From Sporomusa sp. KB1 (lineage in GTDB: Bacteria; Bacillota; Negativicutes; Sporomusales; Sporomusaceae), in contig NZ_VLKC01000001.1 in the NCBI RefSeq assembly GCF_007830295.1, forward strand, positions 143,773 through 207,772: a DNA stretch of 64,000 nt, in the 5' to 3' direction. Of the stretch, positions 1 through 64,000 are shown piece after piece. Numbering within the stretch: position 1 is the stretch's first letter; every line of letters starts with the position of its first letter. Below the pieces are notes generated by a model. The model was given only the letters and a program-made list of their open reading frames with translations, did no database searches and had not been told where the DNA came from. Position numbers and translations under genes: made by a program.

Positions 1-593
1 TGATTAAAGAAATTCGCAAGGGCACTCCCCAAGGCCGGATTCTCGGCTGTGGTGCAGCAACCGTAGGACGCGTCTATGGCGTTTCCAGGGTTCCTGTCGT
101 CAAGGGCCAGGCAATTCCAGCGTACGACCCGCGTGCGGTTAAGGGTGTAGGTTTGACCTACGCTACCACTCCGATGGGCGCTGACCATACGTCCGGTTAT
201 GCGGTTGCTACCAATATCCTCAAGATCGGCGGCGATGTCGACCCGCTGAAAAAAGAGGGTAATATCGAACTGTCCCGCAACCTGCAAATTGCCACTGCCG
301 CTGTTGACAGCACCGGTATGTGCCTGTTTGTTGCGTTCGCTATCCTGGACATTCCCGATGGTTTCCAGGCGTTGATTGATATGATTAATGCCCAGTATGG
401 TCTGTCTCTTACCGCCGACGATGTTACTGAGCTCGGAAAATCTGTTCTCAAGGCTGAGCGCGGCTTCAACCATCGGGCCGGCTTTACCAATGCCGATGAC
501 CGTTTGCCGGAGTTCTTCGAGGAAGAATGTGCACCACATAACACTACCTGGGACTTTACAGACGAAGAAATCGACGAAGTATTCAATTTCTAG
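1..593 (+). CDS. Aldehyde:ferredoxin oxidoreductase, C-terminal part (5' truncated by window)
   Basis: The frame is open from base 3 with no start codon, so the gene begins before the window. The visible ~196 residues read as the C-terminal domains of the tungsten/molybdopterin aldehyde:ferredoxin oxidoreductase family: a VVKGQAIPAYDPRAVKG stretch, then YATTPMGADHT, then DSTGMC, where the Cys fits the last [4Fe-4S] ligand of the family. Family members oxidise aldehydes to acids with ferredoxin, or reduce acids in acetogens; they are cytoplasmic. The protein ends ...EVFNF with TAG at 591-593, followed by a strong hairpin. The substrate cannot be told from this part. Confidence 0.85.
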   Translation, partial: IKEIRKGTPQGRILGCGAATVGRVYGVSRVPVVKGQAIPAYDPRAVKGVGLTYATTPMGADHTSGYAVATNILKIGGDVDPLKKEGNIELSRNLQIATAAVDSTGMCLFVAFAILDIPDGFQALIDMINAQYGLSLTADDVTELGKSVLKAERGFNHRAGFTNADDRLPEFFEEECAPHNTTWDFTDEEIDEVFNF

Positions 594-957
594 TCAGCTA
601 AGAAAGACCGTAGTCACTGACTGTATTGCTAAAGGTTAAGTGACATGGAATGATATAGCTGTGGACAGTTTAACCAAACAAAGACGGGGCCGTGTTGAAA
701 CGTAAGAGTTTTAGCACGGCCCCTCCCACTTATTAAAAAACATATAGTTTTAGTACAAATAGTAACTGTATATAAACATAGCCTACAAAAACCTTTTTAA
801 ATTTCATATATTGTTTATTTTTGTCTAAATTGCACTACCTTCCTAATCAAAACCTATCCTATTTTGGTAAACTTTGCTATACTGAAAACAAGTTGAAATT
901 TTCTTAACCAATACTATACGATCACCGTCGTGAACTGATTTTGAGGAGGTAAGTATC
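594..957. other. Intergenic region with hairpin and weak promoter
   Basis: About 360 AT-rich bases without a gene. Besides the hairpin at 686-723, TTGAAA at 893-898 with TATACG at 915-920 or TACGAT at 917-922 could be the promoter for the acetyltransferase, but neither -10 is strong. I see nothing else in it. Confidence 0.4.
686..723 (+). terminator. Terminator hairpin after the AOR-family gene
   Basis: GGGGCCGTG (686-694) pairs with CACGGCCCC (715-723). The intervening bases extend the stem (TTGAAAC with GTTTTAG, including wobble pairs) to about 16 bp around a 6-nt loop. There is only a weak T-tract after it, so termination is likely but not textbook. Confidence 0.6.
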
Positions 958-1626
958 ATGAGTAAAAGTACTCTAGACACTAATGAGCTTATAGAATATA
1001 AGTTGCTGACTTTTGCTGACACTGAGCAAACTGCTGCCTGTTTTAGCAAAATATTTATTTTTGAAGAGCCAATGACAAAAAGCCTGGGGTTGAGCCACCA
1101 GCAATTTCATTCTTTAGCCGAAGATTATTGCCAACTTGCAGCCGAGGATGGCTTGAGTTATATTTCGATTGAAAAAGCAACAGGTAACGTGATTGGTTTC
1201 GCAATTTGTGTTGATCTAAAATTTGATCCCGCACGTGCGAAAGCTGTTGATCCCGTAATTATGCAGCAAGTAATACCTTCGAGTGTGTTGCTTCAGGAAT
1301 TGGGGAATCGCTTTATCCAAAAAATGGACTTCATTGCTGGAGATTGTCTGCATATGTTTTATACCGGAGTAGATTCCCAATTTAAGGCGCTGGGGATAGC
1401 AACTTGCTTAGCAGAAAAAGCTTTGGCAAATGCAGTTTCTAAAGGATATAAATATGCCCTCGCCGAGTGTACCAGCTTAAAATCAAAAAAAGTCCTGGAG
1501 AAATTAGGATTTCGGGAAGAAAATCGTATAGTCTATGGTGATCTAAACTGTGATGGCCCTAACCCTTTTGAAAATCTGGAGGGATATTGTGCGCTAATGG
1601 TGAAAGAACTAACAAAAGGCTGTTAA
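958..1626 (+). CDS. GNAT-family N-acetyltransferase
   Basis: A 222-residue protein with the GNAT fold layout. A core beta-strand region around residues 80-90 (GNVIGFAICVDL) is followed by the acetyl-CoA-binding stretch FKALGIATCLAEKALANA (about residues 141-158) and the C-terminal ECTSLKSKKVLEKLGF motif. It would transfer an acetyl group from acetyl-CoA to an amine. The length exceeds the minimal GNAT domain by an N-terminal ~60 residues, as in arylalkylamine-type members. The start is well set by GAGGAGG 7 nt upstream. It is convergent with the NRPS gene and separated by a shared terminator, so it is not in that operon; a role in tailoring or self-protection is only a guess. Confidence 0.75.
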   Translation: MSKSTLDTNELIEYKLLTFADTEQTAACFSKIFIFEEPMTKSLGLSHQQFHSLAEDYCQLAAEDGLSYISIEKATGNVIGFAICVDLKFDPARAKAVDPVIMQQVIPSSVLLQELGNRFIQKMDFIAGDCLHMFYTGVDSQFKALGIATCLAEKALANAVSKGYKYALAECTSLKSKKVLEKLGFREENRIVYGDLNCDGPNPFENLEGYCALMVKELTKGC

Positions 1627-1713
1627 AGGCCTATGTAATCCTCATCTTGTATGGTTCAAGGTGGGGATTATTTTATGTTTACAAAGCAGGAGCCACAGTA
1701 GCGAGTTAGGAAA

Positions 1714-1743
1714 GAAAAGAGGAGGTAATACCTCCTCTTTTTC
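1714..1743. terminator. Bidirectional terminator between acetyltransferase and NRPS
   Basis: AAAAGAGGAGGTA (1715-1727) and TACCTCCTCTTTT (1729-1741) form an almost loopless inverted repeat. It is A-rich on the left and T-rich on the right, so it ends with a U-tract on both strands. It lies between the two convergent genes. Confidence 0.8.
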
Positions 1744-1748
1744 TTTCC

Positions 1749-4700
1749 TTAATACTCGGTATCAAAGAACCCTAATCCGTCTAATGCTTCAATTGCTTTC
1801 TTAATGTATACTTCTGAAGTCAGTGGCCATTTAAAGTTTAGTCTGTATAGAACCTCTGTTGTAAATTCGTTTGTTCTACCTAATCCATAGACTGGTTTTT
1901 CTGTGCTATTTTCTTGATATGCCAAAATTCCTGTAAGTGCGGGCATAAGTTTAGCCTCCTGCATCTTTTCCTTTAAGCATTCTGCAAACTCACGGTCACT
2001 TACAATATCGATCGCAAAGCCATACTCTTTCATTGCGTAGATAATATCCGACATATAGATAGCATGATTGTTACAGGGATGGAATACCGTATATTCCTTA
2101 TTGGTTTGCGCCAGCTTTACAATGGCTTTTGCCGTACTATCAATTGGCGAAAACTCTTCCGCACCACCCATAAATGCTACCGGGAATTTCCCTAGCAGTT
2201 TAAAAGATTTTAAACTATTCATAAAGGAATTGCCCTGGAAGTTGATTTGGAATTCTCCGTCTGTATTTCTCGACATCAAATTGCCTACACGCATGATTTT
2301 GGCTTTCAATCCCTTATCTACTATTGCCTCTAACACACACCGTTCTGCCAAAAATTTACTATAGATATATTTATTGTCTAAGGTTTGTCCCAGATATAGC
2401 TGGGATTCTTTAATCTTACAATCCTTCATGGCCGCATCGCCTGTTCCGGAAACGCTGGTAGTGGAAACCTGGATTAACTGTGCCTTATTGTCCAGGCAAT
2501 ACTGGATTAGCTTTTGTACGCCGCCGACATTGACTTTTTCCAGTTCATCACCGGCCGCAAAATGTTTAACATTCGCCGCGCAGTTTATTACTGTATCGAC
2601 TGTTACTTGGCTTGCTGCCAATTCGGTAATATCGCCTTCTACGGTAAAGATCCGTTTTCCAAACAGTTCAGCATACTCATTGTCAAAGTAGTATACTAGC
2701 CGGACTTTCAGCCTGGTATCAGAGGCAATATTATCTTTGGAACGAATGAGACAATACACTTTGCCGGGATAGTTTTCCAGGAATTCTTTCAGGATATGAA
2801 TTCCTAAAAATCCGGTAGCGCCGGCTAAGAGGATATCACCGATTGGCGTCTCGGTTATTTCGCTTAAGGTATTTTTGGCGAGAAGTTTATCAATAGCACT
2901 ATAGTCATAGGCACTCACGTCGGTAGTTACCGCTTCTTCTACGTTGTTGGTTAAAAACTCGGCAAGTTTTTGCGGCGTTTGATGTTTAAAGACATTGGCA
3001 TAGGTTATTCCAATATCGAGTGCCATTGCTTTAACTACTACATTCATGGCTTGCAGGGAAGTGCCCCCAAGGTCAAAGAAGCTGTCTGTAATGCCTACTT
3101 TGTCAAGTGTTAGCGTTTCCGCAAAAATATGGCAAAGCTGCTCTTCCACTTCGTTCGTAGGCGCAACATATTCATTGTAGTTCTTGATTTCCGGCGTTGG
3201 CAGGGCTTTTACATCCATTTTTCCATTGGGTGTAACTGGCATCTTGTCTAGCTGGGTAAAGGTGGTAGGCACCATGTAGGCGGTAAGCTGCCGCTTTAAG
3301 TACTCGCGTAAATCACTTATGTCTATTTTGTCTTTCGCGGTGAAATAGGCGCAAAGATAATCTGCATTTTGCAGCTGTTTGATCGTAACTACACTTGCCG
3401 TTATGCCTGCATATTCATTCATGCGGGATTCAATTTCGCCTAGCTCGATCCGAAGCCCTCTCAGCTTAATCTGATCATCCATTCTGCCCATAATATCAAT
3501 TTCGCCAGCAGCCGTCCATTTGGCATAGTCACCAGATTTATAGACTCGTTCGCCCTTAAACTGGATAAACTTTTCGTCAGTCAGGTCTTGGCGGTTTAAA
3601 TATCCTCTGCCTACCCCTTTTCCACCAATGAGTAATTCGCCAACTACGCCGATTGGCAGTACATTCAACTCTTTATCGACAACATACAGCGCAACATTAG
3701 ACAGTGCTTTGCCGATTGTTATTTCTTCATTTTCAAGTTCTTTCGCATTTGTCGCTATCGTGGTTTCGGTCGGTCCATAGGTATTATAGATTAGCGCCGC
3801 CGTATATTTTCTCAGCGCAGTAAAGAAGTTTACCGGAAATTTTTCGCCGCCGCAGATAATTAATTTAATTTTACCAAGCGCCTTAGCAAAAGCCCCTGCT
3901 TCAATATACTGCATTATCCGTGAGGGAGTTGTCGACATCACATCAACACCGTTTTCCGTAATAAACTCAGCTAACAGCATGGGGTTATTGGCTCGATCTT
4001 CGTCGGCAAAAACCAGGGTTAAGCCATTGGCGAGTGTTACTAAGGCTTCTTCCAGGAATACATCAAAGGCGACGGTAGTGACTGATAGCATTGTCGAACA
4101 AGTGGTTACTATCTTGTTAATATAGAAGTTAGATTTTAGCGGCAATACATAATTTACAATATTGCGATGTTCGATCATTACGCCTTTGGGTTTGCCGGTT
4201 GAGCCTGAGGTATAGATGATATAGCACAGATTCTTTGCAGTTGCTTCGGTTTGGGGATTAGCTTCATTCTTATTTTGCAATAATTCATCAACAACTAAGC
4301 CATTGCTAAACTGATGTGTTGCCTGCTTACTTTCCGTTGTGATTATATATTGGGCTTCACTGTCTTCCAGCACATGTTTGATTCGGTCTGCCGGGTATTC
4401 GGGATCAACCGGAATAAAGGCACCGCCTGATTTGATTATGCCGAATATCGTGCAAATAAGCCTGCTGTCGCGTGGCAATAAAAAGGCGACTTTGTCTTCT
4501 GGTTTGATTCCTTTGGCGATTAATGCATTTGCTATTTTGTTTGCCGCCGTATTCAACGCGGCATAGGATAAGGTTTTGTCAATTGCGATAAGTGCTGGTT
4601 TCTCGTCATTTGCGGCTGCCGCTTTCTCAAATAGTTCTTGCAGGGTTTGGTCGGCATAGTCCTCGCTTGCAGGAATAAAGCTTGCCAGCAATTGTCGCTG

Positions 4701-7700
4701 CTTTTCATTTACAAGGGAAATATCTTTGCATAACAGCTGGGGATTTTTGGCGATTTGTTGGGCAAATTCAGCCAAGGCACTGCTTAGGGTCGCAATATAC
4801 GCCTTAGTATACAGACTTTCATCATACTCAATAACAAGCTGATACTCCTCATTTTTCAGGCTTACATCAATTGCTAAGGGGAATTTCACTTTGTTCAGCG
4901 CCAGGATCTCTGTTTCCAAGGCTTGTCCTTCGAGGATAGCAGTATCAAACAGACCGCCCTGATAAGCATAGTTAATCTGTGGTACGATTTTATGTTTTTC
5001 GACCATTTTGGTAAAGGGATAGATTTCATTTGCCAGGGTTGCATACATGTTTTCTTGCACGGCCTTAACGCAAGCTGCCACTGTTTCCCCAGGATTAATC
5101 TGAACAACTACCGGCAGGGTTTTTACGAACATCCCCATAATGCCATTTAGCTTATTTTCGCTTCTGCCGCTGGAAATCGTGGTTATCGCTATTCTTTCTT
5201 CTCTGGTATAACGGGTTAGGGTATTGCAGAGTGCTGCCAGGAATACGCTGCTTGGCGTTACAGCATTTTCTTTGCAGAAGTTTGTTATGCCCTGTCCGGG
5301 AATATTGGTGACAACAAGTTCAGCTTGACCTTCCCCCTCTCCCTTTGCTACTTTGGGAAGTTCAGTCATGCTGTCACTTAGCATATGATCGAAGAATTTT
5401 TCTGCAGCAAGATATGTTTCGCTTTCTGCCAGTTGTTCTTCTTCAAGAGCATATTCAAAGGCAGTATAGCTTTCCTGCTGAAGTTCTGCACCGTTATAGG
5501 CTGTTACTAAATCGGCGGTAAACACCCCTAAGGCACTGCCGTCAAAGATGATATGGTGAATATCTACAAATAAATAAGTGTAGTTTTCTGTATAGTAAAT
5601 GGCGATGCGGTAGAGCGGCCCGGCAAAGAGGTCAAAGGGCTGAACAAAGGCTGCCTTGATGCTCTCTATTTCTGCTTGGCTTACTTTTGCTACGCGAATG
5701 GCTACTGGTTTGTCATCTTGTCTTAGTTGTACAACTTGCCCGTCTTTGGTTCCCAGGCAGGTTTTCAGGTAAGGGTGGGCTTCTATCACTTTTTCAGCAG
5801 CGGCTTGCAGCTTATTGGGATCTACTTTATTGGAGAATTTGATTACTTCGGGAATGTTGTATTGCAGTGCTGCCCGGTCTTTTTCCCATTCGTAGTAAAG
5901 GCCGCGTTGGTTCTCTGTGAGTGGATAGCATTCTCTTTTGGCAAAAGCTGCTATTGTTTCTGCTTGGGCGGTAGTTTGGAGGATTGCTGCCAGCTTTTCG
6001 ATGGTTTTGTTTTGGAGGATATCATTTGTCTTGATGTTGAGGTTGAATTGCTGATAGATGGCAACTGACATCTTTATTGCCAACATGGAGGTCATGCCTA
6101 CATGGAATAGATCATCGGTAATGCCAAAGTCTTCTGTTCCTAACAGGTTGGCTACCAGGTCAAATAGCTGCTGCTGACTTTCCGTTTGTGGCAGTACCCG
6201 CTCTTGACGTTCAATCACCGGATCAGGCAAAGCTCTGCGATTTACTTTACCGTTTGAAGTAAGCGGCAGTTGAGCTAGCTCAGTAAAGGCAGTCGGAATC
6301 ATGAAGGTTGTAAGTTTCGCGGCCAGTTGTTCTTTTAGTTTTTCTACATCAATGTTGCTTTCCGCTGTATAGTAGCCGCAAAGGTGCTGTGTGCCGCCAA
6401 TTTCTTTAACGACAACAGCGCAGCTTGTTATGCCCTCATAAGTTAGGATTTGACTTTCAATTTCGCCTAATTCAATTCTCAAACCGCGTAGTTTTACTTG
6501 TCCGTCCATTCTCCCCAGGTATTCAATTTCACCATCCTTGGTCCATCGTACCAGATCGCCTGTTCGATAAATACGTTTCCCCTGCCACATAATAAACTTT
6601 TCCCGGGTTATGTCTTCACGGTTTAAATAGCCTCTACCAACACCAGCCCCACCAATGCACAGTTCACCGGCAGTTCCGATGGGAAGCAGTTGCAGATTGG
6701 TATCCAGCACATAGAGCTGATAGTTAGCCAGTGGCTTGCCAATAATTGCACTATTGTAATCATTCTTGATTTCATAGCTTGTTGTAAAAAGCGTACATTC
6801 TGTCGGCCCATAGACATTATAAAAATCATAGGCTGGTTTTTTGATCGGCAATAACTTTTCCCCACCCACAAGGAGTGCCCGTAATGACGTATTATCAAAT
6901 TCTTCAACAAACTGTCTGCCAAGCTGGGTAGTCATAAAGGCTATGGAAAGTTGATTTTCTTCAAAGTATTGATTAAGTTTGATAAAATCCAGTCGCATTG
7001 CTGTTGGGATGATATAGGTCGCTGCTCCACAGGTGATATAGGGATAGATATCCAGCATATGGGCATCAAAGCCAAAGTTTGCATAGCCTGCTGCTCGATC
7101 ATTTTCAGTTACGCGGTAATACGCTTGAAACCAATTGCAATAATTGGCCAGGTTATGATTTTCAAGTATGCAACCCTTGGGAGTTCCTGTAGACCCTGAT
7201 GTGTAGAGTATGACAAACATATCCTTAGGCACGGGAAGCGTCAGGGTTATACTTTCGTCAACCTCGATTGTGGCAATATCTGCAGTTGTTATTACCGTTC
7301 CGCTAAATTGAGGAAGATGTTCTGCTACTCTATTTTGCTCAGATAGTATCAGTTGAACACCGGCATCTTGGATCATGAACTCCAGTCTGTCGGTTGGAAA
7401 GGAATAGTCTAGCGGCATATAGGCTCCGCCGGCTTTTATGATGGCCAGTGGATAAATAACCATATATTCACTGCGATCAATAAGTACACCTACAATTTGT
7501 TCCGCGCCGACACCTACTGTTTTGAGTTTTTTGGCGAGCTTATCGGTTATTTCATCAAGTTCTTGGTAGGTATATTGCTTTTGCTCATAGACTACGGCGA
7601 TATTATTGGGCACTCGTCGTACTTGCTGCTTAAACATTTCAACGATACTGCCACATGGACTGCGGTATTCGGTATCGGTCTGGTTAAAGCATTCCAATGT

Positions 7701-10700
7701 TTTTAGTTGTTCGTCACTTATAATAGCAATGTCTTTGCATAATATGGTTGGATTTTCTGTTAATACAGCAGCCATTCCCGCCAGAATTTGTTCAATTTCC
7801 GCATTACCATATGTATTGGTATGATAGGTAATCCCGATTGTCAGGCTTTCCTGAAGATAGGCTATAACCGAAATACCATAGTTGGTTTGTTCGCGGACCG
7901 CCTCAGGTATAAAATCAATAGCAGCTTGCTGTATTTTGGGTTCGGCGATGTGGTAATTCTCAAATGCCATGATTGTCCTGATCAAACTACTGCCAGCATC
8001 ACTTAATTGCTGGACTTCAGAGAGCGCACAGGTGTCATAGCGGGTGCTTTCGATGGCCTGCTGCTGCAGTTTTTGCAGCAGACTGCCAAGGGTTTCCTCC
8101 TTGTCTGTTTGCACACGTACCGGAATGGTATTGATAAAGAGACCGACCATTTCCTCTGCCCCGGCAATGCCTGTATTTCTGCCAGATACTACTTTCCCGA
8201 ATACGACATCCCCGGTATTGGTATATTTTTGCAGCACCAAGCCCCAGGCTGCCTCGACTGCGGTGTTGATAGTCACATCATAGTGACTGCAAACAGTTTG
8301 TATTTGTTCGGTAATTTCTTTGCTGAACTGGTAGGTTACTGTACTTTCCTGTTCCTCGCCGCCAGTAGGAATACCCAATGGGTGAATCGCTGCGTCAGTA
8401 GAGTAGCCGCAAAGGAGATTTTTCCAATAGGTATGGGCCGCTTCCTTATTCTGAGCGAGAAGGCTTCTTACATGGTCCTCATAGCGTGTTCTTGTTGGTT
8501 GCCCAACTGCAATATATTCCTGACCGGCATAGAGAGTGTTACAGATATTCATAAAATCGTTCATGACAAGGGAAAGACACCAGCCATCAATAATGATATG
8601 ATGTGTGCTCCAGATCAGACAATAATTGTCTGCGGATATTTTTACTATGGTTACTCGCAGTAGTGGATCTTCCTGCAGATCAAAGCCGCGCTGAATATCC
8701 TGTTGTTTAAGCATTTCCAGCTGTTCTGACGTATCACTAGCACCACTTATGTCCACCTGACTTACTTCAAAAGCTCTTCCCTTGAGAATAGCCTGGCGAG
8801 ATTCACTCAGACCTTTGTAAAGAATAGCGGTCCGGAGTACTTCATGTATTTGTCCCAAGTGGTAGAGTGCTTTTTGTAATAAAGCTACAGATAATGGCTT
8901 AGTCAAACGAAAAATGTTTTGCAAAAAGTAGCTGGTAGACTCTGGTTCAGCCAGGCGGTGAAACAGCATTCCCTCTTGCATAGGGGTTAGTGGATAGATG
9001 CACTCTATTTCCCAGCCTTTGGCTTTCGTCTGCTGCAATAAGGCTTCGAATTCGGTATCATTCCAGACTATTTCGCCTAAATCGGCAGCCGTTATCTCAA
9101 TATTTTCATGGGAAACACAATGGGCTATCAGCAGCTTTAGTTCTTGGGCGAAAGCGTCCCCTAGCTGCGTTATCATGGCATCCTTGTATTTTGTTCGGTC
9201 ATAGCCGATATCCATCAATAGCTGCTTATCTTTCACTAAACCATTTAAGGCAATGGGCGAACCAAAGGTGTTGCCTTCATAGACAGCCTGCCCCTGCGGT
9301 GCTTGGTTATTTACAGCAAACAAGGCCCCTGTATGTTCTTCAGATAATTCCCCTAAGTAGTTAAAGGAGATATCTGGCTGAAGCTGTTGGTCTAATGCGG
9401 TCTCACCGATATATTGGAGAATACCGTAACCGATACCGTGGTTTGGCACACGTCGCAGTGTTTCTTTTACGCGACGTATATCACTCCTTATATCGAAACC
9501 GATATCAGTAAGAACGATAGGATATACGCTGGTGAACCAGCCTACTGTCCGGTCAATTGGCAGATGTTCACCAATAGGTTCTCTGCCGTGACCTTCCAGA
9601 TTAATGCTTACCGTTGTTTGCCCTGTAACCTTATGCACTGCTCTCCCGAGAGCGCAGAGCAGTAAGTCGTTGACTTCGGTATGATAGGCTATGGAGGCGG
9701 TGGAAACTAAGGCACGAGTTTGCTCTTCGTCTATCGCCACACTTACATTTCCCAAACCTGTCTCCCCGGAGCAAGCAGCAGGAATACGCCCGGCAGAAAA
9801 ACTATCCTGTACCTTCTTCCAGTAGGGAATTTCCTGTTTGATCGCATAGCTTGTGCGATAACGTCCGATGGCCTCACTCCACATTTTGAAGGATACGGTT
9901 TTAGGAGGAAGCGCAATTTGCTCGCTTCGCATGACTTGTCTGTACGCGGTATTTATATCTTCGATGAGGATACGCCAGGATACTCCGTCCACTACCAGAT
10001 GATGGATGACAATAAATAGCATATCGATAGACGGTGTACGGAAGAGTCCGGCCTGCAGCATGGGACCACTGGTCAAATCAAACCCAGCTTGCATGTTATT
10101 GCAGGCTACTTCCATAGCACTTTGCCACCGGTTATCTTCTTGATACTCATAGGTAGTCAGACTGTAGAGTTGTTCGCTTTCGACCGGACGAATCTCTTGT
10201 CGACCAGCCGAACGATAAACAGCCCGCAGCATGTCATGGTGTGCTGTCAAGGCATGTAACGATTGACCTAGTACGGTTTCGTCTACGCGCTGGGCTGATT
10301 CCAGCATTATAGATTGGTTGAAATGGTGGGGACGAGGCAAGTTTTGCGCAAAGAAATAGGCTTGAATGAAGGTTAACGGAGCTTCGCCTGCGACGGCTTG
10401 CTGATCAATAGTTGGCGTCGTACCTTGACAGGCGGCTGTTTCACTAATAGCACGAATGGTTTTTCCCTGCATCACTATTGGCACTGTTACAAAAACGCCT
10501 TGCTCACGAAGTTTGGACACCATCCGTATGGCCTTGATAGAATCTCCACCTAAAGCAAAGAAGCTGTCATCAATCCCAATCTTCTCTATGCCTAGTATCA
10601 TTTCAAATACGCTGGCAAGAATGGCTTCTGTTTCATTGTGAGGAGCTACATACGTGGCGCTGCCGTGTATCTCAGGTAAAGGCAGCGCCTTCCTATCCAC

Positions 10701-13700
10701 TTTACCGTTAGGTGTCAGCGGCAAACTATCTAATTGCATTAGGAAAGACGGCACCATATACCCAGTCAAGCTTGCGGCCAGATGTTCTTTTAGTTCTTCC
10801 GTATTAACCGTTTTGTTCGTTGTGAAGTAGCCGCACAAATGCTGGACTTTGCCAATTTCTTTAATTTCAGCTACGCTCGCTGTGATTCCGGCAAATTTAG
10901 CCATTGCATTTTCTACTTCTCCTAGCTCAATACGGAAACCTCTCAGTTTTACTTGATTATCAATTCTCCCTACATATTCAAGCTCACCATTTTCATTCCA
11001 ACAAACCAAGTCGCCGGTACGGTACAGCTTGGCATTTTCTTCGCAGGTCTTAAACGGATTGTCGATGAACTTTTCTTTCGTTAGCTCTTCTCTGTTCCAA
11101 TAACCGAGTGCTAATTGACTACCTGACATGCATAATTCTCCGGCTACTCCTATCGGCATTAGGTTATTGTTTTTATCAACCACATACGCCCAGGAGTTTG
11201 CGACAGGCTTGCCGATTGGTATGTTGCCACTATCTTTCTCTTGGTCTACCACATGATAGCTGGAGCAAATAGTAAACTCTGTTGGTCCATAGCCATTTAC
11301 CATTTTTATATTTGTTTTTTTCACTTGTTTGAGCTTTTCGCCGCCCATGATTATATATCGCAGCGACAAATCAAATTGATTGAGTAATTCCATGCCAAAC
11401 TGTGTACTAAAGGTACCGCCGGTAATGTGATTGGCATGAAAGTATTGATGTAAGCCATGCATATTTTGCCGCAGTTCTTCGCTGATGATATGCAATTGGC
11501 CGCCAACGCTAAGTGCTGTAAATAAATCTTCCACTGAAGCATCAAAGCTAAAGCTGCTGTGACAACAGAGGTTATCTTTTGCTGTTAATTGGTAATCTCT
11601 TGTCCGCCATGCTAAAAATGCCGCTAACGATTTATGCCTGATCATAACTCCCTTGGGCTTCCCGGTTGAGCCTGATGTATAAATCATGTAGGCTAGATTT
11701 TCTGTAGTTGGCACTGTAAGCTGGATGTCTTGGTTGCTTGCTGTGGCAAAATCAAATTCATCAATAAAGATGACATTGTCTACCTGCATACCTTTTTGCT
11801 GATAGATGCTCCTTTCAGTAATTAACACTTTGGCTTTGCTGTCCTCAAGCATATACTCGATTCTTTCTTGCGGATACTCATTGTCTAGTGGTACATAGGC
11901 CCCGCCTGCTTTCATGGTTCCGATAACACTTACCATGAACTCTTTACGCCTTGGCAGCATGATGCCTACAAAGGTATTTGCCGTTACGCCTAAGCGTACA
12001 AGTTCTTTGGCAAGACAGTCAGTATAACCATCTGTTTGTCCGTAGGTAAAACTGCTCTGTTCATCAACCAACGCAATATTGCTTGCATTTTTTTCAACCT
12101 GCTTTTTAAATAAGTCAAGGAAGGTAGCCTGCCTGTCATAAGCTACACTTCGACCTCGAAAATCGTTTAACAGTTTCTGCTCAGTTTCTTTAGAGATGAT
12201 TGCCAGTTTGCCGCAGCTCTGTTCGGGATTTTCTGCGATTTGATTGACGCATTCAGCTATCGCACTGCTTAGTCCCTCAATATATGCCTTTGTATATAGG
12301 CTGCCGTCATAGTCAATAGACAGTTCATACTCATCATTTTTCAGGCCTACAACTATAGATACTGGGAATTTAGCTTTATTAAGTGCTAAGCCTTCTGGTT
12401 CCAAGGGTTGACCGGCAAGTTCAACGGTGTCGAGCACACCGCCCTGATATACATAGTTAATCTGTGGTACAATTTTATGTTTTTCGACCATTTTAGTAAA
12501 AGGATACAGTTCATTGGCCAGGGTTGTAAACGTATTCTCTTGTATTGCCTTAACACAAGCTACCGCTGTTTCCCCAGGATTAATCTGAACAACTACCGGC
12601 AGGGTTCTTACGAACATTCCCATAATGCCAATTAGTTTACTTTCGTTTCTGCCACTGGAAATTGTGGTTATGGCTATTCGTTCTTCTCTTGTATAACGGG
12701 TTAGGGTATTGCAGAGTGCTGCCAGAAATAAATTACTTGGCGTTACGGCATGTTCTTTACAAAATTCCATTAGCTTTTGGCCTGGAACATTGACGACAAC
12801 GACTTCAGCTTGCCCGGTGCCTTCTCCTTTGCTTGTTTGGGGAAGTTCGGTCATGTTCCCGCTTAGCTTGTTATCAAAAAATTTTTCGGCTACAAGATAT
12901 TTTTCACTTCCTGCCAGCTGTTCTTCTTCGAGGGCATATTCAAAGGCAGTGTAGCTTTCCTGTTGAAGTTCTGCGCCGTTATAGGCTGTTACTAAGTCAG
13001 TGGTGAACACCCCTATTGCACTGCCGTCAACGATGATATGGTGGATATCCATAAATAAATAAGTGTAGTTTTCTGTATAGTAAATGGCAATGCGGTAGAG
13101 CGGCCCGGCAAAGAGGTCAAAGGGCTGAACAAAGGCTGCTTTGATGCTCTCTATTTCTGCTTCGCTTGCTTTTGCTACGCGAATGGCTACTGGCTGGCCA
13201 TCTTGTCTTAGTTGTACAACTTGCCCTTCTTGGGTTCCCAGGCAGGTTTTCAGGTAGGGGTGGGCTTCTATCACTTTTTCAACAGCGGTTTGCAGCTTAT
13301 GGGGATCTACTTTATTGGAGAATTTGATTACCTCGGGAATATTGTATTGCAATGCTGCCCGTTCTTTTTCCCATTCGTAGTAAAGGCCGCGCTGATTTTC
13401 CGTGAGTGGATAGAATTCTCTTTTGGCAAAAACTGCTGCTTCTGCTTGGACAGTAGTTTGGAGGATTGCTGCCAGCTTTTCGATGGTTTTGTTGTTAATA
13501 ATGTCGATTGTTTTTATATTGCTATTGAATTGCTGGTAGATTGCGGTTGACATCTTTATTGCCAACATAGAAGTCATTCCTACATGGAATAGATCATCGG
13601 TAATGCCGAAGTCGTCGGTCCCTAACAGATTGGCTACTAGGTTAAATAGTTGCTGCTGACTTTCCGTTTGCGGCAGTACTCGCTCTTGACGTTCGATGAC

Positions 13701-16493
13701 TGGAGTTGGCAGGGCTTTTTTATCTACCTTGCCGTTTGGTGTCAGGGGAATTTTATCAAGCTGCATAAAGGCAGTTGGCACCATATATTCAGCAAGGCTT
13801 TGACTCAGATGCTCTCGTAATTGATTTATGTCAATTTCCATATTGGCAGTGAAATAACCGCACAAATGCTGGACTTTGCCAATTTCTTTAACCTCAGCAA
13901 CACCTTCGGTAATTCCGTCAAAGGTTGTCATGGCACTTTCTATTTCCCCAAGCTCAATCCGGAAGCCTCTAAGCTTAACTTGATTGTCCATTCTGCCTAG
14001 GTATATAAGCTCACCCTGTTCATTCCAACAGGCTAGGTCGCCGGTACGGTACAGCTTGGCATTTTTTCCACAGGTCTGAAATGGATTATCGATAAACTTT
14101 TCGTTTGTTAGGTCTGGCCGGCCTAAATAGCCTCTGGCAATTTGCGGTCCTGCCAAGCAAAGTTCCCCTGGTACGCCCAGCGGCTGTAAGGCATCTGCTT
14201 GATCCAGAATATAAGCCCACGAATTGGCAACCGGTTTCCCAATCGGAATATTATCCAGCTGTTGTTGCACCAGATAATAAGTCGCGCAGACCGTAAACTC
14301 GGTAGGGCCGTATTCATTGATTAATTGATAGCCGCGTGGCTTATAACTACGCAGCTTTTCCCCACCGACAATCATATATTTCAAAATACTATTGTCACAG
14401 CTGGCCATAAAGGTTTCGGCAAACTGAGTTGGCAGACCAATAAAGGTTACCTTTTTTTCGACAATATACTTATTCAGACCTGTAATATCTTGCAGCAGCT
14501 CTTCCGGGATAATGAGAACAGCTCCCCCTTCAATCAGAAACGGGAAAATCTGTTTTACAGAGGCATCAAAGCTGGTGTTAAAGTACAAGGCTGAAATATC
14601 ATCTGGCGTTGTTTGATACTGGCTGTTATGCCAAATACACAGATGAATCAGATTAGCATGACTAATCATTACCCCTTTGGGGTTGCCTGTTGAACCTGAG
14701 GTATAAATGATATAGGCCAGGTCTGAAGGTCTATTAACTTTTGCCAGATTCTGAACCGGATAATCAAATAACCCGGGCATCCCCATATCAATAAAGGTAC
14801 CCTGAAACCCAACCGTTTTTGCCTTAAACTGCTCTACTCCCAGCAAAACAGGAATCTTGCTGTCGGCAATCATGTATTGAATTCTTCCATCAGGATAGTC
14901 GGCTGAAATCGGCAGATAAGCCCCCCCTGCTTTCATGATTGCCAAGGTGCCAATAACAAAATCGGCAGTCCGGGGGACCATAATCCCAACTACGGTATCA
15001 GGTACAACACCAAGATTTTGCAAACGGGCAGCTAAACTATCAGTTACCTTGTCCAGCTCAGCATAGGTCAAGCTTTGCTGGAAATCCAGTACCGCAATAT
15101 TTTCAGGAGTTTTGTCCACTTGTTCCTGAAATAACTCAATAAAGGTTTTGTCCGGAACAGGTAGCTGCGCCTTGTTAAATTCCACTAAGAGCTGCTGTTT
15201 TTCTGCTTCAGGCATAATTTCCAGCTGGAATAGTTGTTTCTGCGGGTTATCCAATAGATCTTGGATTAACGCCAGCAAACCAGCAAATAATCGCTCGATA
15301 GCAGCCGCATTAAATAAATCATTGCGATAATCAAGAGCTATCTCTAACGGCGAACCTTTCGGAAGTTGATTAGGATTAATCACCATATTTAGTAGGGCTG
15401 GGTCAGCTCCCTGATACCATTCCTTGGTAACAAATTTATCAGCTTTGGCATTGGGTATTTGCACCACATTGATATTGAGCAGGCCATCAGGTGTTTGTCC
15501 CCTCGCGCGCAAGTCCTGTGCAAGCAAGTTGTAGGGATACTGCTGATGAGCCATATCTTCCATTAACTGACAATGAACAAGACTCAGTAAATCGGCAAAT
15601 GTACTCTCACCATCAACCGCTATGCGCAGAGGTATTGTGCTTACATACATACCAATGGTATTAAGTTCTTTTCTATTCACCCGATTAAAATAAGCTGTAC
15701 CGATAATAATATCATTGCTGCGGTAGACCCGGGCCAAGTACATATAGAGTACAGACATCATAAACCGAAATAAGGTAGTCTCCTGTTCGCGGCAAAATTG
15801 ATCGATTTTATTTTGCAGCTCTTCCGCTACACCAAAAATCCGGCGTGTGGCAGCAATACCAGTTTTTGTTGAAGAAAATTGCATAGTAAGCGGCTCCGGA
15901 AGATTGTCAAGTCGTTGCAGCCAATATTCACGGTCTTGCGTGCATTGCTGGGAAACCAAATACTCTTCTTCCCGTGCAAAATAATCGGTAAATGAAGGCT
16001 TAGCTATCGCTTCTATATCCCTTCCGCTTTCCAGTTTTTCATAATATTCTACAATTTGCTTATTCAAGATGGAAAACGAGAACCCATCACTAATTACATG
16101 GTGCAGTTTAATATAAAATCCATAGCTTTCTTCCGAATATTTTACCAAGGCAAAATAAGCTAAAGGTGCATCCAGTAAGGCCAAGGGGGTCTGTGACTGT
16201 TTTTTAAACCACTCAGACAAACCAGGGCCTTGGATTACATCCAGGTCAATTTCCTGGTATTCTGCTACATACTGCTGCACACCACTGTCGCTCTGAATAA
16301 GCCGGATACGCAAGGCTTCATTATGCTGAATGGCCAGATTGATGGCTTTCGTAAGCAATTCCAGGTTAATATTACTTTTTTTCAGTAGCATGCTCGCGCA
16401 AATATTAGCGAAACTTGTTTCAGGCAACATCATTTCCGTAGACCAAATCCGCTGTTGCGGATGGCTAAGCGGATAACAAACAGGCTTCTTCAT
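1749..16493 (-). CDS. Four-module nonribosomal peptide synthetase with terminal reductase (C-A-T-C-A-T-E-C-A-T-C-A-T-R)
   Basis: A single ~4,914-residue NRPS. Landmarks (numbered from an in-frame ATG 45 nt upstream): C1 HHVISDG ~148; A1 YTSGSTG ~613; T1 VGMTS ~987; C2 HHIIVDG ~1168; A2 ~1623; T2 LGGDS ~1997; epimerase HHLVVDG ~2180; C3 HHIIIDG ~2648, expected to accept the D-residue; A3 ~3114; T3 VGMTS ~3481; C4 HHIIFDG ~3663; A4 ~4111; T4 LGGTS ~4491; reductase GATGFLG ~4575 with YSKFLAE ~4727. It would make a tetrapeptide with a D-residue at position 2 and release it by NAD(P)H reduction as an aldehyde or alcohol. C1 heads the chain, so N-acylation is possible. Specificity residues by eye: A1 DAKGIGEVC, A2 DAETIGGIC, A3 DALFLGVLF, A4 DVESIGTIA; no substrate assigned. 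The ATG at 16493 is chosen because GGGGGAGG lies 8 nt upstream. An ATG at 16538 overlapping the exporter stop has no such site. No phosphopantetheinyl transferase is nearby. Confidence 0.95.
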   Translation of the reverse strand: MKKPVCYPLSHPQQRIWSTEMMLPETSFANICASMLLKKSNINLELLTKAINLAIQHNEALRIRLIQSDSGVQQYVAEYQEIDLDVIQGPGLSEWFKKQSQTPLALLDAPLAYFALVKYSEESYGFYIKLHHVISDGFSFSILNKQIVEYYEKLESGRDIEAIAKPSFTDYFAREEEYLVSQQCTQDREYWLQRLDNLPEPLTMQFSSTKTGIAATRRIFGVAEELQNKIDQFCREQETTLFRFMMSVLYMYLARVYRSNDIIIGTAYFNRVNRKELNTIGMYVSTIPLRIAVDGESTFADLLSLVHCQLMEDMAHQQYPYNLLAQDLRARGQTPDGLLNINVVQIPNAKADKFVTKEWYQGADPALLNMVINPNQLPKGSPLEIALDYRNDLFNAAAIERLFAGLLALIQDLLDNPQKQLFQLEIMPEAEKQQLLVEFNKAQLPVPDKTFIELFQEQVDKTPENIAVLDFQQSLTYAELDKVTDSLAARLQNLGVVPDTVVGIMVPRTADFVIGTLAIMKAGGAYLPISADYPDGRIQYMIADSKIPVLLGVEQFKAKTVGFQGTFIDMGMPGLFDYPVQNLAKVNRPSDLAYIIYTSGSTGNPKGVMISHANLIHLCIWHNSQYQTTPDDISALYFNTSFDASVKQIFPFLIEGGAVLIIPEELLQDITGLNKYIVEKKVTFIGLPTQFAETFMASCDNSILKYMIVGGEKLRSYKPRGYQLINEYGPTEFTVCATYYLVQQQLDNIPIGKPVANSWAYILDQADALQPLGVPGELCLAGPQIARGYLGRPDLTNEKFIDNPFQTCGKNAKLYRTGDLACWNEQGELIYLGRMDNQVKLRGFRIELGEIESAMTTFDGITEGVAEVKEIGKVQHLCGYFTANMEIDINQLREHLSQSLAEYMVPTAFMQLDKIPLTPNGKVDKKALPTPVIERQERVLPQTESQQQLFNLVANLLGTDDFGITDDLFHVGMTSMLAIKMSTAIYQQFNSNIKTIDIINNKTIEKLAAILQTTVQAEAAVFAKREFYPLTENQRGLYYEWEKERAALQYNIPEVIKFSNKVDPHKLQTAVEKVIEAHPYLKTCLGTQEGQVVQLRQDGQPVAIRVAKASEAEIESIKAAFVQPFDLFAGPLYRIAIYYTENYTYLFMDIHHIIVDGSAIGVFTTDLVTAYNGAELQQESYTAFEYALEEEQLAGSEKYLVAEKFFDNKLSGNMTELPQTSKGEGTGQAEVVVVNVPGQKLMEFCKEHAVTPSNLFLAALCNTLTRYTREERIAITTISSGRNESKLIGIMGMFVRTLPVVVQINPGETAVACVKAIQENTFTTLANELYPFTKMVEKHKIVPQINYVYQGGVLDTVELAGQPLEPEGLALNKAKFPVSIVVGLKNDEYELSIDYDGSLYTKAYIEGLSSAIAECVNQIAENPEQSCGKLAIISKETEQKLLNDFRGRSVAYDRQATFLDLFKKQVEKNASNIALVDEQSSFTYGQTDGYTDCLAKELVRLGVTANTFVGIMLPRRKEFMVSVIGTMKAGGAYVPLDNEYPQERIEYMLEDSKAKVLITERSIYQQKGMQVDNVIFIDEFDFATASNQDIQLTVPTTENLAYMIYTSGSTGKPKGVMIRHKSLAAFLAWRTRDYQLTAKDNLCCHSSFSFDASVEDLFTALSVGGQLHIISEELRQNMHGLHQYFHANHITGGTFSTQFGMELLNQFDLSLRYIIMGGEKLKQVKKTNIKMVNGYGPTEFTICSSYHVVDQEKDSGNIPIGKPVANSWAYVVDKNNNLMPIGVAGELCMSGSQLALGYWNREELTKEKFIDNPFKTCEENAKLYRTGDLVCWNENGELEYVGRIDNQVKLRGFRIELGEVENAMAKFAGITASVAEIKEIGKVQHLCGYFTTNKTVNTEELKEHLAASLTGYMVPSFLMQLDSLPLTPNGKVDRKALPLPEIHGSATYVAPHNETEAILASVFEMILGIEKIGIDDSFFALGGDSIKAIRMVSKLREQGVFVTVPIVMQGKTIRAISETAACQGTTPTIDQQAVAGEAPLTFIQAYFFAQNLPRPHHFNQSIMLESAQRVDETVLGQSLHALTAHHDMLRAVYRSAGRQEIRPVESEQLYSLTTYEYQEDNRWQSAMEVACNNMQAGFDLTSGPMLQAGLFRTPSIDMLFIVIHHLVVDGVSWRILIEDINTAYRQVMRSEQIALPPKTVSFKMWSEAIGRYRTSYAIKQEIPYWKKVQDSFSAGRIPAACSGETGLGNVSVAIDEEQTRALVSTASIAYHTEVNDLLLCALGRAVHKVTGQTTVSINLEGHGREPIGEHLPIDRTVGWFTSVYPIVLTDIGFDIRSDIRRVKETLRRVPNHGIGYGILQYIGETALDQQLQPDISFNYLGELSEEHTGALFAVNNQAPQGQAVYEGNTFGSPIALNGLVKDKQLLMDIGYDRTKYKDAMITQLGDAFAQELKLLIAHCVSHENIEITAADLGEIVWNDTEFEALLQQTKAKGWEIECIYPLTPMQEGMLFHRLAEPESTSYFLQNIFRLTKPLSVALLQKALYHLGQIHEVLRTAILYKGLSESRQAILKGRAFEVSQVDISGASDTSEQLEMLKQQDIQRGFDLQEDPLLRVTIVKISADNYCLIWSTHHIIIDGWCLSLVMNDFMNICNTLYAGQEYIAVGQPTRTRYEDHVRSLLAQNKEAAHTYWKNLLCGYSTDAAIHPLGIPTGGEEQESTVTYQFSKEITEQIQTVCSHYDVTINTAVEAAWGLVLQKYTNTGDVVFGKVVSGRNTGIAGAEEMVGLFINTIPVRVQTDKEETLGSLLQKLQQQAIESTRYDTCALSEVQQLSDAGSSLIRTIMAFENYHIAEPKIQQAAIDFIPEAVREQTNYGISVIAYLQESLTIGITYHTNTYGNAEIEQILAGMAAVLTENPTILCKDIAIISDEQLKTLECFNQTDTEYRSPCGSIVEMFKQQVRRVPNNIAVVYEQKQYTYQELDEITDKLAKKLKTVGVGAEQIVGVLIDRSEYMVIYPLAIIKAGGAYMPLDYSFPTDRLEFMIQDAGVQLILSEQNRVAEHLPQFSGTVITTADIATIEVDESITLTLPVPKDMFVILYTSGSTGTPKGCILENHNLANYCNWFQAYYRVTENDRAAGYANFGFDAHMLDIYPYITCGAATYIIPTAMRLDFIKLNQYFEENQLSIAFMTTQLGRQFVEEFDNTSLRALLVGGEKLLPIKKPAYDFYNVYGPTECTLFTTSYEIKNDYNSAIIGKPLANYQLYVLDTNLQLLPIGTAGELCIGGAGVGRGYLNREDITREKFIMWQGKRIYRTGDLVRWTKDGEIEYLGRMDGQVKLRGLRIELGEIESQILTYEGITSCAVVVKEIGGTQHLCGYYTAESNIDVEKLKEQLAAKLTTFMIPTAFTELAQLPLTSNGKVNRRALPDPVIERQERVLPQTESQQQLFDLVANLLGTEDFGITDDLFHVGMTSMLAIKMSVAIYQQFNLNIKTNDILQNKTIEKLAAILQTTAQAETIAAFAKRECYPLTENQRGLYYEWEKDRAALQYNIPEVIKFSNKVDPNKLQAAAEKVIEAHPYLKTCLGTKDGQVVQLRQDDKPVAIRVAKVSQAEIESIKAAFVQPFDLFAGPLYRIAIYYTENYTYLFVDIHHIIFDGSALGVFTADLVTAYNGAELQQESYTAFEYALEEEQLAESETYLAAEKFFDHMLSDSMTELPKVAKGEGEGQAELVVTNIPGQGITNFCKENAVTPSSVFLAALCNTLTRYTREERIAITTISSGRSENKLNGIMGMFVKTLPVVVQINPGETVAACVKAVQENMYATLANEIYPFTKMVEKHKIVPQINYAYQGGLFDTAILEGQALETEILALNKVKFPLAIDVSLKNEEYQLVIEYDESLYTKAYIATLSSALAEFAQQIAKNPQLLCKDISLVNEKQRQLLASFIPASEDYADQTLQELFEKAAAANDEKPALIAIDKTLSYAALNTAANKIANALIAKGIKPEDKVAFLLPRDSRLICTIFGIIKSGGAFIPVDPEYPADRIKHVLEDSEAQYIITTESKQATHQFSNGLVVDELLQNKNEANPQTEATAKNLCYIIYTSGSTGKPKGVMIEHRNIVNYVLPLKSNFYINKIVTTCSTMLSVTTVAFDVFLEEALVTLANGLTLVFADEDRANNPMLLAEFITENGVDVMSTTPSRIMQYIEAGAFAKALGKIKLIICGGEKFPVNFFTALRKYTAALIYNTYGPTETTIATNAKELENEEITIGKALSNVALYVVDKELNVLPIGVVGELLIGGKGVGRGYLNRQDLTDEKFIQFKGERVYKSGDYAKWTAAGEIDIMGRMDDQIKLRGLRIELGEIESRMNEYAGITASVVTIKQLQNADYLCAYFTAKDKIDISDLREYLKRQLTAYMVPTTFTQLDKMPVTPNGKMDVKALPTPEIKNYNEYVAPTNEVEEQLCHIFAETLTLDKVGITDSFFDLGGTSLQAMNVVVKAMALDIGITYANVFKHQTPQKLAEFLTNNVEEAVTTDVSAYDYSAIDKLLAKNTLSEITETPIGDILLAGATGFLGIHILKEFLENYPGKVYCLIRSKDNIASDTRLKVRLVYYFDNEYAELFGKRIFTVEGDITELAASQVTVDTVINCAANVKHFAAGDELEKVNVGGVQKLIQYCLDNKAQLIQVSTTSVSGTGDAAMKDCKIKESQLYLGQTLDNKYIYSKFLAERCVLEAIVDKGLKAKIMRVGNLMSRNTDGEFQINFQGNSFMNSLKSFKLLGKFPVAFMGGAEEFSPIDSTAKAIVKLAQTNKEYTVFHPCNNHAIYMSDIIYAMKEYGFAIDIVSDREFAECLKEKMQEAKLMPALTGILAYQENSTEKPVYGLGRTNEFTTEVLYRLNFKWPLTSEVYIKKAIEALDGLGFFDTEY
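4800..6215 (-). repeat. Internal duplication in the NRPS, copy in T3-C4
   Basis: This stretch, from the T3 linker (ERQERVLPQTES) to the end of C4 (SLYTKAYI), is nearly identical to 12290-13700. The copies are in register at a spacing of about 7,485 bases, and runs of tens of identical bases are visible, for example around 5590-5650 versus 13075-13135. Boundaries are approximate. The flanking A domains differ much more. Confidence 0.8.
12290..13700 (-). repeat. Internal duplication in the NRPS, copy in T1-C2
   Basis: Partner of the 4800-6215 copy. It encodes T1 with the VGMTS site and C2. The high identity limited to T-C units suggests recent duplication or gene conversion within the gene. 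Confidence 0.8.
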
Positions 16494-16534
16494 AAAATTC
16501 CTCCCCCAAATATTTCGTTTTATATCTTTTACAG

Positions 16535-17779
16535 TCATTCGTGAGTGTCTTCTGCTACCTGCGGTATGAATAAAAAAGCTACCGACGTGATCATTAGGGT
16601 TATACCATTAACCGCAATAACCCACGGAAGCAAAAAATACTGTAAAAGCAAACCATTACATACATAAGCCAGCGGCACAAGCGCGAAACTAGCCGCACCG
16701 GCAAGAGCAAAAAACCTTCCTTTTATTGTATTAGGAATAATTTGCTGGAATGTTGCCTGCAGCGTAGTATTAACCAAGCCCATCGCAATGCCGGAAATAA
16801 AAAGAGCACCGGTAATTGCCAACCCGTTGGGGACCCAAGCCATTACTAAAGCCATAGCCCCCATGGTTAGCACGCTCAAGAAAATTTTCGGATAAATACT
16901 CCCCTGATTCAGCCTGGGGAAACAACTTAGTATAAGTGTGGCGATTACTGTTCCTAAGGCCATGGCTCCTTCCATGGCGGCCACCCAGCCAACAGAGTAC
17001 TGTAGCAGAAATTTAACGATCATAGGAATAAACAATAGTAACGGAGCCGCAAAAAAATTAATGATACAAAGGATCAGTGCCAAAATGCCGATGGCAGGCT
17101 TCTTCACTAAGTAAGCAATAATTTCACCCATCTTTCCCTGCTGACTTTCCGCCCGCGAACTGGTAGAGGATTCTAAATTGGTACGAATAGCCCAGATAAA
17201 GCAAAAAGAAAGCAGGAAAGTCAATCCATTTCCCACAAAAGCTCCCAACATTCCAATAGCCGCTAAAACAATTCCGCCGACTGCAGCTCCTAAAACATTA
17301 GATAATCCTAAAATAGAAGAGTCAATTGCCACAGCCTCCGGTAGCCTTTTGGTATCAGTCAGCAGTCCCAGGGAACTGCCGGCAGCGGCTTCAAACAGAG
17401 GAACAAAAGCGGCAATCGCAAAGCAGCAAAAATATAAAAAGGGCAAGCTAAATTCTTCTCGATAAAAAAAATAAGAAAGCAGTGCTAAAATGCTAAACCG
17501 AACGGCATCCGCGGCCATCATACAATGTTTTTTATTCAATTTATCAGCCAAGGTTCCCATCCACGGGGCAAACACCACCACTCCTACTACATTGCTGGCC
17601 ATCAGTAAAGCCAGGTGGAGCTTACTGTTTTCCCCGCCATACGAAACCACCCACCAGGCAAGTGCAATAGTAAAAAATTTATCCCCGATAGCGGAAATAA
17701 TTCGGCCCAGAAAAAGCATACGAAAGTCCCTGAATAAAACCAGAGGGTGTTGAGAAATAATTCCGTTTTTTTCTACCAT
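16535..17779 (-). CDS. MFS transporter, probable exporter of the NRPS product
   Basis: A 414-residue, largely hydrophobic protein with about 12 membrane segments. It has the MFS loop 2-3 motif (GTLADKLNKKHCMMAADAVRF, about residues 75-95) and an N-terminal FLGRIISAIGDKF of the MFS_3/EntS-like group that exports siderophores and macrolides. AAGGAG precedes the ATG. It is the first gene of a two-gene unit and its stop overlaps an ATG of the NRPS frame (ATGA at 16535-16538). This places it as the likely exporter of the NRPS peptide; that role is inferred from position only. Confidence 0.85.
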   Translation of the reverse strand: MVEKNGIISQHPLVLFRDFRMLFLGRIISAIGDKFFTIALAWWVVSYGGENSKLHLALLMASNVVGVVVFAPWMGTLADKLNKKHCMMAADAVRFSILALLSYFFYREEFSLPFLYFCCFAIAAFVPLFEAAAGSSLGLLTDTKRLPEAVAIDSSILGLSNVLGAAVGGIVLAAIGMLGAFVGNGLTFLLSFCFIWAIRTNLESSTSSRAESQQGKMGEIIAYLVKKPAIGILALILCIINFFAAPLLLFIPMIVKFLLQYSVGWVAAMEGAMALGTVIATLILSCFPRLNQGSIYPKIFLSVLTMGAMALVMAWVPNGLAITGALFISGIAMGLVNTTLQATFQQIIPNTIKGRFFALAGAASFALVPLAYVCNGLLLQYFLLPWVIAVNGITLMITSVAFLFIPQVAEDTHE

Positions 17780-17953
17780 TGATTACTCCTTCCCATGCTG
17801 CACACAGTTAATGAATCGTATTGCCTTTTGCTGACATATGGACTGGCAATGGCTGGTACAACAAACCCGAGGTGTCCCGCGGATTTATATTAAACTGAAA
17901 CTGCCGGTCATTTGCCTCCCACCATAATACATCTCATACAAAATCTACAAGGT

Positions 17954-18008
17954 ATTTTACCTTTAAATTCCATACTTTTGCAAAAAAACCTTTAATTTTC
18001 GTACTTTT
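17954..18008 (-). promoter_or_regulatory. Promoter and direct-repeat operator of the MFS-NRPS operon
   Basis: On the minus strand TTGCAA (17983-17978) and TAAAAT (17959-17954) are spaced by 18 bases. A 20-base element occurs twice in the same orientation at 17960-17979 and 17989-18008, with 17 of 20 bases the same (CCTTTAAATTCCATACTTTT on the plus strand for the first). The repeats are 29 bases apart, about three helix turns, and one covers the spacer, which suggests a regulator site. The 5' UTR would be about 165 nt. Confidence 0.5.
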
Positions 18009-18208
18009 CTCTCATTTCAAGTCTTACATCGAGCATTTTATGATCGGGATTGTTTGTTCTAGACTTATTTTACCATAATGCTTTTCAGAGAAATTTAAAG
18101 ATTTTTTAAAGAAATTGCGATACTAAGTCCACATTTTCAATAATCCCATCCACGATACTGATTAAGAAATCTTAATAATATTGGTATTTCTTTAGTATAA
18201 ATAGACAT

Positions 18209-18240
18209 AAAAAAAAAAGCATCTGCGTGAATAGATGCTA
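18209..18240 (-). terminator. Terminator of the GTPase-ATPase-trmO operon
   Basis: AGCATCT (18218-18224) and AGATGCT (18233-18239) form a 7-bp stem with an 8-nt loop. It is followed on the minus strand by a run of ten T (A-tract 18209-18218). Confidence 0.85.
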
Positions 18241-18317
18241 GAGTTGCCTGCTTCGGACGGCTTTAGGCTTCGCTTAGTTGCGCAAGATCATCAGGCGAAT
18301 GCAGGCCTTATATATAC

Positions 18318-18800
18318 TTATTTTGCAAATCTCCCATCATCTCTTGTTGTCGCAAGCTTATGCATATTCTGTTCAAACCAGCCGGCTTTTACATCTTGCC
18401 GGGCATCAAATTCTGCTACATAAGGCTTTATATCCAAAAGAGGAGTTCCATCTACAATATCTACATCTCTGATACAAAGTTTATTGCCTTCAACCTTGGT
18501 AAGACGCACTACTGAAAAACCAATGGAGTTTGGCCTTCCCGGTGATCGCGTAGCAAAGATGCCATGCAGTTCATCGCCCAGAAATGGCTTAACTAATAAA
18601 CCAGACTCCTTTACCAGATGCAGGTGATAAAGAAGGATCAGATGTGAAAATTCTTCAATATCTTTCAAGCCCTCCCAATAACCGGGATATACTTCAATGA
18701 TACCTTCCACATCCCGCGCTGCCGTTGGTTGAATAGGCGTTCCTCTTGGCTCTTTAAACGGCGACTGAATGACGCCAATTGGTTTATAATAAATCATCAT
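18318..18800 (-). CDS. trmO: tRNA (N6-threonylcarbamoyladenosine37-N6)-methyltransferase TrmO (TsaA domain)
   Basis: A 160-residue protein made of one TsaA-type beta-barrel domain. Typical family stretches are present: PIGVIQSPFKEPRGTPIQ at the N-terminus, HLILLYHLHL near residue 55, and RSPGRPNSIGFSVVRL near residue 85-100. TrmO uses S-adenosylmethionine to methylate t6A37 in tRNA-Thr of Escherichia coli. Some anaerobe homologues lie beside metalloenzyme genes, so the substrate here is open. Two ATGs stand in tandem after GAGGTG. It is the last gene of a three-gene unit, 40 bases after the ATPase stop and before a strong terminator. Confidence 0.85.
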   Translation of the reverse strand: MMIYYKPIGVIQSPFKEPRGTPIQPTAARDVEGIIEVYPGYWEGLKDIEEFSHLILLYHLHLVKESGLLVKPFLGDELHGIFATRSPGRPNSIGFSVVRLTKVEGNKLCIRDVDIVDGTPLLDIKPYVAEFDARQDVKAGWFEQNMHKLATTRDDGRFAK

Positions 18801-18840
18801 TCACCTCTACATCCTCTTGAACTTGGCGGCACAGACGGAG

Positions 18841-19860
18841 TTAACAAATTGTCACTCCCGGTTCCGCCGGTATTAGATCAATGCACCCCCCGTTACGCAA
18901 TATATCCCGGATTGCGGATAGTTGACGATCCAATTTCTCCAGCAAGACCAAATTATGGCGTTCTTGCTCTGAAGTCACAATGACTTTCTTAATTCCACCG
19001 TTTTTAATCACCAGCCGCTTATCGCCCATTAAGGCCAAAATCGGATCGTGAGTAGCCATCAATACAATTTTTTGTCTGTCAACCAACAGCCGAATCGCGT
19101 TTTGGCGGTCAATTCCGGCATTCTCAATTTCATCAATCAGGATAATCGGTGATTTGCTCAAATAGGCCGCATCCGCAATCATCAGGGAACGGGATTGACC
19201 GCCGCTTAATGAGGTAACCGGCGTACCTGGCAAGAACTTCTCGCCAGCTAATTCGTTGGCTTTCGCAATAATGTTAGCGCAAATTTCCGCCGCATTTTCC
19301 ACCATTCGGCTTTCGGCATGCATCTGAACAAATTCCTCAACCGTCAAATCCATAATGAAGTTCATATTCTGCGAAAGTTGAGCAACCAGCTTATGTTCGA
19401 TGGAAAAGCGGCGTTTGCCATCCGGAATCTGATTATTGATCAGTATCTTTCGTTTTGTCGGCGTATCCCGTTGAGCAATCCATTCAATATCTGCCAGCAA
19501 ACAACTCTTCCCCGAACCGGTTGGTCCCACGATGCAAATAACTTCACCGGCATTAATTGTTACTGCTATATTTTCACTCTGACCGTCTTTGTCTTGTCCG
19601 CCAACAATAGTAACAGACTGGACTGCCTCCTCCGCAACCTGCAGTTGCTGCATTTGAGTCATAAAAGCGACAAATTGTTCGATAAGAACCTGCTGATCCA
19701 TCCCTAAATCCTGGGAAGTTTCTTCGTCCATACTTGAAAAATAATTACAAACCCGGTCAAACGGTTTAACCGGCAATGGTAAGGCTTGAAAAAAATCAGC
19801 CGCATACGGATAGGCAGTAAACAATTCTTGCATCGTCATAGAAGACAGCTTTTCCCACAC
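18841..19860 (-). CDS. Soluble ABC-type ATPase with DUF1858-like N-terminus
   Basis: A 339-residue ABC ATPase with no membrane segments. Walker A GPTGSGKS is near residue 113, the signature LSGGQSRSL near 218, Walker B SPIILIDEIEN near 238 and the switch His in MATHDP. The first ~75 residues (MTMQELFTAYPYAADFF) look like the DUF1858/ScdA-type helical domain, which in other proteins goes with iron and redox centre repair. GTG start after GGGG. Eighteen bases separate it from the upstream GTPase. With no permease partner it is unlikely to be a transporter subunit; ATP-driven metallocentre assembly or reductive activation is a reasonable but unproven idea. Confidence 0.75.
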   Translation of the reverse strand: MWEKLSSMTMQELFTAYPYAADFFQALPLPVKPFDRVCNYFSSMDEETSQDLGMDQQVLIEQFVAFMTQMQQLQVAEEAVQSVTIVGGQDKDGQSENIAVTINAGEVICIVGPTGSGKSCLLADIEWIAQRDTPTKRKILINNQIPDGKRRFSIEHKLVAQLSQNMNFIMDLTVEEFVQMHAESRMVENAAEICANIIAKANELAGEKFLPGTPVTSLSGGQSRSLMIADAAYLSKSPIILIDEIENAGIDRQNAIRLLVDRQKIVLMATHDPILALMGDKRLVIKNGGIKKVIVTSEQERHNLVLLEKLDRQLSAIRDILRNGGCIDLIPAEPGVTIC

Positions 19861-19878
19861 TTAAACCCCAGTCCCTTC

Positions 19879-20565
19879 TCAGTCTAACTCCATTTTTTTT
19901 ACATTACCCATTTGGAAGTCCTCGCCAATACGAACCTGCCCCAAACAGTACGAACAAGTGGCTGCCGGCATGGAAAACCGCAGTTGACTGCCAATAAGAC
20001 TTTCAAACTCCGCGGCGTTACAAAATAATTCTTTGGCTTCCTGAGCTCCTTGCCCGGTAATGCCATTGAGATGAACAATTACTGCCCGGGGATTGGCCTG
20101 TTTGACGCGAAAAGCAAAGACCTCCCGTTCCCCCTGCGAGACGATGTCCCCTTTGGTAATCACAACAATATCAGCCAGTTTTAGCATTGGCCCAATTTTC
20201 CGCGGGGTCTCAACACCACTCAAATTATCAATCACACATACCGCCAGCGCCCCGCGGATATGCGGTGAACAACGGTTGCATAGTCCGGCGCTCTCACTGA
20301 TTAACATCGCAAAGCCTTTCCGGTTTGCCCACGCTACACAATCTTCAATATTGCTGACGAAAAAATGGTCTGGGCAAATATTGCCTGACAGTCCAGTCTT
20401 GGCAACTATACCCTTTTTTTGATAAAATTCCTGATCTTTAGTCGATAAGCAATCAAATTTGACAACCGCCACTTTCATTTTGTCATGCTGCAAGACTTCA
20501 GCAATCTTGGCAATCACTGCCGTTTTCCCTGCAGAAGGCGGACCGGATACTGTAATTAACTGCAT
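19879..20565 (-). CDS. G3E-type GTPase (HypB/UreG-like) with Cys motifs
   Basis: A 228-residue P-loop protein. Walker A GPPSAGKT is at residues 8-15, an ESAGLCNRCSP segment sits where UreG and HypB carry ESGG/ENVG near their metal-handling loop, and the guanine-specificity motif is TKGD near residue 138. Extra cysteines occur as CNRC and as CSYC near residue 208. This is the layout of GTPases that deliver metals to nickel or cobalt enzymes. First gene of the operon GTPase-ATPase-trmO. Which enzyme it serves is unknown; a Ni-CO dehydrogenase gene lies 12 kb away but not in this operon. Confidence 0.75.
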   Translation of the reverse strand: MQLITVSGPPSAGKTAVIAKIAEVLQHDKMKVAVVKFDCLSTKDQEFYQKKGIVAKTGLSGNICPDHFFVSNIEDCVAWANRKGFAMLISESAGLCNRCSPHIRGALAVCVIDNLSGVETPRKIGPMLKLADIVVITKGDIVSQGEREVFAFRVKQANPRAVIVHLNGITGQGAQEAKELFCNAAEFESLIGSQLRFSMPAATCSYCLGQVRIGEDFQMGNVKKMELD

Positions 20566-20711
20566 AATTTCACCGCCGTTACATATTCTGTATTTTTAAA
20601 TACAATATCACAAAATAAAACATAAAACAACATAATTGTCTGCTTACACTATATCAGGCTATTTATGTTTGTTTTAATTCGTTTACGTTTTTATTTTTGG
20701 AACCACAATCA

Positions 20712-21656
20712 CTAACGTTTTCCCTGCTCAAAGGGCTCCCCGGATGCACGCGGCGGTTGTGTTGTTTTCGAAAATAAAACAAGTACAAGCAACGTAACAA
20801 TATACGGGAATGTTTTAAGTACTAAGCCCGGTATATGCGCCAAAGCCGGAATAGCCTGTGCAGATGTCGCTATCGTGCTGGCAAAACCAAAAAAAAAGGT
20901 TGCCCCTAAAATACCAAGCGGTTTCCATTGTCCGAAAATCAGTGCCGCCAAAGCTAAAAAACCTAAACCGAATACCGTGCCACTAAACTCACCTGAATAG
21001 GTTGTCAGGACAATGGCACCACCCAGCCCGGCACATGCGCCTGATATGATGACCGCTATATAACGTACCAACTGAACATTAACCCCTGCCGAATCAACGG
21101 CCTGCGGATGTTCCCCACAAGCTCTAAGACGCAGTCCGAAAACAGTCTTATATAAGACAAAATAAGCAGCTGTCAATATAAGCAGCGTGAGCCAGGTTGT
21201 CGCATAAGTATTGACAAATAACAAATTTCCGACCAGCGGCACATCACTAAGTACCGGTATATCAAACCGGGTAAACGGGCTAATCTGGATGTTGCCGCTG
21301 CCTGTCATATTGCGGGCGATAAACACGGTAAGCGCACCGGCAATCATATTGATAGCCGTTCCACTGATTACCTGATTAGCATGTAAACTAATACTGGCAA
21401 ACGCATGCAACAGGGAAAATAGCGCACCTGCCAGCACCGCCGCTAACAGCCCCAGCCAGAGAGCCTGACTATGCATAACCGGCTGCAAAACTGAGATTGT
21501 GATCGCTGCGGCAAAAGAGCCGATAACCATTAAGCCCTCCAGCCCAATATTAACCACCCCACTGCGCTCAGAATACAGACCACCAATCGCAGTAATAAGC
21601 AAAGGAATGGCAAACGCAATTGCATAAGGTGAAATCTGCTGCAAAACCTGCCACAC
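20712..21656 (-). CDS. nupQ: Nucleoside ABC transporter permease (NupQ-type)
   Basis: A 314-residue integral membrane protein of the BPD_transp_2 family. The region IGGLYSERSGVVNIGLEGLMVIGSF near residues 23-47 is characteristic of the second permease of BmpA/PnrA-type nucleoside importers. GTG start after GGAGGGG, one base downstream of the nupP stop. It pairs with NupP to form the membrane channel. It is the last gene of the importer operon. Confidence 0.9.
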   Translation of the reverse strand: MWQVLQQISPYAIAFAIPLLITAIGGLYSERSGVVNIGLEGLMVIGSFAAAITISVLQPVMHSQALWLGLLAAVLAGALFSLLHAFASISLHANQVISGTAINMIAGALTVFIARNMTGSGNIQISPFTRFDIPVLSDVPLVGNLLFVNTYATTWLTLLILTAAYFVLYKTVFGLRLRACGEHPQAVDSAGVNVQLVRYIAVIISGACAGLGGAIVLTTYSGEFSGTVFGLGFLALAALIFGQWKPLGILGATFFFGFASTIATSAQAIPALAHIPGLVLKTFPYIVTLLVLVLFSKTTQPPRASGEPFEQGKR

Positions 21657-21657
21657 A

Positions 21658-22722
21658 TTAAGCCCCTCCTTTTTGCCTGTTTAGAAGCTTGTCAATACCT
21701 TTTTCAATAAGTACACTTGTGGCCGCAAAATAGATAATTGTGGCAATAATAGTGTCGGCAATTTCCGGCGGTATGCTGGTCATAGCATTCATAAAGCCTT
21801 TACCGGAATATAACAAGCCGAAAAATAACGCAGCTCCCAGGACTCCCCACGGCGAATTAGCCCCCAATAAAGCTACTGCAATACCGTCAATTCCTTGTGA
21901 CGGCAATATCCCAATTTGAAGGTTGGTAGCATAACCACAGTATAGTGTCATACCGCCCAATCCGGCCAGAGCCCCGGCAATCACCATCGAAAGAATAATA
22001 CTGCGGCCAGCATTAATACCTGCGTATTCCGCTGCATAGCGATTAAATCCCACAGCCTTTAATTCAAACCCGAGTGTTGTTCGTTGCAATATGAATACAC
22101 TAAGCAGCACGGCGGCAATGGCCAAAAAGATCCCCAGGTTAATATACGACCCGTCAAATAACTGTGAAAGCCAATCAGTACGTAGTGAAGCGGCTACCGG
22201 GATATTCCGGGATTCTGTTTCAAACGAGCCCTTGAAGTAGGCTGGCACAAGATAGTATACCAGCCAGTAGGCTATCCAGTTAAGCATTATCGTAGAAACC
22301 ACTTCATGAACATTAAACCTGGCTTTAAACCAGCCTGGTATTGCCCCCCATAAACCGCCGCATACCATTGCCGTCAATACCATGGCAGTTAGCAGCAGCG
22401 GCTTGGGTATATCCACTGTCAACCCCACAGCAATAGCACAAAAGCCACCGATTAACATCTGACCGGCCGCCCCAATATTAAAAAGACCGGTTTTAAACCC
22501 GAAAGCTACTGATAACCCGGTAAAAATCAAGGGCACAGCTGTTGCTATTGTGTTCCCGACCCGTTCCAAACTCATTAACCCGCCACGAAATAAAAACTCA
22601 TAGCCAGTTACCGGATCATGGCCGGCTAAAAACATAAAAACGGCTCCGGCCAGCAGGCCTAATAGAATGGTCATCAATAAAATGAGAGCCTCTTTTTGAC
22701 TTTGACAATTTATTTTTGTCAA
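21658..22722 (-). CDS. nupP: Nucleoside ABC transporter permease (NupP-type)
   Basis: A 354-residue permease with about nine hydrophobic segments and the family stretch GLSVAFGFKTGLFNIGAAGQ near residues 68-87. It is the larger permease of the BmpA-type importer. The start is TTG inside a TTGA overlap with the nupO stop, with AAAGGAGG 8 nt upstream, so the two genes are translationally coupled. Confidence 0.9.
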   Translation of the reverse strand: MTKINCQSQKEALILLMTILLGLLAGAVFMFLAGHDPVTGYEFLFRGGLMSLERVGNTIATAVPLIFTGLSVAFGFKTGLFNIGAAGQMLIGGFCAIAVGLTVDIPKPLLLTAMVLTAMVCGGLWGAIPGWFKARFNVHEVVSTIMLNWIAYWLVYYLVPAYFKGSFETESRNIPVAASLRTDWLSQLFDGSYINLGIFLAIAAVLLSVFILQRTTLGFELKAVGFNRYAAEYAGINAGRSIILSMVIAGALAGLGGMTLYCGYATNLQIGILPSQGIDGIAVALLGANSPWGVLGAALFFGLLYSGKGFMNAMTSIPPEIADTIIATIIYFAATSVLIEKGIDKLLNRQKGGA

Positions 22723-24242
22723 TAGTCTGCCTCCTTTCGAATACCGGCCATCATCATACCGAGGTCATTTTCATTTGTGGCATCAGCCTGGACCAACCCA
22801 ATCAATTCGCCCTGACTAAGAACCGCAATACGATCGGAAAGATTCAAAATCTCCTCCAGTTCCAAGGATACCAACAGCACCGCATAGCCGGCATCCCGCT
22901 GTGCAATTAACCGTTTATGAATATACTCAATCGAGCCAACATCAAGACCTCTTGTCGGCTGTACGGCAATCAGTACCTTAGGATTTAGACTTAATTCCCT
23001 GCCAATGATGGCTTTCTGCTGATTACCGCCTGACAATAGCCTGGCGATCGTAACAGAACCTTGTGCGGCACGAACATCAAAATACTGCATAATCTCTTTA
23101 GCGTAATGCCGCACAGCAGGGCGGTTTAGCACATAGTTTTGGGAAAACGGCGGCCGGTCATATACCTCAAGCACCAGATTATCTTCCAGGCTATAGTCAA
23201 GCACCAGGCCCCGTTTCTGGCGGTCTTCCGGCACATGTGCCAATCCGGCATCAATCCGCTCTTTAATTGGTAAGGAAGAAATATCATTGCCTTGTAATAG
23301 AATCTGGCCTGTCTGAATCTTTCTAAGACCGGTTATAGCATCGACTAGTTCTGCCTGCCCGTTGCCGTCTATACCGGCAATACCGAGAATTTCGCCGGCA
23401 TGTACACAAAAAGATATTTTTTTAACGGCCGGCCTCTTGCTCTGGTTAAGTACTGTCAATTCCTTGATTTCCAGTAGAATTTCCCCTGGAGAGTACCCCG
23501 CTTTTTCCACTTTTAAAAAAACCGGCCGCCCGACCATCATCTCCGCCATCTCTTCTTTACTGCATGCAGCTACATCTACAGTACCAATGCATCGTCCCCG
23601 TCTTATCACTGTACAACGGTCAGCTACCGCTTTAATTTCTTTTAGCTTGTGAGTAATGAGAATAATAGCCTTTCCCTCTGCGGCAAGGTTTTTCATAATC
23701 TCAATAAGGTCGGCAATTTCTTGTGGCGTAAGAACAGCTGTCGGTTCATCAAAAATCAGGATTTCTGCAGCACGATACAACATTTTTAAAATTTCTACCC
23801 GTTGCTGCATGCCTACGGAAATATCCTCAATTTTTGCATCCGGATCAACATTCAGCCCATAACGCTCCGATAACTCTTTTATCCGCCGGCTTGCAGACCG
23901 GGTGTTGACAATGCCAAACCGGCTAGGCTCAATCCCCAAAATAATGTTTTCCGTAACGGTAAAGTTGTGAACTAATTGAAAATGCTGATGAACCATGCCA
24001 ATTCCCAAATCAATGGCAACGTTCGGATTACTAATCCGGACTTCCTGCCCCCGCAGCCGTATTCTGCCACTATCTGGCTGATACAGTCCGAACAGAATAT
24101 TCATTAACGTGGATTTACCTGCGCCATTTTCCCCCAATAATGCATGGATTTCACCTTGCCGAACAGTTAATGTAATAGTATCATTGGCGACAATCCCTGC
24201 AAACTCTTTGCGGATGCCCAGCATTTCTACAACATACTCCAC
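22719..24242 (-). CDS. nupO: Nucleoside ABC transporter, double ATPase (NupO-type)
   Basis: A 507-residue protein with two ABC cassettes in tandem, as in ribose and nucleoside importers. The first has GENGAGKST near residue 37 with a degenerate signature (VGMQQRVEIL); the second has a degenerate Walker A (GIDGNGQAE) and LSGGNQQKAIIGRE near residue 406. It powers the NupP/NupQ channel. GTG start with GGAGG upstream. A strong hairpin (24324-24386) lies between the binding-protein gene and this one. Confidence 0.92.
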   Translation of the reverse strand: MEYVVEMLGIRKEFAGIVANDTITLTVRQGEIHALLGENGAGKSTLMNILFGLYQPDSGRIRLRGQEVRISNPNVAIDLGIGMVHQHFQLVHNFTVTENIILGIEPSRFGIVNTRSASRRIKELSERYGLNVDPDAKIEDISVGMQQRVEILKMLYRAAEILIFDEPTAVLTPQEIADLIEIMKNLAAEGKAIILITHKLKEIKAVADRCTVIRRGRCIGTVDVAACSKEEMAEMMVGRPVFLKVEKAGYSPGEILLEIKELTVLNQSKRPAVKKISFCVHAGEILGIAGIDGNGQAELVDAITGLRKIQTGQILLQGNDISSLPIKERIDAGLAHVPEDRQKRGLVLDYSLEDNLVLEVYDRPPFSQNYVLNRPAVRHYAKEIMQYFDVRAAQGSVTIARLLSGGNQQKAIIGRELSLNPKVLIAVQPTRGLDVGSIEYIHKRLIAQRDAGYAVLLVSLELEEILNLSDRIAVLSQGELIGLVQADATNENDLGMMMAGIRKEADY

Positions 24243-24323
24243 ACCCTGACAACCTCCAATCCCGCGAAATAGCTGTTCCTTCTTGCTGATATTTAATCCC
24301 CCAAAAATGATTATTTCTTAAGA

Positions 24324-24386
24324 TAAAAAGTAGGTCCGGATAAGAGAGCTGCTCGTACAGCTGAGCTCTCTCCCCAATCCGGACCT
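24324..24386 (-). terminator. Intra-operon terminator/attenuator between nupN and nupO
   Basis: AGGTCCGGAT (24332-24341) pairs with ATCCGGACCT (24377-24386), with further pairing inside (GAGAGCT and AGCTC segments). A T-tract follows on the minus strand. It probably lets partial read-through, so that the binding protein is made in excess of the membrane parts. Confidence 0.75.
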
Positions 24387-24444
24387 ATTCTTGCCCAGTA
24401 CATTCAGGTGAATTTGGGTTATCAGCAGCTATTACGGCATAACT

Positions 24445-25545
24445 TTAACGCAATAACCCGTCACCTTTATCAGCAACCGTTACTTTACCTGCTTTCATAC
24501 TATCAACAATTTCTTTAATCTTACTTGTAACCTCTTCCTTGAGATTTGGGTTCTTAGCAGGAAGGCCAATACCATCATTTTTTACATTAAAAGTAAGTAT
24601 CTTGCCGCCGGGGAAATCGCCCTCCTTTACACTTTTAACCATATCATAAGCTGCCTGATTAACGCACTTCATCGCCGAAGTCAAAATAACTGATTTTGTC
24701 TTGTTTTCATCATAATAACCTTGTGCATATTGATCTACATCGACGCCAATAACCCAAACTGGTTGTCCGCCTTTTGTCCGTGCTACCGCTTCATTAATTA
24801 CTCCAATACCGACACTGCCGGCTGCGGCAAAGATGACATTGACGCCTCGGTCATACATTTGCGCAGCCAGTTGCTGACCTGCCGCAACATCATGAAAAGT
24901 GCCCTGATAAATGAAGTTTTCGGTTTTCAGGCTAATTTGAGTCCCCAAATTGGCATTAGCGTATTTTATACCTTGTTGAAAACCCCAATTGAAACGCTGC
25001 ACAGATGGAAACTCCATGCCGCCAATAAAACCAAATTCACTGGTCTTACTCTGTAAAGCAGCCGCAACACCTGCCAGGAAACCGGATTCATGTTCGGCGA
25101 AGTTAATAGCTACTGTATTCGGCCCAACCTTAACTTTACTGTAATCGTTGCCTGGATGGGGAACTCCATCCAAAATTACGAATTTGGTATCCTGATACTT
25201 TTCTTGCGCTGCATAAATCGAATTTTCAAACTTAAATCCGGGGGTAAAGATTAGCCTGTAGCCCGCATCATGGAAATTGGCAATCTCTTTATCATAATCG
25301 GCTGTTGTCGTACCGGATGGTCGCAAATATTTGGGCTTAAAATTGAAATCCGTTCCTGCCTTGACAAGGCCTTCCCATGTTGCCTGATTAAATGACCTAT
25401 CATCAATTGTGCCGGCATCTGTACTCATCCCCACCAGGAGACTCCCTGCAGTCGAAGCTTTAGTCTCTTGTGTACCGGAACAACCAACAAACAAAATTGA
25501 CAAACCAAAAATCAATAAAAATAACAACAGCCTTCTACTGTACAT
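24445..25545 (-). CDS. nupN: BmpA-family nucleoside-binding lipoprotein (NupN-type)
   Basis: A 366-residue lipoprotein. The signal peptide ends in the lipobox FVGC at residues 19-22, followed by the BMP domain (GMSTDAGTIDDRSFNQATWEG near residues 39-59, VFAAAGSVGIGVINEA near 235). BmpA/PnrA proteins bind purine or other nucleosides at the membrane surface and hand them to the ABC importer. ATG start after AAGGGGGAAA. First gene of nupN-O-P-Q. The ~260-base leader upstream shows no purine riboswitch that I can recognise. Confidence 0.92.
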   Translation of the reverse strand: MYSRRLLLFLLIFGLSILFVGCSGTQETKASTAGSLLVGMSTDAGTIDDRSFNQATWEGLVKAGTDFNFKPKYLRPSGTTTADYDKEIANFHDAGYRLIFTPGFKFENSIYAAQEKYQDTKFVILDGVPHPGNDYSKVKVGPNTVAINFAEHESGFLAGVAAALQSKTSEFGFIGGMEFPSVQRFNWGFQQGIKYANANLGTQISLKTENFIYQGTFHDVAAGQQLAAQMYDRGVNVIFAAAGSVGIGVINEAVARTKGGQPVWVIGVDVDQYAQGYYDENKTKSVILTSAMKCVNQAAYDMVKSVKEGDFPGGKILTFNVKNDGIGLPAKNPNLKEEVTSKIKEIVDSMKAGKVTVADKGDGLLR

Positions 25546-25712
25546 GTCTTATTTCCCCCTTATATCTGCCAGTTATAAATATTTTCTCCATCCGCACAAT
25601 GTATCCTGCTAGGCTGGCTACATTTCCCATAAAAGTTTCACCATCACTTTCGCCGTCACAGGTATTAATCTACCCAAACGTCCAACACTGCCGCTTGATG
25701 TGAATTTTTAAA

Positions 25713-25747
25713 GTGAACTTATTTCAGCATAGCTGAAACAAGTTCAC
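25713..25747. repeat. Palindromic hairpin, possible dispersed repeat and terminator
   Basis: GTGAACTT-A-TTTCAGC-ATA-GCTGAAA-C-AAGTTCAC is a near-perfect 16-bp hairpin. It follows the 50-residue ORF on the minus strand and could end its transcript (TTTAAAAA after it). The right two thirds recur at 34395-34421. Confidence 0.65.
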
Positions 25748-25809
25748 TCAACAATATTAAATATATCTCATTTTCATTTCTACCTTCCTTCAACTTTATT
25801 GAAGAAAAA

Positions 25810-25962
25810 TTATCTTTCTATGCTCTGATCTACAAGTTCCTGAGCCATCCGGGCATATTCATCATCAGACACATTACTGTTGACAATACAGTTCAGCCAT
25901 AAAACCGAGCTGAATATACCAACTATCATCACAGCGACAATACCACCGAACAGCTTTTTCAT
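25810..25962 (-). CDS. Small single-pass membrane protein (50 aa)
   Basis: An ORF of 50 residues starting MKKLFGGIVAVM. One hydrophobic helix covers about residues 5-24, followed by a short charged tail with SDDEYARMAQELVDQS. GGTGA lies 7 nt before the ATG, which supports translation. It could be a small inner-membrane protein or an uncleaved signal anchor facing outward. I do not recognise the family. It lies between the ubiB-family gene and nupN and is followed by the hairpin at 25713-25747. Confidence 0.6.
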   Translation of the reverse strand: MKKLFGGIVAVMIVGIFSSVLWLNCIVNSNVSDDEYARMAQELVDQSIER

Positions 25963-26398
25963 AACAATCACCCTTTCCTTCTTGCAAAATTACATTCATC
26001 TTTATCCATAGAGCTTATCACCTGGAGTCGACTCAAAGTCAATAGCTTTTTTGTCAGGTTTTAGTTTTTATACGCTAAAAGCGATTTAAAAAACCGCGAA
26101 AGTACTAGCTTCAGTACCTTCACGGCTTATTATTCCCTTGTAAATCCAATCGCAACTATTTGTTAGTATAAAAACCATTCCCTCAAATTTTTAAATCTAT
26201 TTTCTCGTATTTTAAAGTAGAGTATACGATATATAATATGTTTTTTTGGAAAATGATAATTTCTTAAATCGAAAATTCGCACTAGAACCGGCCTTGCTAA
26301 ATAAGGATTTTTCTAATAGAATCTATCTCATAAGAAACAATAATTATTACTCTCTAACTACTTTACTCCCTGAAATATAATTTGAATAGGAGAATTTT
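25963..26398. other. Intergenic region upstream of the UbiB-family gene
   Basis: About 435 very AT-rich bases. It holds the hairpin at 26088-26133. TTGCTA and TAGAAT spaced 17 bases apart near 26296-26324 could be the plus-strand promoter. Nothing else is recognised. Confidence 0.4.
26088..26133 (-). terminator. Hairpin with T-tract on the minus strand
   Basis: CCGCGAAAGTACT and AGTACCTTCACGG (plus strand, about 26092-26126) pair with two wobbles. The minus strand then reads TTTTTTAAA. It stands upstream of the 50-aa ORF with no gene above it on that strand, so it is either an attenuator for that ORF or a relic. Confidence 0.45.
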
Positions 26399-28075
26399 AT
26401 GTTTAGTAAACAGCTGCGTCATATAAATCGATACCGTCAAATTGCTACTGTTTTAGCAAACCAAGGGTTTGGCTATCTTATCGAAGAAATGGACTTCATC
26501 AAAAAAATTCCCTATCATGAACGGTTACGGATAAAACCATTTGCAGTAAACTCAATTGACCTTGGTGAAAGAATTCGGATAGTCTTGCAGGAACTAGGTC
26601 CTACCTACATAAAATTAGGCCAAATCGCCAGTACTAGACCAGATATTTTACCGAGTGAAATTATTGTTCACTTAGAAAAATTGCAAGATGAAGTGTCTGC
26701 TATTCCCTTTGAACAAGTTCAAAATTTAATTAAAGAAGAACTGCGTGCTGACATTGAGGAGATATTTCTCGAATTTGATTCTCAACCGTTAGCAGCAGCT
26801 TCTATCGGACAAGTTCATGTAGCAACTTTAGAATCAGGACAAAAAGTAGCAGTAAAAGTTCAACGTCCCGGCATTGCTGCCGATATTGAGACAGACCTGG
26901 AAATTCTATTTGAAATTGCTGTTGCAGCTCAAAATCGCTTTCAATGGGCAAAGCAATACCAGATTGCCGATATGGTTGATGAATTTGCTAAATCTCTTCG
27001 TAGAGAACTTGACTACACCATAGAAGCACGTAATACTGACAAAATTTCTATTCAATTAAAAGATCAGACAGACTTTTATATTCCTACTATCTATTGGGAT
27101 TATTCTACTAAAAGAATTCTTACCACAGAATTTATCCAAGGCATAAAAGTAAACCAAAGTGATCTACTTTTACAGCAAGGATATAATCTTTCATTGATAG
27201 CTAATCGTTTTGCTAAAGGAATTTTCCATCAGATATTTATCGAAGGATTTTTCCATGGAGACCCGCATCCCGGAAATATAATCGTACTGCCAAAAGAAGT
27301 GATTGGTTTTTTAGATTTTGGTATGGTAGGAAGATTGGGCTCCGAGATGAAAAATAGTTTATCTTCATTACTGCTAGGACTTAAACGTAATAACACAGAC
27401 GATTTGATGAAAGCTATTCTTAGAATAGGAATTGTTTCACCTGAGGTAAACCTGCGGCAATTACGAGATGATGTTGAACTTTTTAAAGATACATATTATG
27501 GACTGCCTTTGAGTAAAATCAGTATTGGTAAGGCAATTACCAACTTTTTCAGAATTGCTCAAAAACATAGCATACGAGTCCCGTCCGATCTGGTATTAGT
27601 CGGCAAGGCATTACTCACTGTAGAAGGTGTTGTAAAAAAACTTGACCCAGCTTTAAGTCTTATTGATATTGTGGAACCTTTTGGTGAAAAATTGTTGCTG
27701 GAAAGAATGCATCCTAGAACGATTGCCGAGTCAGTATGGAAAACAGCAACTGACTTTGGCGATTTCTTTAATGATATTCCTAGAAATGCAAAGGAATTAA
27801 GCAGAGTTATAAATCACGGACGTTTACATTTGGACGTATCCTTTTCTGAAACAGAGCTCTTTTTAAAACACCTTGCTCAAATTAGTAATCGAATATCGGT
27901 AAGCATAATGCTATTAGCTTTTAGCATTTTAATGGGTAGCATTATAATTAGTTTTTCCCTAATGGGACAAGCCTCTCTTTTATGGAACTTTCCTATTGTT
28001 GAAATTGGTTTTTTTATTGCCATACTTATGTTTGTATGGGTACTATATGGGATAATACGTTCGGGCAAACTTTAG
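26399..28075 (+). CDS. ABC1/AarF/UbiB-family atypical kinase
   Basis: A 558-residue protein of the UbiB family. The KxGQ motif (YIKLGQIASTRPDILP, near residue 77) is followed by the Ala-rich loop AAASIGQVHVA near 140, VAVKVQRPG near 154, the catalytic-loop-like FHGDPHPGNI near 286 and LDFGMVG near 306. Two hydrophobic segments end the protein (about residues 500-555). UbiB proteins are membrane-anchored ATPases or kinases needed for ubiquinone synthesis in proteobacteria; Firmicutes-type members have no settled role. ATG follows AGGAG. It stands alone and ends at a strong terminator. Confidence 0.9.
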   Translation: MFSKQLRHINRYRQIATVLANQGFGYLIEEMDFIKKIPYHERLRIKPFAVNSIDLGERIRIVLQELGPTYIKLGQIASTRPDILPSEIIVHLEKLQDEVSAIPFEQVQNLIKEELRADIEEIFLEFDSQPLAAASIGQVHVATLESGQKVAVKVQRPGIAADIETDLEILFEIAVAAQNRFQWAKQYQIADMVDEFAKSLRRELDYTIEARNTDKISIQLKDQTDFYIPTIYWDYSTKRILTTEFIQGIKVNQSDLLLQQGYNLSLIANRFAKGIFHQIFIEGFFHGDPHPGNIIVLPKEVIGFLDFGMVGRLGSEMKNSLSSLLLGLKRNNTDDLMKAILRIGIVSPEVNLRQLRDDVELFKDTYYGLPLSKISIGKAITNFFRIAQKHSIRVPSDLVLVGKALLTVEGVVKKLDPALSLIDIVEPFGEKLLLERMHPRTIAESVWKTATDFGDFFNDIPRNAKELSRVINHGRLHLDVSFSETELFLKHLAQISNRISVSIMLLAFSILMGSIIISFSLMGQASLLWNFPIVEIGFFIAILMFVWVLYGIIRSGKL

Positions 28076-28132
28076 AAAATATACCAATATCATTCTACTT
28101 CTCACGTAATATTCAGAGAAAAATCCAGTGAT

Positions 28133-28185
28133 AGAAAAAATGAGCCGGCTGAAGTGTCAGTAACTTAGCTGGCTCATTTTTTTTT
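28133..28185. terminator. Bidirectional terminator
   Basis: AAAAAATGAGCCGGCT (28135-28150) and AGCTGGCTCATTTTTT (28167-28182) form a 16-bp stem with one wobble, flanked by A- and T-tracts. It serves both the UbiB-family gene and the convergent secreted-protein gene. Confidence 0.9.
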
Positions 28186-28244
28186 GCAGTTAGTGATTTA
28201 GTTGGAAATAACCTTGCCTCATTAAATTACTTTTTTAATGAACG

Positions 28245-28763
28245 TTAAGAACCATGAATTGTCTGAAGGACCTGAGCGACCTCATTACCAACCATGTCTG
28301 ATAGCGTATCCACTACTGATGCAGCTTCAGTTCCATCCGGACGAGTAACTGATTTATCCACAATATAAGCGTTATCGGCTGTAGAATAAGCCTTTAAATC
28401 GAGAGCTACATCCAGTGGCCGAACAGATACCAAAACAATATAATTCACATGGCGATCATTCCCGTATTTAGCCAATTCTTCGAGGGTAGCATCGGCTGCG
28501 CTATTGACGTTACAGCGGTTAAGATCCCGTAACACCTCATTTCCAGACTGTACTTCACTTCCTAAAAGCAAGACGTTTATCTTAAATCGAATTACTTCGT
28601 TCAGCGCCTTATTTAGGATATCAACTCCCGGAATATAGTGACCGGACGTGTCGATAAATAGAGCGACAGCTGCAGTCGCATTACTATCGGCAGCAGCAGC
28701 AGGACTGGTAGTTGAACTTATGATAACCAGTGCCAATAGAAAAGCCATCAAAACTTTTTTCAT
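28245..28763 (-). CDS. Exported protein of unknown function
   Basis: A 172-residue protein with a Sec signal peptide ending near AAAA-DS (residue 25). The mature part alternates strands and helices (VALFIDTSGHYI, INVLLLGSEVQSGNEVLRDLNRCN, VNYIVLVSVRPLDVALDLKAYSTADN) and ends in a helix NEVAQVLQTI. The pattern resembles small periplasmic domains that bind other envelope parts, but I do not recognise the family. GAGGTG precedes the ATG. Confidence 0.65.
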   Translation of the reverse strand: MKKVLMAFLLALVIISSTTSPAAAADSNATAAVALFIDTSGHYIPGVDILNKALNEVIRFKINVLLLGSEVQSGNEVLRDLNRCNVNSAADATLEELAKYGNDRHVNYIVLVSVRPLDVALDLKAYSTADNAYIVDKSVTRPDGTEAASVVDTLSDMVGNEVAQVLQTIHGS

Positions 28764-28886
28764 TAGATTATCACCTCATTTGGTTAAATATTGTATTATC
28801 TTTCGGACTATTACATCATAGCGCAAAGTTGACAAATATACAAAATAATTTAGAGCAATTCCCCCATTTGACATTTTTAAAAAACA

Positions 28887-28935
28887 TTGACAATAAAACG
28901 TTAATATATTAACATTTTATTGTTAGTATGTTAAC
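28887..28935 (+). promoter_or_regulatory. Promoter with two palindromic operators before the zinc-ribbon regulator
   Basis: TTGACA at 28887-28892 with TAACAT at 28910-28915 (17-base spacer). GTTAATATATTAAC (28900-28913, a perfect palindrome) overlaps the -10, and GTTAGTATGTTAAC (28922-28935) lies 22 bases further, centre to centre. Two helix turns of spacing suggest two dimers bound on one face; the downstream gene product is the obvious candidate ligand. Confidence 0.65.
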
Positions 28936-28972
28936 ATTCAAGAGATTATACGTACTGAAAGGAAGGATAATC

Positions 28973-29371
28973 ATGATTTGTACTAAATGTAACAGTGAAA
29001 TCCCCGAGGGAGAACAATGTCTGCATCACGGTAAAATGCTCTGTGAGGATTGTTATCTTGAAATGTTGGAACCCCCACGTACGTGTGATGTTGCCGCCGT
29101 ATATGGTGCTAAATTGGCCCGTAAAATGGCGGGACAAGAAGGAAGCGACGGATTAACTGAACTGCAAAAAAACATCTACAATTACATTAAAGAAGCGGGT
29201 TCGGTTACTGCCGAGCAAATTATGAACAAATTTAATTTATCTAAGTTACAGCTGGAAAGAAACTTTGCCGTATTAAGACATTGTGAACTTGTCCATGGTT
29301 TTATTGAAAATGGTAAAAAAATGATTAAAGTTTGGGGAGAAGATACTCTGGGTAAAATGAATATTGATTGA
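28973..29371 (+). CDS. Zinc-ribbon plus winged-helix protein, probable regulator
   Basis: A 132-residue protein. The N-terminus carries MICTKCNSEIPEGEQ with a second metal pair in LCEDCY (residues ~3-30), a treble-clef or zinc ribbon. Residues ~65-125 form a winged helix (LQKNIYNYIKEAGSVTAEQI, then KLQLERNFAVLRHCELV) like small DNA-binding repressors. The ATG at 28973 is chosen over one 45 bases upstream because AAGGA stands just before it and the longer form would run into the operator at 28922-28935. The two operators suggest autoregulation; a metal or redox sensor is plausible. Confidence 0.65.
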   Translation: MICTKCNSEIPEGEQCLHHGKMLCEDCYLEMLEPPRTCDVAAVYGAKLARKMAGQEGSDGLTELQKNIYNYIKEAGSVTAEQIMNKFNLSKLQLERNFAVLRHCELVHGFIENGKKMIKVWGEDTLGKMNID

Positions 29372-29585
29372 AGAAGAAAAGGCAATGGCACTAATCGGCT
29401 TGTAGTCAATATCATGGTACTGCGTCATCTGGAGGTGATTTTTCGCCTTTGTACTGGCCGTCCCGGAATGCGGTCCCAGGTTATTAGATCAGTTTATTTC
29501 CAGGAAATAAATTCCAGATGTACATTCTTTTTTTCCAGCTATTTAAGAGCCGTATATGGACACAATAATTATCGGAGGTGATACT

Positions 29586-29726
29586 ATGAAAAACAAAAGC
29601 CAAAATAACGAACAGTGCCGTAACGAAAGGGATCAAAAGAGCCTTGAATTCGCACGTGAGTTAGCTAACGTAGAACAATGCCGTAATGAAAAAGATTGTG
29701 GTGGCGGCTGCGGTGGCAAACGGTAA
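29586..29726 (+). CDS. Tiny Cys/Gly-tailed protein (46 aa), copy 1
   Basis: MKNKSQNNEQCRNERDQK...CGGGCGGKR, 46 residues, after GGAGGTGATACT. It is highly charged and Asn/Glu/Arg-rich, with a C-terminal CGGGCGGKR. A second copy with the same layout lies at 61486-61632, and the two share the ribosome-binding site and the first codons. The repeated QCRNE blocks and Cys tail suggest a metal- or thiol-binding role, or a spore or stress small protein, but no family is recognised. A hairpin follows. Confidence 0.75.
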   Translation: MKNKSQNNEQCRNERDQKSLEFARELANVEQCRNEKDCGGGCGGKR

Positions 29727-29766
29727 TATTTTTGATAGATCACTCCAACCTAGCAACTCTTCCTCT

Positions 29767-29790
29767 GAACAGCGGCTACGGTCGCTGTTC
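29767..29790 (+). terminator. Terminator after tiny protein copy 1
   Basis: GAACAGCG (29767-29774) and CGCTGTTC (29783-29790) with an 8-nt loop GCTACGGT, followed by TATATT. The loop resembles that of the hairpin after copy 2 (61681-61702), as if both genes were duplicated with their ends. Confidence 0.7.
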
Positions 29791-29996
29791 TATATTGCAT
29801 TTATATCCTGAAATGATTACATGAAATGTTAATCAAACTTACATGAATGTAATGACACATCATAGACTTCCCCTTTTTCAAAATCTCTTTACTTATTTAT
29901 AAGCAATTATAAATCAATCACTTCACCTCTAGCATAAAATATATACTAAAATAACATACCCAATATCAACTATGTCAGAAAGAGGTGAAATTCAGG

Positions 29997-31085
29997 ATGG
30001 TACCCCTAAATACAGTGGACACAACACGTATTCCTTATGATACGGCAATTGAGTTGTCGGTTGCTGTATCCCGCATGCAGTGGCCTAAGCCTGCTATGAA
30101 CTCAGCCCCCAAGGTAATAATACTAGTACCTGCTAAGCAGTTTCCTTATGCCTTTGCTGCTGCTAGTTTGGTGCATGACCCCATTATGGGAAATATATTG
30201 TTTACGCCTCTAGACGAACTTGCAGCCCTTACCCGTGAAGAAATTGAACGTCTGGACCCTCCAGGCACTGACTCTGCTCCCCCAATCATTGCAATTGGCC
30301 CGTTTGAGGTACAAGTCATTCGCGAAATTGAGAGTATGGGTTATGATGTGTTGCACATTATGGGAAAAAGCATCTTTACTAGCGCTGTCAAAGTAGCTAA
30401 ATTGCGGGAACAAATACCACCCGAATCACCAGATGGCCCTATAAGCTTGTTTGTCGTGTCTGCCGATAACCCTTACGAAAGTGTATTAGCTACCTACTAT
30501 TCAACACATTCCGGGGTGCCCATTCTGTTTACACATAAAGACCGTCTCCCTCGCTCAACAGCTACAGCCTTACAGGATATGGCTGAGAAAAACGTTTACA
30601 TTATTGGCGGCAGGCAGGCAGTGTCAGATAGTGTTTTCCGGGAAATCAGCACTATCGTAGAACCGCCAGTGCAGCGCATAGCAGGCGTTGATCCCTTTGA
30701 AACGTCGGTTGCATTCTCTCAATACCATGACCCTGTTACAAACCTTGGTTGGAACAGGAATCACAAGGGCTTAGGCGATGCCTTCACGTTCGCTAACTTG
30801 AATTGCTGGGATCTGATTGTAGCTGCGTCAAGCTTTGCTCATCAGGGAAAACATACTCCGCTTCTGCTTATCAAAGATGATTTAACTCCCCCGGCAATAT
30901 TAAATTACTTACACAACCTTAAACCACCTTTACGTATGCCGCCTATGCCGCCGTTTATGCACGGGTTTATTCTTGGTACTCGAAGGATTATTAATCATAC
31001 TACCCAAGCAACTATTGAGGAAGCACTTAAAATTGATGAACAATCAGATAGTAGCCACGAGGAAATAGGTTCATCCGCAGAATAA
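29997..31085 (+). CDS. CWB2-like (cell-wall-binding repeat 2) protein without signal peptide
   Basis: About 362 residues with repeated ~90-residue units built like Pfam CWB2: a Rossmann-like strand, then a FxTSVAxS segment. Examples are SIFTSAVKVAKLRE, NVYIIGGRQAVSDSVFREI, RIAGVDPFETSVAFSQY and WDLIVAASSFAHQGKHTPLLLI. CWB2 repeats anchor S-layer proteins to cell-wall polymers in clostridia. Here no signal peptide or membrane segment is visible, which is odd for a wall protein. The ATG at 29997 is preferred (AGAGGTGA 9 nt upstream) over a GTG at 29985 that overlaps that site. A nearby palindromic terminator follows. Confidence 0.65.
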   Translation: MVPLNTVDTTRIPYDTAIELSVAVSRMQWPKPAMNSAPKVIILVPAKQFPYAFAAASLVHDPIMGNILFTPLDELAALTREEIERLDPPGTDSAPPIIAIGPFEVQVIREIESMGYDVLHIMGKSIFTSAVKVAKLREQIPPESPDGPISLFVVSADNPYESVLATYYSTHSGVPILFTHKDRLPRSTATALQDMAEKNVYIIGGRQAVSDSVFREISTIVEPPVQRIAGVDPFETSVAFSQYHDPVTNLGWNRNHKGLGDAFTFANLNCWDLIVAASSFAHQGKHTPLLLIKDDLTPPAILNYLHNLKPPLRMPPMPPFMHGFILGTRRIINHTTQATIEEALKIDEQSDSSHEEIGSSAE

Positions 31086-31096
31086 AGATAGGTATC

Positions 31097-31140
31097 TAAT
31101 AGGAAAAAACCTTTGCGCTTGCAAAGGTTTTTTCCTATTA
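31097..31140. terminator. Bidirectional terminator, 20-bp perfect stem
   Basis: TAATAGGAAAAAACCTTTGC (31097-31116) is perfectly complementary to 31121-31140 around a 4-nt loop GCTT. It lies between the CWB2-like gene and the convergent Nudix gene. Confidence 0.85.
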
Positions 31141-31208
31141 ATGATAACGTTTTGGTGAACTGGACAAAACGTTAAGCTAGTTTGGCGATAGATTTAATAT
31201 CCTTTAGC

Positions 31209-31727
31209 TTAACCATGCGCAATTTTCGGTAATAAATCAAGTTGACTTTGATAATTACTGCCTAATAGCCTTTTTTCAAGACGGTTTATAAATATTAATT
31301 GTTCTCGCTCTATTTTCCTATTTGCTTCTGCTATCGAAAAGAAGTCGATCTTATCAATTTCGGGAAATAGACAAACCTGACCCGATTGGGGAGGCCATTC
31401 TAACTGGAACGCATTACTTTGCACTGGCTTAGATACATCCCAATCTCCCTCAAATGCCCAAATATGTAGAATTCTTTTATACTTTCCCGGAGCGCTACCA
31501 AGATAGATTGAATAAGTTAAATCCGGATCGATACCAGTTTCTTCAACAAACTCCCGCACTGCACCTTCAACAATTGTTTCACCAATCTCAAGATTCCCCT
31601 TGGGAATCCCCCAATACCGGTCATCTTTATTTTCAAAATATGGTCCACCCGGATGCGCTAACAGCAACTCTAATCGTCCAGTATTTAGCCGGTACAACAG
31701 TAAGCCAGCGCTTACGTTATGGTGCAC
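31209..31727 (-). CDS. Nudix hydrolase
   Basis: About 172 residues with a complete Nudix box, GNLEIGETIVEGAVREF followed by VEETGI (GX5EX7REUXEEXGU), near residues 47-68. The preceding YWGIPKG is typical of diadenosine-polyphosphate hydrolases and related house-cleaning enzymes. The box coordinates Mg2+ and cleaves nucleoside diphosphates linked to another moiety. A GTG at 31727 with GGGGAG at proper distance is preferred over the GTG at 31736, which abuts the same site. Monocistronic as far as can be seen. Confidence 0.85.
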   Translation of the reverse strand: MHHNVSAGLLLYRLNTGRLELLLAHPGGPYFENKDDRYWGIPKGNLEIGETIVEGAVREFVEETGIDPDLTYSIYLGSAPGKYKRILHIWAFEGDWDVSKPVQSNAFQLEWPPQSGQVCLFPEIDKIDFFSIAEANRKIEREQLIFINRLEKRLLGSNYQSQLDLLPKIAHG

Positions 31728-31736
31728 TAAATTCAC

Positions 31737-32140
31737 TCCCCTCTAACCTGTATCGCACTAAGATAAGACTGGGCTTGTGCCAAGTCTTTTAGGACGCCGG
31801 CACAAGTCTTAGTCGTTCTATCCAGAGAAAGTTATTCTTCCCATCTGAATAACAAAAGTCTATTAATATAGTACCATGTGGGTATGAGAGTCGCGTTAAT
31901 TCAATATTAATTTTTGATTAATTTGAATGAAAGATATCTATCTGTATTATCACAGGCCTTCCTACGTTACGCTATTCTTGGCAGTGAACTTGCTATACAA
32001 TTACCTCCACCAGCAATGCTAAAATGTACATACTCGGAATATTGTGCTGGAAAAAGCCCCTTACTCTTCCATACTTATAAATAAATTTTCCTCTAAGGTA
32101 ACAAACTAACGTTAGAAACCTAAAGGAGGGTATATACCAG
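31737..32140. other. Intergenic region upstream of the CO dehydrogenase gene
   Basis: About 400 AT-rich bases between divergent genes. The CO dehydrogenase ribosome-binding site AAAGGAGGG is clear at its right end. I find no convincing promoter pair or operator palindrome. Confidence 0.35.
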
Positions 32141-34267
32141 ATGTCTAATGAAACCTTAATTAAAAGCCAAGATACTACCAACCGCGGAGACGTTGAATCA
32201 GTTCTCAATAAAGGTGACGCCAGTGGTACAAATAATCCGGACCAACATTTTGATATTCACAAAAACGCGAAAAAATACTACGACATTGAAAAAGCACCTT
32301 CCTCTATGCCTGAAGTGCATAAATGGCAGCGCGAACATATTAAGGTTCACGACCAGAGCAAAGATGGGTTTCCACTCAATATTATCATTGACCCAGCTAT
32401 GCGCGAAATGTATCAGCACGTACACGCCCAAGGTTTAACCAATGTATTTGACCGTTTTGAGCAGCAAGAAAAAATCCGCTGCAGCTTCTGTTCTTCTGGT
32501 TTATCCTGCCAACTATGCGCCAACGGCCCCTGCCGCATTAGTCCCAAAGCGCCTCGTGGCAACTGTGGTGTTGATGCTGACGTTATGGTATCCAGAAACT
32601 TTGTCTATCGTCATGTCACCATCGGTACATCCGCAAATATATTCCACGCCCAGCAAGCCGCCCGGACCCTGAAAGCAGCTGCCGAAAAACCAGATAGCGG
32701 CCTAAAAATCCGCGACAAGCAAAAACTTTTGAAATATGCTGAAATGGCAGGTTTAAACAGCCATGAGGATACTAATAAAGTAGCTATTAATTTTGCTAAT
32801 TGGGTGCTTGCAGATATGGGTAAACCCTACTGGGAAGAATCAGCTATGGTTCAGGCCTTTGCCCCACCCAAGCGTCAAGAGTTGTGGCGCAAACTTGGTA
32901 TTTACCCCGGTGGTGGCTTCAGTGAAATCGGATTAGCCCAAACCAAATGCATGACCAACCTTAACGCCGACCCTGTAGATTTTTTGCTAACGTCTGTCCG
33001 TCTGGGGATAATCAATGAATATCAGGGTCTCTTTGCACTTGATATTCTGCAAGAGATCCTTATGGGAACGCAAAAAATTCGCGCTGCTAAGCAGAATATG
33101 GGGCTTCTTAAACAAGATATGGTTAATATTATCACCAACGGCCATATGCCATTGACGGCCCACATAGTTATTGAACTAGCTTCTACGCCGGAATGGCAGG
33201 AAAAAGCCAAAAAAGCAGGTGCCAGTGGCATGCAGATACTGGGGCATGTCTGTGAAGGTCAACAGTTGCTAAATTACAAGGATACTGGAGAAATGAGCGC
33301 CTATGGCGGTCAGGAAGGCGAATGGTTATCTGAGGAATACCTGTTTGCCACAGGTGCAGTTGATCTCTTTATGTTTGATTACAACTGTACCATTCCAACT
33401 TTACCGCTCTACGCAGAACGCTTTGGCACTAAAATGGTTAGCACCCATGAGGTTATTCGTATGCCTGGCACTGAAGTTGTCGAGTTTAAGCCTGAGGAAA
33501 TGAAAAAGCAGGCCGAAAAGATTCTCGAAATGGCAATAGAATCCTATGCCAAGCGTAAAGCCGAAAACCGGGAGGTATACATCCCGCCCCATATATCTGA
33601 AGGTTGTGTAATTGGTTTTAGCACCGAGTCAGTGAAAGAAGCACTTGGCGGTACCTGGAAACCACTCATTGATGCAATTGCCGCAGGTAAAATACGCGGT
33701 ATCGCAACCATTGTTGGCTGCACTACCGCCCGCTATGGTCAAGGCGGCAGTAATATCTTCCGCATTGCCAAAGGCTTAATCGAAAAAGACATACTAGTAT
33801 TGTCAGGCGGTTGTACTTCTGCAGTCATGCAATATTCCGGGTTAACCAATCCACAAGCTGCCGAAGAATGCGGCCCAGGCCTCAAAGAAATCTGCAAAGC
33901 ACTGGGTATCCCACCGGTTCTTTCCTACGGGGCTTGTGTCGACATTGGAAAGATGACCCAAACGGCTAAAGAACTTGCCGATGCTCTAGATGTTGACACC
34001 AATAAATTGCCACTTGTCATCGGCGCTCCCGAGTATCTTGAACAAAAAGCTGTTGCTGATGCTTGCACAGCTATCGCACTCGGCTGGTTGGTGCATGTAG
34101 CTCCCGTACCGTCAGTTACTGGCAGTGATCTTGTAGTCAAGACATTGACCGAAACGACTGAAACCCTGGGACTTGGCAAACTCACAGTAGAAACTAATGC
34201 TGATAAGACTGTACAAATATACATTGACCATATTGAGAAAAAACGCAAAGAATTAGGGTTGCACTAA
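32141..34267 (+). CDS. cooS: Ni-dependent anaerobic CO dehydrogenase, catalytic subunit
   Basis: A 708-residue CooS-type CO dehydrogenase, longer than the usual ~630-640 by an N-terminal extension of some 70 residues. The cluster region is C114-S-F-C117, then C123, C126, C131 (CQLCANGPC) and C142. C123-C142 fit the [4Fe-4S] B-cluster. The D-cluster pair is CX2C (C114/C117) instead of the common CX7C; CX2C is known to bind a [2Fe-2S] cluster in the Desulfovibrio vulgaris enzyme. C-cluster ligands can be placed: His in NGHMPL, Cys in GHVCEG, DYNCTIP, IVGCTTA, SGGCTSA and YGACVDI. The enzyme interconverts CO and CO2 with ferredoxin-type carriers. No cooC, cooF or acetyl-CoA synthase gene is adjacent. 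Strong AAAGGAGGG before the ATG. Confidence 0.95.
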   Translation: MSNETLIKSQDTTNRGDVESVLNKGDASGTNNPDQHFDIHKNAKKYYDIEKAPSSMPEVHKWQREHIKVHDQSKDGFPLNIIIDPAMREMYQHVHAQGLTNVFDRFEQQEKIRCSFCSSGLSCQLCANGPCRISPKAPRGNCGVDADVMVSRNFVYRHVTIGTSANIFHAQQAARTLKAAAEKPDSGLKIRDKQKLLKYAEMAGLNSHEDTNKVAINFANWVLADMGKPYWEESAMVQAFAPPKRQELWRKLGIYPGGGFSEIGLAQTKCMTNLNADPVDFLLTSVRLGIINEYQGLFALDILQEILMGTQKIRAAKQNMGLLKQDMVNIITNGHMPLTAHIVIELASTPEWQEKAKKAGASGMQILGHVCEGQQLLNYKDTGEMSAYGGQEGEWLSEEYLFATGAVDLFMFDYNCTIPTLPLYAERFGTKMVSTHEVIRMPGTEVVEFKPEEMKKQAEKILEMAIESYAKRKAENREVYIPPHISEGCVIGFSTESVKEALGGTWKPLIDAIAAGKIRGIATIVGCTTARYGQGGSNIFRIAKGLIEKDILVLSGGCTSAVMQYSGLTNPQAAEECGPGLKEICKALGIPPVLSYGACVDIGKMTQTAKELADALDVDTNKLPLVIGAPEYLEQKAVADACTAIALGWLVHVAPVPSVTGSDLVVKTLTETTETLGLGKLTVETNADKTVQIYIDHIEKKRKELGLH

Positions 34268-34311
34268 GTGCAACGCAGTTCAACTACACGCTTCTGGCTT
34301 TTACATTGATA

Positions 34312-34350
34312 ACCGGGCAATCCCCCAAATGGGATTGCCCGGTCTTTTGT
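34312..34350 (+). terminator. Terminator of cooS
   Basis: ACCGGGCAATCCC (34312-34324) pairs perfectly with GGGATTGCCCGGT (34331-34343), loop CCAAAT, followed by CTTTTGTTC. Confidence 0.92.
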
Positions 34351-34394
34351 TCACAAATGTTTATCTTTTGCGGCGAGTTAAGGCTCCCGCCGAT

Positions 34395-34421
34395 GTTTCA
34401 GCTATGCTGAAACAAGTTCAC
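34395..34421. repeat. Second copy of a short palindromic repeat
   Basis: TTTCAGC-TAT-GCTGAAA-C-AAGTTCAC. It matches the right part of the hairpin at 25713-25747 except for the inverted 3-base loop. The left GTGAACTT arm is missing here. It lies between the convergent cooS and MFS genes. Confidence 0.6.
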
Positions 34422-34435
34422 AAGACTTCATAAGG

Positions 34436-35761
34436 CTATTCACTCTTACCGGATCTTAGCGATTCAGCAGCAGCTTCTTTTTTGGGGATTGCCAGTACAG
34501 AAATAGTGCCCAGAATCGCGAACGAAGCTAAGAAATACATACCAGCGTTGGTCGAACCTGTTGCGTCTTTCAGGAAGCCGACCATATAAGGCCCAAAGAA
34601 CCCACCTAAATTGCCGAACGAGTTAATAATCGCAATACCGACAGCGGCGGTAGCTTCCGACAGATACAGATTCGGCAATGTCCAGAATGTGCCAACAAAC
34701 GAGTAGATGGCGGCCTGACTTATGCACAGCAGCAACATTGAAACCATCAGATTATCTGTCATGGTTAAACTAATCAAGCTAAAAAAGGCTATTCCTATTG
34801 GTAAAGCAGTATGATACCGGCGCTCTTGTGCGGCATCCGAACGTTTAGCGACATAAACCATAGCAATTATAGCAAATATATAGGGAATAGTGGATATCAG
34901 ACCAATATTTGACAAACTCATAGCTTTGGACAGATTTTTCAATATCTGCGGCATCCACATTCCAAGACCATAGAGAGCAAGTACATAGCACAGGTAACAG
35001 AAAGCTAAGTGCCACACCCGGCCATTCTTAAATACTTCCCATTTATTAGCAACTTTGACCTTTAATTGTTTGGCCACATGCTCGCGTTCCAGTTCTGCAA
35101 TAAGCCACTGTTTTTCCTCAGCATTCAAGAACTTTGCCTGGTCAGGTCTGTCCACCATAACAAAGAGTGTAACAATACCGAGGATGATGGCAGGCAATCC
35201 TTCCAAGATAAACATCCAGCGCCAACCAGCCAGCCCCATCCAAACCACGTTTTCCATAATCCACGACGATATTGGACCAACGACGATATTCGCCAATGCC
35301 ATCCCGCACATAAACAGGGACATAGTTTTGGCAAAATGCTTTGTCGGGAACCAAAACGTAAAATATAAGACAATACAAGGATAAAAACCAGCTTCAGCGG
35401 CGCCGAGCAACGCCCGCAGGATTGCAACCTGGGTAACATTTTGGGCAAATGCCAGGACAACCGTTACTAGTCCCCAACTGACAAGAATCCTGGCAATCCA
35501 TTTCCTAGCACCTACTTTATGCATAATAACGTTACTAGGAACTTCGAAAAAGAAATATGTTATAAAAAAGATACCAGCCAACATACCAAACGTACTAGCG
35601 CCAATCCCCAAATCCTTATTCATTTGCAAAGCAGCAAAACCAATATTGACCCGGTCTAACATAGCTACAATATACAAAAGCATAACATACGGCACCAGTT
35701 TCCACCGTATTTTATTCATTAGCTGATTCTCGCGTTCTTCAGTAAAATTTATAGTTGCCAA
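34436..35761 (-). CDS. MFS transporter, anion:cation symporter (ACS) family
   Basis: A 441-residue, 12-segment MFS protein. YIVAMLDRVNIGFAALQMNKDLG near residues 30-52 and FEVPSNVIMHKVGARKWIARI near residues 72-92 are hallmarks of the ACS family (sugar-acid, phthalate and pantothenate-type carriers). It takes up organic anions with protons or sodium. The start is TTG with GGAGGTG 7 nt upstream. Monocistronic. Two inverted repeats upstream suggest control by a substrate-responsive regulator not encoded here. Confidence 0.85.
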   Translation of the reverse strand: MATINFTEERENQLMNKIRWKLVPYVMLLYIVAMLDRVNIGFAALQMNKDLGIGASTFGMLAGIFFITYFFFEVPSNVIMHKVGARKWIARILVSWGLVTVVLAFAQNVTQVAILRALLGAAEAGFYPCIVLYFTFWFPTKHFAKTMSLFMCGMALANIVVGPISSWIMENVVWMGLAGWRWMFILEGLPAIILGIVTLFVMVDRPDQAKFLNAEEKQWLIAELEREHVAKQLKVKVANKWEVFKNGRVWHLAFCYLCYVLALYGLGMWMPQILKNLSKAMSLSNIGLISTIPYIFAIIAMVYVAKRSDAAQERRYHTALPIGIAFFSLISLTMTDNLMVSMLLLCISQAAIYSFVGTFWTLPNLYLSEATAAVGIAIINSFGNLGGFFGPYMVGFLKDATGSTNAGMYFLASFAILGTISVLAIPKKEAAAESLRSGKSE

Positions 35762-35995
35762 GTAACTACACCTCCATAAAAACTTTCAACTACTACTCAT
35801 TCTCTTTGGCAGCATGGACTCTAACATAACTGTCACCGCTCCTTTTTTAACCAACCTCCTTCCCGCAAACTTTTCTATTAAGCAAGACTTGCATCGATGG
35901 AATATAAACTCACAGATACTAAGTCCAAGCTTTACTCAATTACTAAATTAACTTTTGTAGCACGACATTAAAGAAATTGCAGCTTTTGACTACTT

Positions 35996-36095
35996 CTGTT
36001 TGATATTGTCAAACAGTGTTTTTATTTGTCTTTAATCATACTTTATCCTAACTAACAGTTGCTTGTCAATGTGAATATTTTTAAATATTCACATT
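35996..36095 (-). promoter_or_regulatory. Promoter and inverted-repeat operators of the ACS transporter
   Basis: On the minus strand TTGACA (36068-36063) with TAAAGT 18 bases on may be the promoter. CTGTTTGA-N5-TCAAACAG (35996-36016) lies downstream of it and AATGTGAATATTT-TT-AAATATTCACATT (36068-36095) overlaps and precedes the -35. Both are clean inverted repeats in a region without a gene. No cognate regulator gene is adjacent. Confidence 0.5.
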
Positions 36096-36140
36096 TATAA
36101 TAATTTTGGCAATAATTAACGATATTTTCGGACACCGCCC

Positions 36141-36180
36141 AAGTAAAAATTCGCCTAAACCATAGTTGGTTTAGGCGAAT
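36141..36180 (-). terminator. Terminator of the RND efflux operon
   Basis: ATTCGCCTAAACC (36149-36161) and GGTTTAGGCGAAT (36168-36180) form a perfect 13-bp stem with a 6-nt loop. The minus strand continues TTTTTAC. Confidence 0.9.
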
Positions 36181-36246
36181 GCAAAGTGCAATTCGAAGAT
36201 ATGTGTTTTTTATGTTAAATCGAACTTATCCTACTCAAGCCTGTAG

Positions 36247-39200
36247 TTATGCTGAATAGGCTTCTTTTTTCTTTTTCTTCCAATGTAATTTAGCCACAAT
36301 CCATTCCACAACCACAAACAATACCGGGATGAGAAAGATGCCAAAAGCCGTAGCAATCGTCATACCGCCAACAACCGCAGTGCCCATCGCCTTTCTTGCG
36401 CCAGCACCAGCACCGCTAGCCATCGCCAGCGGCAAACACCCAATAATAAAAGCGAATGAAGTCATCAGAATCGGTCGCAGACGCAATGCCGCAGCTTCGA
36501 TAGCAGCTTTAACCGGGTCCATCCCCTTATCCACCCTGACTTTAGCAAATTCGACGATCAAAATGGCATTTTTAGCGGCTAAACCGATTAGCATAATCAC
36601 TCCAATCTGCATATAAACACTGTTTTGCAGATTCATAGCAAACTGAGACAATAATGCCCCGAAAATGCCTGTTGGTACGGAAAGCATGACAGCATAAGGA
36701 ACACTCCAGCTCTCATACAGCGCCGCCAGGCATAAAAAGACGAATACCAGGGCTAGCATCAATATTTGCATGGTTGTACTGCCTGCCTTCTTCTCCTCCC
36801 GGCTTTGCCCTGACCATTCCACGCTAAAACCGGAAGGCAGCGTTTCTTTAGCCAATTTTTCCATGGCAGCGAGAGACTGCCCGGAACTATAGCCTGCCCC
36901 TACAGAGCCGTTGATCTGAATGCTGCGCGCCGCATTGAAACGCGAAATAATGGACGGTCCTGTAGTTAGCTTAGGCTTTAATAAGGTATCTAGCGGAATC
37001 ATAGAACCATTCGAAGAGCGGACATAGATAAAACGCGTCATATCCGCTTCATTGCGAAACATTGTATCTGCTTGCATAACCACTTTATAGGTACGGTTAA
37101 ACATGTTGAAATCATTCACCTGGGAACCGCCGAAATTGACTTGCAGCGCTGTAAATACATCGTTTAACGCAATACCAAGATTTTTTACCTTTTCCCGGTC
37201 AACTTCGAACTCATAGCCGGGAGAATCACTTTTATACGTAGAGTATACTGCAGTCACTTCCGGCAGTTGGTTGGCAGCAAGCACAAATTTCTTTGTAATC
37301 GCATCCAGTTCTTCCTTACTATGGCCGGACATATCCTGCAATACCATAGTAAAACCGCCGACCATACCCAGACCTGGCAAAGAAGGAATGTTAAAGGCCA
37401 TAATAGATGCTTCCGGAAACAGGCCCGTTTTGCTATAAACCTGAGTAATGAGGGAATCAATCTGGGTAGCGGGATCCTTTCGCTTACTCCACGGTTCGAG
37501 TCCAACAAAGAGGACGGAAGCGTTGGGTTTTACACCATTTGACAACATATCATAACCGTCAACTGAAATAACCTGATTGACACCTGGCAGTACTTTGATT
37601 TCTTCAACCAGCCGTCCGGTCACTGCCTGCGTTCTGTTCATACTCGCACCGTCCGGCAGATTAACAACCGTTGCAAAAAAGCCCTGATCTTCATCCGGTA
37701 CAAACGTCGTCGGGACAATTTTGTATAAGTACACTGTTCCCACTAAGATGATCAATAAGAAAATACAACAATATTTTGCCTTGGAGATTAATGATTTCAC
37801 CGTTTCACTATAAGCGCTGGTGGTTCGGTCAAACCAGTCATTAAAATTGCCAAAGAATCGACCTAAAACACTGCTTTTTACCTGTTCTTTATGTGGTTCT
37901 AATAACAAAGCACACAGTGCCGGGGTCAGCGACAAGGCGACTACCGCAGATAAAGCCATCGACACCGCAATCGTCAAGGCAAACTGGCGGTAGAGAACGC
38001 CCACCATGCCGCCGATGAAAGCAACCGGAATAAATACGGCGGCCAATACAAAAGCAATGGCAATAACCGGCCCCGATACTTCGTCCATTGCTCGTTTTGT
38101 GGCCTCCACAGGTGTCAGTTTACTATAGCGAATGTGATGCTCGACTGCTTCAATAACGACGATAGCATCATCGACAACCAAGCCGATTGCCAACACCATT
38201 GCAAACAGCGTTAATGTATTGATTGAAAAACCAAGAACAACAAAGGCACCAAACGTACCAATTAATGATACGGGGACGGCAAGCATCGGGATCAGGGTCG
38301 CCCGCCAGCTTTGCAGAAAAATAAATACAATGATCATAACGAGAGCCATCGCTTCAAGGAAGGTTTTAACTACCTCTGTCACAGATTCTGAAATATAATC
38401 CGTATTATCAAAAACAGACAGGTATTTCATATCCGGTGGAAAATTCACTGCCGCCGCTGCCACGGCCTGTTTTACACCTTGGATGGTATTCATTGCGTTG
38501 GCATCGCTGGTCAGTTGAATACCAGCCGCAACCGCATTGGCCCCATCCTGTTTTGTTGTATAATTCAATTCTTTCCCGGCATTCTCGATCCGCGCAATAT
38601 CTTTCAGATAAATAAAGGAGCCGTTCGGCTGGGCCTTCACAATGATATTTTCAAAGTCGGCGATACTCGTTAAACGCCCCCGGACTTTAGCAGTATACTG
38701 AAACTCTTGTTTTTTAGGTACAGGCATAGCGCCGATTGTACCGGCCGGCGCCTGAACATTCTGTTCCTTGACGGCCTCAATTACGTCAGCAACCGTTAAC
38801 CCCAGTTCTGCCATGCGATCCGGATTGATCCAGATGCGCCGGGAAAACTCCGCCCCAAAGACCATGACATCGCCGACGCCATTGACCCGCTTAATAGCAT
38901 CCTTTAAATAAACATTGAAGTAATTAGTTAAAAATGTATTATCATAAGTACCTTTGGGTGAAAAGAAGCTCAGCATCGTAGCCATATCAGACGATGCTTT
39001 TTTGGTGGTAATACCAGCCGCGGTTACCTCTGTCGGCAAATTGGCATTGGCCTGTGCAACACTGTTCTGTACCTTAACGGCAGCGATATCCCCATCGACT
39101 CCGAGATCAAAGACAACTTCCAGACTGTACGTACCCGAATCATCAGAATTTGAACTCATATAGTTCATACCCTGTACACCGTTAATCTGCTCTTCCAAAA

Positions 39201-39390
39201 CCTGGGCTACCGTCTGATTGACTACTTCGGCGTTCGCCCCGGTATATGTTGCCGATACCGATACAGTTGGCGGCTGGATCTGTGGATACTGGGCGATGGG
39301 AAGGCTCAGTCCGGCAATCGTTCCCGCTATTACTATCATAATCGCAATAACAATCGCAAAAATTGGACGCTCTATAAAAAATCTTGCCAC
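36247..39390 (-). CDS. RND multidrug efflux pump, inner-membrane transporter (HAE1/AcrB family)
   Basis: A 1,047-residue protein of AcrB length. It starts ARFFIERPIFAIVIAI, has the proton-relay aspartates in GLVVDDAIVVIEAVEHH (near residue 405) and the relay lysine in GLAAKNAILIVEFAKV (near residue 935). Twelve membrane segments and two large periplasmic loops fit a trimeric proton-driven drug exporter, which needs an outer membrane. GTG start with GGAGGTG upstream, 15 bases after the adaptor gene. No TolC-like outer-membrane factor gene follows, so the channel must come from elsewhere. Confidence 0.95.
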   Translation of the reverse strand: MARFFIERPIFAIVIAIMIVIAGTIAGLSLPIAQYPQIQPPTVSVSATYTGANAEVVNQTVAQVLEEQINGVQGMNYMSSNSDDSGTYSLEVVFDLGVDGDIAAVKVQNSVAQANANLPTEVTAAGITTKKASSDMATMLSFFSPKGTYDNTFLTNYFNVYLKDAIKRVNGVGDVMVFGAEFSRRIWINPDRMAELGLTVADVIEAVKEQNVQAPAGTIGAMPVPKKQEFQYTAKVRGRLTSIADFENIIVKAQPNGSFIYLKDIARIENAGKELNYTTKQDGANAVAAGIQLTSDANAMNTIQGVKQAVAAAAVNFPPDMKYLSVFDNTDYISESVTEVVKTFLEAMALVMIIVFIFLQSWRATLIPMLAVPVSLIGTFGAFVVLGFSINTLTLFAMVLAIGLVVDDAIVVIEAVEHHIRYSKLTPVEATKRAMDEVSGPVIAIAFVLAAVFIPVAFIGGMVGVLYRQFALTIAVSMALSAVVALSLTPALCALLLEPHKEQVKSSVLGRFFGNFNDWFDRTTSAYSETVKSLISKAKYCCIFLLIILVGTVYLYKIVPTTFVPDEDQGFFATVVNLPDGASMNRTQAVTGRLVEEIKVLPGVNQVISVDGYDMLSNGVKPNASVLFVGLEPWSKRKDPATQIDSLITQVYSKTGLFPEASIMAFNIPSLPGLGMVGGFTMVLQDMSGHSKEELDAITKKFVLAANQLPEVTAVYSTYKSDSPGYEFEVDREKVKNLGIALNDVFTALQVNFGGSQVNDFNMFNRTYKVVMQADTMFRNEADMTRFIYVRSSNGSMIPLDTLLKPKLTTGPSIISRFNAARSIQINGSVGAGYSSGQSLAAMEKLAKETLPSGFSVEWSGQSREEKKAGSTTMQILMLALVFVFLCLAALYESWSVPYAVMLSVPTGIFGALLSQFAMNLQNSVYMQIGVIMLIGLAAKNAILIVEFAKVRVDKGMDPVKAAIEAAALRLRPILMTSFAFIIGCLPLAMASGAGAGARKAMGTAVVGGMTIATAFGIFLIPVLFVVVEWIVAKLHWKKKKKEAYSA

Positions 39391-39405
39391 AATTGTTCAC
39401 ACCTC

Positions 39406-40566
39406 CTATGAGTTAACCGATAACTCCAACTCTTCCGGAGTAACGATTGTCACATCAAGCGCCACTCCTTCCTTAACCTTTGTCAGTCCTTCTACAACCA
39501 CGGTATCATTTACTGTCAATCCTTCTTTTACCAGATAATAACTGCCCACCTTTTCCCCCAGAATTACCGGACGGGGCTCCGCTTGATTCTCAGCATTGAC
39601 AATCATGACAAGCGATTTATCCAAAACCTGCTGTACAGCCCGCTGTGGAACCAGCACCGCATCTTTTATTGGCACGCCAGCGATTTTAACTCTAGCAAAC
39701 ATGCCTGGGATTAAAATCTCATCTGGATTGGCAAAAGAAGCTTTTAACGTCAGAGTTCCGCTATTATTGGCCAAGCTTCTGTCCGCCTGTGTTACTTTTC
39801 CCTTTAACGGATACACTTCACCATTACTTAATGTAATCATGACATCCTCGCCCCAGCCGTGGCTAGCAATATTGTTTTGCGAAACCTGCCGCAAGCTAAG
39901 GTATTCATTTTCACTCATACTAAATTGTACAAACACCGGATCAAGAGTGCCTACCGTGACTAGCGTGGTACCCCCTGCCTGTACATAAGTTCCCACGCCG
40001 ACATCATTTACATCAATGCGTCCGTCTACTGGCGAAACAACCAAAGTACTGTTTAGATCATCCTGAGCTTTTTTAATTAGTGCCTGGTAAGAAGCCACGA
40101 CAGCTTCATTTTGGCGTTCGGTCGCTTTCTGAGTAGTCAAACGCTGTTCCGGAATGGCTGCCGCATTCAGCAGGCTTTGGTATCGCTCTGTATCAATCCG
40201 TGAATTTTCCCAATTAGCCTCGGCTTGTACCAGTTGCGCTTGAGCAGAAAGCAATGTGCTTTCATATTGAATGCTGTCGATGCGAAACAATGGTTGACCC
40301 TTTTTAACGATGTCACCGCCGGAAACCATTTTTTCGACAATATTGCCTGACACGCGCGCCTGAATTTTCACTTCATTTTTTCCCTGTACCTGTCCTGCAT
40401 ATTCACTGGCTTTCGTTACATCCTGCTGGATAACCTTTACGGCTTTAACCGGCACTGCTGTTTCCTGCACCGTCATCTTCGTGCCGCCACATCCTGTAAT
40501 GATCAAACAAATCAGTATAGCACTCAATCCTACACAGTAATTCTTCCTGAACTTTGCTGAAAACAC
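39406..40566 (-). CDS. RND efflux periplasmic adaptor (AcrA-like membrane fusion protein)
   Basis: A 386-residue lipoprotein adaptor. Lipobox CLIITGCGG near residue 27, then the first barrel-sandwich half (AGQVQGKNEVKIQARVSGNI), an alpha-hairpin of ~75 residues, the second half (STLVVSPVDGRIDVNDVGVGTYV) and the beta-barrel. It links the RND transporter to an outer-membrane channel. GTG start after GGGAGGTTGG. It is the first gene of the pump operon and is transcribed from the MerR-type promoter at 40685-40715. Confidence 0.93.
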   Translation of the reverse strand: MFSAKFRKNYCVGLSAILICLIITGCGGTKMTVQETAVPVKAVKVIQQDVTKASEYAGQVQGKNEVKIQARVSGNIVEKMVSGGDIVKKGQPLFRIDSIQYESTLLSAQAQLVQAEANWENSRIDTERYQSLLNAAAIPEQRLTTQKATERQNEAVVASYQALIKKAQDDLNSTLVVSPVDGRIDVNDVGVGTYVQAGGTTLVTVGTLDPVFVQFSMSENEYLSLRQVSQNNIASHGWGEDVMITLSNGEVYPLKGKVTQADRSLANNSGTLTLKASFANPDEILIPGMFARVKIAGVPIKDAVLVPQRAVQQVLDKSLVMIVNAENQAEPRPVILGEKVGSYYLVKEGLTVNDTVVVEGLTKVKEGVALDVTIVTPEELELSVNS

Positions 40567-40659
40567 AATTTTCCAACCTCCCTATTTGTTACTGATATTG
40601 CAGCATTGCTTTGCTGCACACCAAATTATATCGGCAAGCAGCCTAACAGACTCCTAAAA

Positions 40660-40715
40660 TTGACAATTTTGGAGCTATTAAACTATAATAGACTATACAG
40701 TAACTGTATAGTCAA
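40660..40715. promoter_or_regulatory. MerR-type divergent promoter/operator controlling the RND pump
   Basis: Minus strand: -35 TTGACT (40715-40710) and -10 TATTAT (40690-40685) are 19 bases apart. That spacer lies within a perfect palindrome with 10-bp arms GACTATACAG around TAA (40691-40713). The long spacer filled with a dyad is the hallmark of promoters activated by MerR-family proteins through DNA distortion. Plus strand: TTGACA (40660-40665) and TATAAT (40684-40689), spacer 18, drive the merR gene, with the same palindrome just downstream, so the regulator should also repress itself. Confidence 0.9.
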
Positions 40716-40731
40716 GAGGAGATTTTACATC

Positions 40732-41562
40732 ATGTATGATTTTTTACAAAAAAAATTTACTACCGGGCAATTTGCTGCTCTGTACGGCATTAACAAGCGC
40801 ACCTTGATGTATTATGACAGCATTGATTTATTTAAACCGGCTATCGTGGAAAAAAACGGCTATCGCTATTATACCTATGGACAAGGCTGTCTTTTCGACG
40901 TGATTCAACTGCTGCGCAAACTCCGTCTTCCATTGGAAGAGATCAAAAAACATCTGACACATTGCACTCCACAAAAGACACGAACATTGCTGTATAATCA
41001 AAATCACATTCTGGAGCAAGAAATTGCCGAGCTTATGTGGCTGCAAAAGGTTGTACAGAATAAGCTTCGCAGCATGGAAGCAAACCTGGATATGGATTAT
41101 TCTAAAATCGAAATTATTGAATCTAAAGCGCGAGCAATCGTAGTCAGCGAACCGGCTTTCGAAGTATCCATGGAACAATCAATGAAAGTTATGCTGAAAT
41201 TTATGCATGACTGCTATCATACCCGGACCTATAATGGATACCCCCTTGGCTATATGATGGATGCTGAAAAAGTGCAACAGGGAAATTTCAGCCAATTGAC
41301 CAATTGCTTTTACCATATTGATGAGAATAACAGCGAAGCTATGAATCGGACGTATAAGCCTGCCGGCCGTTACCTTGTTGGTTATTACAGAGGGCCTTGG
41401 ACGGAGATGGACCCAGCCTTTCAACAACTTGTAGACTATGCAAATAATCACAGTCTTACCTTCATTGGACACGCCTATCTGGAAAGTATCCTGGATGATA
41501 CTACGGCAGCCGTTGAAGATCCCTACTATTGCGAAGCTAAAATTTCAATTTTATTGAAGTGA
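40732..41562 (+). CDS. MerR-family multidrug-sensing activator with GyrI-like domain
   Basis: A 276-residue regulator. The MerR winged helix (TTGQFAALYGINKRTLMYYDSIDLFKP, residues ~11-37, then NGYRYYTYGQ) is followed by a coiled-coil dimer helix and a GyrI-like/BmrR-type effector domain (residues ~125-276, with GYYRGPWTEMDPAFQQLVDYANN). Such proteins bind bulky cationic drugs and switch on efflux genes. The ATG at 40732 after AGAGGAG is chosen; a longer in-frame start upstream would lie before the promoter. It is divergent from the RND operon, whose promoter has the matching 19-bp spacer. Confidence 0.9.
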   Translation: MYDFLQKKFTTGQFAALYGINKRTLMYYDSIDLFKPAIVEKNGYRYYTYGQGCLFDVIQLLRKLRLPLEEIKKHLTHCTPQKTRTLLYNQNHILEQEIAELMWLQKVVQNKLRSMEANLDMDYSKIEIIESKARAIVVSEPAFEVSMEQSMKVMLKFMHDCYHTRTYNGYPLGYMMDAEKVQQGNFSQLTNCFYHIDENNSEAMNRTYKPAGRYLVGYYRGPWTEMDPAFQQLVDYANNHSLTFIGHAYLESILDDTTAAVEDPYYCEAKISILLK

Positions 41563-41574
41563 CCATATTTATCC

Positions 41575-41621
41575 TTGACATTATTTTTCAGCTACTTTAT
41601 AATTTGAACATAATTCAAATT
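41575..41621 (+). promoter_or_regulatory. Consensus promoter with TetR-type operator
   Basis: TTGACA (41575-41580), 17-base spacer and TATAAT (41598-41603): a full consensus promoter. AATTTGAA-N5-TTCAAATT (41601-41621) overlaps the -10 and start site. It directly precedes the TetR gene, so autorepression is likely. Confidence 0.8.
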
Positions 41622-41634
41622 ATTGAGGTGTACT

Positions 41635-42255
41635 ATGGCCAGACCACCGCAAGATCCCCAAATTCGCATCAACGAAATCTTAGATACTGCCGATCAGCTA
41701 TTTTTTACCAGAGGCTACCATGCAACCACCATCAGCGACATTGCCAAAAAAATGGGTGTAGCACAGGGAACGCTTTATTACTATTTTAAATCAAAGGAAC
41801 AAGTATTAGAAACTCTTCTGGATCGACACGCCGCTTTCCTGATCTCAGAAATTAAAAATATATATTGTCTTACCACCACTCCTGCGGAAAAAATAGCCTT
41901 AGTAATTTCCGTCGCATTACATAGAGCCAATTATAAAAACGGATTGCTGCTCAATATGCTATATGATGCTCAGAATTTGCAACTTAAAGAGAAATTATTT
42001 CACCAACTCGAGCTGGCGCTCTCTCCCTGGCTGTTAAAAATCATAGAAGAAGGAATCGCCAATCAGGATTTTTTCGTGCCTTACCCGCCGACCGCCGTAG
42101 ATTATATTCTAGTCATCGCGGACTTTTTAAGTAAAGCACTCTATCAAAAGACTTCTGACGAGATTTTGACTTCTCGTTTAACAATGGCAGAAGCTCTTAT
42201 TGAAAAAGCATTAGGCGCACAGGAAAAAACCATTCATATCACGCCAACCGGATAA
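41635..42255 (+). CDS. TetR/AcrR-family transcriptional regulator
   Basis: A 206-residue regulator with the N-terminal TetR helix-turn-helix (RINEILDTADQLFFTRGYHATTISDIAKK, residues ~11-39, and AQGTLYYYFKSKEQV). The C-terminal ligand and dimer domain is poorly conserved. GAGGTG lies 5 nt before the ATG; a TTG 12 bases upstream overlaps that site and is rejected. The operator over its own promoter suggests autoregulation. The next genes are the LptA-like protein and lipase, 170 bases on, which may be targets. Confidence 0.88.
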   Translation: MARPPQDPQIRINEILDTADQLFFTRGYHATTISDIAKKMGVAQGTLYYYFKSKEQVLETLLDRHAAFLISEIKNIYCLTTTPAEKIALVISVALHRANYKNGLLLNMLYDAQNLQLKEKLFHQLELALSPWLLKIIEEGIANQDFFVPYPPTAVDYILVIADFLSKALYQKTSDEILTSRLTMAEALIEKALGAQEKTIHITPTG

Positions 42256-42421
42256 ACTAAAACATAATCCCGGAAAAAATTCCGCCATACCCAATTGGGA
42301 TGAGCGTTTTTTAGGACAGTTAATTGAATAAAGTCAACTAACTATTAACTCTAGCTCAATGCAAAACTAATCAGCAGCGTAAATTTATTAATCATCACCA
42401 TCAATCTGGAGGTCATATAAT

Positions 42422-42904
42422 ATGAAACGTAACGCGCTAATACTCTTTATTTTATTTTCCTATCTTTTAGCCTGCTCTGCAGTCCCAGTTGCTGCCAAAC
42501 CTATCATCACGGCCGATACCACCTATTATGATGCAGATACCGGACTCTATCTATTAAAAGGCAATGTACGCGTTGAAGTTGGCAGCCGCGTAATAACAGC
42601 CGGTCAGGCCAAAGTCAGCCTCAGTTCGATGGAGGTCTGGGGCTCAGACGGCATCACCCTTACCCAGGATAGCATTTATCTTACCGCCGACAGCGTTTAC
42701 GTCTACGGTACCCAGCACAAAGCGGTACTTAGCGGCGGTGTGACTTTATCGCAGCCCGATATCACCATCACCGCTGATACAGCAGACTACAACTGGCGCA
42801 CCAAACTCGGAACATTTACCGGCAATGTACAGGTCACGCAAGGCCCTGACACATGGTCCGCGGATTCTGTAACCTACAATACTAAAACCGGTACGCTGGA
42901 GTAG
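42422..42904 (+). CDS. LptA/OstA-like exported protein
   Basis: A 160-residue protein with a signal peptide (cleavage near AAK, residue 27) and an OstA/LptA beta-jellyroll. Repeats of the form ITADTTYYDADTGLYLLKGNVRV, ITLTQDSIYLTADSVYVYG, ITITADTADYNWRTKLGTFTGNVQV are visible. LptA proteins bridge the periplasm and carry lipopolysaccharide to the outer membrane. This copy is short and lies outside an lpt cluster, so it may be a paralogue with another lipid ligand. GGAGG precedes the ATG. It is followed 53 bases later by a lipase gene, probably co-transcribed. Confidence 0.75.
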   Translation: MKRNALILFILFSYLLACSAVPVAAKPIITADTTYYDADTGLYLLKGNVRVEVGSRVITAGQAKVSLSSMEVWGSDGITLTQDSIYLTADSVYVYGTQHKAVLSGGVTLSQPDITITADTADYNWRTKLGTFTGNVQVTQGPDTWSADSVTYNTKTGTLE

Positions 42905-42957
42905 TCCGACTAGGGCTATCCACCTTAAGACAAACGAGAGCTGCGAGGTGATATGAA

Positions 42958-44325
42958 TTGAAACGGTTCTTACTGCTATGCCTTATTACGTGCCTGCTGG
43001 CCTACTTTCCGGTCACAGCCTCTGCCGGAGTGAAAGAAGATTATGAAGAAGCCTATACGCTCTACCTTACCGCCGCTGCCAGCGCGGCGGCCTACAGCGG
43101 CCGGATCGGCGAGTTAGCCAATCGCTATCTGGAACAGGACGGCTGGCAAATTGATCATTACATTCAGTCCCAGGGCCATACCGGCGCCCGCTACCTGATT
43201 GCTCAAAAAGAAGGTGTCCCCTACTATCTGGTAGCCATTGTCGGCACGGAAAACGATAGGGATATTAAAACCAATCTCAAGTTTGATAAAGTATATTTTG
43301 CTGGCAGCAATGAGGAAGAATGCGCTGTCAATGCCTCTAAGAAAGATGTTCCCGGCACTGAACCTAAGGTTCACAAAGGATTTAATCAATTTGTACAAGC
43401 CGGCCTATCAGCTGTCTTACGCAATCCCCGGCAGGTTAGTCTCTCGCTTCCCGACTTACTCTTATCTGACCCAACCCGCAAATTATACTTAACCGGTCAC
43501 AGTCTCGGCGGCGCAGCCGCCACTTTGGCCGGGGCCAGACTGCTTAGCGTAGGCGTTAACCCGGAGCAGTTGAAAGTCATTACCTTCGGTGCGCCTGCCG
43601 TAGGCAATGCTGCGTTTGCCGCTAAATTCGGCCCAAACCTCCAGTTGGTACGGATCGTCAATTCCGGCGATGCGGTACCTGGAGTCTTGCAAACCCTGGT
43701 TGGCGGCTATCAGCAGTTTGGCCGGGAAATTAAATGGTACCCACCCGCTACAGTGGAAGATGGTCATCAATTGATCGGCTACATAGATTCTGCAATAAAA
43801 AACTATTATGACAAACGCCGTCTGGCTATTGCGGACGGAATACAGCTACCTATCCCGTCCGTTGACAAACAAATAAATCCCGGACGCGTCTATATCGCCC
43901 AGCTCGTCAGTAACCTTCCTGCTGGTTTGACAGAAGACTTTTTATACATGCAGGAAGCGTTACTGGATGAATACCAACAGGCATTGCCGGACCATGTCAC
44001 AGCTGCTACTCAGGCAGACTGGCGGGAGCCAGCCAGTACCGCTGGCTGCCGGTGGGCCATTGTCTCCGATGTAAGTGCCATGCGGATAAAACAAGAAGAG
44101 AACAACACCTACCGCATTACACTAACACAAACTGTCTATGATGTTACAACCGGTACCGTCGCCGCCACTGCCACTTTTTCAACTGCAACCTATAACCTGA
44201 CTCCCCTGGAAGCCTTCATTCATACGTTTAAAGGTATGAAAGCTCATTTGGAAGATCGGTTTGTTTACAAAAACGAAATGATCTCCCCTGATCATTTCAC
44301 GGCCTTATCGAAAAGCCTTTTATAA
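42958..44325 (+). CDS. Exported class 3 lipase family protein
   Basis: A 455-residue protein with a signal peptide (residues 1-23, ASA). The lipase_3 core has the nucleophile elbow LTGHSLGGAA with Ser182, the oxyanion region around LVAIVGTENDRDIKTN (~residue 92) and acid/base candidates in NSGDAVPG and EDGHQLIGYI. A ~170-residue C-terminal part is of unknown fold. It should hydrolyse lipids or esters in the periplasm or outside. The start is TTG: the only nearby ATG (42953) gives Met-Asn-stop overlapping it, and GAGGTG at 42945-42950 suits the TTG. Confidence 0.85.
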   Translation: MKRFLLLCLITCLLAYFPVTASAGVKEDYEEAYTLYLTAAASAAAYSGRIGELANRYLEQDGWQIDHYIQSQGHTGARYLIAQKEGVPYYLVAIVGTENDRDIKTNLKFDKVYFAGSNEEECAVNASKKDVPGTEPKVHKGFNQFVQAGLSAVLRNPRQVSLSLPDLLLSDPTRKLYLTGHSLGGAAATLAGARLLSVGVNPEQLKVITFGAPAVGNAAFAAKFGPNLQLVRIVNSGDAVPGVLQTLVGGYQQFGREIKWYPPATVEDGHQLIGYIDSAIKNYYDKRRLAIADGIQLPIPSVDKQINPGRVYIAQLVSNLPAGLTEDFLYMQEALLDEYQQALPDHVTAATQADWREPASTAGCRWAIVSDVSAMRIKQEENNTYRITLTQTVYDVTTGTVAATATFSTATYNLTPLEAFIHTFKGMKAHLEDRFVYKNEMISPDHFTALSKSLL

Positions 44326-44529
44326 AAATGCCTGCAAGGCTTTTATACCCTCCACATGCGCTTTGCTTCATCGTTACTTACTATGAGGAATCTTTTGGAC
44401 CTTCCCTACCCACAGGTAATTCGTACAATACAACAATCATGGGAAAATTATCATCCAAAGCCAATCCACAGACAATACAATACATTCCCAAACCGGGAAT
44501 CCGCCAAATGCGCAATATTGTTTAGCCCA

Positions 44530-44580
44530 GCAAAACAGGGTCCAAATCCTTGAAACTCAAAGATTTGGATCCTGTTTTTA
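44530..44580 (+). terminator. Terminator hairpin after the lipase region
   Basis: AAAACAGGGTCCAAATC (44532-44548) pairs with GATTTGGATCCTGTTTT (44562-44578) with one G-T wobble, then TTA. The loop is 13 nt. Confidence 0.8.
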
Positions 44581-44598
44581 GTTGGCTTGAGATAATCC

Positions 44599-44745
44599 TT
44601 ACTCTTTTAATATTCTCATTGCATAAGCAATAAATTTTCGTACCGCCGGTGAAGCTGCCTTTATAGACGGAATGGCGATTCCCAACGTAATACTTTGCAA
44701 AGACGCTATATGATATTCTCGATGGTGCAGCTGTTGGAACAAGGT
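44599..44745 (-). pseudogene. C-terminal remnant of a LysR-family regulator
   Basis: The minus strand reads about 48 codons in one frame, ending ...LQSITLGIAIPSIKAAS-PAVRKFIAYAMRILKE-stop. This is the end of a LysR substrate-binding domain (the LGI...SPA..+FI.. pattern). An in-frame stop at 44748-44746 lies just before it and no helix-turn-helix part is present, so only a fragment survives. Confidence 0.6.
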
Positions 44746-45034
44746 TTATCGGCAAGCAGCAGGCATCTCAAGATTAAAAAGGAGAGCACAATGAATTTCT
44801 TTATTTTGAAGAGACCGTCCCAATAGTAAAATTGCAATCTGAAAATTGGGGAATGCATAATCAAAAAAAACCGCAAGCCTATGCACCTATATTGTTGTAC
44901 AGCTTGCGTTTTCTTATAAGAATAAAGCTTACCATGGATTGTTACTTTTGAGCAGCCGCGCGGGATTGCCCTTCCCCATGAATTTCAATCGTGGCCCACA
45001 GCTTGGATGGCAGAGCCAATTATCTTTTTGTATA

Positions 45035-45643
45035 TTATTTCTTTAATCCTTCAATGAAAATTCGCCGTAATCCCTGTAGAATTCTTTCAGTCCCAAAGCT
45101 TTGATCCTGTGCATGAAAATCAGTGTTTTGGAGTGCAGACAGTAAGACTTCAACAGTATATAAAACGTCCGTCTCTGCTGCTATTTCCTCCTCTTGGATA
45201 GCTTCATTCAATAAATTTCTACAGGTGTCACGCATCCATTTAAATAACGGCGATTGCAGCGGACGATATCCGGGTGTAGCTCGGTTAATTGCACAAAGCC
45301 AGGGAGACTTGGTCTCCAAGAAAGCAACAAATATAACAATTACCCGATAGAAACGCTCCAAAGAAGAACCATCAGTAGCTTGGACCAGATATGCTTTTAC
45401 TTCATCAAATAATGGCTGACACTCTTCGCGCACAATATCCATACAAACATCGCCTTTTTCCTTATACCGGCGATATAAACTTGCTTGCCCAACTTCAGCC
45501 ATTTTCGCAATCTGATGCATGTTGACGTTTTCAACGCCATGTTCGCTAAAGAGTGCTTTGGCTGATTCCAAAATTCGCCGTCGCAATAATTCGTCCTTTG
45601 GATTTTTCGAATATTCTTGTTCTTGTGTTTTAACTTTATTCAT
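45035..45643 (-). CDS. TetR/AcrR-family regulator of the amidase-lactonase-MFS operon
   Basis: A 202-residue TetR-type protein with the helix-turn-helix ILESAKALFSEHGVENVNMHQIAKMAEVG (residues ~24-52) and a variable ligand domain. The ATG at 45643 with GAAGGCGGG upstream is preferred to one 51 bases earlier. It is divergent from the amidase operon and the shared region holds two copies of a GGACAA-TTGTCC type palindrome, one of them inside the -35/-10 spacer. It therefore probably represses that operon and itself until a ligand binds. Confidence 0.88.
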   Translation of the reverse strand: MNKVKTQEQEYSKNPKDELLRRRILESAKALFSEHGVENVNMHQIAKMAEVGQASLYRRYKEKGDVCMDIVREECQPLFDEVKAYLVQATDGSSLERFYRVIVIFVAFLETKSPWLCAINRATPGYRPLQSPLFKWMRDTCRNLLNEAIQEEEIAAETDVLYTVEVLLSALQNTDFHAQDQSFGTERILQGLRRIFIEGLKK

Positions 45644-45687
45644 TATATCCCGCCTTCTTTGGAATGAAAAAATATATAGATTATCTA

Positions 45688-45737
45688 TTGACATGCGGAC
45701 AATTTGTCCGCTATAATTTACTCAGGACAAATTGTCC
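45688..45737 (+). promoter_or_regulatory. Promoter with two TetR-type operators for the amidase operon
   Basis: TTGACA (45688-45693) and TATAAT (45712-45717) with an 18-base spacer. The spacer carries the palindrome GCGGACAATTTGTCCGC (45695-45711). A second copy of the core, GGACAAATTGTCC, is at 45725-45737, just after the -10. Binding in the spacer would block polymerase directly. Confidence 0.88.
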
Positions 45738-45797
45738 GCATTAAAATTATAGCAAATTTCTCATACAAAAGCAATTTGATTCGAGGAGGCAGTGCAG

Positions 45798-47186
45798 ATG
45801 AAAGAATTAGATTCCCAGCTTTCCTTCGCCACGATCTATGATTTGGCGAAAATGATCCAGACACGCGAATTGTCCCCAGTTGACCTTACTGCGCTCGCAC
45901 TTGAGCGCAGTAAGCGGCTAAACCCAAAGTTGAACGCATTCGTTACCCAAACAGCCGATCTTGCGATACAACAGGCAAATCAGGCAGAAAAAGAAATTAT
46001 ACAGGGACAATATAAGAGCCCCCTGCACGGTATACCGATCGTGCATAAAGACCTTTACTACACCAAAGGCATCCGGACAACAGCTGGTTCTAAAATACTG
46101 AAAGACTTCGTCCCCGATTACGACGCGACTGTCGTAGTCAAATTGCGTGAGGCCGGAGCTGTGCTACTCGGTAAAGTTCAAACACACGAGTTCGCTGCAG
46201 GCATGACGACAAGCAGCGAACACTTTGGCCCTTGCCGCAATCCATGGAACCTTGACCTGGTTCCCGGAGGATCAAGCGGCGGTTCAGGAGCCGCCGTGGC
46301 CGCAGGACTAGCTTATTTGGCTACAGGGTCAGATACAGGCGGATCAATCCGCATTCCGGCCGCCTGCTGCGGAGTTGTCGGGATGAAACCGACCTATGGC
46401 CGGGTTAGCCGCTACGGTATCATTGAAATGGCATGGTCGCTCGACCACGCCGGCCCTTTGACCCGTAGCGTAATGGATGCCTCTTTGTGTCTGGATATAA
46501 TGTCTGGTCGCGATCCGAAGGACAAAGAGACGGTTGACCTCCCAGTTCCCGGGATTCGGGTATATCCGAATGAACTGAAGGGTATACGTATTGGTCTGCC
46601 AATGCAACATTATTACGAAAATTTGGACCCTGATGTAGAAACTATTATGCAAGCGGCAATAAATAAACTCCGTGAACTTGGAGCAAACATCGTCGAAGTC
46701 GATCTACCATTAATTAAGCAGGTTCAAAGTGCCGCCATGGACATCATGATGGGTGAAATGTTTGCAGTCCATAAGCGTTGGTTTGAAACGTGTCCTAATG
46801 ATTATGGTTCTGATGTACGGATGTTTCTCGATAGCGGCAGCCAACTCCAGTTATCCGCTTATCTGCAGGCGCAACGGACTCGTCAAACATTTGTGGACGA
46901 CTTTCTTAACGCATTATCCGGAGTCGATGTACTGCTTACACCAGCAACACCGCTGACTGCACCACGCGCCGACAATTACGAGGATGCGCTCCGGTTGACA
47001 AACTTTACTGCGCAGACCAATCTGACAGGCATGCCCAGCCTATCAATGCCTTGTGGCTTTTCTCCCTCCGGGATGCCTGTTAATATGCAATTGATCGGCC
47101 GGCCTTTTGACGAAGCAACCGTACTCGGTATCAGCTATGTTTATGAATTAAACACCGACTGGCATACAAGGCACCCTGATTTGTAG
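45798..47186 (+). CDS. Amidase-signature family hydrolase
   Basis: About 462 residues. The amidase-signature catalytic triad can be placed at Lys84 (IVHKDL), cis-Ser159 (PGGSSGGSGAAVAAG) and nucleophile Ser183 (GSDTGGSIRIPAA). It hydrolyses a carboxamide; GatA of the tRNA amidotransferase belongs to the same family, but no gatB/gatC genes are here. The ATG at 45798 is chosen with GAGGAGG 8 nt upstream. It is followed by the AiiA-type lactonase and an exporter in the same direction, so its substrate may be an acyl-amide or the lactonase product; that is inference. Confidence 0.88.
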   Translation: MKELDSQLSFATIYDLAKMIQTRELSPVDLTALALERSKRLNPKLNAFVTQTADLAIQQANQAEKEIIQGQYKSPLHGIPIVHKDLYYTKGIRTTAGSKILKDFVPDYDATVVVKLREAGAVLLGKVQTHEFAAGMTTSSEHFGPCRNPWNLDLVPGGSSGGSGAAVAAGLAYLATGSDTGGSIRIPAACCGVVGMKPTYGRVSRYGIIEMAWSLDHAGPLTRSVMDASLCLDIMSGRDPKDKETVDLPVPGIRVYPNELKGIRIGLPMQHYYENLDPDVETIMQAAINKLRELGANIVEVDLPLIKQVQSAAMDIMMGEMFAVHKRWFETCPNDYGSDVRMFLDSGSQLQLSAYLQAQRTRQTFVDDFLNALSGVDVLLTPATPLTAPRADNYEDALRLTNFTAQTNLTGMPSLSMPCGFSPSGMPVNMQLIGRPFDEATVLGISYVYELNTDWHTRHPDL

Positions 47187-47320
47187 TCTGAATAAACTCC
47201 GTGGAAAGACATAAACCTGCATGATTCTGTAAGGCGGCTAACAAAAGCTGCGTCGACTTGTTTAAAACAGCTTTTTACTAAAAATAAATAAATAATCTTA
47301 AAAACGAAGGGTGATGACCT

Positions 47321-48079
47321 ATGACAGTGAAAAAAATGTATTTGTTACCTGCCGGTTCCTGTTATCTCGATCAATCCTTAGTCAATCAAAACCTTGAATC
47401 CGGCAAATTATTAGAAATGCCGGTGTGGTCTTTCCTGTTAGAAACAAGTGACGGTCCCCTGTTAATTGATACCGGCATGCCTGATAGCTTTGTCGATAAT
47501 CCTGATTATTACAAAGGCACTCGCAGGGAAGGACGCTGTGTCCCCAAGATGAGGGAAAAGGATAGAATTGTAACTATTCTAAAACGTGTTGGTTACCAGC
47601 CTGATGATATACAGACAGTTATTAGCTCTCACTTACACCTGGATCATGCAGGCGGAAATGGCCATTTCCGCAATACGCCAATTATCATTCAGCGTGCGGA
47701 GTATGATGCTGTCATGAAAAATTCAGATTACTCACCGCCGGAGTGCAGGCTTCCTGATTTAAAATACCAAATCATTGAAGGCGACTATGAAGTTGCACCC
47801 GGAATTAAAATTCTATCTACACCAGGCCACTCTCCAGGGCATCAATCTGTACTTGTAACAACCATACAGTCGGGACCTATATTACTGACAATTGATGCCG
47901 CCTACAACAAAAATATATTTGAAAATAATATACCGTTTTTATCATTTGATTTTGCCCAGGCTTCAAAATCAAATCAACGTCTGCATGAAATAGTTCAAGA
48001 AGTCCGACCTTCCAGCATTTTCTTCGGTCATGATAAATCGCAAATAGAAAACTTGCGTACATTCCCCGAATTCTTCTAA
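47321..48079 (+). CDS. aiiA: AiiA-type N-acyl-homoserine lactonase (metallo-beta-lactamase fold)
   Basis: A 252-residue protein with the same length and layout as Bacillus AiiA. The metal ligands are His104, His106, Asp108, His109 (SSHLHLDHAGG), His170 (TPGHSPGH), Asp192 and His237 (FFGHD), with Tyr195 as the active-site Tyr. Flanking stretches such as ILKRVGYQPDD, NTPIIIQRAEY and IIEGDYEV look close to Bacillus AiiA as I remember it. AiiA opens the lactone ring of acyl-homoserine lactones and quenches quorum sensing. A distant homologue with another lactone substrate is possible. GAAGGGTGATG region supplies the ribosome site. It lies between the amidase and an MFS gene 14 bases downstream. 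Confidence 0.85.
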   Translation: MTVKKMYLLPAGSCYLDQSLVNQNLESGKLLEMPVWSFLLETSDGPLLIDTGMPDSFVDNPDYYKGTRREGRCVPKMREKDRIVTILKRVGYQPDDIQTVISSHLHLDHAGGNGHFRNTPIIIQRAEYDAVMKNSDYSPPECRLPDLKYQIIEGDYEVAPGIKILSTPGHSPGHQSVLVTTIQSGPILLTIDAAYNKNIFENNIPFLSFDFAQASKSNQRLHEIVQEVRPSSIFFGHDKSQIENLRTFPEFF

Positions 48080-48093
48080 GGTAAATCGTTCTT

Positions 48094-49398
48094 ATGGACA
48101 GTACATCTATCTCTTTGATCAAAAGTGACCGCAAACTAATTGGCATACTTTGCTTGCTTTTCTTATTTGGAAATATGAATATAACAATGTTCAATTTGGC
48201 AATACCATCAATTGCCGCGTCCTTTACACTCACTTCTTCGCAGGTGAGCTGGGTAATGGTCGGCTATAGTATTTTGATGGCAATTGGAGCCGGAACGTAT
48301 GGAAAATTAACAGAGTCGTATTCTATTCGGCATTTGTATGTCATTGGATTATTTCTTTTTGCCATCGGCTCTATTGTTGGCTTTTTGACAACTTCCTACT
48401 GGCAGGTAATCGGCGGCAGACTATTACAGGCAGCAGGCGCGTCAGCCATTTCCCCTCTTTCCTATGCACTTGCAACCGTATATTTTGGTCCGGGAAATAG
48501 AGGGCAAGCTCTTGGCGCGCTGTCCGCCTCCATTGCTTTTGCATCCGGTTTCGGACCTGTGTTTGGCGGATTTATCGAGCAATACGCCGGCTGGCATGCC
48601 TTGTTTCTGGTATCCGGTTCAAGCTTTTTGGTTGTCCCTCTAATCCTCAAGTATGTTCCAGACCTGGAACACACCCGAGGGTCCTTCGATATTTTCGGAG
48701 CAGTTCTGTTTTCGGCAGGATTGGCATGTCTACTGTTAGGCGTAACGATGAATTGGCTATACCTTTTTATCGGCGCTGCACTTCTTGCAGGGTTTGCTAT
48801 TCATATCCCAAAAACACCCCAGCCTTTTATTCAAGCATCATTCCTAAGAAATGCTCCTTTCCTGCGTATCTTGTGGATAGGCTTTCTTACTTTTGTATGT
48901 AACACTGGATTATTCTTTCTACTGCCGTTAGTAATGAAGCACACCTTTCACTTGCCGTCGAGTACAATTGGCCTACTTATATTGCCAGGTGCCGCTGCTG
49001 CTGCCATTCTCGGATTTTCTATTGGCCGCTGGACTGATCATTATGGGAGTTCATGGATTCTTAAAATTTCCCAATACTCCCTTATCGGCGGATTTATTCT
49101 TCTGGGTCTGTTTGTCAACCTGCCACCATGGGTCGATGCCCTTGTAGTCATTATTCTTATGCTTGCGTTTAATGGCCTTTTGACTGCCAGTGGAAATTTA
49201 GTGTCAACAACGCTGTCCGCATCAGAACTTGGTATAGGCATGGGTATTTTTACACTATTTTATCTTCTGGGCGGAGCCTTCGGCCCTGCGTTAGCCGGAC
49301 GGCTAATCGACTTGAATATTCCTTTTTCCATCATTTATTATATCTTTGCTATGCTAGGAGTTTTATCTTACTGCTTAATCCCAAAAACAAAAAGCTAA
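48094..49398 (+). CDS. MFS drug exporter-like transporter
   Basis: A 434-residue MFS protein. It has NITMFNLAIPSIAASFTLTSSQVSWVMVGY near residues 28-57 and GRLLQAAGASAISPLS near residues 109-124 (motif C-like region of drug:proton antiporters). The predicted segments number 12-14. It starts 14 bases after the lactonase stop, so the three genes form one operon under TetR control. Likely role: export of the compound that the TetR senses, or of a hydrolysis product. Confidence 0.85.
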   Translation: MDSTSISLIKSDRKLIGILCLLFLFGNMNITMFNLAIPSIAASFTLTSSQVSWVMVGYSILMAIGAGTYGKLTESYSIRHLYVIGLFLFAIGSIVGFLTTSYWQVIGGRLLQAAGASAISPLSYALATVYFGPGNRGQALGALSASIAFASGFGPVFGGFIEQYAGWHALFLVSGSSFLVVPLILKYVPDLEHTRGSFDIFGAVLFSAGLACLLLGVTMNWLYLFIGAALLAGFAIHIPKTPQPFIQASFLRNAPFLRILWIGFLTFVCNTGLFFLLPLVMKHTFHLPSSTIGLLILPGAAAAAILGFSIGRWTDHYGSSWILKISQYSLIGGFILLGLFVNLPPWVDALVVIILMLAFNGLLTASGNLVSTTLSASELGIGMGIFTLFYLLGGAFGPALAGRLIDLNIPFSIIYYIFAMLGVLSYCLIPKTKS

Positions 49399-49586
49399 AG
49401 AAATATAAAAAGAAAGCGCTTTATTGTGAAAAACATTGAGATTTACCAGTTTCACGTGCAAAATATAATTCCGAAAATTTACATGTAATTTTAAAATTCA
49501 TCATTTATCGCTCTTTTCCTTCACCTTTCAGCCGATTAACAACATGTTTTTATAATTAACCATTTTTGCGCAAAAGGCCACCGGCA

Positions 49587-49793
49587 TCACCGGCAGCCTC
49601 CCTGCAAGAACTGTACAACCATCCCAATAGCCATCAGCCCGCTAACCAGCACCACCAGCCAGAACACCGGCAGCAACAAACTGTGATCGGCACAATACCG
49701 GATGCTCGGCCGGTCATCCCGCTCCAGCGCGTTCCAGTAACAAATCCACAGCGCGGCCTCTACCCGCCATCGTCTCACCAAATAGTCCCACAT
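49587..49793 (-). CDS. Small membrane protein (68 aa) in a GC-rich islet
   Basis: MWDYLVRRWRVEAALWICYW is followed by a polar turn (ERDDRPSIRYCADHS) and one strong hydrophobic helix (LLLPVFWLVVLVSGLMAIGMV). GGGAGGTG stands 6 nt before the ATG. The local base composition is clearly GC-richer than the flanks, as in mobile-element DNA. The family is not recognised. Confidence 0.55.
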   Translation of the reverse strand: MWDYLVRRWRVEAALWICYWNALERDDRPSIRYCADHSLLLPVFWLVVLVSGLMAIGMVVQFLQGGCR

Positions 49794-50127
49794 ACTACGC
49801 ACCTCCCGCTCATCGTCAGCGGCTCCCCGCCGCCGTCACTCTCAGAAAGAGCGCGGGAGTAAAAATTTCTGACGACGGTAAAATTCTGGCGCGGCACACC
49901 GTGTCACCCACAGGGGCGCAGCGAAAGCGGAGCAGGCGCAGCCTTGACCGGTGTGATACTATGAGAAAACCGGCGGCGGGGTAACTCAGTCATACGCCTT
50001 TCGTAGCTCATGGTAAGCCGTCTGACCTGACTGCCAACAATATATCAGAACAGGTTCTACTCGGCAGCCGATAAATGTTATGCAATACCCACATCTTTTA
50101 CCGCAGGTATGATTTTCTCTCGACCGG
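49794..50127. other. GC-rich non-coding segment, likely mobile-element remnant
   Basis: No convincing gene. The segment has strong dyads, e.g. CACACCG (49896-49902) with CGGTGTG (49950-49956) and GCGC-rich inner repeats. Its composition changes abruptly to AT-rich near 50050. It may be the leader of the 68-aa gene or an old mobile-element end. Confidence 0.35.
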
Positions 50128-50156
50128 TTGCATATTTTACAATCTGTGGCTATAAT
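50128..50156 (+). promoter_or_regulatory. Promoter of a small RNA unit
   Basis: TTGCAT (50128-50133), 17-base spacer, TATAAT (50151-50156). It is followed within ~8 bases by a sequence with strong secondary structure and then a terminator. Confidence 0.7.
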
Positions 50157-50162
50157 ATAAGA

Positions 50163-50317
50163 AAAGGACTGACGTGTTGCAAGCACGCCAGCCCCATAGG
50201 TTGTCTAACCGGAAACGGTTAGCCTCGGTTTTGATTATTAGGAAATAACCGCAGTCCTTGGCTATGAAGAGAACCCCTTTTGTTAGACAAAAACAAGTCT
50301 ACTAAAAGGGGTTTTTT
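50163..50317 (+). ncRNA. Unassigned structured RNA with own promoter and terminator
   Basis: A closing helix AAGGACTG (50164-50171) / CAGTCCTT (50252-50259) encloses three hairpins. These are CGTG/CACG (~50173-50187), a perfect 7-bp stem CTAACCG-GAAA-CGGTTAG with a GAAA tetraloop (50205-50222), and CGGTT/AACCG (50226-50251). An intrinsic terminator follows: AACCCCTTTT (50272-50281) with AAAAGGGGTT (50304-50313) and TTTT. This is a multibranch RNA of ~150 nt. It does not match any riboswitch or housekeeping RNA I recognise. The terminator's right arm contains the AAGGGG ribosome site of the transposase ORF at 50320. Confidence 0.6.
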
Positions 50318-50319
50318 CT

Positions 50320-50589
50320 ATGCCTAAAAAGATGTACAATACGGAATTAAAATTAGAGATTGTTCAAAAATATCTACAAGGAAGTGTCGGTGTAAAACAG
50401 CTCGCCGAAAAATATCATATTGGTTCAAAGGCAGATATACAAAAATGGGTTGCTGCTTATCGGGAAAACGGTATTTCCGGATTATGTACAACCCATGGAA
50501 CTTATACTGGTGATTTTAAGATTTCTGTCGTAGAATATATGCATAACAAGGGAGCGACCCTTTTGATTTATCATCGCTTTCATGGATAG
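50320..50589 (+). pseudogene. IS3/IS150-type transposase OrfA, truncated
   Basis: An 89-residue frame with the N-terminal helix-turn-helix of IS3-family OrfA proteins (YNTELKLEIVQKYLQGSVG, VKQLAEKYHIGSKADIQKWV, YRENGISGL). Full IS150-type OrfA is about twice as long, and neither the second helix-turn-helix nor the DDE-bearing OrfB follows. It is an insertion-sequence remnant. Confidence 0.75.
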
Positions 50590-51103
50590 TTCTCCTGAAA
50601 CGCATTAGAGACATCTTAGTCAAAAGGTTGGGTCTCCAAATAGATGAGGGTATACCGACGAATAGAACAAGCAGTTATAGTCCAGGTTCTAAGGTTTTAT
50701 TATTTGCGTTTACGGTCTTGAAGCGAACTGTAAATGAAATTGTGATGGAAAAAAACGATAAGCATCTCAATTATAGACTTTCAATATTTTTGGCTCAAAA
50801 CGATTCGAAAGTTTATGTGATAACAATCATAAAATATCATAATTTAGGAGGACGAAGCTATTTTGGGCTAATAAAGCCTTTTCACCAACTTATTGTCTAT
50901 TCTTTAGTCAAAAAGAATTTAAGTTTAACAACCTGAGAGGAATATTGGGTTCTGATGTTTTCTCACTAAGACGGCTGGCTGCACGCCCGCATTGCCGTCC
51001 TGCGCGGCGTAGAGGGCAATATGGCCGTCTCGCGCCGCCCAGTGGGGCCTGCTGACGCTCAACGACTCTTAATTAGGCTTTCTCAATAAATTGAAATTAC
51101 TCC
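50590..51103. other. Intergenic remnant between IS fragment and marR
   Basis: An AT-rich part (to ~50950) in which I recognise no gene. It is followed by ~110 GC-rich bases with paired segments AGACGG/CCGTCT (50969-50974, 51025-51030) and ATTGCC/GGCAAT (50991-50996, 51015-51020). The switch in composition suggests patchwork from mobile DNA. Confidence 0.4.
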
Positions 51104-51132
51104 TTGCGCTTATGGTTTACCTGGTATACAAT
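51104..51132 (+). promoter_or_regulatory. marR promoter with MarR operator
   Basis: TTGCGC (51104-51109), 17-base spacer, TACAAT (51127-51132). GTTTACCTGGTATAC (51115-51129) lies between and matches the core of the palindrome at 51640-51668, upstream of the adaptor gene. Confidence 0.65.
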
Positions 51133-51173
51133 AATAAAAGGTTACATTTTTCCAGCTAAGGAGGGCTAAATGA

Positions 51174-51629
51174 ATGGGTAGTCAAAGTGAAACCATCATT
51201 GACATCATGACTCGCATTATCAATAAAGCCTCATCACTTATGACAGAACCCCGCCATTTTGGAACAGATGATATCTTGTACGCCTCCGAAATTCACATGC
51301 TGGATGTCATCGGCAGGAACCCGGGAATTAACGTTACAGAACTTGCTGATAAGTTAGGGATAACCAAGGGAGCCATTCCTAAAATTATCCGCAAACTCCT
51401 TGATAAAGACTTGATTTGCCGTTATCAGACCAAAGACAATAAAAAAATGGTCCTGTTTGAACTCACTGCTAAAGGCTGTACTGCTTTTCAGCATCATATT
51501 GAATGGCATCAAAAATTCGATAGCGGCATCATGCAAAAACTTGATTCGCTAGATAAAACAGAACTTCTTTTTTTAAGTAATATTATGTCCGATATCGAAA
51601 AATACGTTGATAAAATAAAGCAGGTGTAA
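51174..51629 (+). CDS. MarR-family transcriptional regulator
   Basis: A 151-residue MarR protein. The winged helix reads NPGINVTELADKLGITKGAIPKIIRKLLDKDLI near residues 48-80, with a basic wing TKDNKKMVLFELTAKG. AAGGAGG precedes the ATG. It is followed by the EmrA/EmrB-like genes, and the same operator core occurs before itself and before emrA. It therefore most likely represses the whole cassette and responds to small aromatic or drug-like ligands. Confidence 0.88.
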   Translation: MGSQSETIIDIMTRIINKASSLMTEPRHFGTDDILYASEIHMLDVIGRNPGINVTELADKLGITKGAIPKIIRKLLDKDLICRYQTKDNKKMVLFELTAKGCTAFQHHIEWHQKFDSGIMQKLDSLDKTELLFLSNIMSDIEKYVDKIKQV

Positions 51630-51639
51630 TAAAAATTTG

Positions 51640-51668
51640 CCATTATGTTTACCAAGTAAACATAATGG
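51640..51668 (+). promoter_or_regulatory. Perfect 13-bp-arm palindrome upstream of emrA-like gene
   Basis: CCATTATGTTTAC (51640-51652) - CAA - GTAAACATAATGG (51656-51668). Its core GTTTACCAAGTAAAC matches the marR promoter element GTTTACCTGGTATAC, so it is best read as a MarR operator; it could double as a hairpin after marR. Confidence 0.75.
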
Positions 51669-51822
51669 TTATGTACGCCTTTGTAATTGGTACTGACACA
51701 AGTAAAAACAAATTATGTGCAGGCACTCTATGATTACCATGCCAGCAAAGCACAATTGGACAAAGCCCTGGGGGGACATGTCCAGTAACTGTCTTTCATT
51801 ACGCGCTAAGGAGTGATAAGCC

Positions 51823-52890
51823 ATGCCGGAAACACAAAGATCAGAAAAACGGAAACGCATTATTGTAACAGGAATGTTGCTTCTGCTCGTCGGCCTCGCC
51901 GGTGGCGGATGGTGGTGGTATCAATCCACAAAAGTGGTTAGTACCGACGACGCCAGGATCAGCGGCACGATTGTCAGCGTGAGTTCAAAAATCCCCGGCC
52001 GCATAGCCGAAGTCCTGGTCAAGGAAGGCGCGACAGTGACGACCGGACAGCTTCTGGCCAGAATTGACGGGCGCGACGCAAGCGTTCAAAAAAGCCAGGC
52101 TGAAGCGGCGCTGGCCGCGGCAAAAGCCGGCTACGATGCCCTGGTGTCGGGATCCCGCCCCCAGGAAATCGACCAAGCGCGGGCCGAACTGGAGAAGGCG
52201 CACGCCGCCACAGCGCAATCTCTGGCTTCTTTGCAAAATGCCGAAAAAACCTATCAGCGAATGAACCAATTGTATGCGGACGGAGTCATAAGCGCCAGCC
52301 AAATGGATAATGCCGAAGCCGCCTATTTGATGGCGAAAGAAGGCTGGCGAGCAGCCGGCAAAGCCGCCGACAGCGCAATGCATAATTTGGCCCTGGTCGT
52401 GTCCGGCTCCCGCGAGGAAGATATCCGCACCGCAGCAGCCCTGGTCAAACAAGGCGAGGCGAATTTGGCGGCGGCTCAGCTCACGGTGGAGTATACTGAC
52501 ATCTTATCGCCGGTGGATGGCGTAGTCGCCTTAAAAGCCGTCAACACCGGGGAAGTGGTTACCGCCGGCCAGACATTATTTTCCGTTGTTGACAGCAACG
52601 ATCTTTGGCTGAACGCCCGGATTGAAGAAACTAAAATCGGCAAGATTAAACCAGGTCAAAAAGTGAACTACACCATTGATGGCTATGCGGGCCGTAGGTT
52701 TACCGGCCAAGTCTATGAGGTTGGCATCGCGACGAATTCCACCTTCGCCCTGGTCCCCACGGAAAACACCTCCGGCAATTTTACTAAAGTAACCCAGCAT
52801 ATTCCAATCAAGATCACCTTGCCGGCAAACAGCAGCGGTATCATTTTTCGTCCCGGCATGCAGGCGCTGATTGCCATTCACCTGCAATAA
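51823..52890 (+). CDS. HlyD/EmrA-type membrane fusion protein
   Basis: A 355-residue adaptor. One N-terminal membrane anchor (IIVTGMLLLLVGLAGGGWWWY, residues ~13-33) is followed by VVSTDDARISGTIVSVSSKIPGRIAEVLVKEGATV (biotinyl-lipoyl half), a long Ala-rich coiled coil (~80-200) and the second half (TDILSPVDGVVALKAVNTGEVV). With the EmrB-like partner it would form an MFS-driven efflux complex. AAGGAG lies 9 nt before the ATG. The sequence is markedly GC-richer than the window average. Confidence 0.9.
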   Translation: MPETQRSEKRKRIIVTGMLLLLVGLAGGGWWWYQSTKVVSTDDARISGTIVSVSSKIPGRIAEVLVKEGATVTTGQLLARIDGRDASVQKSQAEAALAAAKAGYDALVSGSRPQEIDQARAELEKAHAATAQSLASLQNAEKTYQRMNQLYADGVISASQMDNAEAAYLMAKEGWRAAGKAADSAMHNLALVVSGSREEDIRTAAALVKQGEANLAAAQLTVEYTDILSPVDGVVALKAVNTGEVVTAGQTLFSVVDSNDLWLNARIEETKIGKIKPGQKVNYTIDGYAGRRFTGQVYEVGIATNSTFALVPTENTSGNFTKVTQHIPIKITLPANSSGIIFRPGMQALIAIHLQ

Positions 52891-52915
52891 GAGAAAATAG
52901 AAAGGAATATAATGG

Positions 52916-54466
52916 ATGATGATTCCGCGATTGGCAATAGACAATGAGCGTTACAAATGGGCCGCTCTCGGTGTTACGTTGATCGGCGGCTTTATGAGCA
53001 CCCTGGATACAAGTATCATCAACGTCGCCGTCCCCAAAATGATGGCCGCTTTTGCGGTGGGAACGGAAGACGCGCAGTGGATATTGACTGCTTACATGCT
53101 GACCATGGGTGTTCTTCAGCCAGCCAGCGGCTACTTGTGCAATTCCTTCGGCACCCGCCGGATGTACTTGCTGAGTTTGTTTATTTTTACGGTCGGCTCT
53201 CTGCTCTGCAGTCTGGCCTGGAGCGACAGCAGCATGATTGTATTTCGGATTGTGCAGGCCCTGGGCGGGGGATTAATTCTCCCCGTCGGCATGTCCATCG
53301 TCCTGCAGAATTTTTCTCCCGCCGAACGCAACCTTGCCATGGGAATATGGGGTATTTGCGTGGCCGTCGCCCCGGCAATCGGCCCGACGCTGGGCGGATA
53401 CCTGATTGACGAATGGAGTTGGCACTATATCTTTACAATTAACCTTCCCATCGGCATCCTTGGTTATCTGCTGGCTGCACTGACCCTAAAAGAAAGCCGC
53501 ACTGCCCCGGACCTCAAATTTGATTTTGCCGGTTTTATTTTCTGCGCAACCGGCCTGTTTTGCCTGCTGCTGGCGTTAAGCAAAGGCGTGGACAAAGGCT
53601 GGGATTCCTTCTACATCATCAGTCTTTTATACACCGCTTTTGCCACCTTAACCCTGTTTGTGCTGATTGAACTGAACACGGATGCTCCCCTGCTCGACTT
53701 ATCCCTGTTTCGCGACTGGAACTTTATGCTGGGCAATATCTTTAGCTTCATCAATTACACTATATTATTGGGAAGTTTATTTCTGATCCCACTCTTTTTT
53801 CAAAACATACTCAACTATACGGCCATGCAGACCGGCCTGTTGCTGCTGCCGGCCGGTTTGATCAGCGGGGCGCTGATGCCGGTCGCCGCCAAAGTTGCCG
53901 ATAAAATCGGGACAAAGCCTGTGGTCATTTTCGCCTCCTTATGCGCCATGGCCGGGACATTCCCTTTGATGTACCTTGATCTTGACACCAGTCCTGCCTA
54001 TGTCCTTTTTATCCAGCTATTCCGCGGCATCTTCGTCGGCTGCTCGATTATCACCGTCACTGTCTTGAGCATGAGCAGGGTACCCCGTGAAAAAATCAGC
54101 CAGGCTTCCGCGATCAATAATACCATCCGCCAGGTCAGCGGCTCTTTTGGCATCGCCGTATTATCGACCGTGCTGCAAAATCGTCAGATTTACCACCTGG
54201 ATACCATTGCTTCCCATATCAATATCACCTCAAAGGCAACCGTCGATCTGCTTGCCTATGGAAAACAGCTGTTTATGCGGCAAGGCAGCACCGAAGCCTT
54301 GGCCCAGCAACAGGCACTGGTTCTGATTAACGGGCTGGTGAAAAAACAAATGACTGTATTTTCCTTCGATGACGCTTTCTGGGTCTTAGGGATATTTGCC
54401 GTATTCTGTCTGCTGGTGTCCCTGCTGTTAAAAGCAGCGCCAATAACGAAAACTAAGACCGATTAA
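52916..54466 (+). CDS. EmrB/QacA-type MFS multidrug exporter (DHA2 family)
   Basis: A 516-residue, 14-segment drug:proton antiporter. It has GGFMSTLDTSIINVAVPKMMAAF (motif D1, residues ~22-44), QWILTAYMLTMGVLQPASGYL and the motif C region GIWGICVAVAPAIGPTLGGYLID near residue 143-165. AAAGGAAT lies upstream, with two in-frame ATGs in tandem. It forms a unit with the membrane fusion protein 25 bases upstream; the substrate is unknown. Confidence 0.92.
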   Translation: MMIPRLAIDNERYKWAALGVTLIGGFMSTLDTSIINVAVPKMMAAFAVGTEDAQWILTAYMLTMGVLQPASGYLCNSFGTRRMYLLSLFIFTVGSLLCSLAWSDSSMIVFRIVQALGGGLILPVGMSIVLQNFSPAERNLAMGIWGICVAVAPAIGPTLGGYLIDEWSWHYIFTINLPIGILGYLLAALTLKESRTAPDLKFDFAGFIFCATGLFCLLLALSKGVDKGWDSFYIISLLYTAFATLTLFVLIELNTDAPLLDLSLFRDWNFMLGNIFSFINYTILLGSLFLIPLFFQNILNYTAMQTGLLLLPAGLISGALMPVAAKVADKIGTKPVVIFASLCAMAGTFPLMYLDLDTSPAYVLFIQLFRGIFVGCSIITVTVLSMSRVPREKISQASAINNTIRQVSGSFGIAVLSTVLQNRQIYHLDTIASHINITSKATVDLLAYGKQLFMRQGSTEALAQQQALVLINGLVKKQMTVFSFDDAFWVLGIFAVFCLLVSLLLKAAPITKTKTD

Positions 54467-54826
54467 TCCTTTTTAGGCTTGCGAATGTGGTCCATCGAAC
54501 CTAGAAATCGAAAACAACCTGGTGCAATTGATTATATTTCCCCATCAGGCCACTTTTGTGTCTACGGGGCGGGACGGGCGAGGCCGCGGCAGGAAACAAA
54601 CGGCGGTTACCGCTTGGTCAGGCGAGTGGCGGCAGTTGGCCCGGTGGAGCGGTTGGTTGCTACCGTTCTTTGTTTTCATCCCCGACGGTCGGCAAGCCGT
54701 CCGGTTGGGTCGGCCGGTGGTGTTTCGGCCGGTCTGGCCGGAGTGTCCTGCCGGGGCCCCGCGCAGCGTGCGGGGCCAGCCGCTGGTGGCAATTATTTTT
54801 TCATCCTATAGCGGTGGTGTCTTAAC

Positions 54827-54857
54827 CATTTACAAACCTGCGGTTTCATGCTATGCT
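54827..54857 (+). promoter_or_regulatory. Promoter before the 15-codon ORF
   Basis: TTTACA (about 54829-54834), a 17-base spacer and TATGCT (about 54852-54857). It lies ~30 bases before the small ORF with GAAGGAG. Confidence 0.5.
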
Positions 54858-54885
54858 AAAATCATCTTATCTGCGAAGGAGCTGT

Positions 54886-54933
54886 ATGAATGATTGCTCG
54901 GTCTGTAACGGTGCTATTCAACTAAATAGTTGA
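54886..54933 (+). CDS. 15-residue CxxC leader-like peptide
   Basis: MNDCSVCNGAIQLNS, then TGA, with GAAGGAG 6 nt upstream and a promoter ~30 bases before. The last codons lie in a hairpin (TATTCAACTA-AA-TAGTTGAATA, 54915-54936) and a 16-bp hairpin follows at 54942-54976. The layout suits a leader peptide or a translated micropeptide. The CxxC could bind metal. Translation is not shown. Confidence 0.4.
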   Translation: MNDCSVCNGAIQLNS

Positions 54934-54941
54934 ATAGGCTG

Positions 54942-54976
54942 CTTAAACAGACAGGGGTTCCCCCTGTCTGTTTAAG
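54942..54976 (+). terminator. Perfect 16-bp hairpin
   Basis: CTTAAACAGACAGGGG (54942-54957) and CCCCTGTCTGTTTAAG (54961-54976) around the loop TTC. There is little T-tract beyond GTTTAAGTTTG. It may be an attenuator or a terminator. Confidence 0.65.
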
Positions 54977-55110
54977 TTTGCCTGTTCCGTAAGTTGCCGG
55001 CATTGCCGCCGGTGCTTTCGGGCTGTCCTACAGACTGCTTCCATCAATCAACGAATACGGCCGGGAGAACACGGAAAATCCGTGCTTTATTTTAGTGCCG
55101 AAAGCCAGGT

Positions 55111-55140
55111 GTAACAGGTCTGTCCTGTTATGCTTTTTTA
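55111..55140 (+). terminator. Intrinsic terminator
   Basis: GTAACAGG (55111-55118) pairs with CCTGTTAT (55124-55131), followed by GCTTTTTTATTTT. Confidence 0.8.
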
Positions 55141-55161
55141 TTTTATCGCCAAGGGTTTATG

Positions 55162-55224
55162 ATGCCCGCAGAAGCATGTCGCTCTTGCCCAAGAGAGGCA
55201 GTCCGTCTTCTGCGGGCATTTTTT
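55162..55224 (+). terminator. Intrinsic terminator/attenuator before the ABC operon
   Basis: ATGCCCGCAGAAG (55162-55174) pairs with CTTCTGCGGGCAT (55207-55219), then TTTTTT. The 32-base loop holds its own hairpin CTCTT-GCCC-AAGAG. It stands 80 bases before the ABC ATPase gene and could control it. Confidence 0.8.
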
Positions 55225-55301
55225 CGTCAATTGTGCTTTTCCGCCACTGTCGGACGACAGGCGGAAAGGCAACATCGTTACAGAAACGGAGATGACCGGA
55301 A

Positions 55302-56273
55302 TTGAATAGTATTACAGTCAATAAGTTGAGTAAAGAATATCGGTATTTTGAAAAAGCCGCCGGCTTAAGAGGCTCCATCCAGTCGCTGTTTAGGCGGCAA
55401 ACCAAGGTAAGGCAGGCTTTGTCGGACTTTTCCTGCACCATCGGTGAAGGCGAATTTGTCGGCCTGATGGGGCCGAACGGCGCCGGCAAAACGACGCTTA
55501 TCAAGCTGCTGACCGGGATTATTCAGCCAACCGGCGGGCAGGTGACGGTAAACGGCTTTTGCCCCGCCAAAGGCGAAGCCACTTTTAAGAAAAGCTTCGC
55601 TTTGGTGATGGGGCAGAAATCACAGCTATGGTGGGATTTGCCGGCCAGCGACAGCCTGTTGCTGACTAAGGCCATCTATGCGATACCCGACAGACAGTAC
55701 CGGGAGGCGCTCGCCTATTTTACCGGCTTGTTTGCCGTGGAAAATATCCTGTCCATTCCTGTGCGCAAGCTGTCGCTGGGAGAGCGGATGAAGCTGGAGC
55801 TGATCGCCGCCCTGCTGCATTCACCCCGGCTGCTGCTCCTGGATGAGCCGACCATCGGCCTGGATGCCGTTGCTCAGCGGCAAATCAGGGACATGCTCAA
55901 AACCGCCGGCCGGGAGCGGGGCGTCACCCTGCTCCTAACCTCCCATTACACCGAGGATTTGCTGGAGCTGACCAAGCGCTGCATTGTGCTGCGCAGTGGG
56001 CGAAAAATCTATGACGGCGATTTGCAGCAATTATTAGCCAGGCACAGTCTGGCCAGCACCATTACGGTTGCCTTCTCCGCCGCGAAAAAGCTCCCCGCGC
56101 TGGCCGGAGCGGAAATTCTGCAGCAAAGCGAGTATGCCGCTGTCATCCGCACCCCCAAGCAGCAGGTCGAAAATTGCCTGCAACAGGTGCTGGCTTTGTC
56201 TGACATCGCGGACATCAAAATTGTCGATGAGGATGCGACACTATTAGTGGAAAGGGTGTATCAGGGCGTATGA
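55302..56273 (+). CDS. ABC-2 exporter ATPase
   Basis: A 323-residue ATPase. Walker A GPNGAGKT is near residue 64, Q-loop region VMGQKSQLWWDLP near 104, signature LSLGERMKLEL near 158, Walker B LLLLDEPTIGLD near 178 and TSHYTEDL near 210. The ~75 C-terminal residues resemble the extra domain of drug or antibiotic export ATPases. The start appears to be TTG with GGAGATG upstream; an ATG at 55293 gives only five codons and overlaps it. It is coupled to two permease genes by ATGA overlaps. Confidence 0.9.
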   Translation: MNSITVNKLSKEYRYFEKAAGLRGSIQSLFRRQTKVRQALSDFSCTIGEGEFVGLMGPNGAGKTTLIKLLTGIIQPTGGQVTVNGFCPAKGEATFKKSFALVMGQKSQLWWDLPASDSLLLTKAIYAIPDRQYREALAYFTGLFAVENILSIPVRKLSLGERMKLELIAALLHSPRLLLLDEPTIGLDAVAQRQIRDMLKTAGRERGVTLLLTSHYTEDLLELTKRCIVLRSGRKIYDGDLQQLLARHSLASTITVAFSAAKKLPALAGAEILQQSEYAAVIRTPKQQVENCLQQVLALSDIADIKIVDEDATLLVERVYQGV

Positions 56274-57055
56274 AAAAATATAGCTTCATCATCAGCAGTG
56301 AATGGAAAAATTCTCTGGCCTACCGCGGCGACACCTGGCTGACAGCCATTTTCAGCGTGTTCACTGTTGTCCTGGCCTACCTGTTGTGGAGCGCCGTGTT
56401 TGGCGGCGCGGACACACTGAACGGTTTTACCCTGCAGCAGATGACCACCTATTATCTGCTGGCCGGCATGCTCGCCCCGCTGACCCAGAGTGACGGGCTG
56501 TTGCAGGATTTTGCCGCTGAAATCAGGGGTGGCGGCTATGCCAAGTATCTGGTCAAGCCGTTGTCACCGCTCGGCTATTTCCTGGCCGCCGGCTTGGCCA
56601 GGGCATTCTTGCCGCTGCTGGCGTCAATCGCCGTACTGTCCGTTGCCCGTTTAGGATTTGCGGACGCCTTCGCGGTCATTCAGCCGGTCCATGTCCTCCA
56701 GGCGCTGCCAGTTATTCTGCTGGGGTCGCTGTTCAGCATGCTGACCGGGCACCTCATCGCAATGACCACCTTTACCTTGACTGACGTCGAGTTTATTTTC
56801 GTGCTGCAGAATGTGATTAAGGCCTTTCTGGCCGGCGCCGTCATTCCTCTGAATATGGTCTTTGGCGACAGCCTGCCCCTGTGGTCGCCCTTCTCTTATC
56901 TCACGTATTATCCGGTGCTGTTATGCCTGGGCAAGGCGGCAATACCGCCGCTTACCGCCGCTGGCGTGCTGGCCGGCTGGGTGCTGGCGGCGCTGGCGCT
57001 TTGCCTGGCGCTGCAAAAACGGGCTCCCAGACGCTTTGAGGGGGTGGGCTTATGA
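56270..57055 (+). CDS. ABC-2 type permease, first subunit
   Basis: A 261-residue membrane protein with about six segments. It begins YSFIISSEWKNSLAYRGDTWLTAIFS like the DUF990/ABC-2 family and has a central YLVKPLSPLGYFLAAGL. It starts within the ATPase stop (ATGA). With the next gene it forms a heterodimeric membrane part; the substrate is unknown. Confidence 0.85.
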   Translation: MKKYSFIISSEWKNSLAYRGDTWLTAIFSVFTVVLAYLLWSAVFGGADTLNGFTLQQMTTYYLLAGMLAPLTQSDGLLQDFAAEIRGGGYAKYLVKPLSPLGYFLAAGLARAFLPLLASIAVLSVARLGFADAFAVIQPVHVLQALPVILLGSLFSMLTGHLIAMTTFTLTDVEFIFVLQNVIKAFLAGAVIPLNMVFGDSLPLWSPFSYLTYYPVLLCLGKAAIPPLTAAGVLAGWVLAALALCLALQKRAPRRFEGVGL

Positions 57056-57849
57056 GCAGGCAGACCGTTCATACTCTGAAAGTCATCGCCACCCTGGCCA
57101 AGCTGCAGATCAGCACCGCCATGATGTACCGCGTCAGCTTCTGGGGCGCCTTCCTGGTCGATTTGACCGTATTTTCCATCCAGCTATTATTTTTCGGCGT
57201 ACTGGCGCAAAACGGCGGCATCGGCGACTGGAACCTCCACCACCTGACGGTGTTTACCGGTGCCTTTATTGCCCTTGACGGACTGTATATGGGCACCTAC
57301 TTCTTCGGCGTCATCGCGCTGCCCGATAAAATCCGCACGGGCGCGCTGGATTTGGCCCTGGTCAAACCGGTCAACGCGCTGCTGTATACCAGCTTCGGCC
57401 ATGTCAATCCGGGCGCGCTGGCGCTGTCCGCCGCCGGGCTGGGGATTGCCGCCTTTGGCGGAGCCGGACTCGGCGTCCTGTCCGTTGGCAATGGACTGCG
57501 GTTTATCATCGTGCTCCTCTTTATGTACCTGCTGATGTATGCATTAATGGTGTGCCTGCGCACGGCGTCCTTCTGGCTGACCAGGGTGAATGCCTTTCAG
57601 CAAATGGAGAGTGCCCTGGTCGAGTTTTCGTTCCGACTGCCGGCGCCCGCTATTCACGGGGCCTGGAAACTGCTGTTGTATGTCCTCCTGCCCTATGGAC
57701 TGATGGCCAATATGCCCGCCCAGGCGCTGTTTTCCCCTTTTGGCCTGCAGGAATGGCTGTTGTGCGCCGGCGTTACCGCCTTTTTTCTGGGGCTGGCGCT
57801 CTGCTTGTGGCACGTGGGCCTGAAGCGCTATGACAGCGCCAGCAGCTAA
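57052..57849 (+). CDS. ABC-2 type permease, second subunit
   Basis: A 265-residue membrane protein related to the previous one. It has MMYRVSFWGAFLVDLTVFSIQLLFFGVLAQNGG near the N-terminus and IRTGALDLALVKPVNALLY near residue 93-111, which parallels YLVKPLSPL of subunit 1. It overlaps the previous gene by an ATGA. It is the last gene of the operon and is followed by an 18-bp hairpin. Confidence 0.85.
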   Translation: MSRQTVHTLKVIATLAKLQISTAMMYRVSFWGAFLVDLTVFSIQLLFFGVLAQNGGIGDWNLHHLTVFTGAFIALDGLYMGTYFFGVIALPDKIRTGALDLALVKPVNALLYTSFGHVNPGALALSAAGLGIAAFGGAGLGVLSVGNGLRFIIVLLFMYLLMYALMVCLRTASFWLTRVNAFQQMESALVEFSFRLPAPAIHGAWKLLLYVLLPYGLMANMPAQALFSPFGLQEWLLCAGVTAFFLGLALCLWHVGLKRYDSASS

Positions 57850-57861
57850 CGGCCTCTTACG

Positions 57862-57903
57862 CTAGACAAGGCTGTACGTTGATTGACGTACAGCCTTGTC
57901 TAG
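57862..57903. terminator. Perfect 18-bp hairpin after the ABC operon
   Basis: CTAGACAAGGCTGTACGT (57862-57879) and ACGTACAGCCTTGTCTAG (57886-57903) around TGATTG. It lacks a T-tract, so a recombination or protein-binding site is an alternative to a terminator. Confidence 0.7.
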
Positions 57904-57970
57904 GTGCGCTAACCAGCTACCTGCCGGGTCCTCAATATTCCGGGCCAGGTTCAGCCGCCCGGCGTCTTAA

Positions 57971-58261
57971 CCGGCGGAGCCGCCGCCAGCGCTTCCTGCT
58001 CGCGGATGCAGCTTTCTTCCTCCGGCTCCACCGGCCGGCCTTGCTATCACCTTTCATAAACTCCGGCATGACCATGCCAGCCGACTCTCGGAAAACGGTG
58101 TCAGCATCAAGGACGCCCAGTACCGACTCGGTCACAGCACGACTCAAATGCTTCTCAATGTCTACACCCACAGGATATCCGGCGGCCAGGAAAAAATCGC
58201 CTTATGGCTCAATTCTTCCTTTCCGGCTGCCCCGACCGACCATGAAACACCACTACAATGA
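57971..58261 (+). pseudogene. Tyrosine recombinase (integrase), C-terminal fragment
   Basis: One frame after a TAA at 57968 reads ~96 codons to TGA (58259-58261). The second half has ITFHKLRHDHASRLSENG (HxxR box with the catalytic His and Arg), YRLGHSTTQM (the second His) and LNVYTHRI with the catalytic Tyr. The N-terminal half, including the first catalytic Arg, is gone. It ends 110 bases from the 3' end of tRNA-Arg, the place where such integrases insert their element. It marks the edge of a decayed integrative element. Confidence 0.8.
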
Positions 58262-58371
58262 AAATGTACAAAAAGCAATTCGGCCGCGTTGTTGTCACGG
58301 TTGTTGTCAAATTGCTATAAAAACGACAAAAAAGGCTTTACGAAAGTATCGTAAAACCCTTGAAATATCTA

Positions 58372-58448
58372 TGGCGACCCCGGCAGGATTCGAACCTGCG
58401 GCCTTTTGATTCGTAGTCAAACGCTCTATCCAGCTGAGCTACGGAGTC
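58372..58448 (-). tRNA. tRNA-Arg (ACG)
   Basis: Cloverleaf on the minus strand: acceptor GACTCCG/CGGGGTC, anticodon stem TTTGA/TCAAA with loop CTACGAA (anticodon ACG), T-arm GCAGG-TTCGAAT-CCTGC, and encoded CCA. It is last in the stable-RNA block, next to the integrase remnant. Confidence 0.97.
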
Positions 58449-58461
58449 TTTTTTATTATTA

Positions 58462-58817
58462 CAGCCTTCATTTAAAAACCGTAAGCCAGTTTCTGTTTTA
58501 GGAAATTATTTATCTAACGCAGGAACTGCGTTCTTCCTTTTGGTTTGATTCCCTTCAGGAAGTTCCCCTACCAAAATTTGGGTTTCTGCCTCGTGGAGTT
58601 TACCACTTTTCACTAGACTGTCGCCAGTCTACTCATTCTCTGTGCACTTTAGGGCTACTTTCGGCTGCATGAGTCGATTTTGCCGTCGTCAGAGCTTAGC
58701 TCTGCCCCAGCTTGCGCCGGGCACGAACACTACAACCATCTCAGGTTGTGGCAGTCTGGACTTTCCTCAACACTGCAATAAAGCAATGCCGCAATTTCCC
58801 GTATTTAAAGAAGGCTG
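58462..58817 (-). ncRNA. rnpB: RNase P RNA
   Basis: The minus strand carries the conserved blocks GAGGAAAGTCC near the 5' end, ACAGAGAATGAGTAGAC, GTGGTAAACTCC, CAGAAACCCAAATTTTGG-TAGGGGAAC and, at the 3' end, ACAGAAACTGGCTTACG. The P1 helix closes it: CAGCCTTC at the 5' end with GAAGGCTG at the 3' end, plus TTTAAA/TTTAAA. Ends are placed by this helix. The GGTAGGGGAAC block is as in the Bacillus type-B RNA. It matures the 5' ends of tRNAs and lies inside a tRNA cluster. Confidence 0.95.
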
Positions 58818-58859
58818 GAATTTTCAGTAACTTATTGGTATTAATTATTGGTTGCCCAA

Positions 58860-59000
58860 AATGTCGTCTCTTTGTATGTCCAAACCTGCATCTAGCAGGT
58901 GGGTATCCTAAGATATGTTTTTGACCTCCACTCTAAGGTGGCTCGACAGCCGCATACCATTGAATTCCCTATATAGTAAAGTAGGTTGGACATAGCTAAG
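58860..59000 (-). ncRNA. Possible 6S-like structured RNA upstream of rnpB
   Basis: On the minus strand TATGTCC-AACC can pair with GGTTTGGACATA about 115 bases on, as a closing stem. Inside are an unpaired 5' side, an apical arm started by GGTAT/ATACC, and a small hairpin CCTGC-TAGAT-GCAGG on the 3' side. This stem, bubble, side hairpin and arm order is like 6S RNA. The sequence has no motif that proves it; it could instead be a long rnpB leader. Ends are approximate. Confidence 0.35.
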
Positions 59001-59024
59001 ATAACATGCATTCCAGACATTTTT

Positions 59025-59099
59025 TGGAGGCGACACCCAGATTTGAACTAGGGGATCAAGGTCTTGCTAACCTTAGCCTTACCACTTGGCCATATCGCC
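59025..59099 (-). tRNA. tRNA-Cys (GCA)
   Basis: Acceptor GGCGATA/TGTCGCC, anticodon stem AAGGT/ACCTT with loop TAGCAAG (anticodon GCA), T-arm CCTAG-TTCAAAT-CTGGG, encoded CCA. Confidence 0.96.
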
Positions 59100-59161
59100 A
59101 TCATTTCGGATTTATTATTATATCAGATCACTTTAATTATGTCAATTAAGAAAACAGTCTC

Positions 59162-59238
59162 TGGTCGGAGCGGCAGGATTCGAACCTGCGACCCCCTGGT
59201 CCCAAGCCAGGTACTCTACCAAACTGAGCCACGCCCCG
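59162..59238 (-). tRNA. tRNA-Pro (TGG)
   Basis: Acceptor CGGGGCG/CGCTCCG, anticodon stem CCTGG/CCAGG with loop CTTGGGA (anticodon TGG), T-arm GCAGG-TTCGAAT-CCTGC, encoded CCA. Confidence 0.97.
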
Positions 59239-59248
59239 AAATACTTTA

Positions 59249-59324
59249 TGGCAGGGGCAGAAGGACTTGAACCCTCAACCAACGGTTTTGGAGACCGCTA
59301 CTCTACCAATTGAGCTATACCCCT
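59249..59324 (-). tRNA. tRNA-Trp (CCA)
   Basis: Acceptor AGGGGTA/TGCCCCT, anticodon stem GCGGT/ACCGT with loop CTCCAAA (anticodon CCA), T-arm GAGGG-TTCAAGT-CCTTC, encoded 3' CCA. Confidence 0.97.
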
Positions 59325-59425
59325 AGATACATATATATAGGATGTTCTTCGCTACGCTCAGAACTAAGCGATTCACTCATATTCTCTCTTCGCTTACAGC
59401 GCGCGATAATATGGTTCTCTGCTTA

Positions 59426-59510
59426 TGGTGCGGGAGACAGGAATTGAACCTGCACGCCTCGCGGCGCTAGATCCTAAGTCTAGTGCGTCTGCCAGTTCCG
59501 CCACTCCCGC
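59426..59510 (-). tRNA. tRNA-Leu (TAG)
   Basis: An 85-nt class II tRNA: acceptor GCGGGAG/CTCCCGC, anticodon stem CTAGA/TCTAG with loop CTTAGGA (anticodon TAG), long variable arm GCCGCGAGGC, encoded CCA. First in the cluster by direction of transcription. Confidence 0.96.
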
Positions 59511-59659
59511 GTCCCAGAATCAATACTATACCAGCTGATTCGATTATTGTCAACTGTGATTACAACAATTTTCATTTTAGAAAAAAAAGCATGTTTAATC
59601 TTAACCCCTAAAAGTATATAATATTCATAGAAATGTTTAGTATTGCGGGAGGTATCATA

Positions 59660-60328
59660 ATGAATATTTTAGCTATTAATGGCAGCCCTAGGAAAAGTCG
59701 AAACACAGTCACTCTGCTGAATAAAGCGCTGGAAGGAGCAGCTTCACAGGGAGCTACAACGGAACTTATCCATTTGTATGACCTCTGTTATAAGGGTTGC
59801 ATCAGTTGTTTTGCATGTAAACTAATAGGCGGAAAAAGCTACGGGAAATGTGCTTACCAGGATGAGCTGACCCCGGTCCTTGAAAAGATAGAACATGCGG
59901 ATGCCGTTATCCTAGGTTCACCTATTTATTTCGGAAATGTCACTGGAGAATTGAGATCGCTCATGGAACGTATGGCCTTTCAGTACCTGGTATACGATGA
60001 AAATCACTCGTCACTTGTCCTTAAGAAAAAACCAATAGGGTTTATTTATACAATGAATATCAAAGAAGATATGCTACAGGATTGGGGATATGATCGTCTT
60101 TTTCTGACAAACGAAAAGACATTTGCCAGAATTTTTGGAGCCTCGGAATCGTTGATTGTTACCGATACCTATCAATTTAGTGATTACTCCAAATATATCA
60201 CTTCAGCTTTTGATGAAACTGCCAAAGCGAAACGCCATCAAGACATATTCCCGCAAGACTGTGAAAAAGCCTTCGAAATGGGAGTTAGATTTGCAACAAA
60301 ACCTATTTCAGAGCTTTCCAGGAGCTAA
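59660..60328 (+). CDS. NAD(P)H-dependent FMN reductase / flavodoxin-like protein
   Basis: About 222 residues with the flavodoxin-like fold. The FMN phosphate loop NGSPRKSRNTVTLL is at residues 7-20, and VILGSPIYFGNVTGELRSLMERM is near residue 87. Cysteines CYKGCISCFACK and KCAYQDEL resemble iron-sulfur flavoproteins, which carry a [4Fe-4S] cluster besides FMN and are common in anaerobes. The ATG at 59660 follows GGGAGG; an ATG at 59633 lies before that site and is rejected. Monocistronic. Confidence 0.85.
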   Translation: MNILAINGSPRKSRNTVTLLNKALEGAASQGATTELIHLYDLCYKGCISCFACKLIGGKSYGKCAYQDELTPVLEKIEHADAVILGSPIYFGNVTGELRSLMERMAFQYLVYDENHSSLVLKKKPIGFIYTMNIKEDMLQDWGYDRLFLTNEKTFARIFGASESLIVTDTYQFSDYSKYITSAFDETAKAKRHQDIFPQDCEKAFEMGVRFATKPISELSRS

Positions 60329-60343
60329 TGCTGTTAAGCCTAC

Positions 60344-60979
60344 TTATCTCTGATCTGTTACGATTAACCTGATACCTATTCCTACAAATATTGTTCCTGT
60401 TAACCAGCGAAAATATTGATATACATTTTGTTTAACGATCAGCCATTGTCTTATGAGGCTTGAAGCTTGCGCATATATACTAAGTACTATCAATCCTAAT
60501 ATGAAGAAGATCACTCCATATAGCAGCATCGTATAAGCAGCATAATCACTACTAGAATCAATAAATTGAGGAAAAAAACTCACAAAGAAGATGGCTGTCT
60601 TCGGGTTTAACGCTGCCGTAAGAAATCCCTTGACAAATAAATCCCGATTCGTTTTATCCGCTTGTATTTCACTACTGTCAACTACCTTGTCATTCTTGCG
60701 AATGATTTGAATTCCAGTATATAACATATATAATGCACCGCAAATTTTAACAACACCGTATGCTGTTGCCGATGTTTGCAGGATCACCGTTAGGCCTAAT
60801 ACTGCAGCTATCGCGTACAAAAGATCACCTAAGCTTGCTCCGCAAGCGGAAATCATAGCTGCTTTTTTACCCTGTGTTATTCCGCGTGTAATCACGTACA
60901 AGGTATTGGGTCCAGGCATTATCACCAGAATAAACGATGCCATTACAAACAACAAGAGACTATGCAAGTCTATATTCAT
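60344..60979 (-). CDS. LysE/RhtB-family amino-acid exporter
   Basis: A 211-residue, six-segment membrane protein. It has the family N-terminus FILVIMPGPNTLYVITRGITQGKKAAMISACGASLGD near residues 10-46. LysE/RhtB proteins export amino acids or homoserine-type compounds. The ATG at 60979 with GGAGGT upstream is preferred over a start 21 bases earlier. It is convergent with the flavin reductase gene, 15 bases apart. Confidence 0.9.
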   Translation of the reverse strand: MNIDLHSLLLFVMASFILVIMPGPNTLYVITRGITQGKKAAMISACGASLGDLLYAIAAVLGLTVILQTSATAYGVVKICGALYMLYTGIQIIRKNDKVVDSSEIQADKTNRDLFVKGFLTAALNPKTAIFFVSFFPQFIDSSSDYAAYTMLLYGVIFFILGLIVLSIYAQASSLIRQWLIVKQNVYQYFRWLTGTIFVGIGIRLIVTDQR

Positions 60980-61176
60980 CAATCTACCTCCAACATTCAC
61001 AGGCTACTACTTTATATTATAGAAGCCTTTATTACCAAAAGCTATGAAAATACCCATCACTTACTTTTTCAGTAAATGATATAGTCCCACAATCGTTTTA
61101 TCAAATTAAGATATAGCGTAAATGGAATCCCATCCTTACTTATATACACAGTAGACAATACCTTAAGATTATGAAA

Positions 61177-61404
61177 CTAAGGAATTGCATGTGCTCTCAG
61201 CCCATAAGATGCAAATAGAACTATTATTCCTGCAATCACCCGCCCTGCAGGATGCGCGTACTTTTTTTCGGTATCATACAAAGCAGACGCTATTGCAATA
61301 ATCACCAAAACAGCATACGCTTCCATCTGCTTACTTACCAAACCGAAAATACAAGCAATCGCAAAGGTTATGCTCCAGGCTGGAATTCTTATTTTGTAAG
61401 ACAC
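61177..61404 (-). CDS. Small membrane protein (75 aa), unknown
   Basis: Two or three hydrophobic stretches (SITFAIACIFGLVS, YAVLVIIAIASALY, VIAGIIVLFASYG). The only in-frame start is GTG and no clear ribosome site precedes it, so it may be a weakly expressed or N-terminally decayed gene. Family not recognised. Confidence 0.45.
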   Translation of the reverse strand: MSYKIRIPAWSITFAIACIFGLVSKQMEAYAVLVIIAIASALYDTEKKYAHPAGRVIAGIIVLFASYGLRAHAIP

Positions 61405-61485
61405 CCATGAAAGTATTATCAGCTAGCTATATTTACCAGTTATTATAATTCTTCATATGGGCATAATACTTCTGGAGGTGATACT

Positions 61486-61632
61486 ATGAAAAACGAAAGC
61501 CGTAACAAAAATAACGAACAGTGCCGTAATGAGAGGAACCAAAAGAACCTTGAGTTCGCCCGTGAGTTATCTAACGTAGAAGATCGCCGTAATGAGAAAG
61601 ATTGCGGTGGTGGCTGCGGTGGCAAACGGTAA
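61486..61632 (+). CDS. Tiny Cys/Gly-tailed protein (48 aa), copy 2
   Basis: MKNESRNKNNEQCRNERNQK...CGGGCGGKR, 48 residues, after GGAGGTGATACT, the same site as copy 1 at 29586. The C-terminal nine residues are identical; changes elsewhere are mostly conservative, which indicates selection at the protein level. One Cys of copy 1 (EQCRNEKD) is Arg here (DRRNEKD), so only the C-terminal pair and the first QCRNE are kept. Function unknown. Confidence 0.75.
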   Translation: MKNESRNKNNEQCRNERNQKNLEFARELSNVEDRRNEKDCGGGCGGKR

Positions 61633-61680
61633 CGTTCTTAAATAGTTTAATCTCCCGTCTTCTCATTTCCCTTCCCCTCT

Positions 61681-61706
61681 AACGGCGGCTACTGTCGCCG
61701 TTTTTT
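61681..61706 (+). terminator. Terminator after tiny protein copy 2
   Basis: AACGGCG (61681-61687) and CGCCGTT (61696-61702), loop GCTACTGT, then TTTTA. Confidence 0.85.
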
Positions 61707-61762
61707 AGTTGGTAGGAATAGAGTCTTACTTTCCCAAATGAGGAGATGGATGCTCCTATGTA

Positions 61763-61790
61763 ATAAAAAAACACGGCGCCTGCGTCCGTG
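61763..61790 (-). terminator. Terminator of the acetolactate decarboxylase gene
   Basis: CACGG (61772-61776) and CCGTG (61786-61790); on the minus strand the hairpin is followed by TTTTTTTA. A second, 16-bp perfect hairpin (61794-61809 with 61825-61840) lies just before it. Confidence 0.75.
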
Positions 61791-61874
61791 CTTACAATTG
61801 CCACATGCCAAAGGATAATTCCTAGGCATGTGGCAATTGTATGTAAATATACCTTGCTATATTTTATATCCTGA

Positions 61875-62630
61875 TTAAGATTTATAACTATCAGGTTTCT
61901 CTAAAGGCTTGGTCGGATATGGAGAAAATTCAATATGCATTTTTGGTATCTCATCAAGACCGATTTTGGCATCAGTTATAACAAGGTTTAGCACATGTCC
62001 GCCTTTTTGAGCATCGTCAGAAAGAAAATGCAGATGATAACCGGCGGCATTGGTATTACCCATATATGCTGGCAGCCAAAAGCCTACTAATCGGCCTGAT
62101 ACATTAGCGTATTCAAAAACGCTCTGTTCGCTAACTGCAGCTGAAAGCAGTGGATAGGGCGGCTCATAGGGGCCAACACTGCGCACTTTGATGGATTTGA
62201 AAGTCCCTTTAATAATAATTGCATAAGGTAAATCATTACGTTTGCGAAGTTGGTCAAGTTCCTTCTTCAGTAAATCCAGGCTAAGCTCCGTAGCTTCAAT
62301 CGTTTTCGTTATATCGGCAGAAAAATATTTTACTGCGTAAAACGGAGTTTGAACATTATCATTTTCAACAGTGACCTTACCATCCCTCGCCGCCTTATAA
62401 ACTTTTCCATCTAATACAATCATTTCGCCATCAAGGCCGGCAAAAGTTCCTAATCCCATAGTTCCCTGTTGCTTTATTTTTCCAACAGTGGCTACGCCAT
62501 CATAATTTCCAGCGAGAAGCGCCTCAATTGTCGCTCCTTGATAGATGGTTTCTTTATCTACCGCAGGATTGGCCAAAGCCAGCGAACTGCCTAATACAAT
62601 AAAGCATAACATTAAAATTATTTTTTTCAT
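61875..62630 (-). CDS. budA: Alpha-acetolactate decarboxylase with signal peptide
   Basis: About 251 residues. A signal peptide (KKIILMLCFIVLGSSLALA) precedes the acetolactate decarboxylase fold. IEALLAGNYDGVATVG is followed by GLGTFAGLDGEMIVLDGKVY, and the zinc-binding GYHLHFLSDDAQKGGHVL has the His-x-His...His ligands near residues 196-209. The enzyme turns alpha-acetolactate into acetoin. Export is unusual for an intermediate-handling enzyme but is reported for some Bacillus homologues. The ATG at 62630 with GGAGGG 8 nt upstream is chosen over a GTG 6 bases earlier. No acetolactate synthase gene is adjacent. Confidence 0.88.
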   Translation of the reverse strand: MKKIILMLCFIVLGSSLALANPAVDKETIYQGATIEALLAGNYDGVATVGKIKQQGTMGLGTFAGLDGEMIVLDGKVYKAARDGKVTVENDNVQTPFYAVKYFSADITKTIEATELSLDLLKKELDQLRKRNDLPYAIIIKGTFKSIKVRSVGPYEPPYPLLSAAVSEQSVFEYANVSGRLVGFWLPAYMGNTNAAGYHLHFLSDDAQKGGHVLNLVITDAKIGLDEIPKMHIEFSPYPTKPLEKPDSYKS

Positions 62631-62809
62631 CGACACAAGCCCTCCACCAATTTAGTATCTTCCACTTGTTAAAGCCTGCAGGTACTGTACTCCTTTCTAC
62701 CTTATAACGTTAATTATACCATTATATTCTAACTATTTACACTGTCAAAATCCTTTTTTCTCCATATACACACTAACCAATTCTCATTTCCTGGCTCTAT
62801 CCAATGCCA

Positions 62810-63313
62810 TCAAACCTTATTACGTTCGTCTGGTTTCGCCAAGCCTAGGTTAATATGGCAGTACCCTCCCGGGGTCTTTTCCAGATATCTTTGATGATAT
62901 TCCTCTGCCGGGAAAAAGCGTCCCACCGCTTCAACTTCTACTACAATTGGCTCAGGATAATGCGGTTGCATTTTATTTATAAAATTGCTGATTACTGCCT
63001 TGTCTTCCGCCTCTGCGTAGTACGCACCTGTCCGATACTGTGTACCTTGATCAGGCCCTTGGCGATTTAGCGTAGTCGGATCAATAATCCGAAAAAAATG
63101 TTCTAATAATTTCGGTAAGGACAAGCTCCTTTCATCATAAGTAACTTCACAGACCTCAGTATAGCCTGTGGTTCCTGTGCATACCTGCTGATATGTGGGC
63201 CGGTCTGTAGTGCCTTGTCCATAGCCTACTTTTGTATTTAGAACCCCATTGAGTTGCATAAAGTAAGCTTCCACGCCCCAGAAACAACCTCCTGCAAGCC
63301 ATATCTTCTTCAT
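62810..63313 (-). CDS. msrA: Peptide-methionine (S)-S-oxide reductase MsrA
   Basis: A 167-residue MsrA. It has the catalytic GGCFWGVEAYF at residues 8-18 with Cys10, GYGQGTTDRPTYQQVC (usual GYxGG), DPTTLNRQGPDQGTQYRT and EEYHQRYLEK. It repairs oxidised methionine using thioredoxin. The C-terminal resolving Cys region is short (GGYCHINLG). The ATG at 63313 with GGAGGG upstream is chosen over one 33 bases earlier. Monocistronic. Confidence 0.94.
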   Translation of the reverse strand: MKKIWLAGGCFWGVEAYFMQLNGVLNTKVGYGQGTTDRPTYQQVCTGTTGYTEVCEVTYDERSLSLPKLLEHFFRIIDPTTLNRQGPDQGTQYRTGAYYAEAEDKAVISNFINKMQPHYPEPIVVEVEAVGRFFPAEEYHQRYLEKTPGGYCHINLGLAKPDERNKV

Positions 63314-63438
63314 AACGAGCAGCCCTCCTAATTGAATGAAGTTCACTTTATCTTTTATGCTTCCCTATTTTTAATAAACTACTTACCATCGTGCTAAACG
63401 TTCCATGGCGCAGAGAGGAATTATTGGGAAATTTTATT

Positions 63439-63714
63439 TTATGGTGTCTCACTCTTAATAGCATCTATTTGTTTTTGCATTTCCTGGATCTGTTTTTTGA
63501 TTTCTAAACTATCCTTATTTTCATTTTTCTTCTCTTGCAAGGAACTGAGATATTCTCCTTGCGAAGCTATAACTAAGATAATGCAACCGATTCCAACAAT
63601 AAAATTTCCAAGAACATTTTGCTCGTCAGGTGTTTTATCATGAGCTATAACTGTTCCCAAAACCGCGGAAATTAGCCCAAGCTCATTTGCTCCGATATCT
63701 TTAAATTCAGACAC
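63439..63714 (-). CDS. Small protein with membrane segments and C-terminal coiled coil
   Basis: A 91-residue protein. Two moderately hydrophobic stretches (ELGLISAVLGTVIA and VLGNFIVGIGCIILVIA) are followed by a charged heptad-like tail (KKQIQEMQKQIDAIKSE). GTG start with GAGGTG 9 nt upstream. Family not recognised. Confidence 0.55.
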   Translation of the reverse strand: MSEFKDIGANELGLISAVLGTVIAHDKTPDEQNVLGNFIVGIGCIILVIASQGEYLSSLQEKKNENKDSLEIKKQIQEMQKQIDAIKSETP

Positions 63715-63918
63715 TATGTTTTCACCTCAGTTTAAATATATGATAAGAAATAGTACTTATTCGATTCGTCTACTAGAGCATCTCTTATTACTCTGAACTA
63801 CGCCAATACCTTCCTATACGGATTTGCGAGTTAATAGCATATTCATAGTCCTACTTGTATCAATTAGACAACTAAAACTGACTTACCTGGCTCTGGTAGA
63901 AAACAGAATTAGTAAATA

Positions 63919-63948
63919 TTGACACAAAATAGAATAAAATGGTAAAAT
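63919..63948 (+). promoter_or_regulatory. Promoter of the next gene
   Basis: TTGACA (63919-63924), 18-base spacer, TAAAAT (63943-63948), about 40 bases before a start codon with GGGAG. Confidence 0.7.
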
Positions 63949-63989
63949 ATAGATGAATTTAAGCGTACCAAATTAAAACGGGAGTCAAG

Positions 63990-64000
63990 ATGAGTGTGGA
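63990..64000 (+). CDS. Start of a gene cut by the window end
   Basis: ATGAGTGTGGA after CGGGAG, downstream of a good promoter. Only Met-Ser-Val is visible, so nothing can be said about the product. Confidence 0.5.

Follow-up and report, generated by a model that had tools for sequence, protein, structure and literature searches.

Organization of the locus

The window analysed here, a 64,000-nucleotide stretch of the Sporomusa sp. KB1 genome, carries a single very long NRPS gene, free of internal stops, preceded by a gene for a predicted MFS exporter (Table 1). Motifs, domain models and Pfam matches (five Condensation, four AMP-binding, four PP-binding and one NAD_binding_4 stretch, all with E-values of 2.1e-31 or lower) concur on the order C1-A1-T1-C2-A2-T2-E-C3-A3-T3-C4-A4-T4-R, as read in the initial annotation. 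Each of the five C/E domains keeps HHxxxDG (aa 146, 1166, 2179, 2646 and 3661), each of the four T domains keeps the T motif and its serine (from aa 986, 1996, 3480 and 4490), and the A10 motif NGK is present in every A domain, while the R domain contains GATGFLG at aa 4573 and YIYSK at aa 4724. Broken catalytic residues in C1, E or R, which would have spoken against that annotation, were not encountered among the motifs checked. With its C, A and T modules in line, a T-R pair at the C-terminus and its motifs kept, the protein has the build of a reductively releasing NRPS. Judged from sequence, the line is real and apparently complete. It adds a new, longer representative to an already known family of reductively released peptides and is not a system of a new kind.

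Table 1. Features of the NRPS locus, with positions in the window
Feature	Position	Strand	Basis
Terminator-like near-palindromic stem directly past NRPS stop	1714..1742	called on +	consensus scan (weak)
NRPS gene, tetramodular, 4929 aa	1749..16538	-	Pfam, motifs, domain models
R, terminal thioester reductase (predicted)	1752..2861	-	Pfam NAD_binding_4 2.1e-31; PDB
T4, LGGTSLQA	2931..3173	-	motif, domain model
A4, code DVESIGTIA-K; predicted to set reduced C-terminal residue	3192..4673	-	alignment
C4, elongation condensation domain, 78% identical to C2	4674..5894	-	identity comparison, tree
T3-C4 copy of duplicated T-C block (edges approximate)	4734..6221	-	identity profile
T3	5955..6203	-	motif, domain model
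A3, code DALFLGVLF-K	6219..7685	-	alignment
C3, DCL-type condensation domain	7686..8990	-	PDB matches, DCL clade 100/100 (tree)
E, epimerization domain	9078..10376	-	PDB matches, E clade 100/100 (tree)
T2, LGGDSIKA	10416..10655	-	motif, domain model
A2, code DAETIGGIC-K	10674..12128	-	alignment
C2, elongation condensation domain (LCL position)	12129..13379	-	domain model, tree
T1-C2 copy of duplicated T-C block (edges approximate)	12249..13706	-	identity profile
T1	13437..13685	-	motif, domain model
A1, code DAKGIGEVC-K	13701..15128	-	alignment
C1, starter-type (predicted N-acylation of residue 1), HHVISDG	15141..16469	-	motif, PDB matches, C-domain tree
MFS exporter gene (predicted), 414 aa, MFS_1/MFS_3	16535..17779	-	Pfam MFS_1 3e-26
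Terminator-like stem between trmO-like gene and MFS gene	18218..18239	-	consensus scan (weak)

The MFS gene lies upstream of the NRPS gene and overlaps it by 4 nt. This overlap, together with the co-occurrence of the exporter with an R-terminated NRPS in Sporomusa, supports the earlier suggestion of a coupled exporter. Its NCBIfam matches, 2A0121 and EntS, each stay under their cut-offs (for EntS, 50.6 bits against 324). The two terminator-like stems are weak evidence, since the consensus scan found 22 stems where 16.5 were expected. Four PPTase-domain matches occur elsewhere in the genome and none in the presumed MFS-NRPS operon, and an acyl ligase was not found among the flanking ORFs scanned. 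The adjacent AFOR gene is split over two frames in this genome, possibly through sequence error because an ambiguous base lies inside it.

Condensation and epimerization domains

LGGDSIKA, the sequence found in T2, is the T-domain form usual ahead of E domains. At a threshold of 1e-20, the following domain had ten PDB matches; they come from bacitracin synthase 3, TycB, GrsA, PvdL and TycA, and we take all of these stretches to be E domains. At 1e-15 or better, C3 matched 17 PDB sequences, ten at 215–296 bits, with bacitracin synthase 3 and TycB foremost, and seven at 67–84 bits. The fully supported placement of the former in the E clade and of the latter in the DCL clade (100/100 each) upholds the D-residue previously proposed for position 2.

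The leading condensation domain, C1, shares just 22% identity with the remaining C domains of its own gene. In a rebuilt C-domain tree of 63 rows it belongs to a nine-row clade that includes EntF as well as the starter domain RzmA-Cs, with a support of 98/92 (95/97 for the starter clade in an earlier tree of 64 rows), and N-acylation of residue 1 by C1 is favoured because of this clustering, RzmA-Cs being described as an acyl-CoA-using starter domain (PMC7804268). C1 thus combines a protein-initial position, a starter-clade placement and an intact HHxxxDG motif, as in a starter-C lipopeptide synthetase, but its sister row is a long branch flagged as unsure by the program, and its top PDB match is the non-starter Txo2 (103 bits), which sits in the elongation (LCL) clade, with RzmA-Cs third at 93 bits (aa 20–344 of the query piece). 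The C1 phylogeny proposed in the initial annotation supports a starter-type leading domain.

Not every protein-initial C domain behaves in this way: those of loci L051, L062 and L054 group with elongation domains outside the C1 clade, the S. malonica domain is left unplaced (84/53), and the first C domains of L057 and L059 fall within the clade. Trans-elongation was suspected for five ‘first’ C domains of the C1 clade, from proteins of 2961–2990 aa in other Negativicutes, several of which are close to giant NRPS genes. These giant genes were retrieved for four of the five genomes, and two of these genomes (G014 and G012) contributed to the rebuilt tree, in which C1 stayed with the starters. 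The first C domains of the proteins of 2961 and 2990 aa did likewise, whereas further protein-initial C domains from these clusters were placed in the DCL (three) or LCL (two) clades. The 64-row tree left out L052, L058, L054_11522 and C stretches shorter than 280 aa. The 63-row tree additionally left out L046, L048, L056, L060, L061, L010, L011 and the G049 and G021 sets, and dropped loci L068–L072 as such, two of which returned as the G014 and G012 rows.

Adenylation and release domains

Specificity codes were derived by alignment to E. coli EntF, where the method gave DVWHFSLVD, the EntF code for Ser. Lys239 of A1, pointed out previously, was read correctly, and the codes, for which no substrate had been assigned, likewise give no confident one here; that of A3 is what we would call aliphatic-looking. 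The A-domain comparison kept 48 of 56 rows, the eight dropped coming from L056–L059 and L061, after prior exclusion of L052, L010, L011 and A stretches shorter than 400 aa (including the split A2 of S. ovata).

Against the PDB, the closest solved counterpart of the T-R piece is 6vtj (305 bits), presumably archaeal, from Methanobrevibacter ruminantium, followed by the AusA R domain 4f6l (183 bits), whereas MxaA scores only 59.5 bits. This relatedness to AusA, for which two-electron reductive release is described (PMC8210680), bears out the earlier R-domain assignment.

Distribution, duplication and shuffling within Sporomusa

Among nine Sporomusa genomes, searched with thresholds of 1e-10 for R and 1e-40 for the MFS protein, both occur together in the same three, including the window genome, and neither was found in the other six, one of which is 58% complete. 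S. ovata has the same MFS-NRPS gene pair (MFS, 89%), its NRPS copy being broken into two frames, which counts against a functional line. A neighbouring RND pump with fusion protein, guessed from ORF starts in S. ovata, proved by Pfam to be GGDEF-EAL and DctP. In S. malonica the pair is rearranged and the MFS protein more distant (31%); its A domains follow the order 3-3-4-2 in window numbering, E is absent, C1 reads CHLNTDG and so lacks the first His, and a PPTase gene lies directly behind the NRPS gene.

Within the window protein, one T-C block is present twice, as T1-C2 and as T3-C4, among dissimilar A domains: across aa 950–1460 the copies are 81% identical in amino acids and 83% in nucleotides, and the flanking A domains are mostly less than 55% identical. 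At roughly even chances, we consider that this reflects natural module shuffling, in which A domains would move as units among Sporomusa species (1-2-3-4 versus 3-3-4-2), a different A domain would select the reduced C-terminal residue in S. malonica, T-C blocks would be homogenised per lineage and T4-R would stay fixed, so that one genus might produce, from one assembly line, a family of peptide aldehydes varying both in their cap and in their end. This shuffling is the most interesting part of the NRPS system.

Proposed product and alternative readings

The locus probably encodes an NRPS that works autonomously as a single protein, assembling an N-acylated tetrapeptide and releasing it reductively for export by the MFS protein of what is presumably the same operon; the most likely product on sequence grounds is acyl-X1-D-X2-X3-X4-al. 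The lack of a PPTase gene in the presumed operon and of an acyl ligase among the flanking ORFs scanned counts against this proposal. A PPTase encoded elsewhere, for which candidates were found, would prime T1–T4. C1 would then couple residue 1 on T1 to an acyl group supplied by CoA or ACP, as its clade and position suggest. C2 would add residue 2, which E would convert to the D form, C3 and C4 would add residues 3 and 4 in the order of the sequence, and R, with NAD(P)H, would free the aldehyde by a two-electron reduction, as nearness to AusA suggests, for export by the MFS protein. The initial annotation had also considered a pyrazinone precursor beside a protease inhibitor; an active C1 would speak against the former, since the pyrazinones described are formed from free dipeptide aldehydes (AusA; PMC8210680). 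As to the role of the aldehyde, we can only guess that it covalently inhibits proteases of the cysteine or serine type, or serves as a signal.

Several other readings overlap with this one, and the probabilities given to all of them together sum to more than one. The same line could end in an N-acyl tetrapeptide alcohol, through four-electron reduction by R or reduction of the aldehyde by another enzyme. R domains are described as performing both kinds of reduction (PMC12783407), and the sequence tests run do not separate the two outcomes, but the R domain is far closer to AusA than to MxaA and we regard an alcohol as unlikely. A vestigial C1 would instead leave a free amino end to close on the aldehyde as a cyclic imine, as described for lugdunin, where the N-terminal amine attacks the aldehyde after reductive release (PMC8210680). 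The altered C1 motif of S. malonica means that the leading C is changeable within the genus; the window C1, however, retains HHVISDG and groups with starter domains, which makes this outcome very unlikely.

The sparse distribution, the two-framed S. ovata copy and the split AFOR gene, sequence error permitting, could also point to a remnant locus that has lost expression or production. Against 4929 stop-free codons with every checked motif intact, such decay is quite unlikely in the window genome. The weak similarity of the exporter to EntS, together with two TonB receptor genes (L009 2037–4007 and 5758–7803) some 10–15 kb past the NRPS 3′ end, would fit a metallophore line. Release by an R domain is, to our knowledge, atypical for peptide metallophores, and a chelator-forming gene was not found in the subset of neighbouring ORFs scanned, so that this reading is extremely improbable.

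The reputation of Sporomusa rests on acetogenesis, not on natural products. Among the papers listed by our literature searches on the genus or its class, none deals with this NRPS line, and two mention NRPS clusters for S. termitida. If the product is indeed an acyl tetrapeptide aldehyde, the range of reactive peptide aldehydes would reach beyond gut Clostridia and take in free-living acetogens. Because the line is complete in one protein and comes with its exporter, heterologous expression is practicable, and the duplicated T-C block and the A domains moved between close species offer natural cut points, at the A-T linker and the end of C, for NRPS module recombination.

Comparison with known systems

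The AusA model NF047350 gave 2739.9 bits in sum against a cut-off of 2500, its best single stretch (1170 bits) spanning aa 2892–4914, which takes in the end of C3 and everything up to and including R. The NRPS is not classed as AusA because this cut-off is reached by summing repeated modules and is also passed by other long NRPSs in three further genomes (300 sampled in the class). The core of AusA is A-T-C-A-T-R. This core and a homologous R domain are shared with AusA/PznA of Staphylococcus, but AusA has two modules and lacks both starter C and E, whereas the window NRPS is tetramodular and has both.

Outside the genus, the nearest relatives in named genomes are R-terminated NRPSs from Clostridia and Bacteroidales MAGs, many of gut or rumen origin, whose T-R didomains are 38–53% identical at the 17 loci found. 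A whole C-A-T-C-A-T-R protein is present at four of these (L051, L056, L057, L062), and L056–L059 presumably represent the ruminopeptin (rup) cluster. The whole proteins seen among the 17 loci have two or three modules and no E, several loci being cut by contig ends. Gut dipeptide aldehydes are known from reviews (including PMC8210680), but with four A domains the window line departs from such two-residue products. In M. ruminantium, mru0068 is described with two C-A-T modules, a releasing domain and an adjacent exporter (PMC2812497), differing in its module number, in a MatE instead of an MFS exporter, and in that the description mentions no E. Although they are described as ureido pseudo-tetrapeptides built by the products of several clustered NRPS genes, with no single protein joining starter C and E in that account, the omicsynin, antipain-like and chymostatin aldehydes of Streptomyces likewise comprise four residues and an R-made aldehyde warhead (PMC12783407).

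Locus and neighbouring genes

The host, a member of the genus Sporomusa (class Negativicutes), has a 6.06-Mb genome in two contigs, the window lying at C2:143773-207772 of the 839,039-base contig C2. An MFS gene and a nonribosomal peptide synthetase (NRPS) gene overlap there by 4 nt, and terminator-like stems on the NRPS 3' side and the MFS 5' side suggest a two-gene operon, the scan being a weak one whose 22 sites only slightly exceed the 16.5 found in shuffles. Between the NRPS and an aldehyde ferredoxin oxidoreductase (AFOR) gene, which contains an ambiguous base and in S. ovata DSM 2662 forms a single 575-aa frame, lies a GNAT-type acetyltransferase gene found at 1e-20 only in this genome and S. 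ovata (two of nine Sporomusa genomes); its product might modify the peptide. A row of trmO-like, ABC ATPase and CobW/HypB-like GTPase genes is conserved in S. ovata. Window positions 52000-58000, with genes for a HlyD-like fusion protein and an MFS protein at the beginning, have a G+C of 53-58% versus ~43% across most of the window, and this rise suggests a foreign stretch.

Coordinates of the gene pair, its neighbours and other biosynthetic lines (L, extracted loci; L009 lies on the NRPS 3' side; G000, window genome; other G, compared genomes)
Feature	Window or locus	Genome position	Remarks
MFS gene	16535-17779		minus strand, 414 aa
NRPS gene	1749-16538		minus strand, 4929 aa
Terminator-like stem	1714-1742		after NRPS gene
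Terminator-like stem	18239-18218		ahead of MFS gene
AFOR gene	153-593 and L009:14641-16366		two frames, convergent with NRPS
GNAT-type acetyltransferase	958-1626		between AFOR and NRPS
trmO-like gene, ABC ATPase, CobW/HypB-like GTPase	18318-20565		consecutive
Dimodular R protein	L068:9782-18667		G014
Dimodular R protein	L069 from 9860		G038
Dimodular R protein	L070 from 8696		G021
Dimodular R protein	L071 from 8027		G012
Dimodular R protein	L072 from 8212		G049
Giant NRPS cluster		G014:C88 ~19964-52760
Giant NRPS cluster		G049:C1 ~5222400-5253000
Giant NRPS cluster		G012:C12 ~8240-40660
Giant NRPS cluster		G021:C109 ~9300-33998
Second NRPS cluster, window genome	L010:8038-19999 + L011:4785-17478	G000:C1 ~1330000-1359500
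Modular polyketide synthase with terminal NAD_binding_4	L076:9316-19998	G000:C1 ~4887300-4898000	runs off stretch end

Domain architecture and domain types

The Pfam matches are Condensation x5, AMP-binding x4, PP-binding x4 and NAD_binding_4 x1; domain models give the order C-A-T-C-A-T-(E)-C-A-T-C-A-T-R, R being a terminal thioester reductase. Each of the five C/E domains keeps HHxxxDG, each of the four T domains its phosphopantetheine serine motif and each of the four A domains NGK, while R carries GATGFLG and YIYSK and, aligned with 6vtj and the reductase of aureusimine synthetase (AusA), conserves the Ser-Thr and Tyr-x-x-Ser-Lys positions. With these motifs intact, the catalytic residues of C1, E and R, whose breakage the initial annotation had named as evidence against its acylated or free tetrapeptide aldehyde, are unbroken wherever motifs were checked.

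In the C-domain tree, E shares a clade (100/100) with the E domain of bacitracin synthase 3, and its ten PDB matches at 1e-20 or better come from bacitracin synthase 3, TycB, GrsA, PvdL and TycA. C3 belongs to the DCL clade (100/100), scoring 215-296 bits against ten PDB sequences, including bacitracin synthase 3 and TycB, versus 67-84 bits against the remaining seven listed; C2 and C4 are sisters within an elongation clade. C1 falls with its S. ovata partner, RzmA-Cs and EntF in a clade of nine rows (98/92), all of them protein-initial or starter C domains, and RzmA-Cs is described as a starter using acyl-CoA (PMC7804268). Counted against a starter-type reading of C1 are its top PDB match, Txo2 of the LCL clade (103 bits; RzmA-Cs, 93 bits), the grouping of protein-initial C domains from three other loci (L051, L062, L054) among elongation domains, and its sister row, from locus L073, whose long branch is flagged. 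Position 148 of RzmA is said to gate acyl length (PMC7804268), and since the residue of C1 aligned to it is Phe, there is a hint, from a distant alignment, that the acyl chain loaded may be short.

Specificity codes, read by alignment with EntF, are DAKGIGEVC (A1), DAETIGGIC (A2), DALFLGVLF (A3) and DVESIGTIA (A4), each accompanied by the A10 lysine; the three readable A domains of S. ovata have identical codes. The EntF control returned its Ser code. Against other codes, A2 is nearest Phe, A3 is nearest Ile/Val, A4 has features in common with Lys and A1 matches none. The likenesses of A2, A3 and A4 can serve as leads only, and we concur with the earlier view that these codes are not assignable to substrates.

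Relatives and evolution

A search of 120 genomes with a 463-aa T-R piece gave matches at 1e-10 or better in 16, one of them the window genome. Close matches occur only in S. ovata (95%) and S. malonica DSM 5090 (74%). Identity is 25-35% for matches outside the genus, in the same family, order and class, and for second matches within the window genome and S. ovata. The MFS protein is present in the same three of nine Sporomusa genomes as the R domain, and a fourth match (S. ovata C1:666669-667871, C1 here being a contig) lies ~0.6 kb ahead of the first C domain of a different NRPS. Four PPTase-domain matches lie away from the locus in the window genome; in S. malonica the NRPS gene is immediately followed by one for a PPTase. 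Among named genomes, 186 pattern-matching stretches contained 19 loci encoding a relative: two in Sporomusa and 17 (38-53% identity) in Clostridia/Bacteroidales MAGs, many from gut or rumen judged by record titles. Four of these 17 encode a whole C-A-T-C-A-T-R protein, others being longer or broken at contig ends; products described for such NRPSs are gut dipeptide aldehydes and ruminopeptin (PMC8210680, PMC12327764).

The S. ovata NRPS, 91% identical to the window's, is split within A2, by mutation or sequencing error, into frames of 1732 and 3183 aa that overlap. That of S. malonica (4427 aa) is tetramodular and R-terminated, has no E and has different neighbour genes; its four A domains fall, from first to last, with A3, A3, A4 and A2 (A-domain tree; 99/96, 99/97, 100/99). 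In the C-domain tree the internal C domains of the S. malonica protein are sisters of one another (99/96), and a single group (100/98) unites C2 and C4 from the window gene and S. ovata. In the window NRPS, T1-C2 and T3-C4 share 81% protein and 83% DNA identity over aa 950-1460, the flanking A domains being mostly <55% alike. From A-type order, C-domain sisterhoods and this internal similarity, A domains thus appear to retain identity between species and T-C blocks to be homogenised within a lineage. NRPS genes are well known to undergo rearrangement; here it is seen, by sequence comparison, between congeneric species.

Other reductive and NRPS lines

A C-A-T-E-C-A-T-R protein (2961-2990 aa) occurs in five genomes of five families, in other Negativicutes genera. 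Its codes, DAWL(I/F)GAVI and DAWFLGHVV, are near-identical across all five and Leu-like. In each of the two genomes included in the tree, the protein's first C domain clusters with starters, so the product may be acyl-D-Leu-leucinal, a leupeptin-like aldehyde. Giant multi-gene NRPS clusters with single frames up to ~6200 aa are also found in other Negativicutes, on one contig with the dimodular protein in three of four genomes. The second NRPS cluster of the window genome has TubC_N docking, methyltransferase and thioesterase domains and a PPTase-domain gene, and may be the counterpart of a putative karamomycin-like metallophore cluster reported for S. termitida (PMC12971057). The polyketide synthase, with its thioester reductase domain, is another reductive release line of this genome, matched by a 4254-aa frame in S. 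ovata.

Predicted product and comparison with known systems

Gene order, domain order, intact motifs and clade-based domain types are direct observations, and the product is probably an acyl tetrapeptide aldehyde: the peptide would carry an acyl cap, residue 2 would be in the D form, and the chain would leave as the aldehyde and be exported. An aldehyde-oxidising AFOR as neighbour of a line expected to make an aldehyde is suggestive. There are three main, less likely rivals. Release could instead yield an alcohol. Were C1 inactive, the product would be a cyclic imine, a reading against which stand the HHxxxDG motif of C1 and its starter clade. The locus might also be a remnant; the split S. 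ovata frame speaks for this and the unbroken motifs of the window gene against it.

Literature searches on Sporomusa and its class listed no publication on this NRPS. By the features tested, the window NRPS belongs with the reductively released NRPSs. Its four modules, starter-type C and E set it apart from AusA, so that it is not an AusA, and neither is it a dipeptide line.
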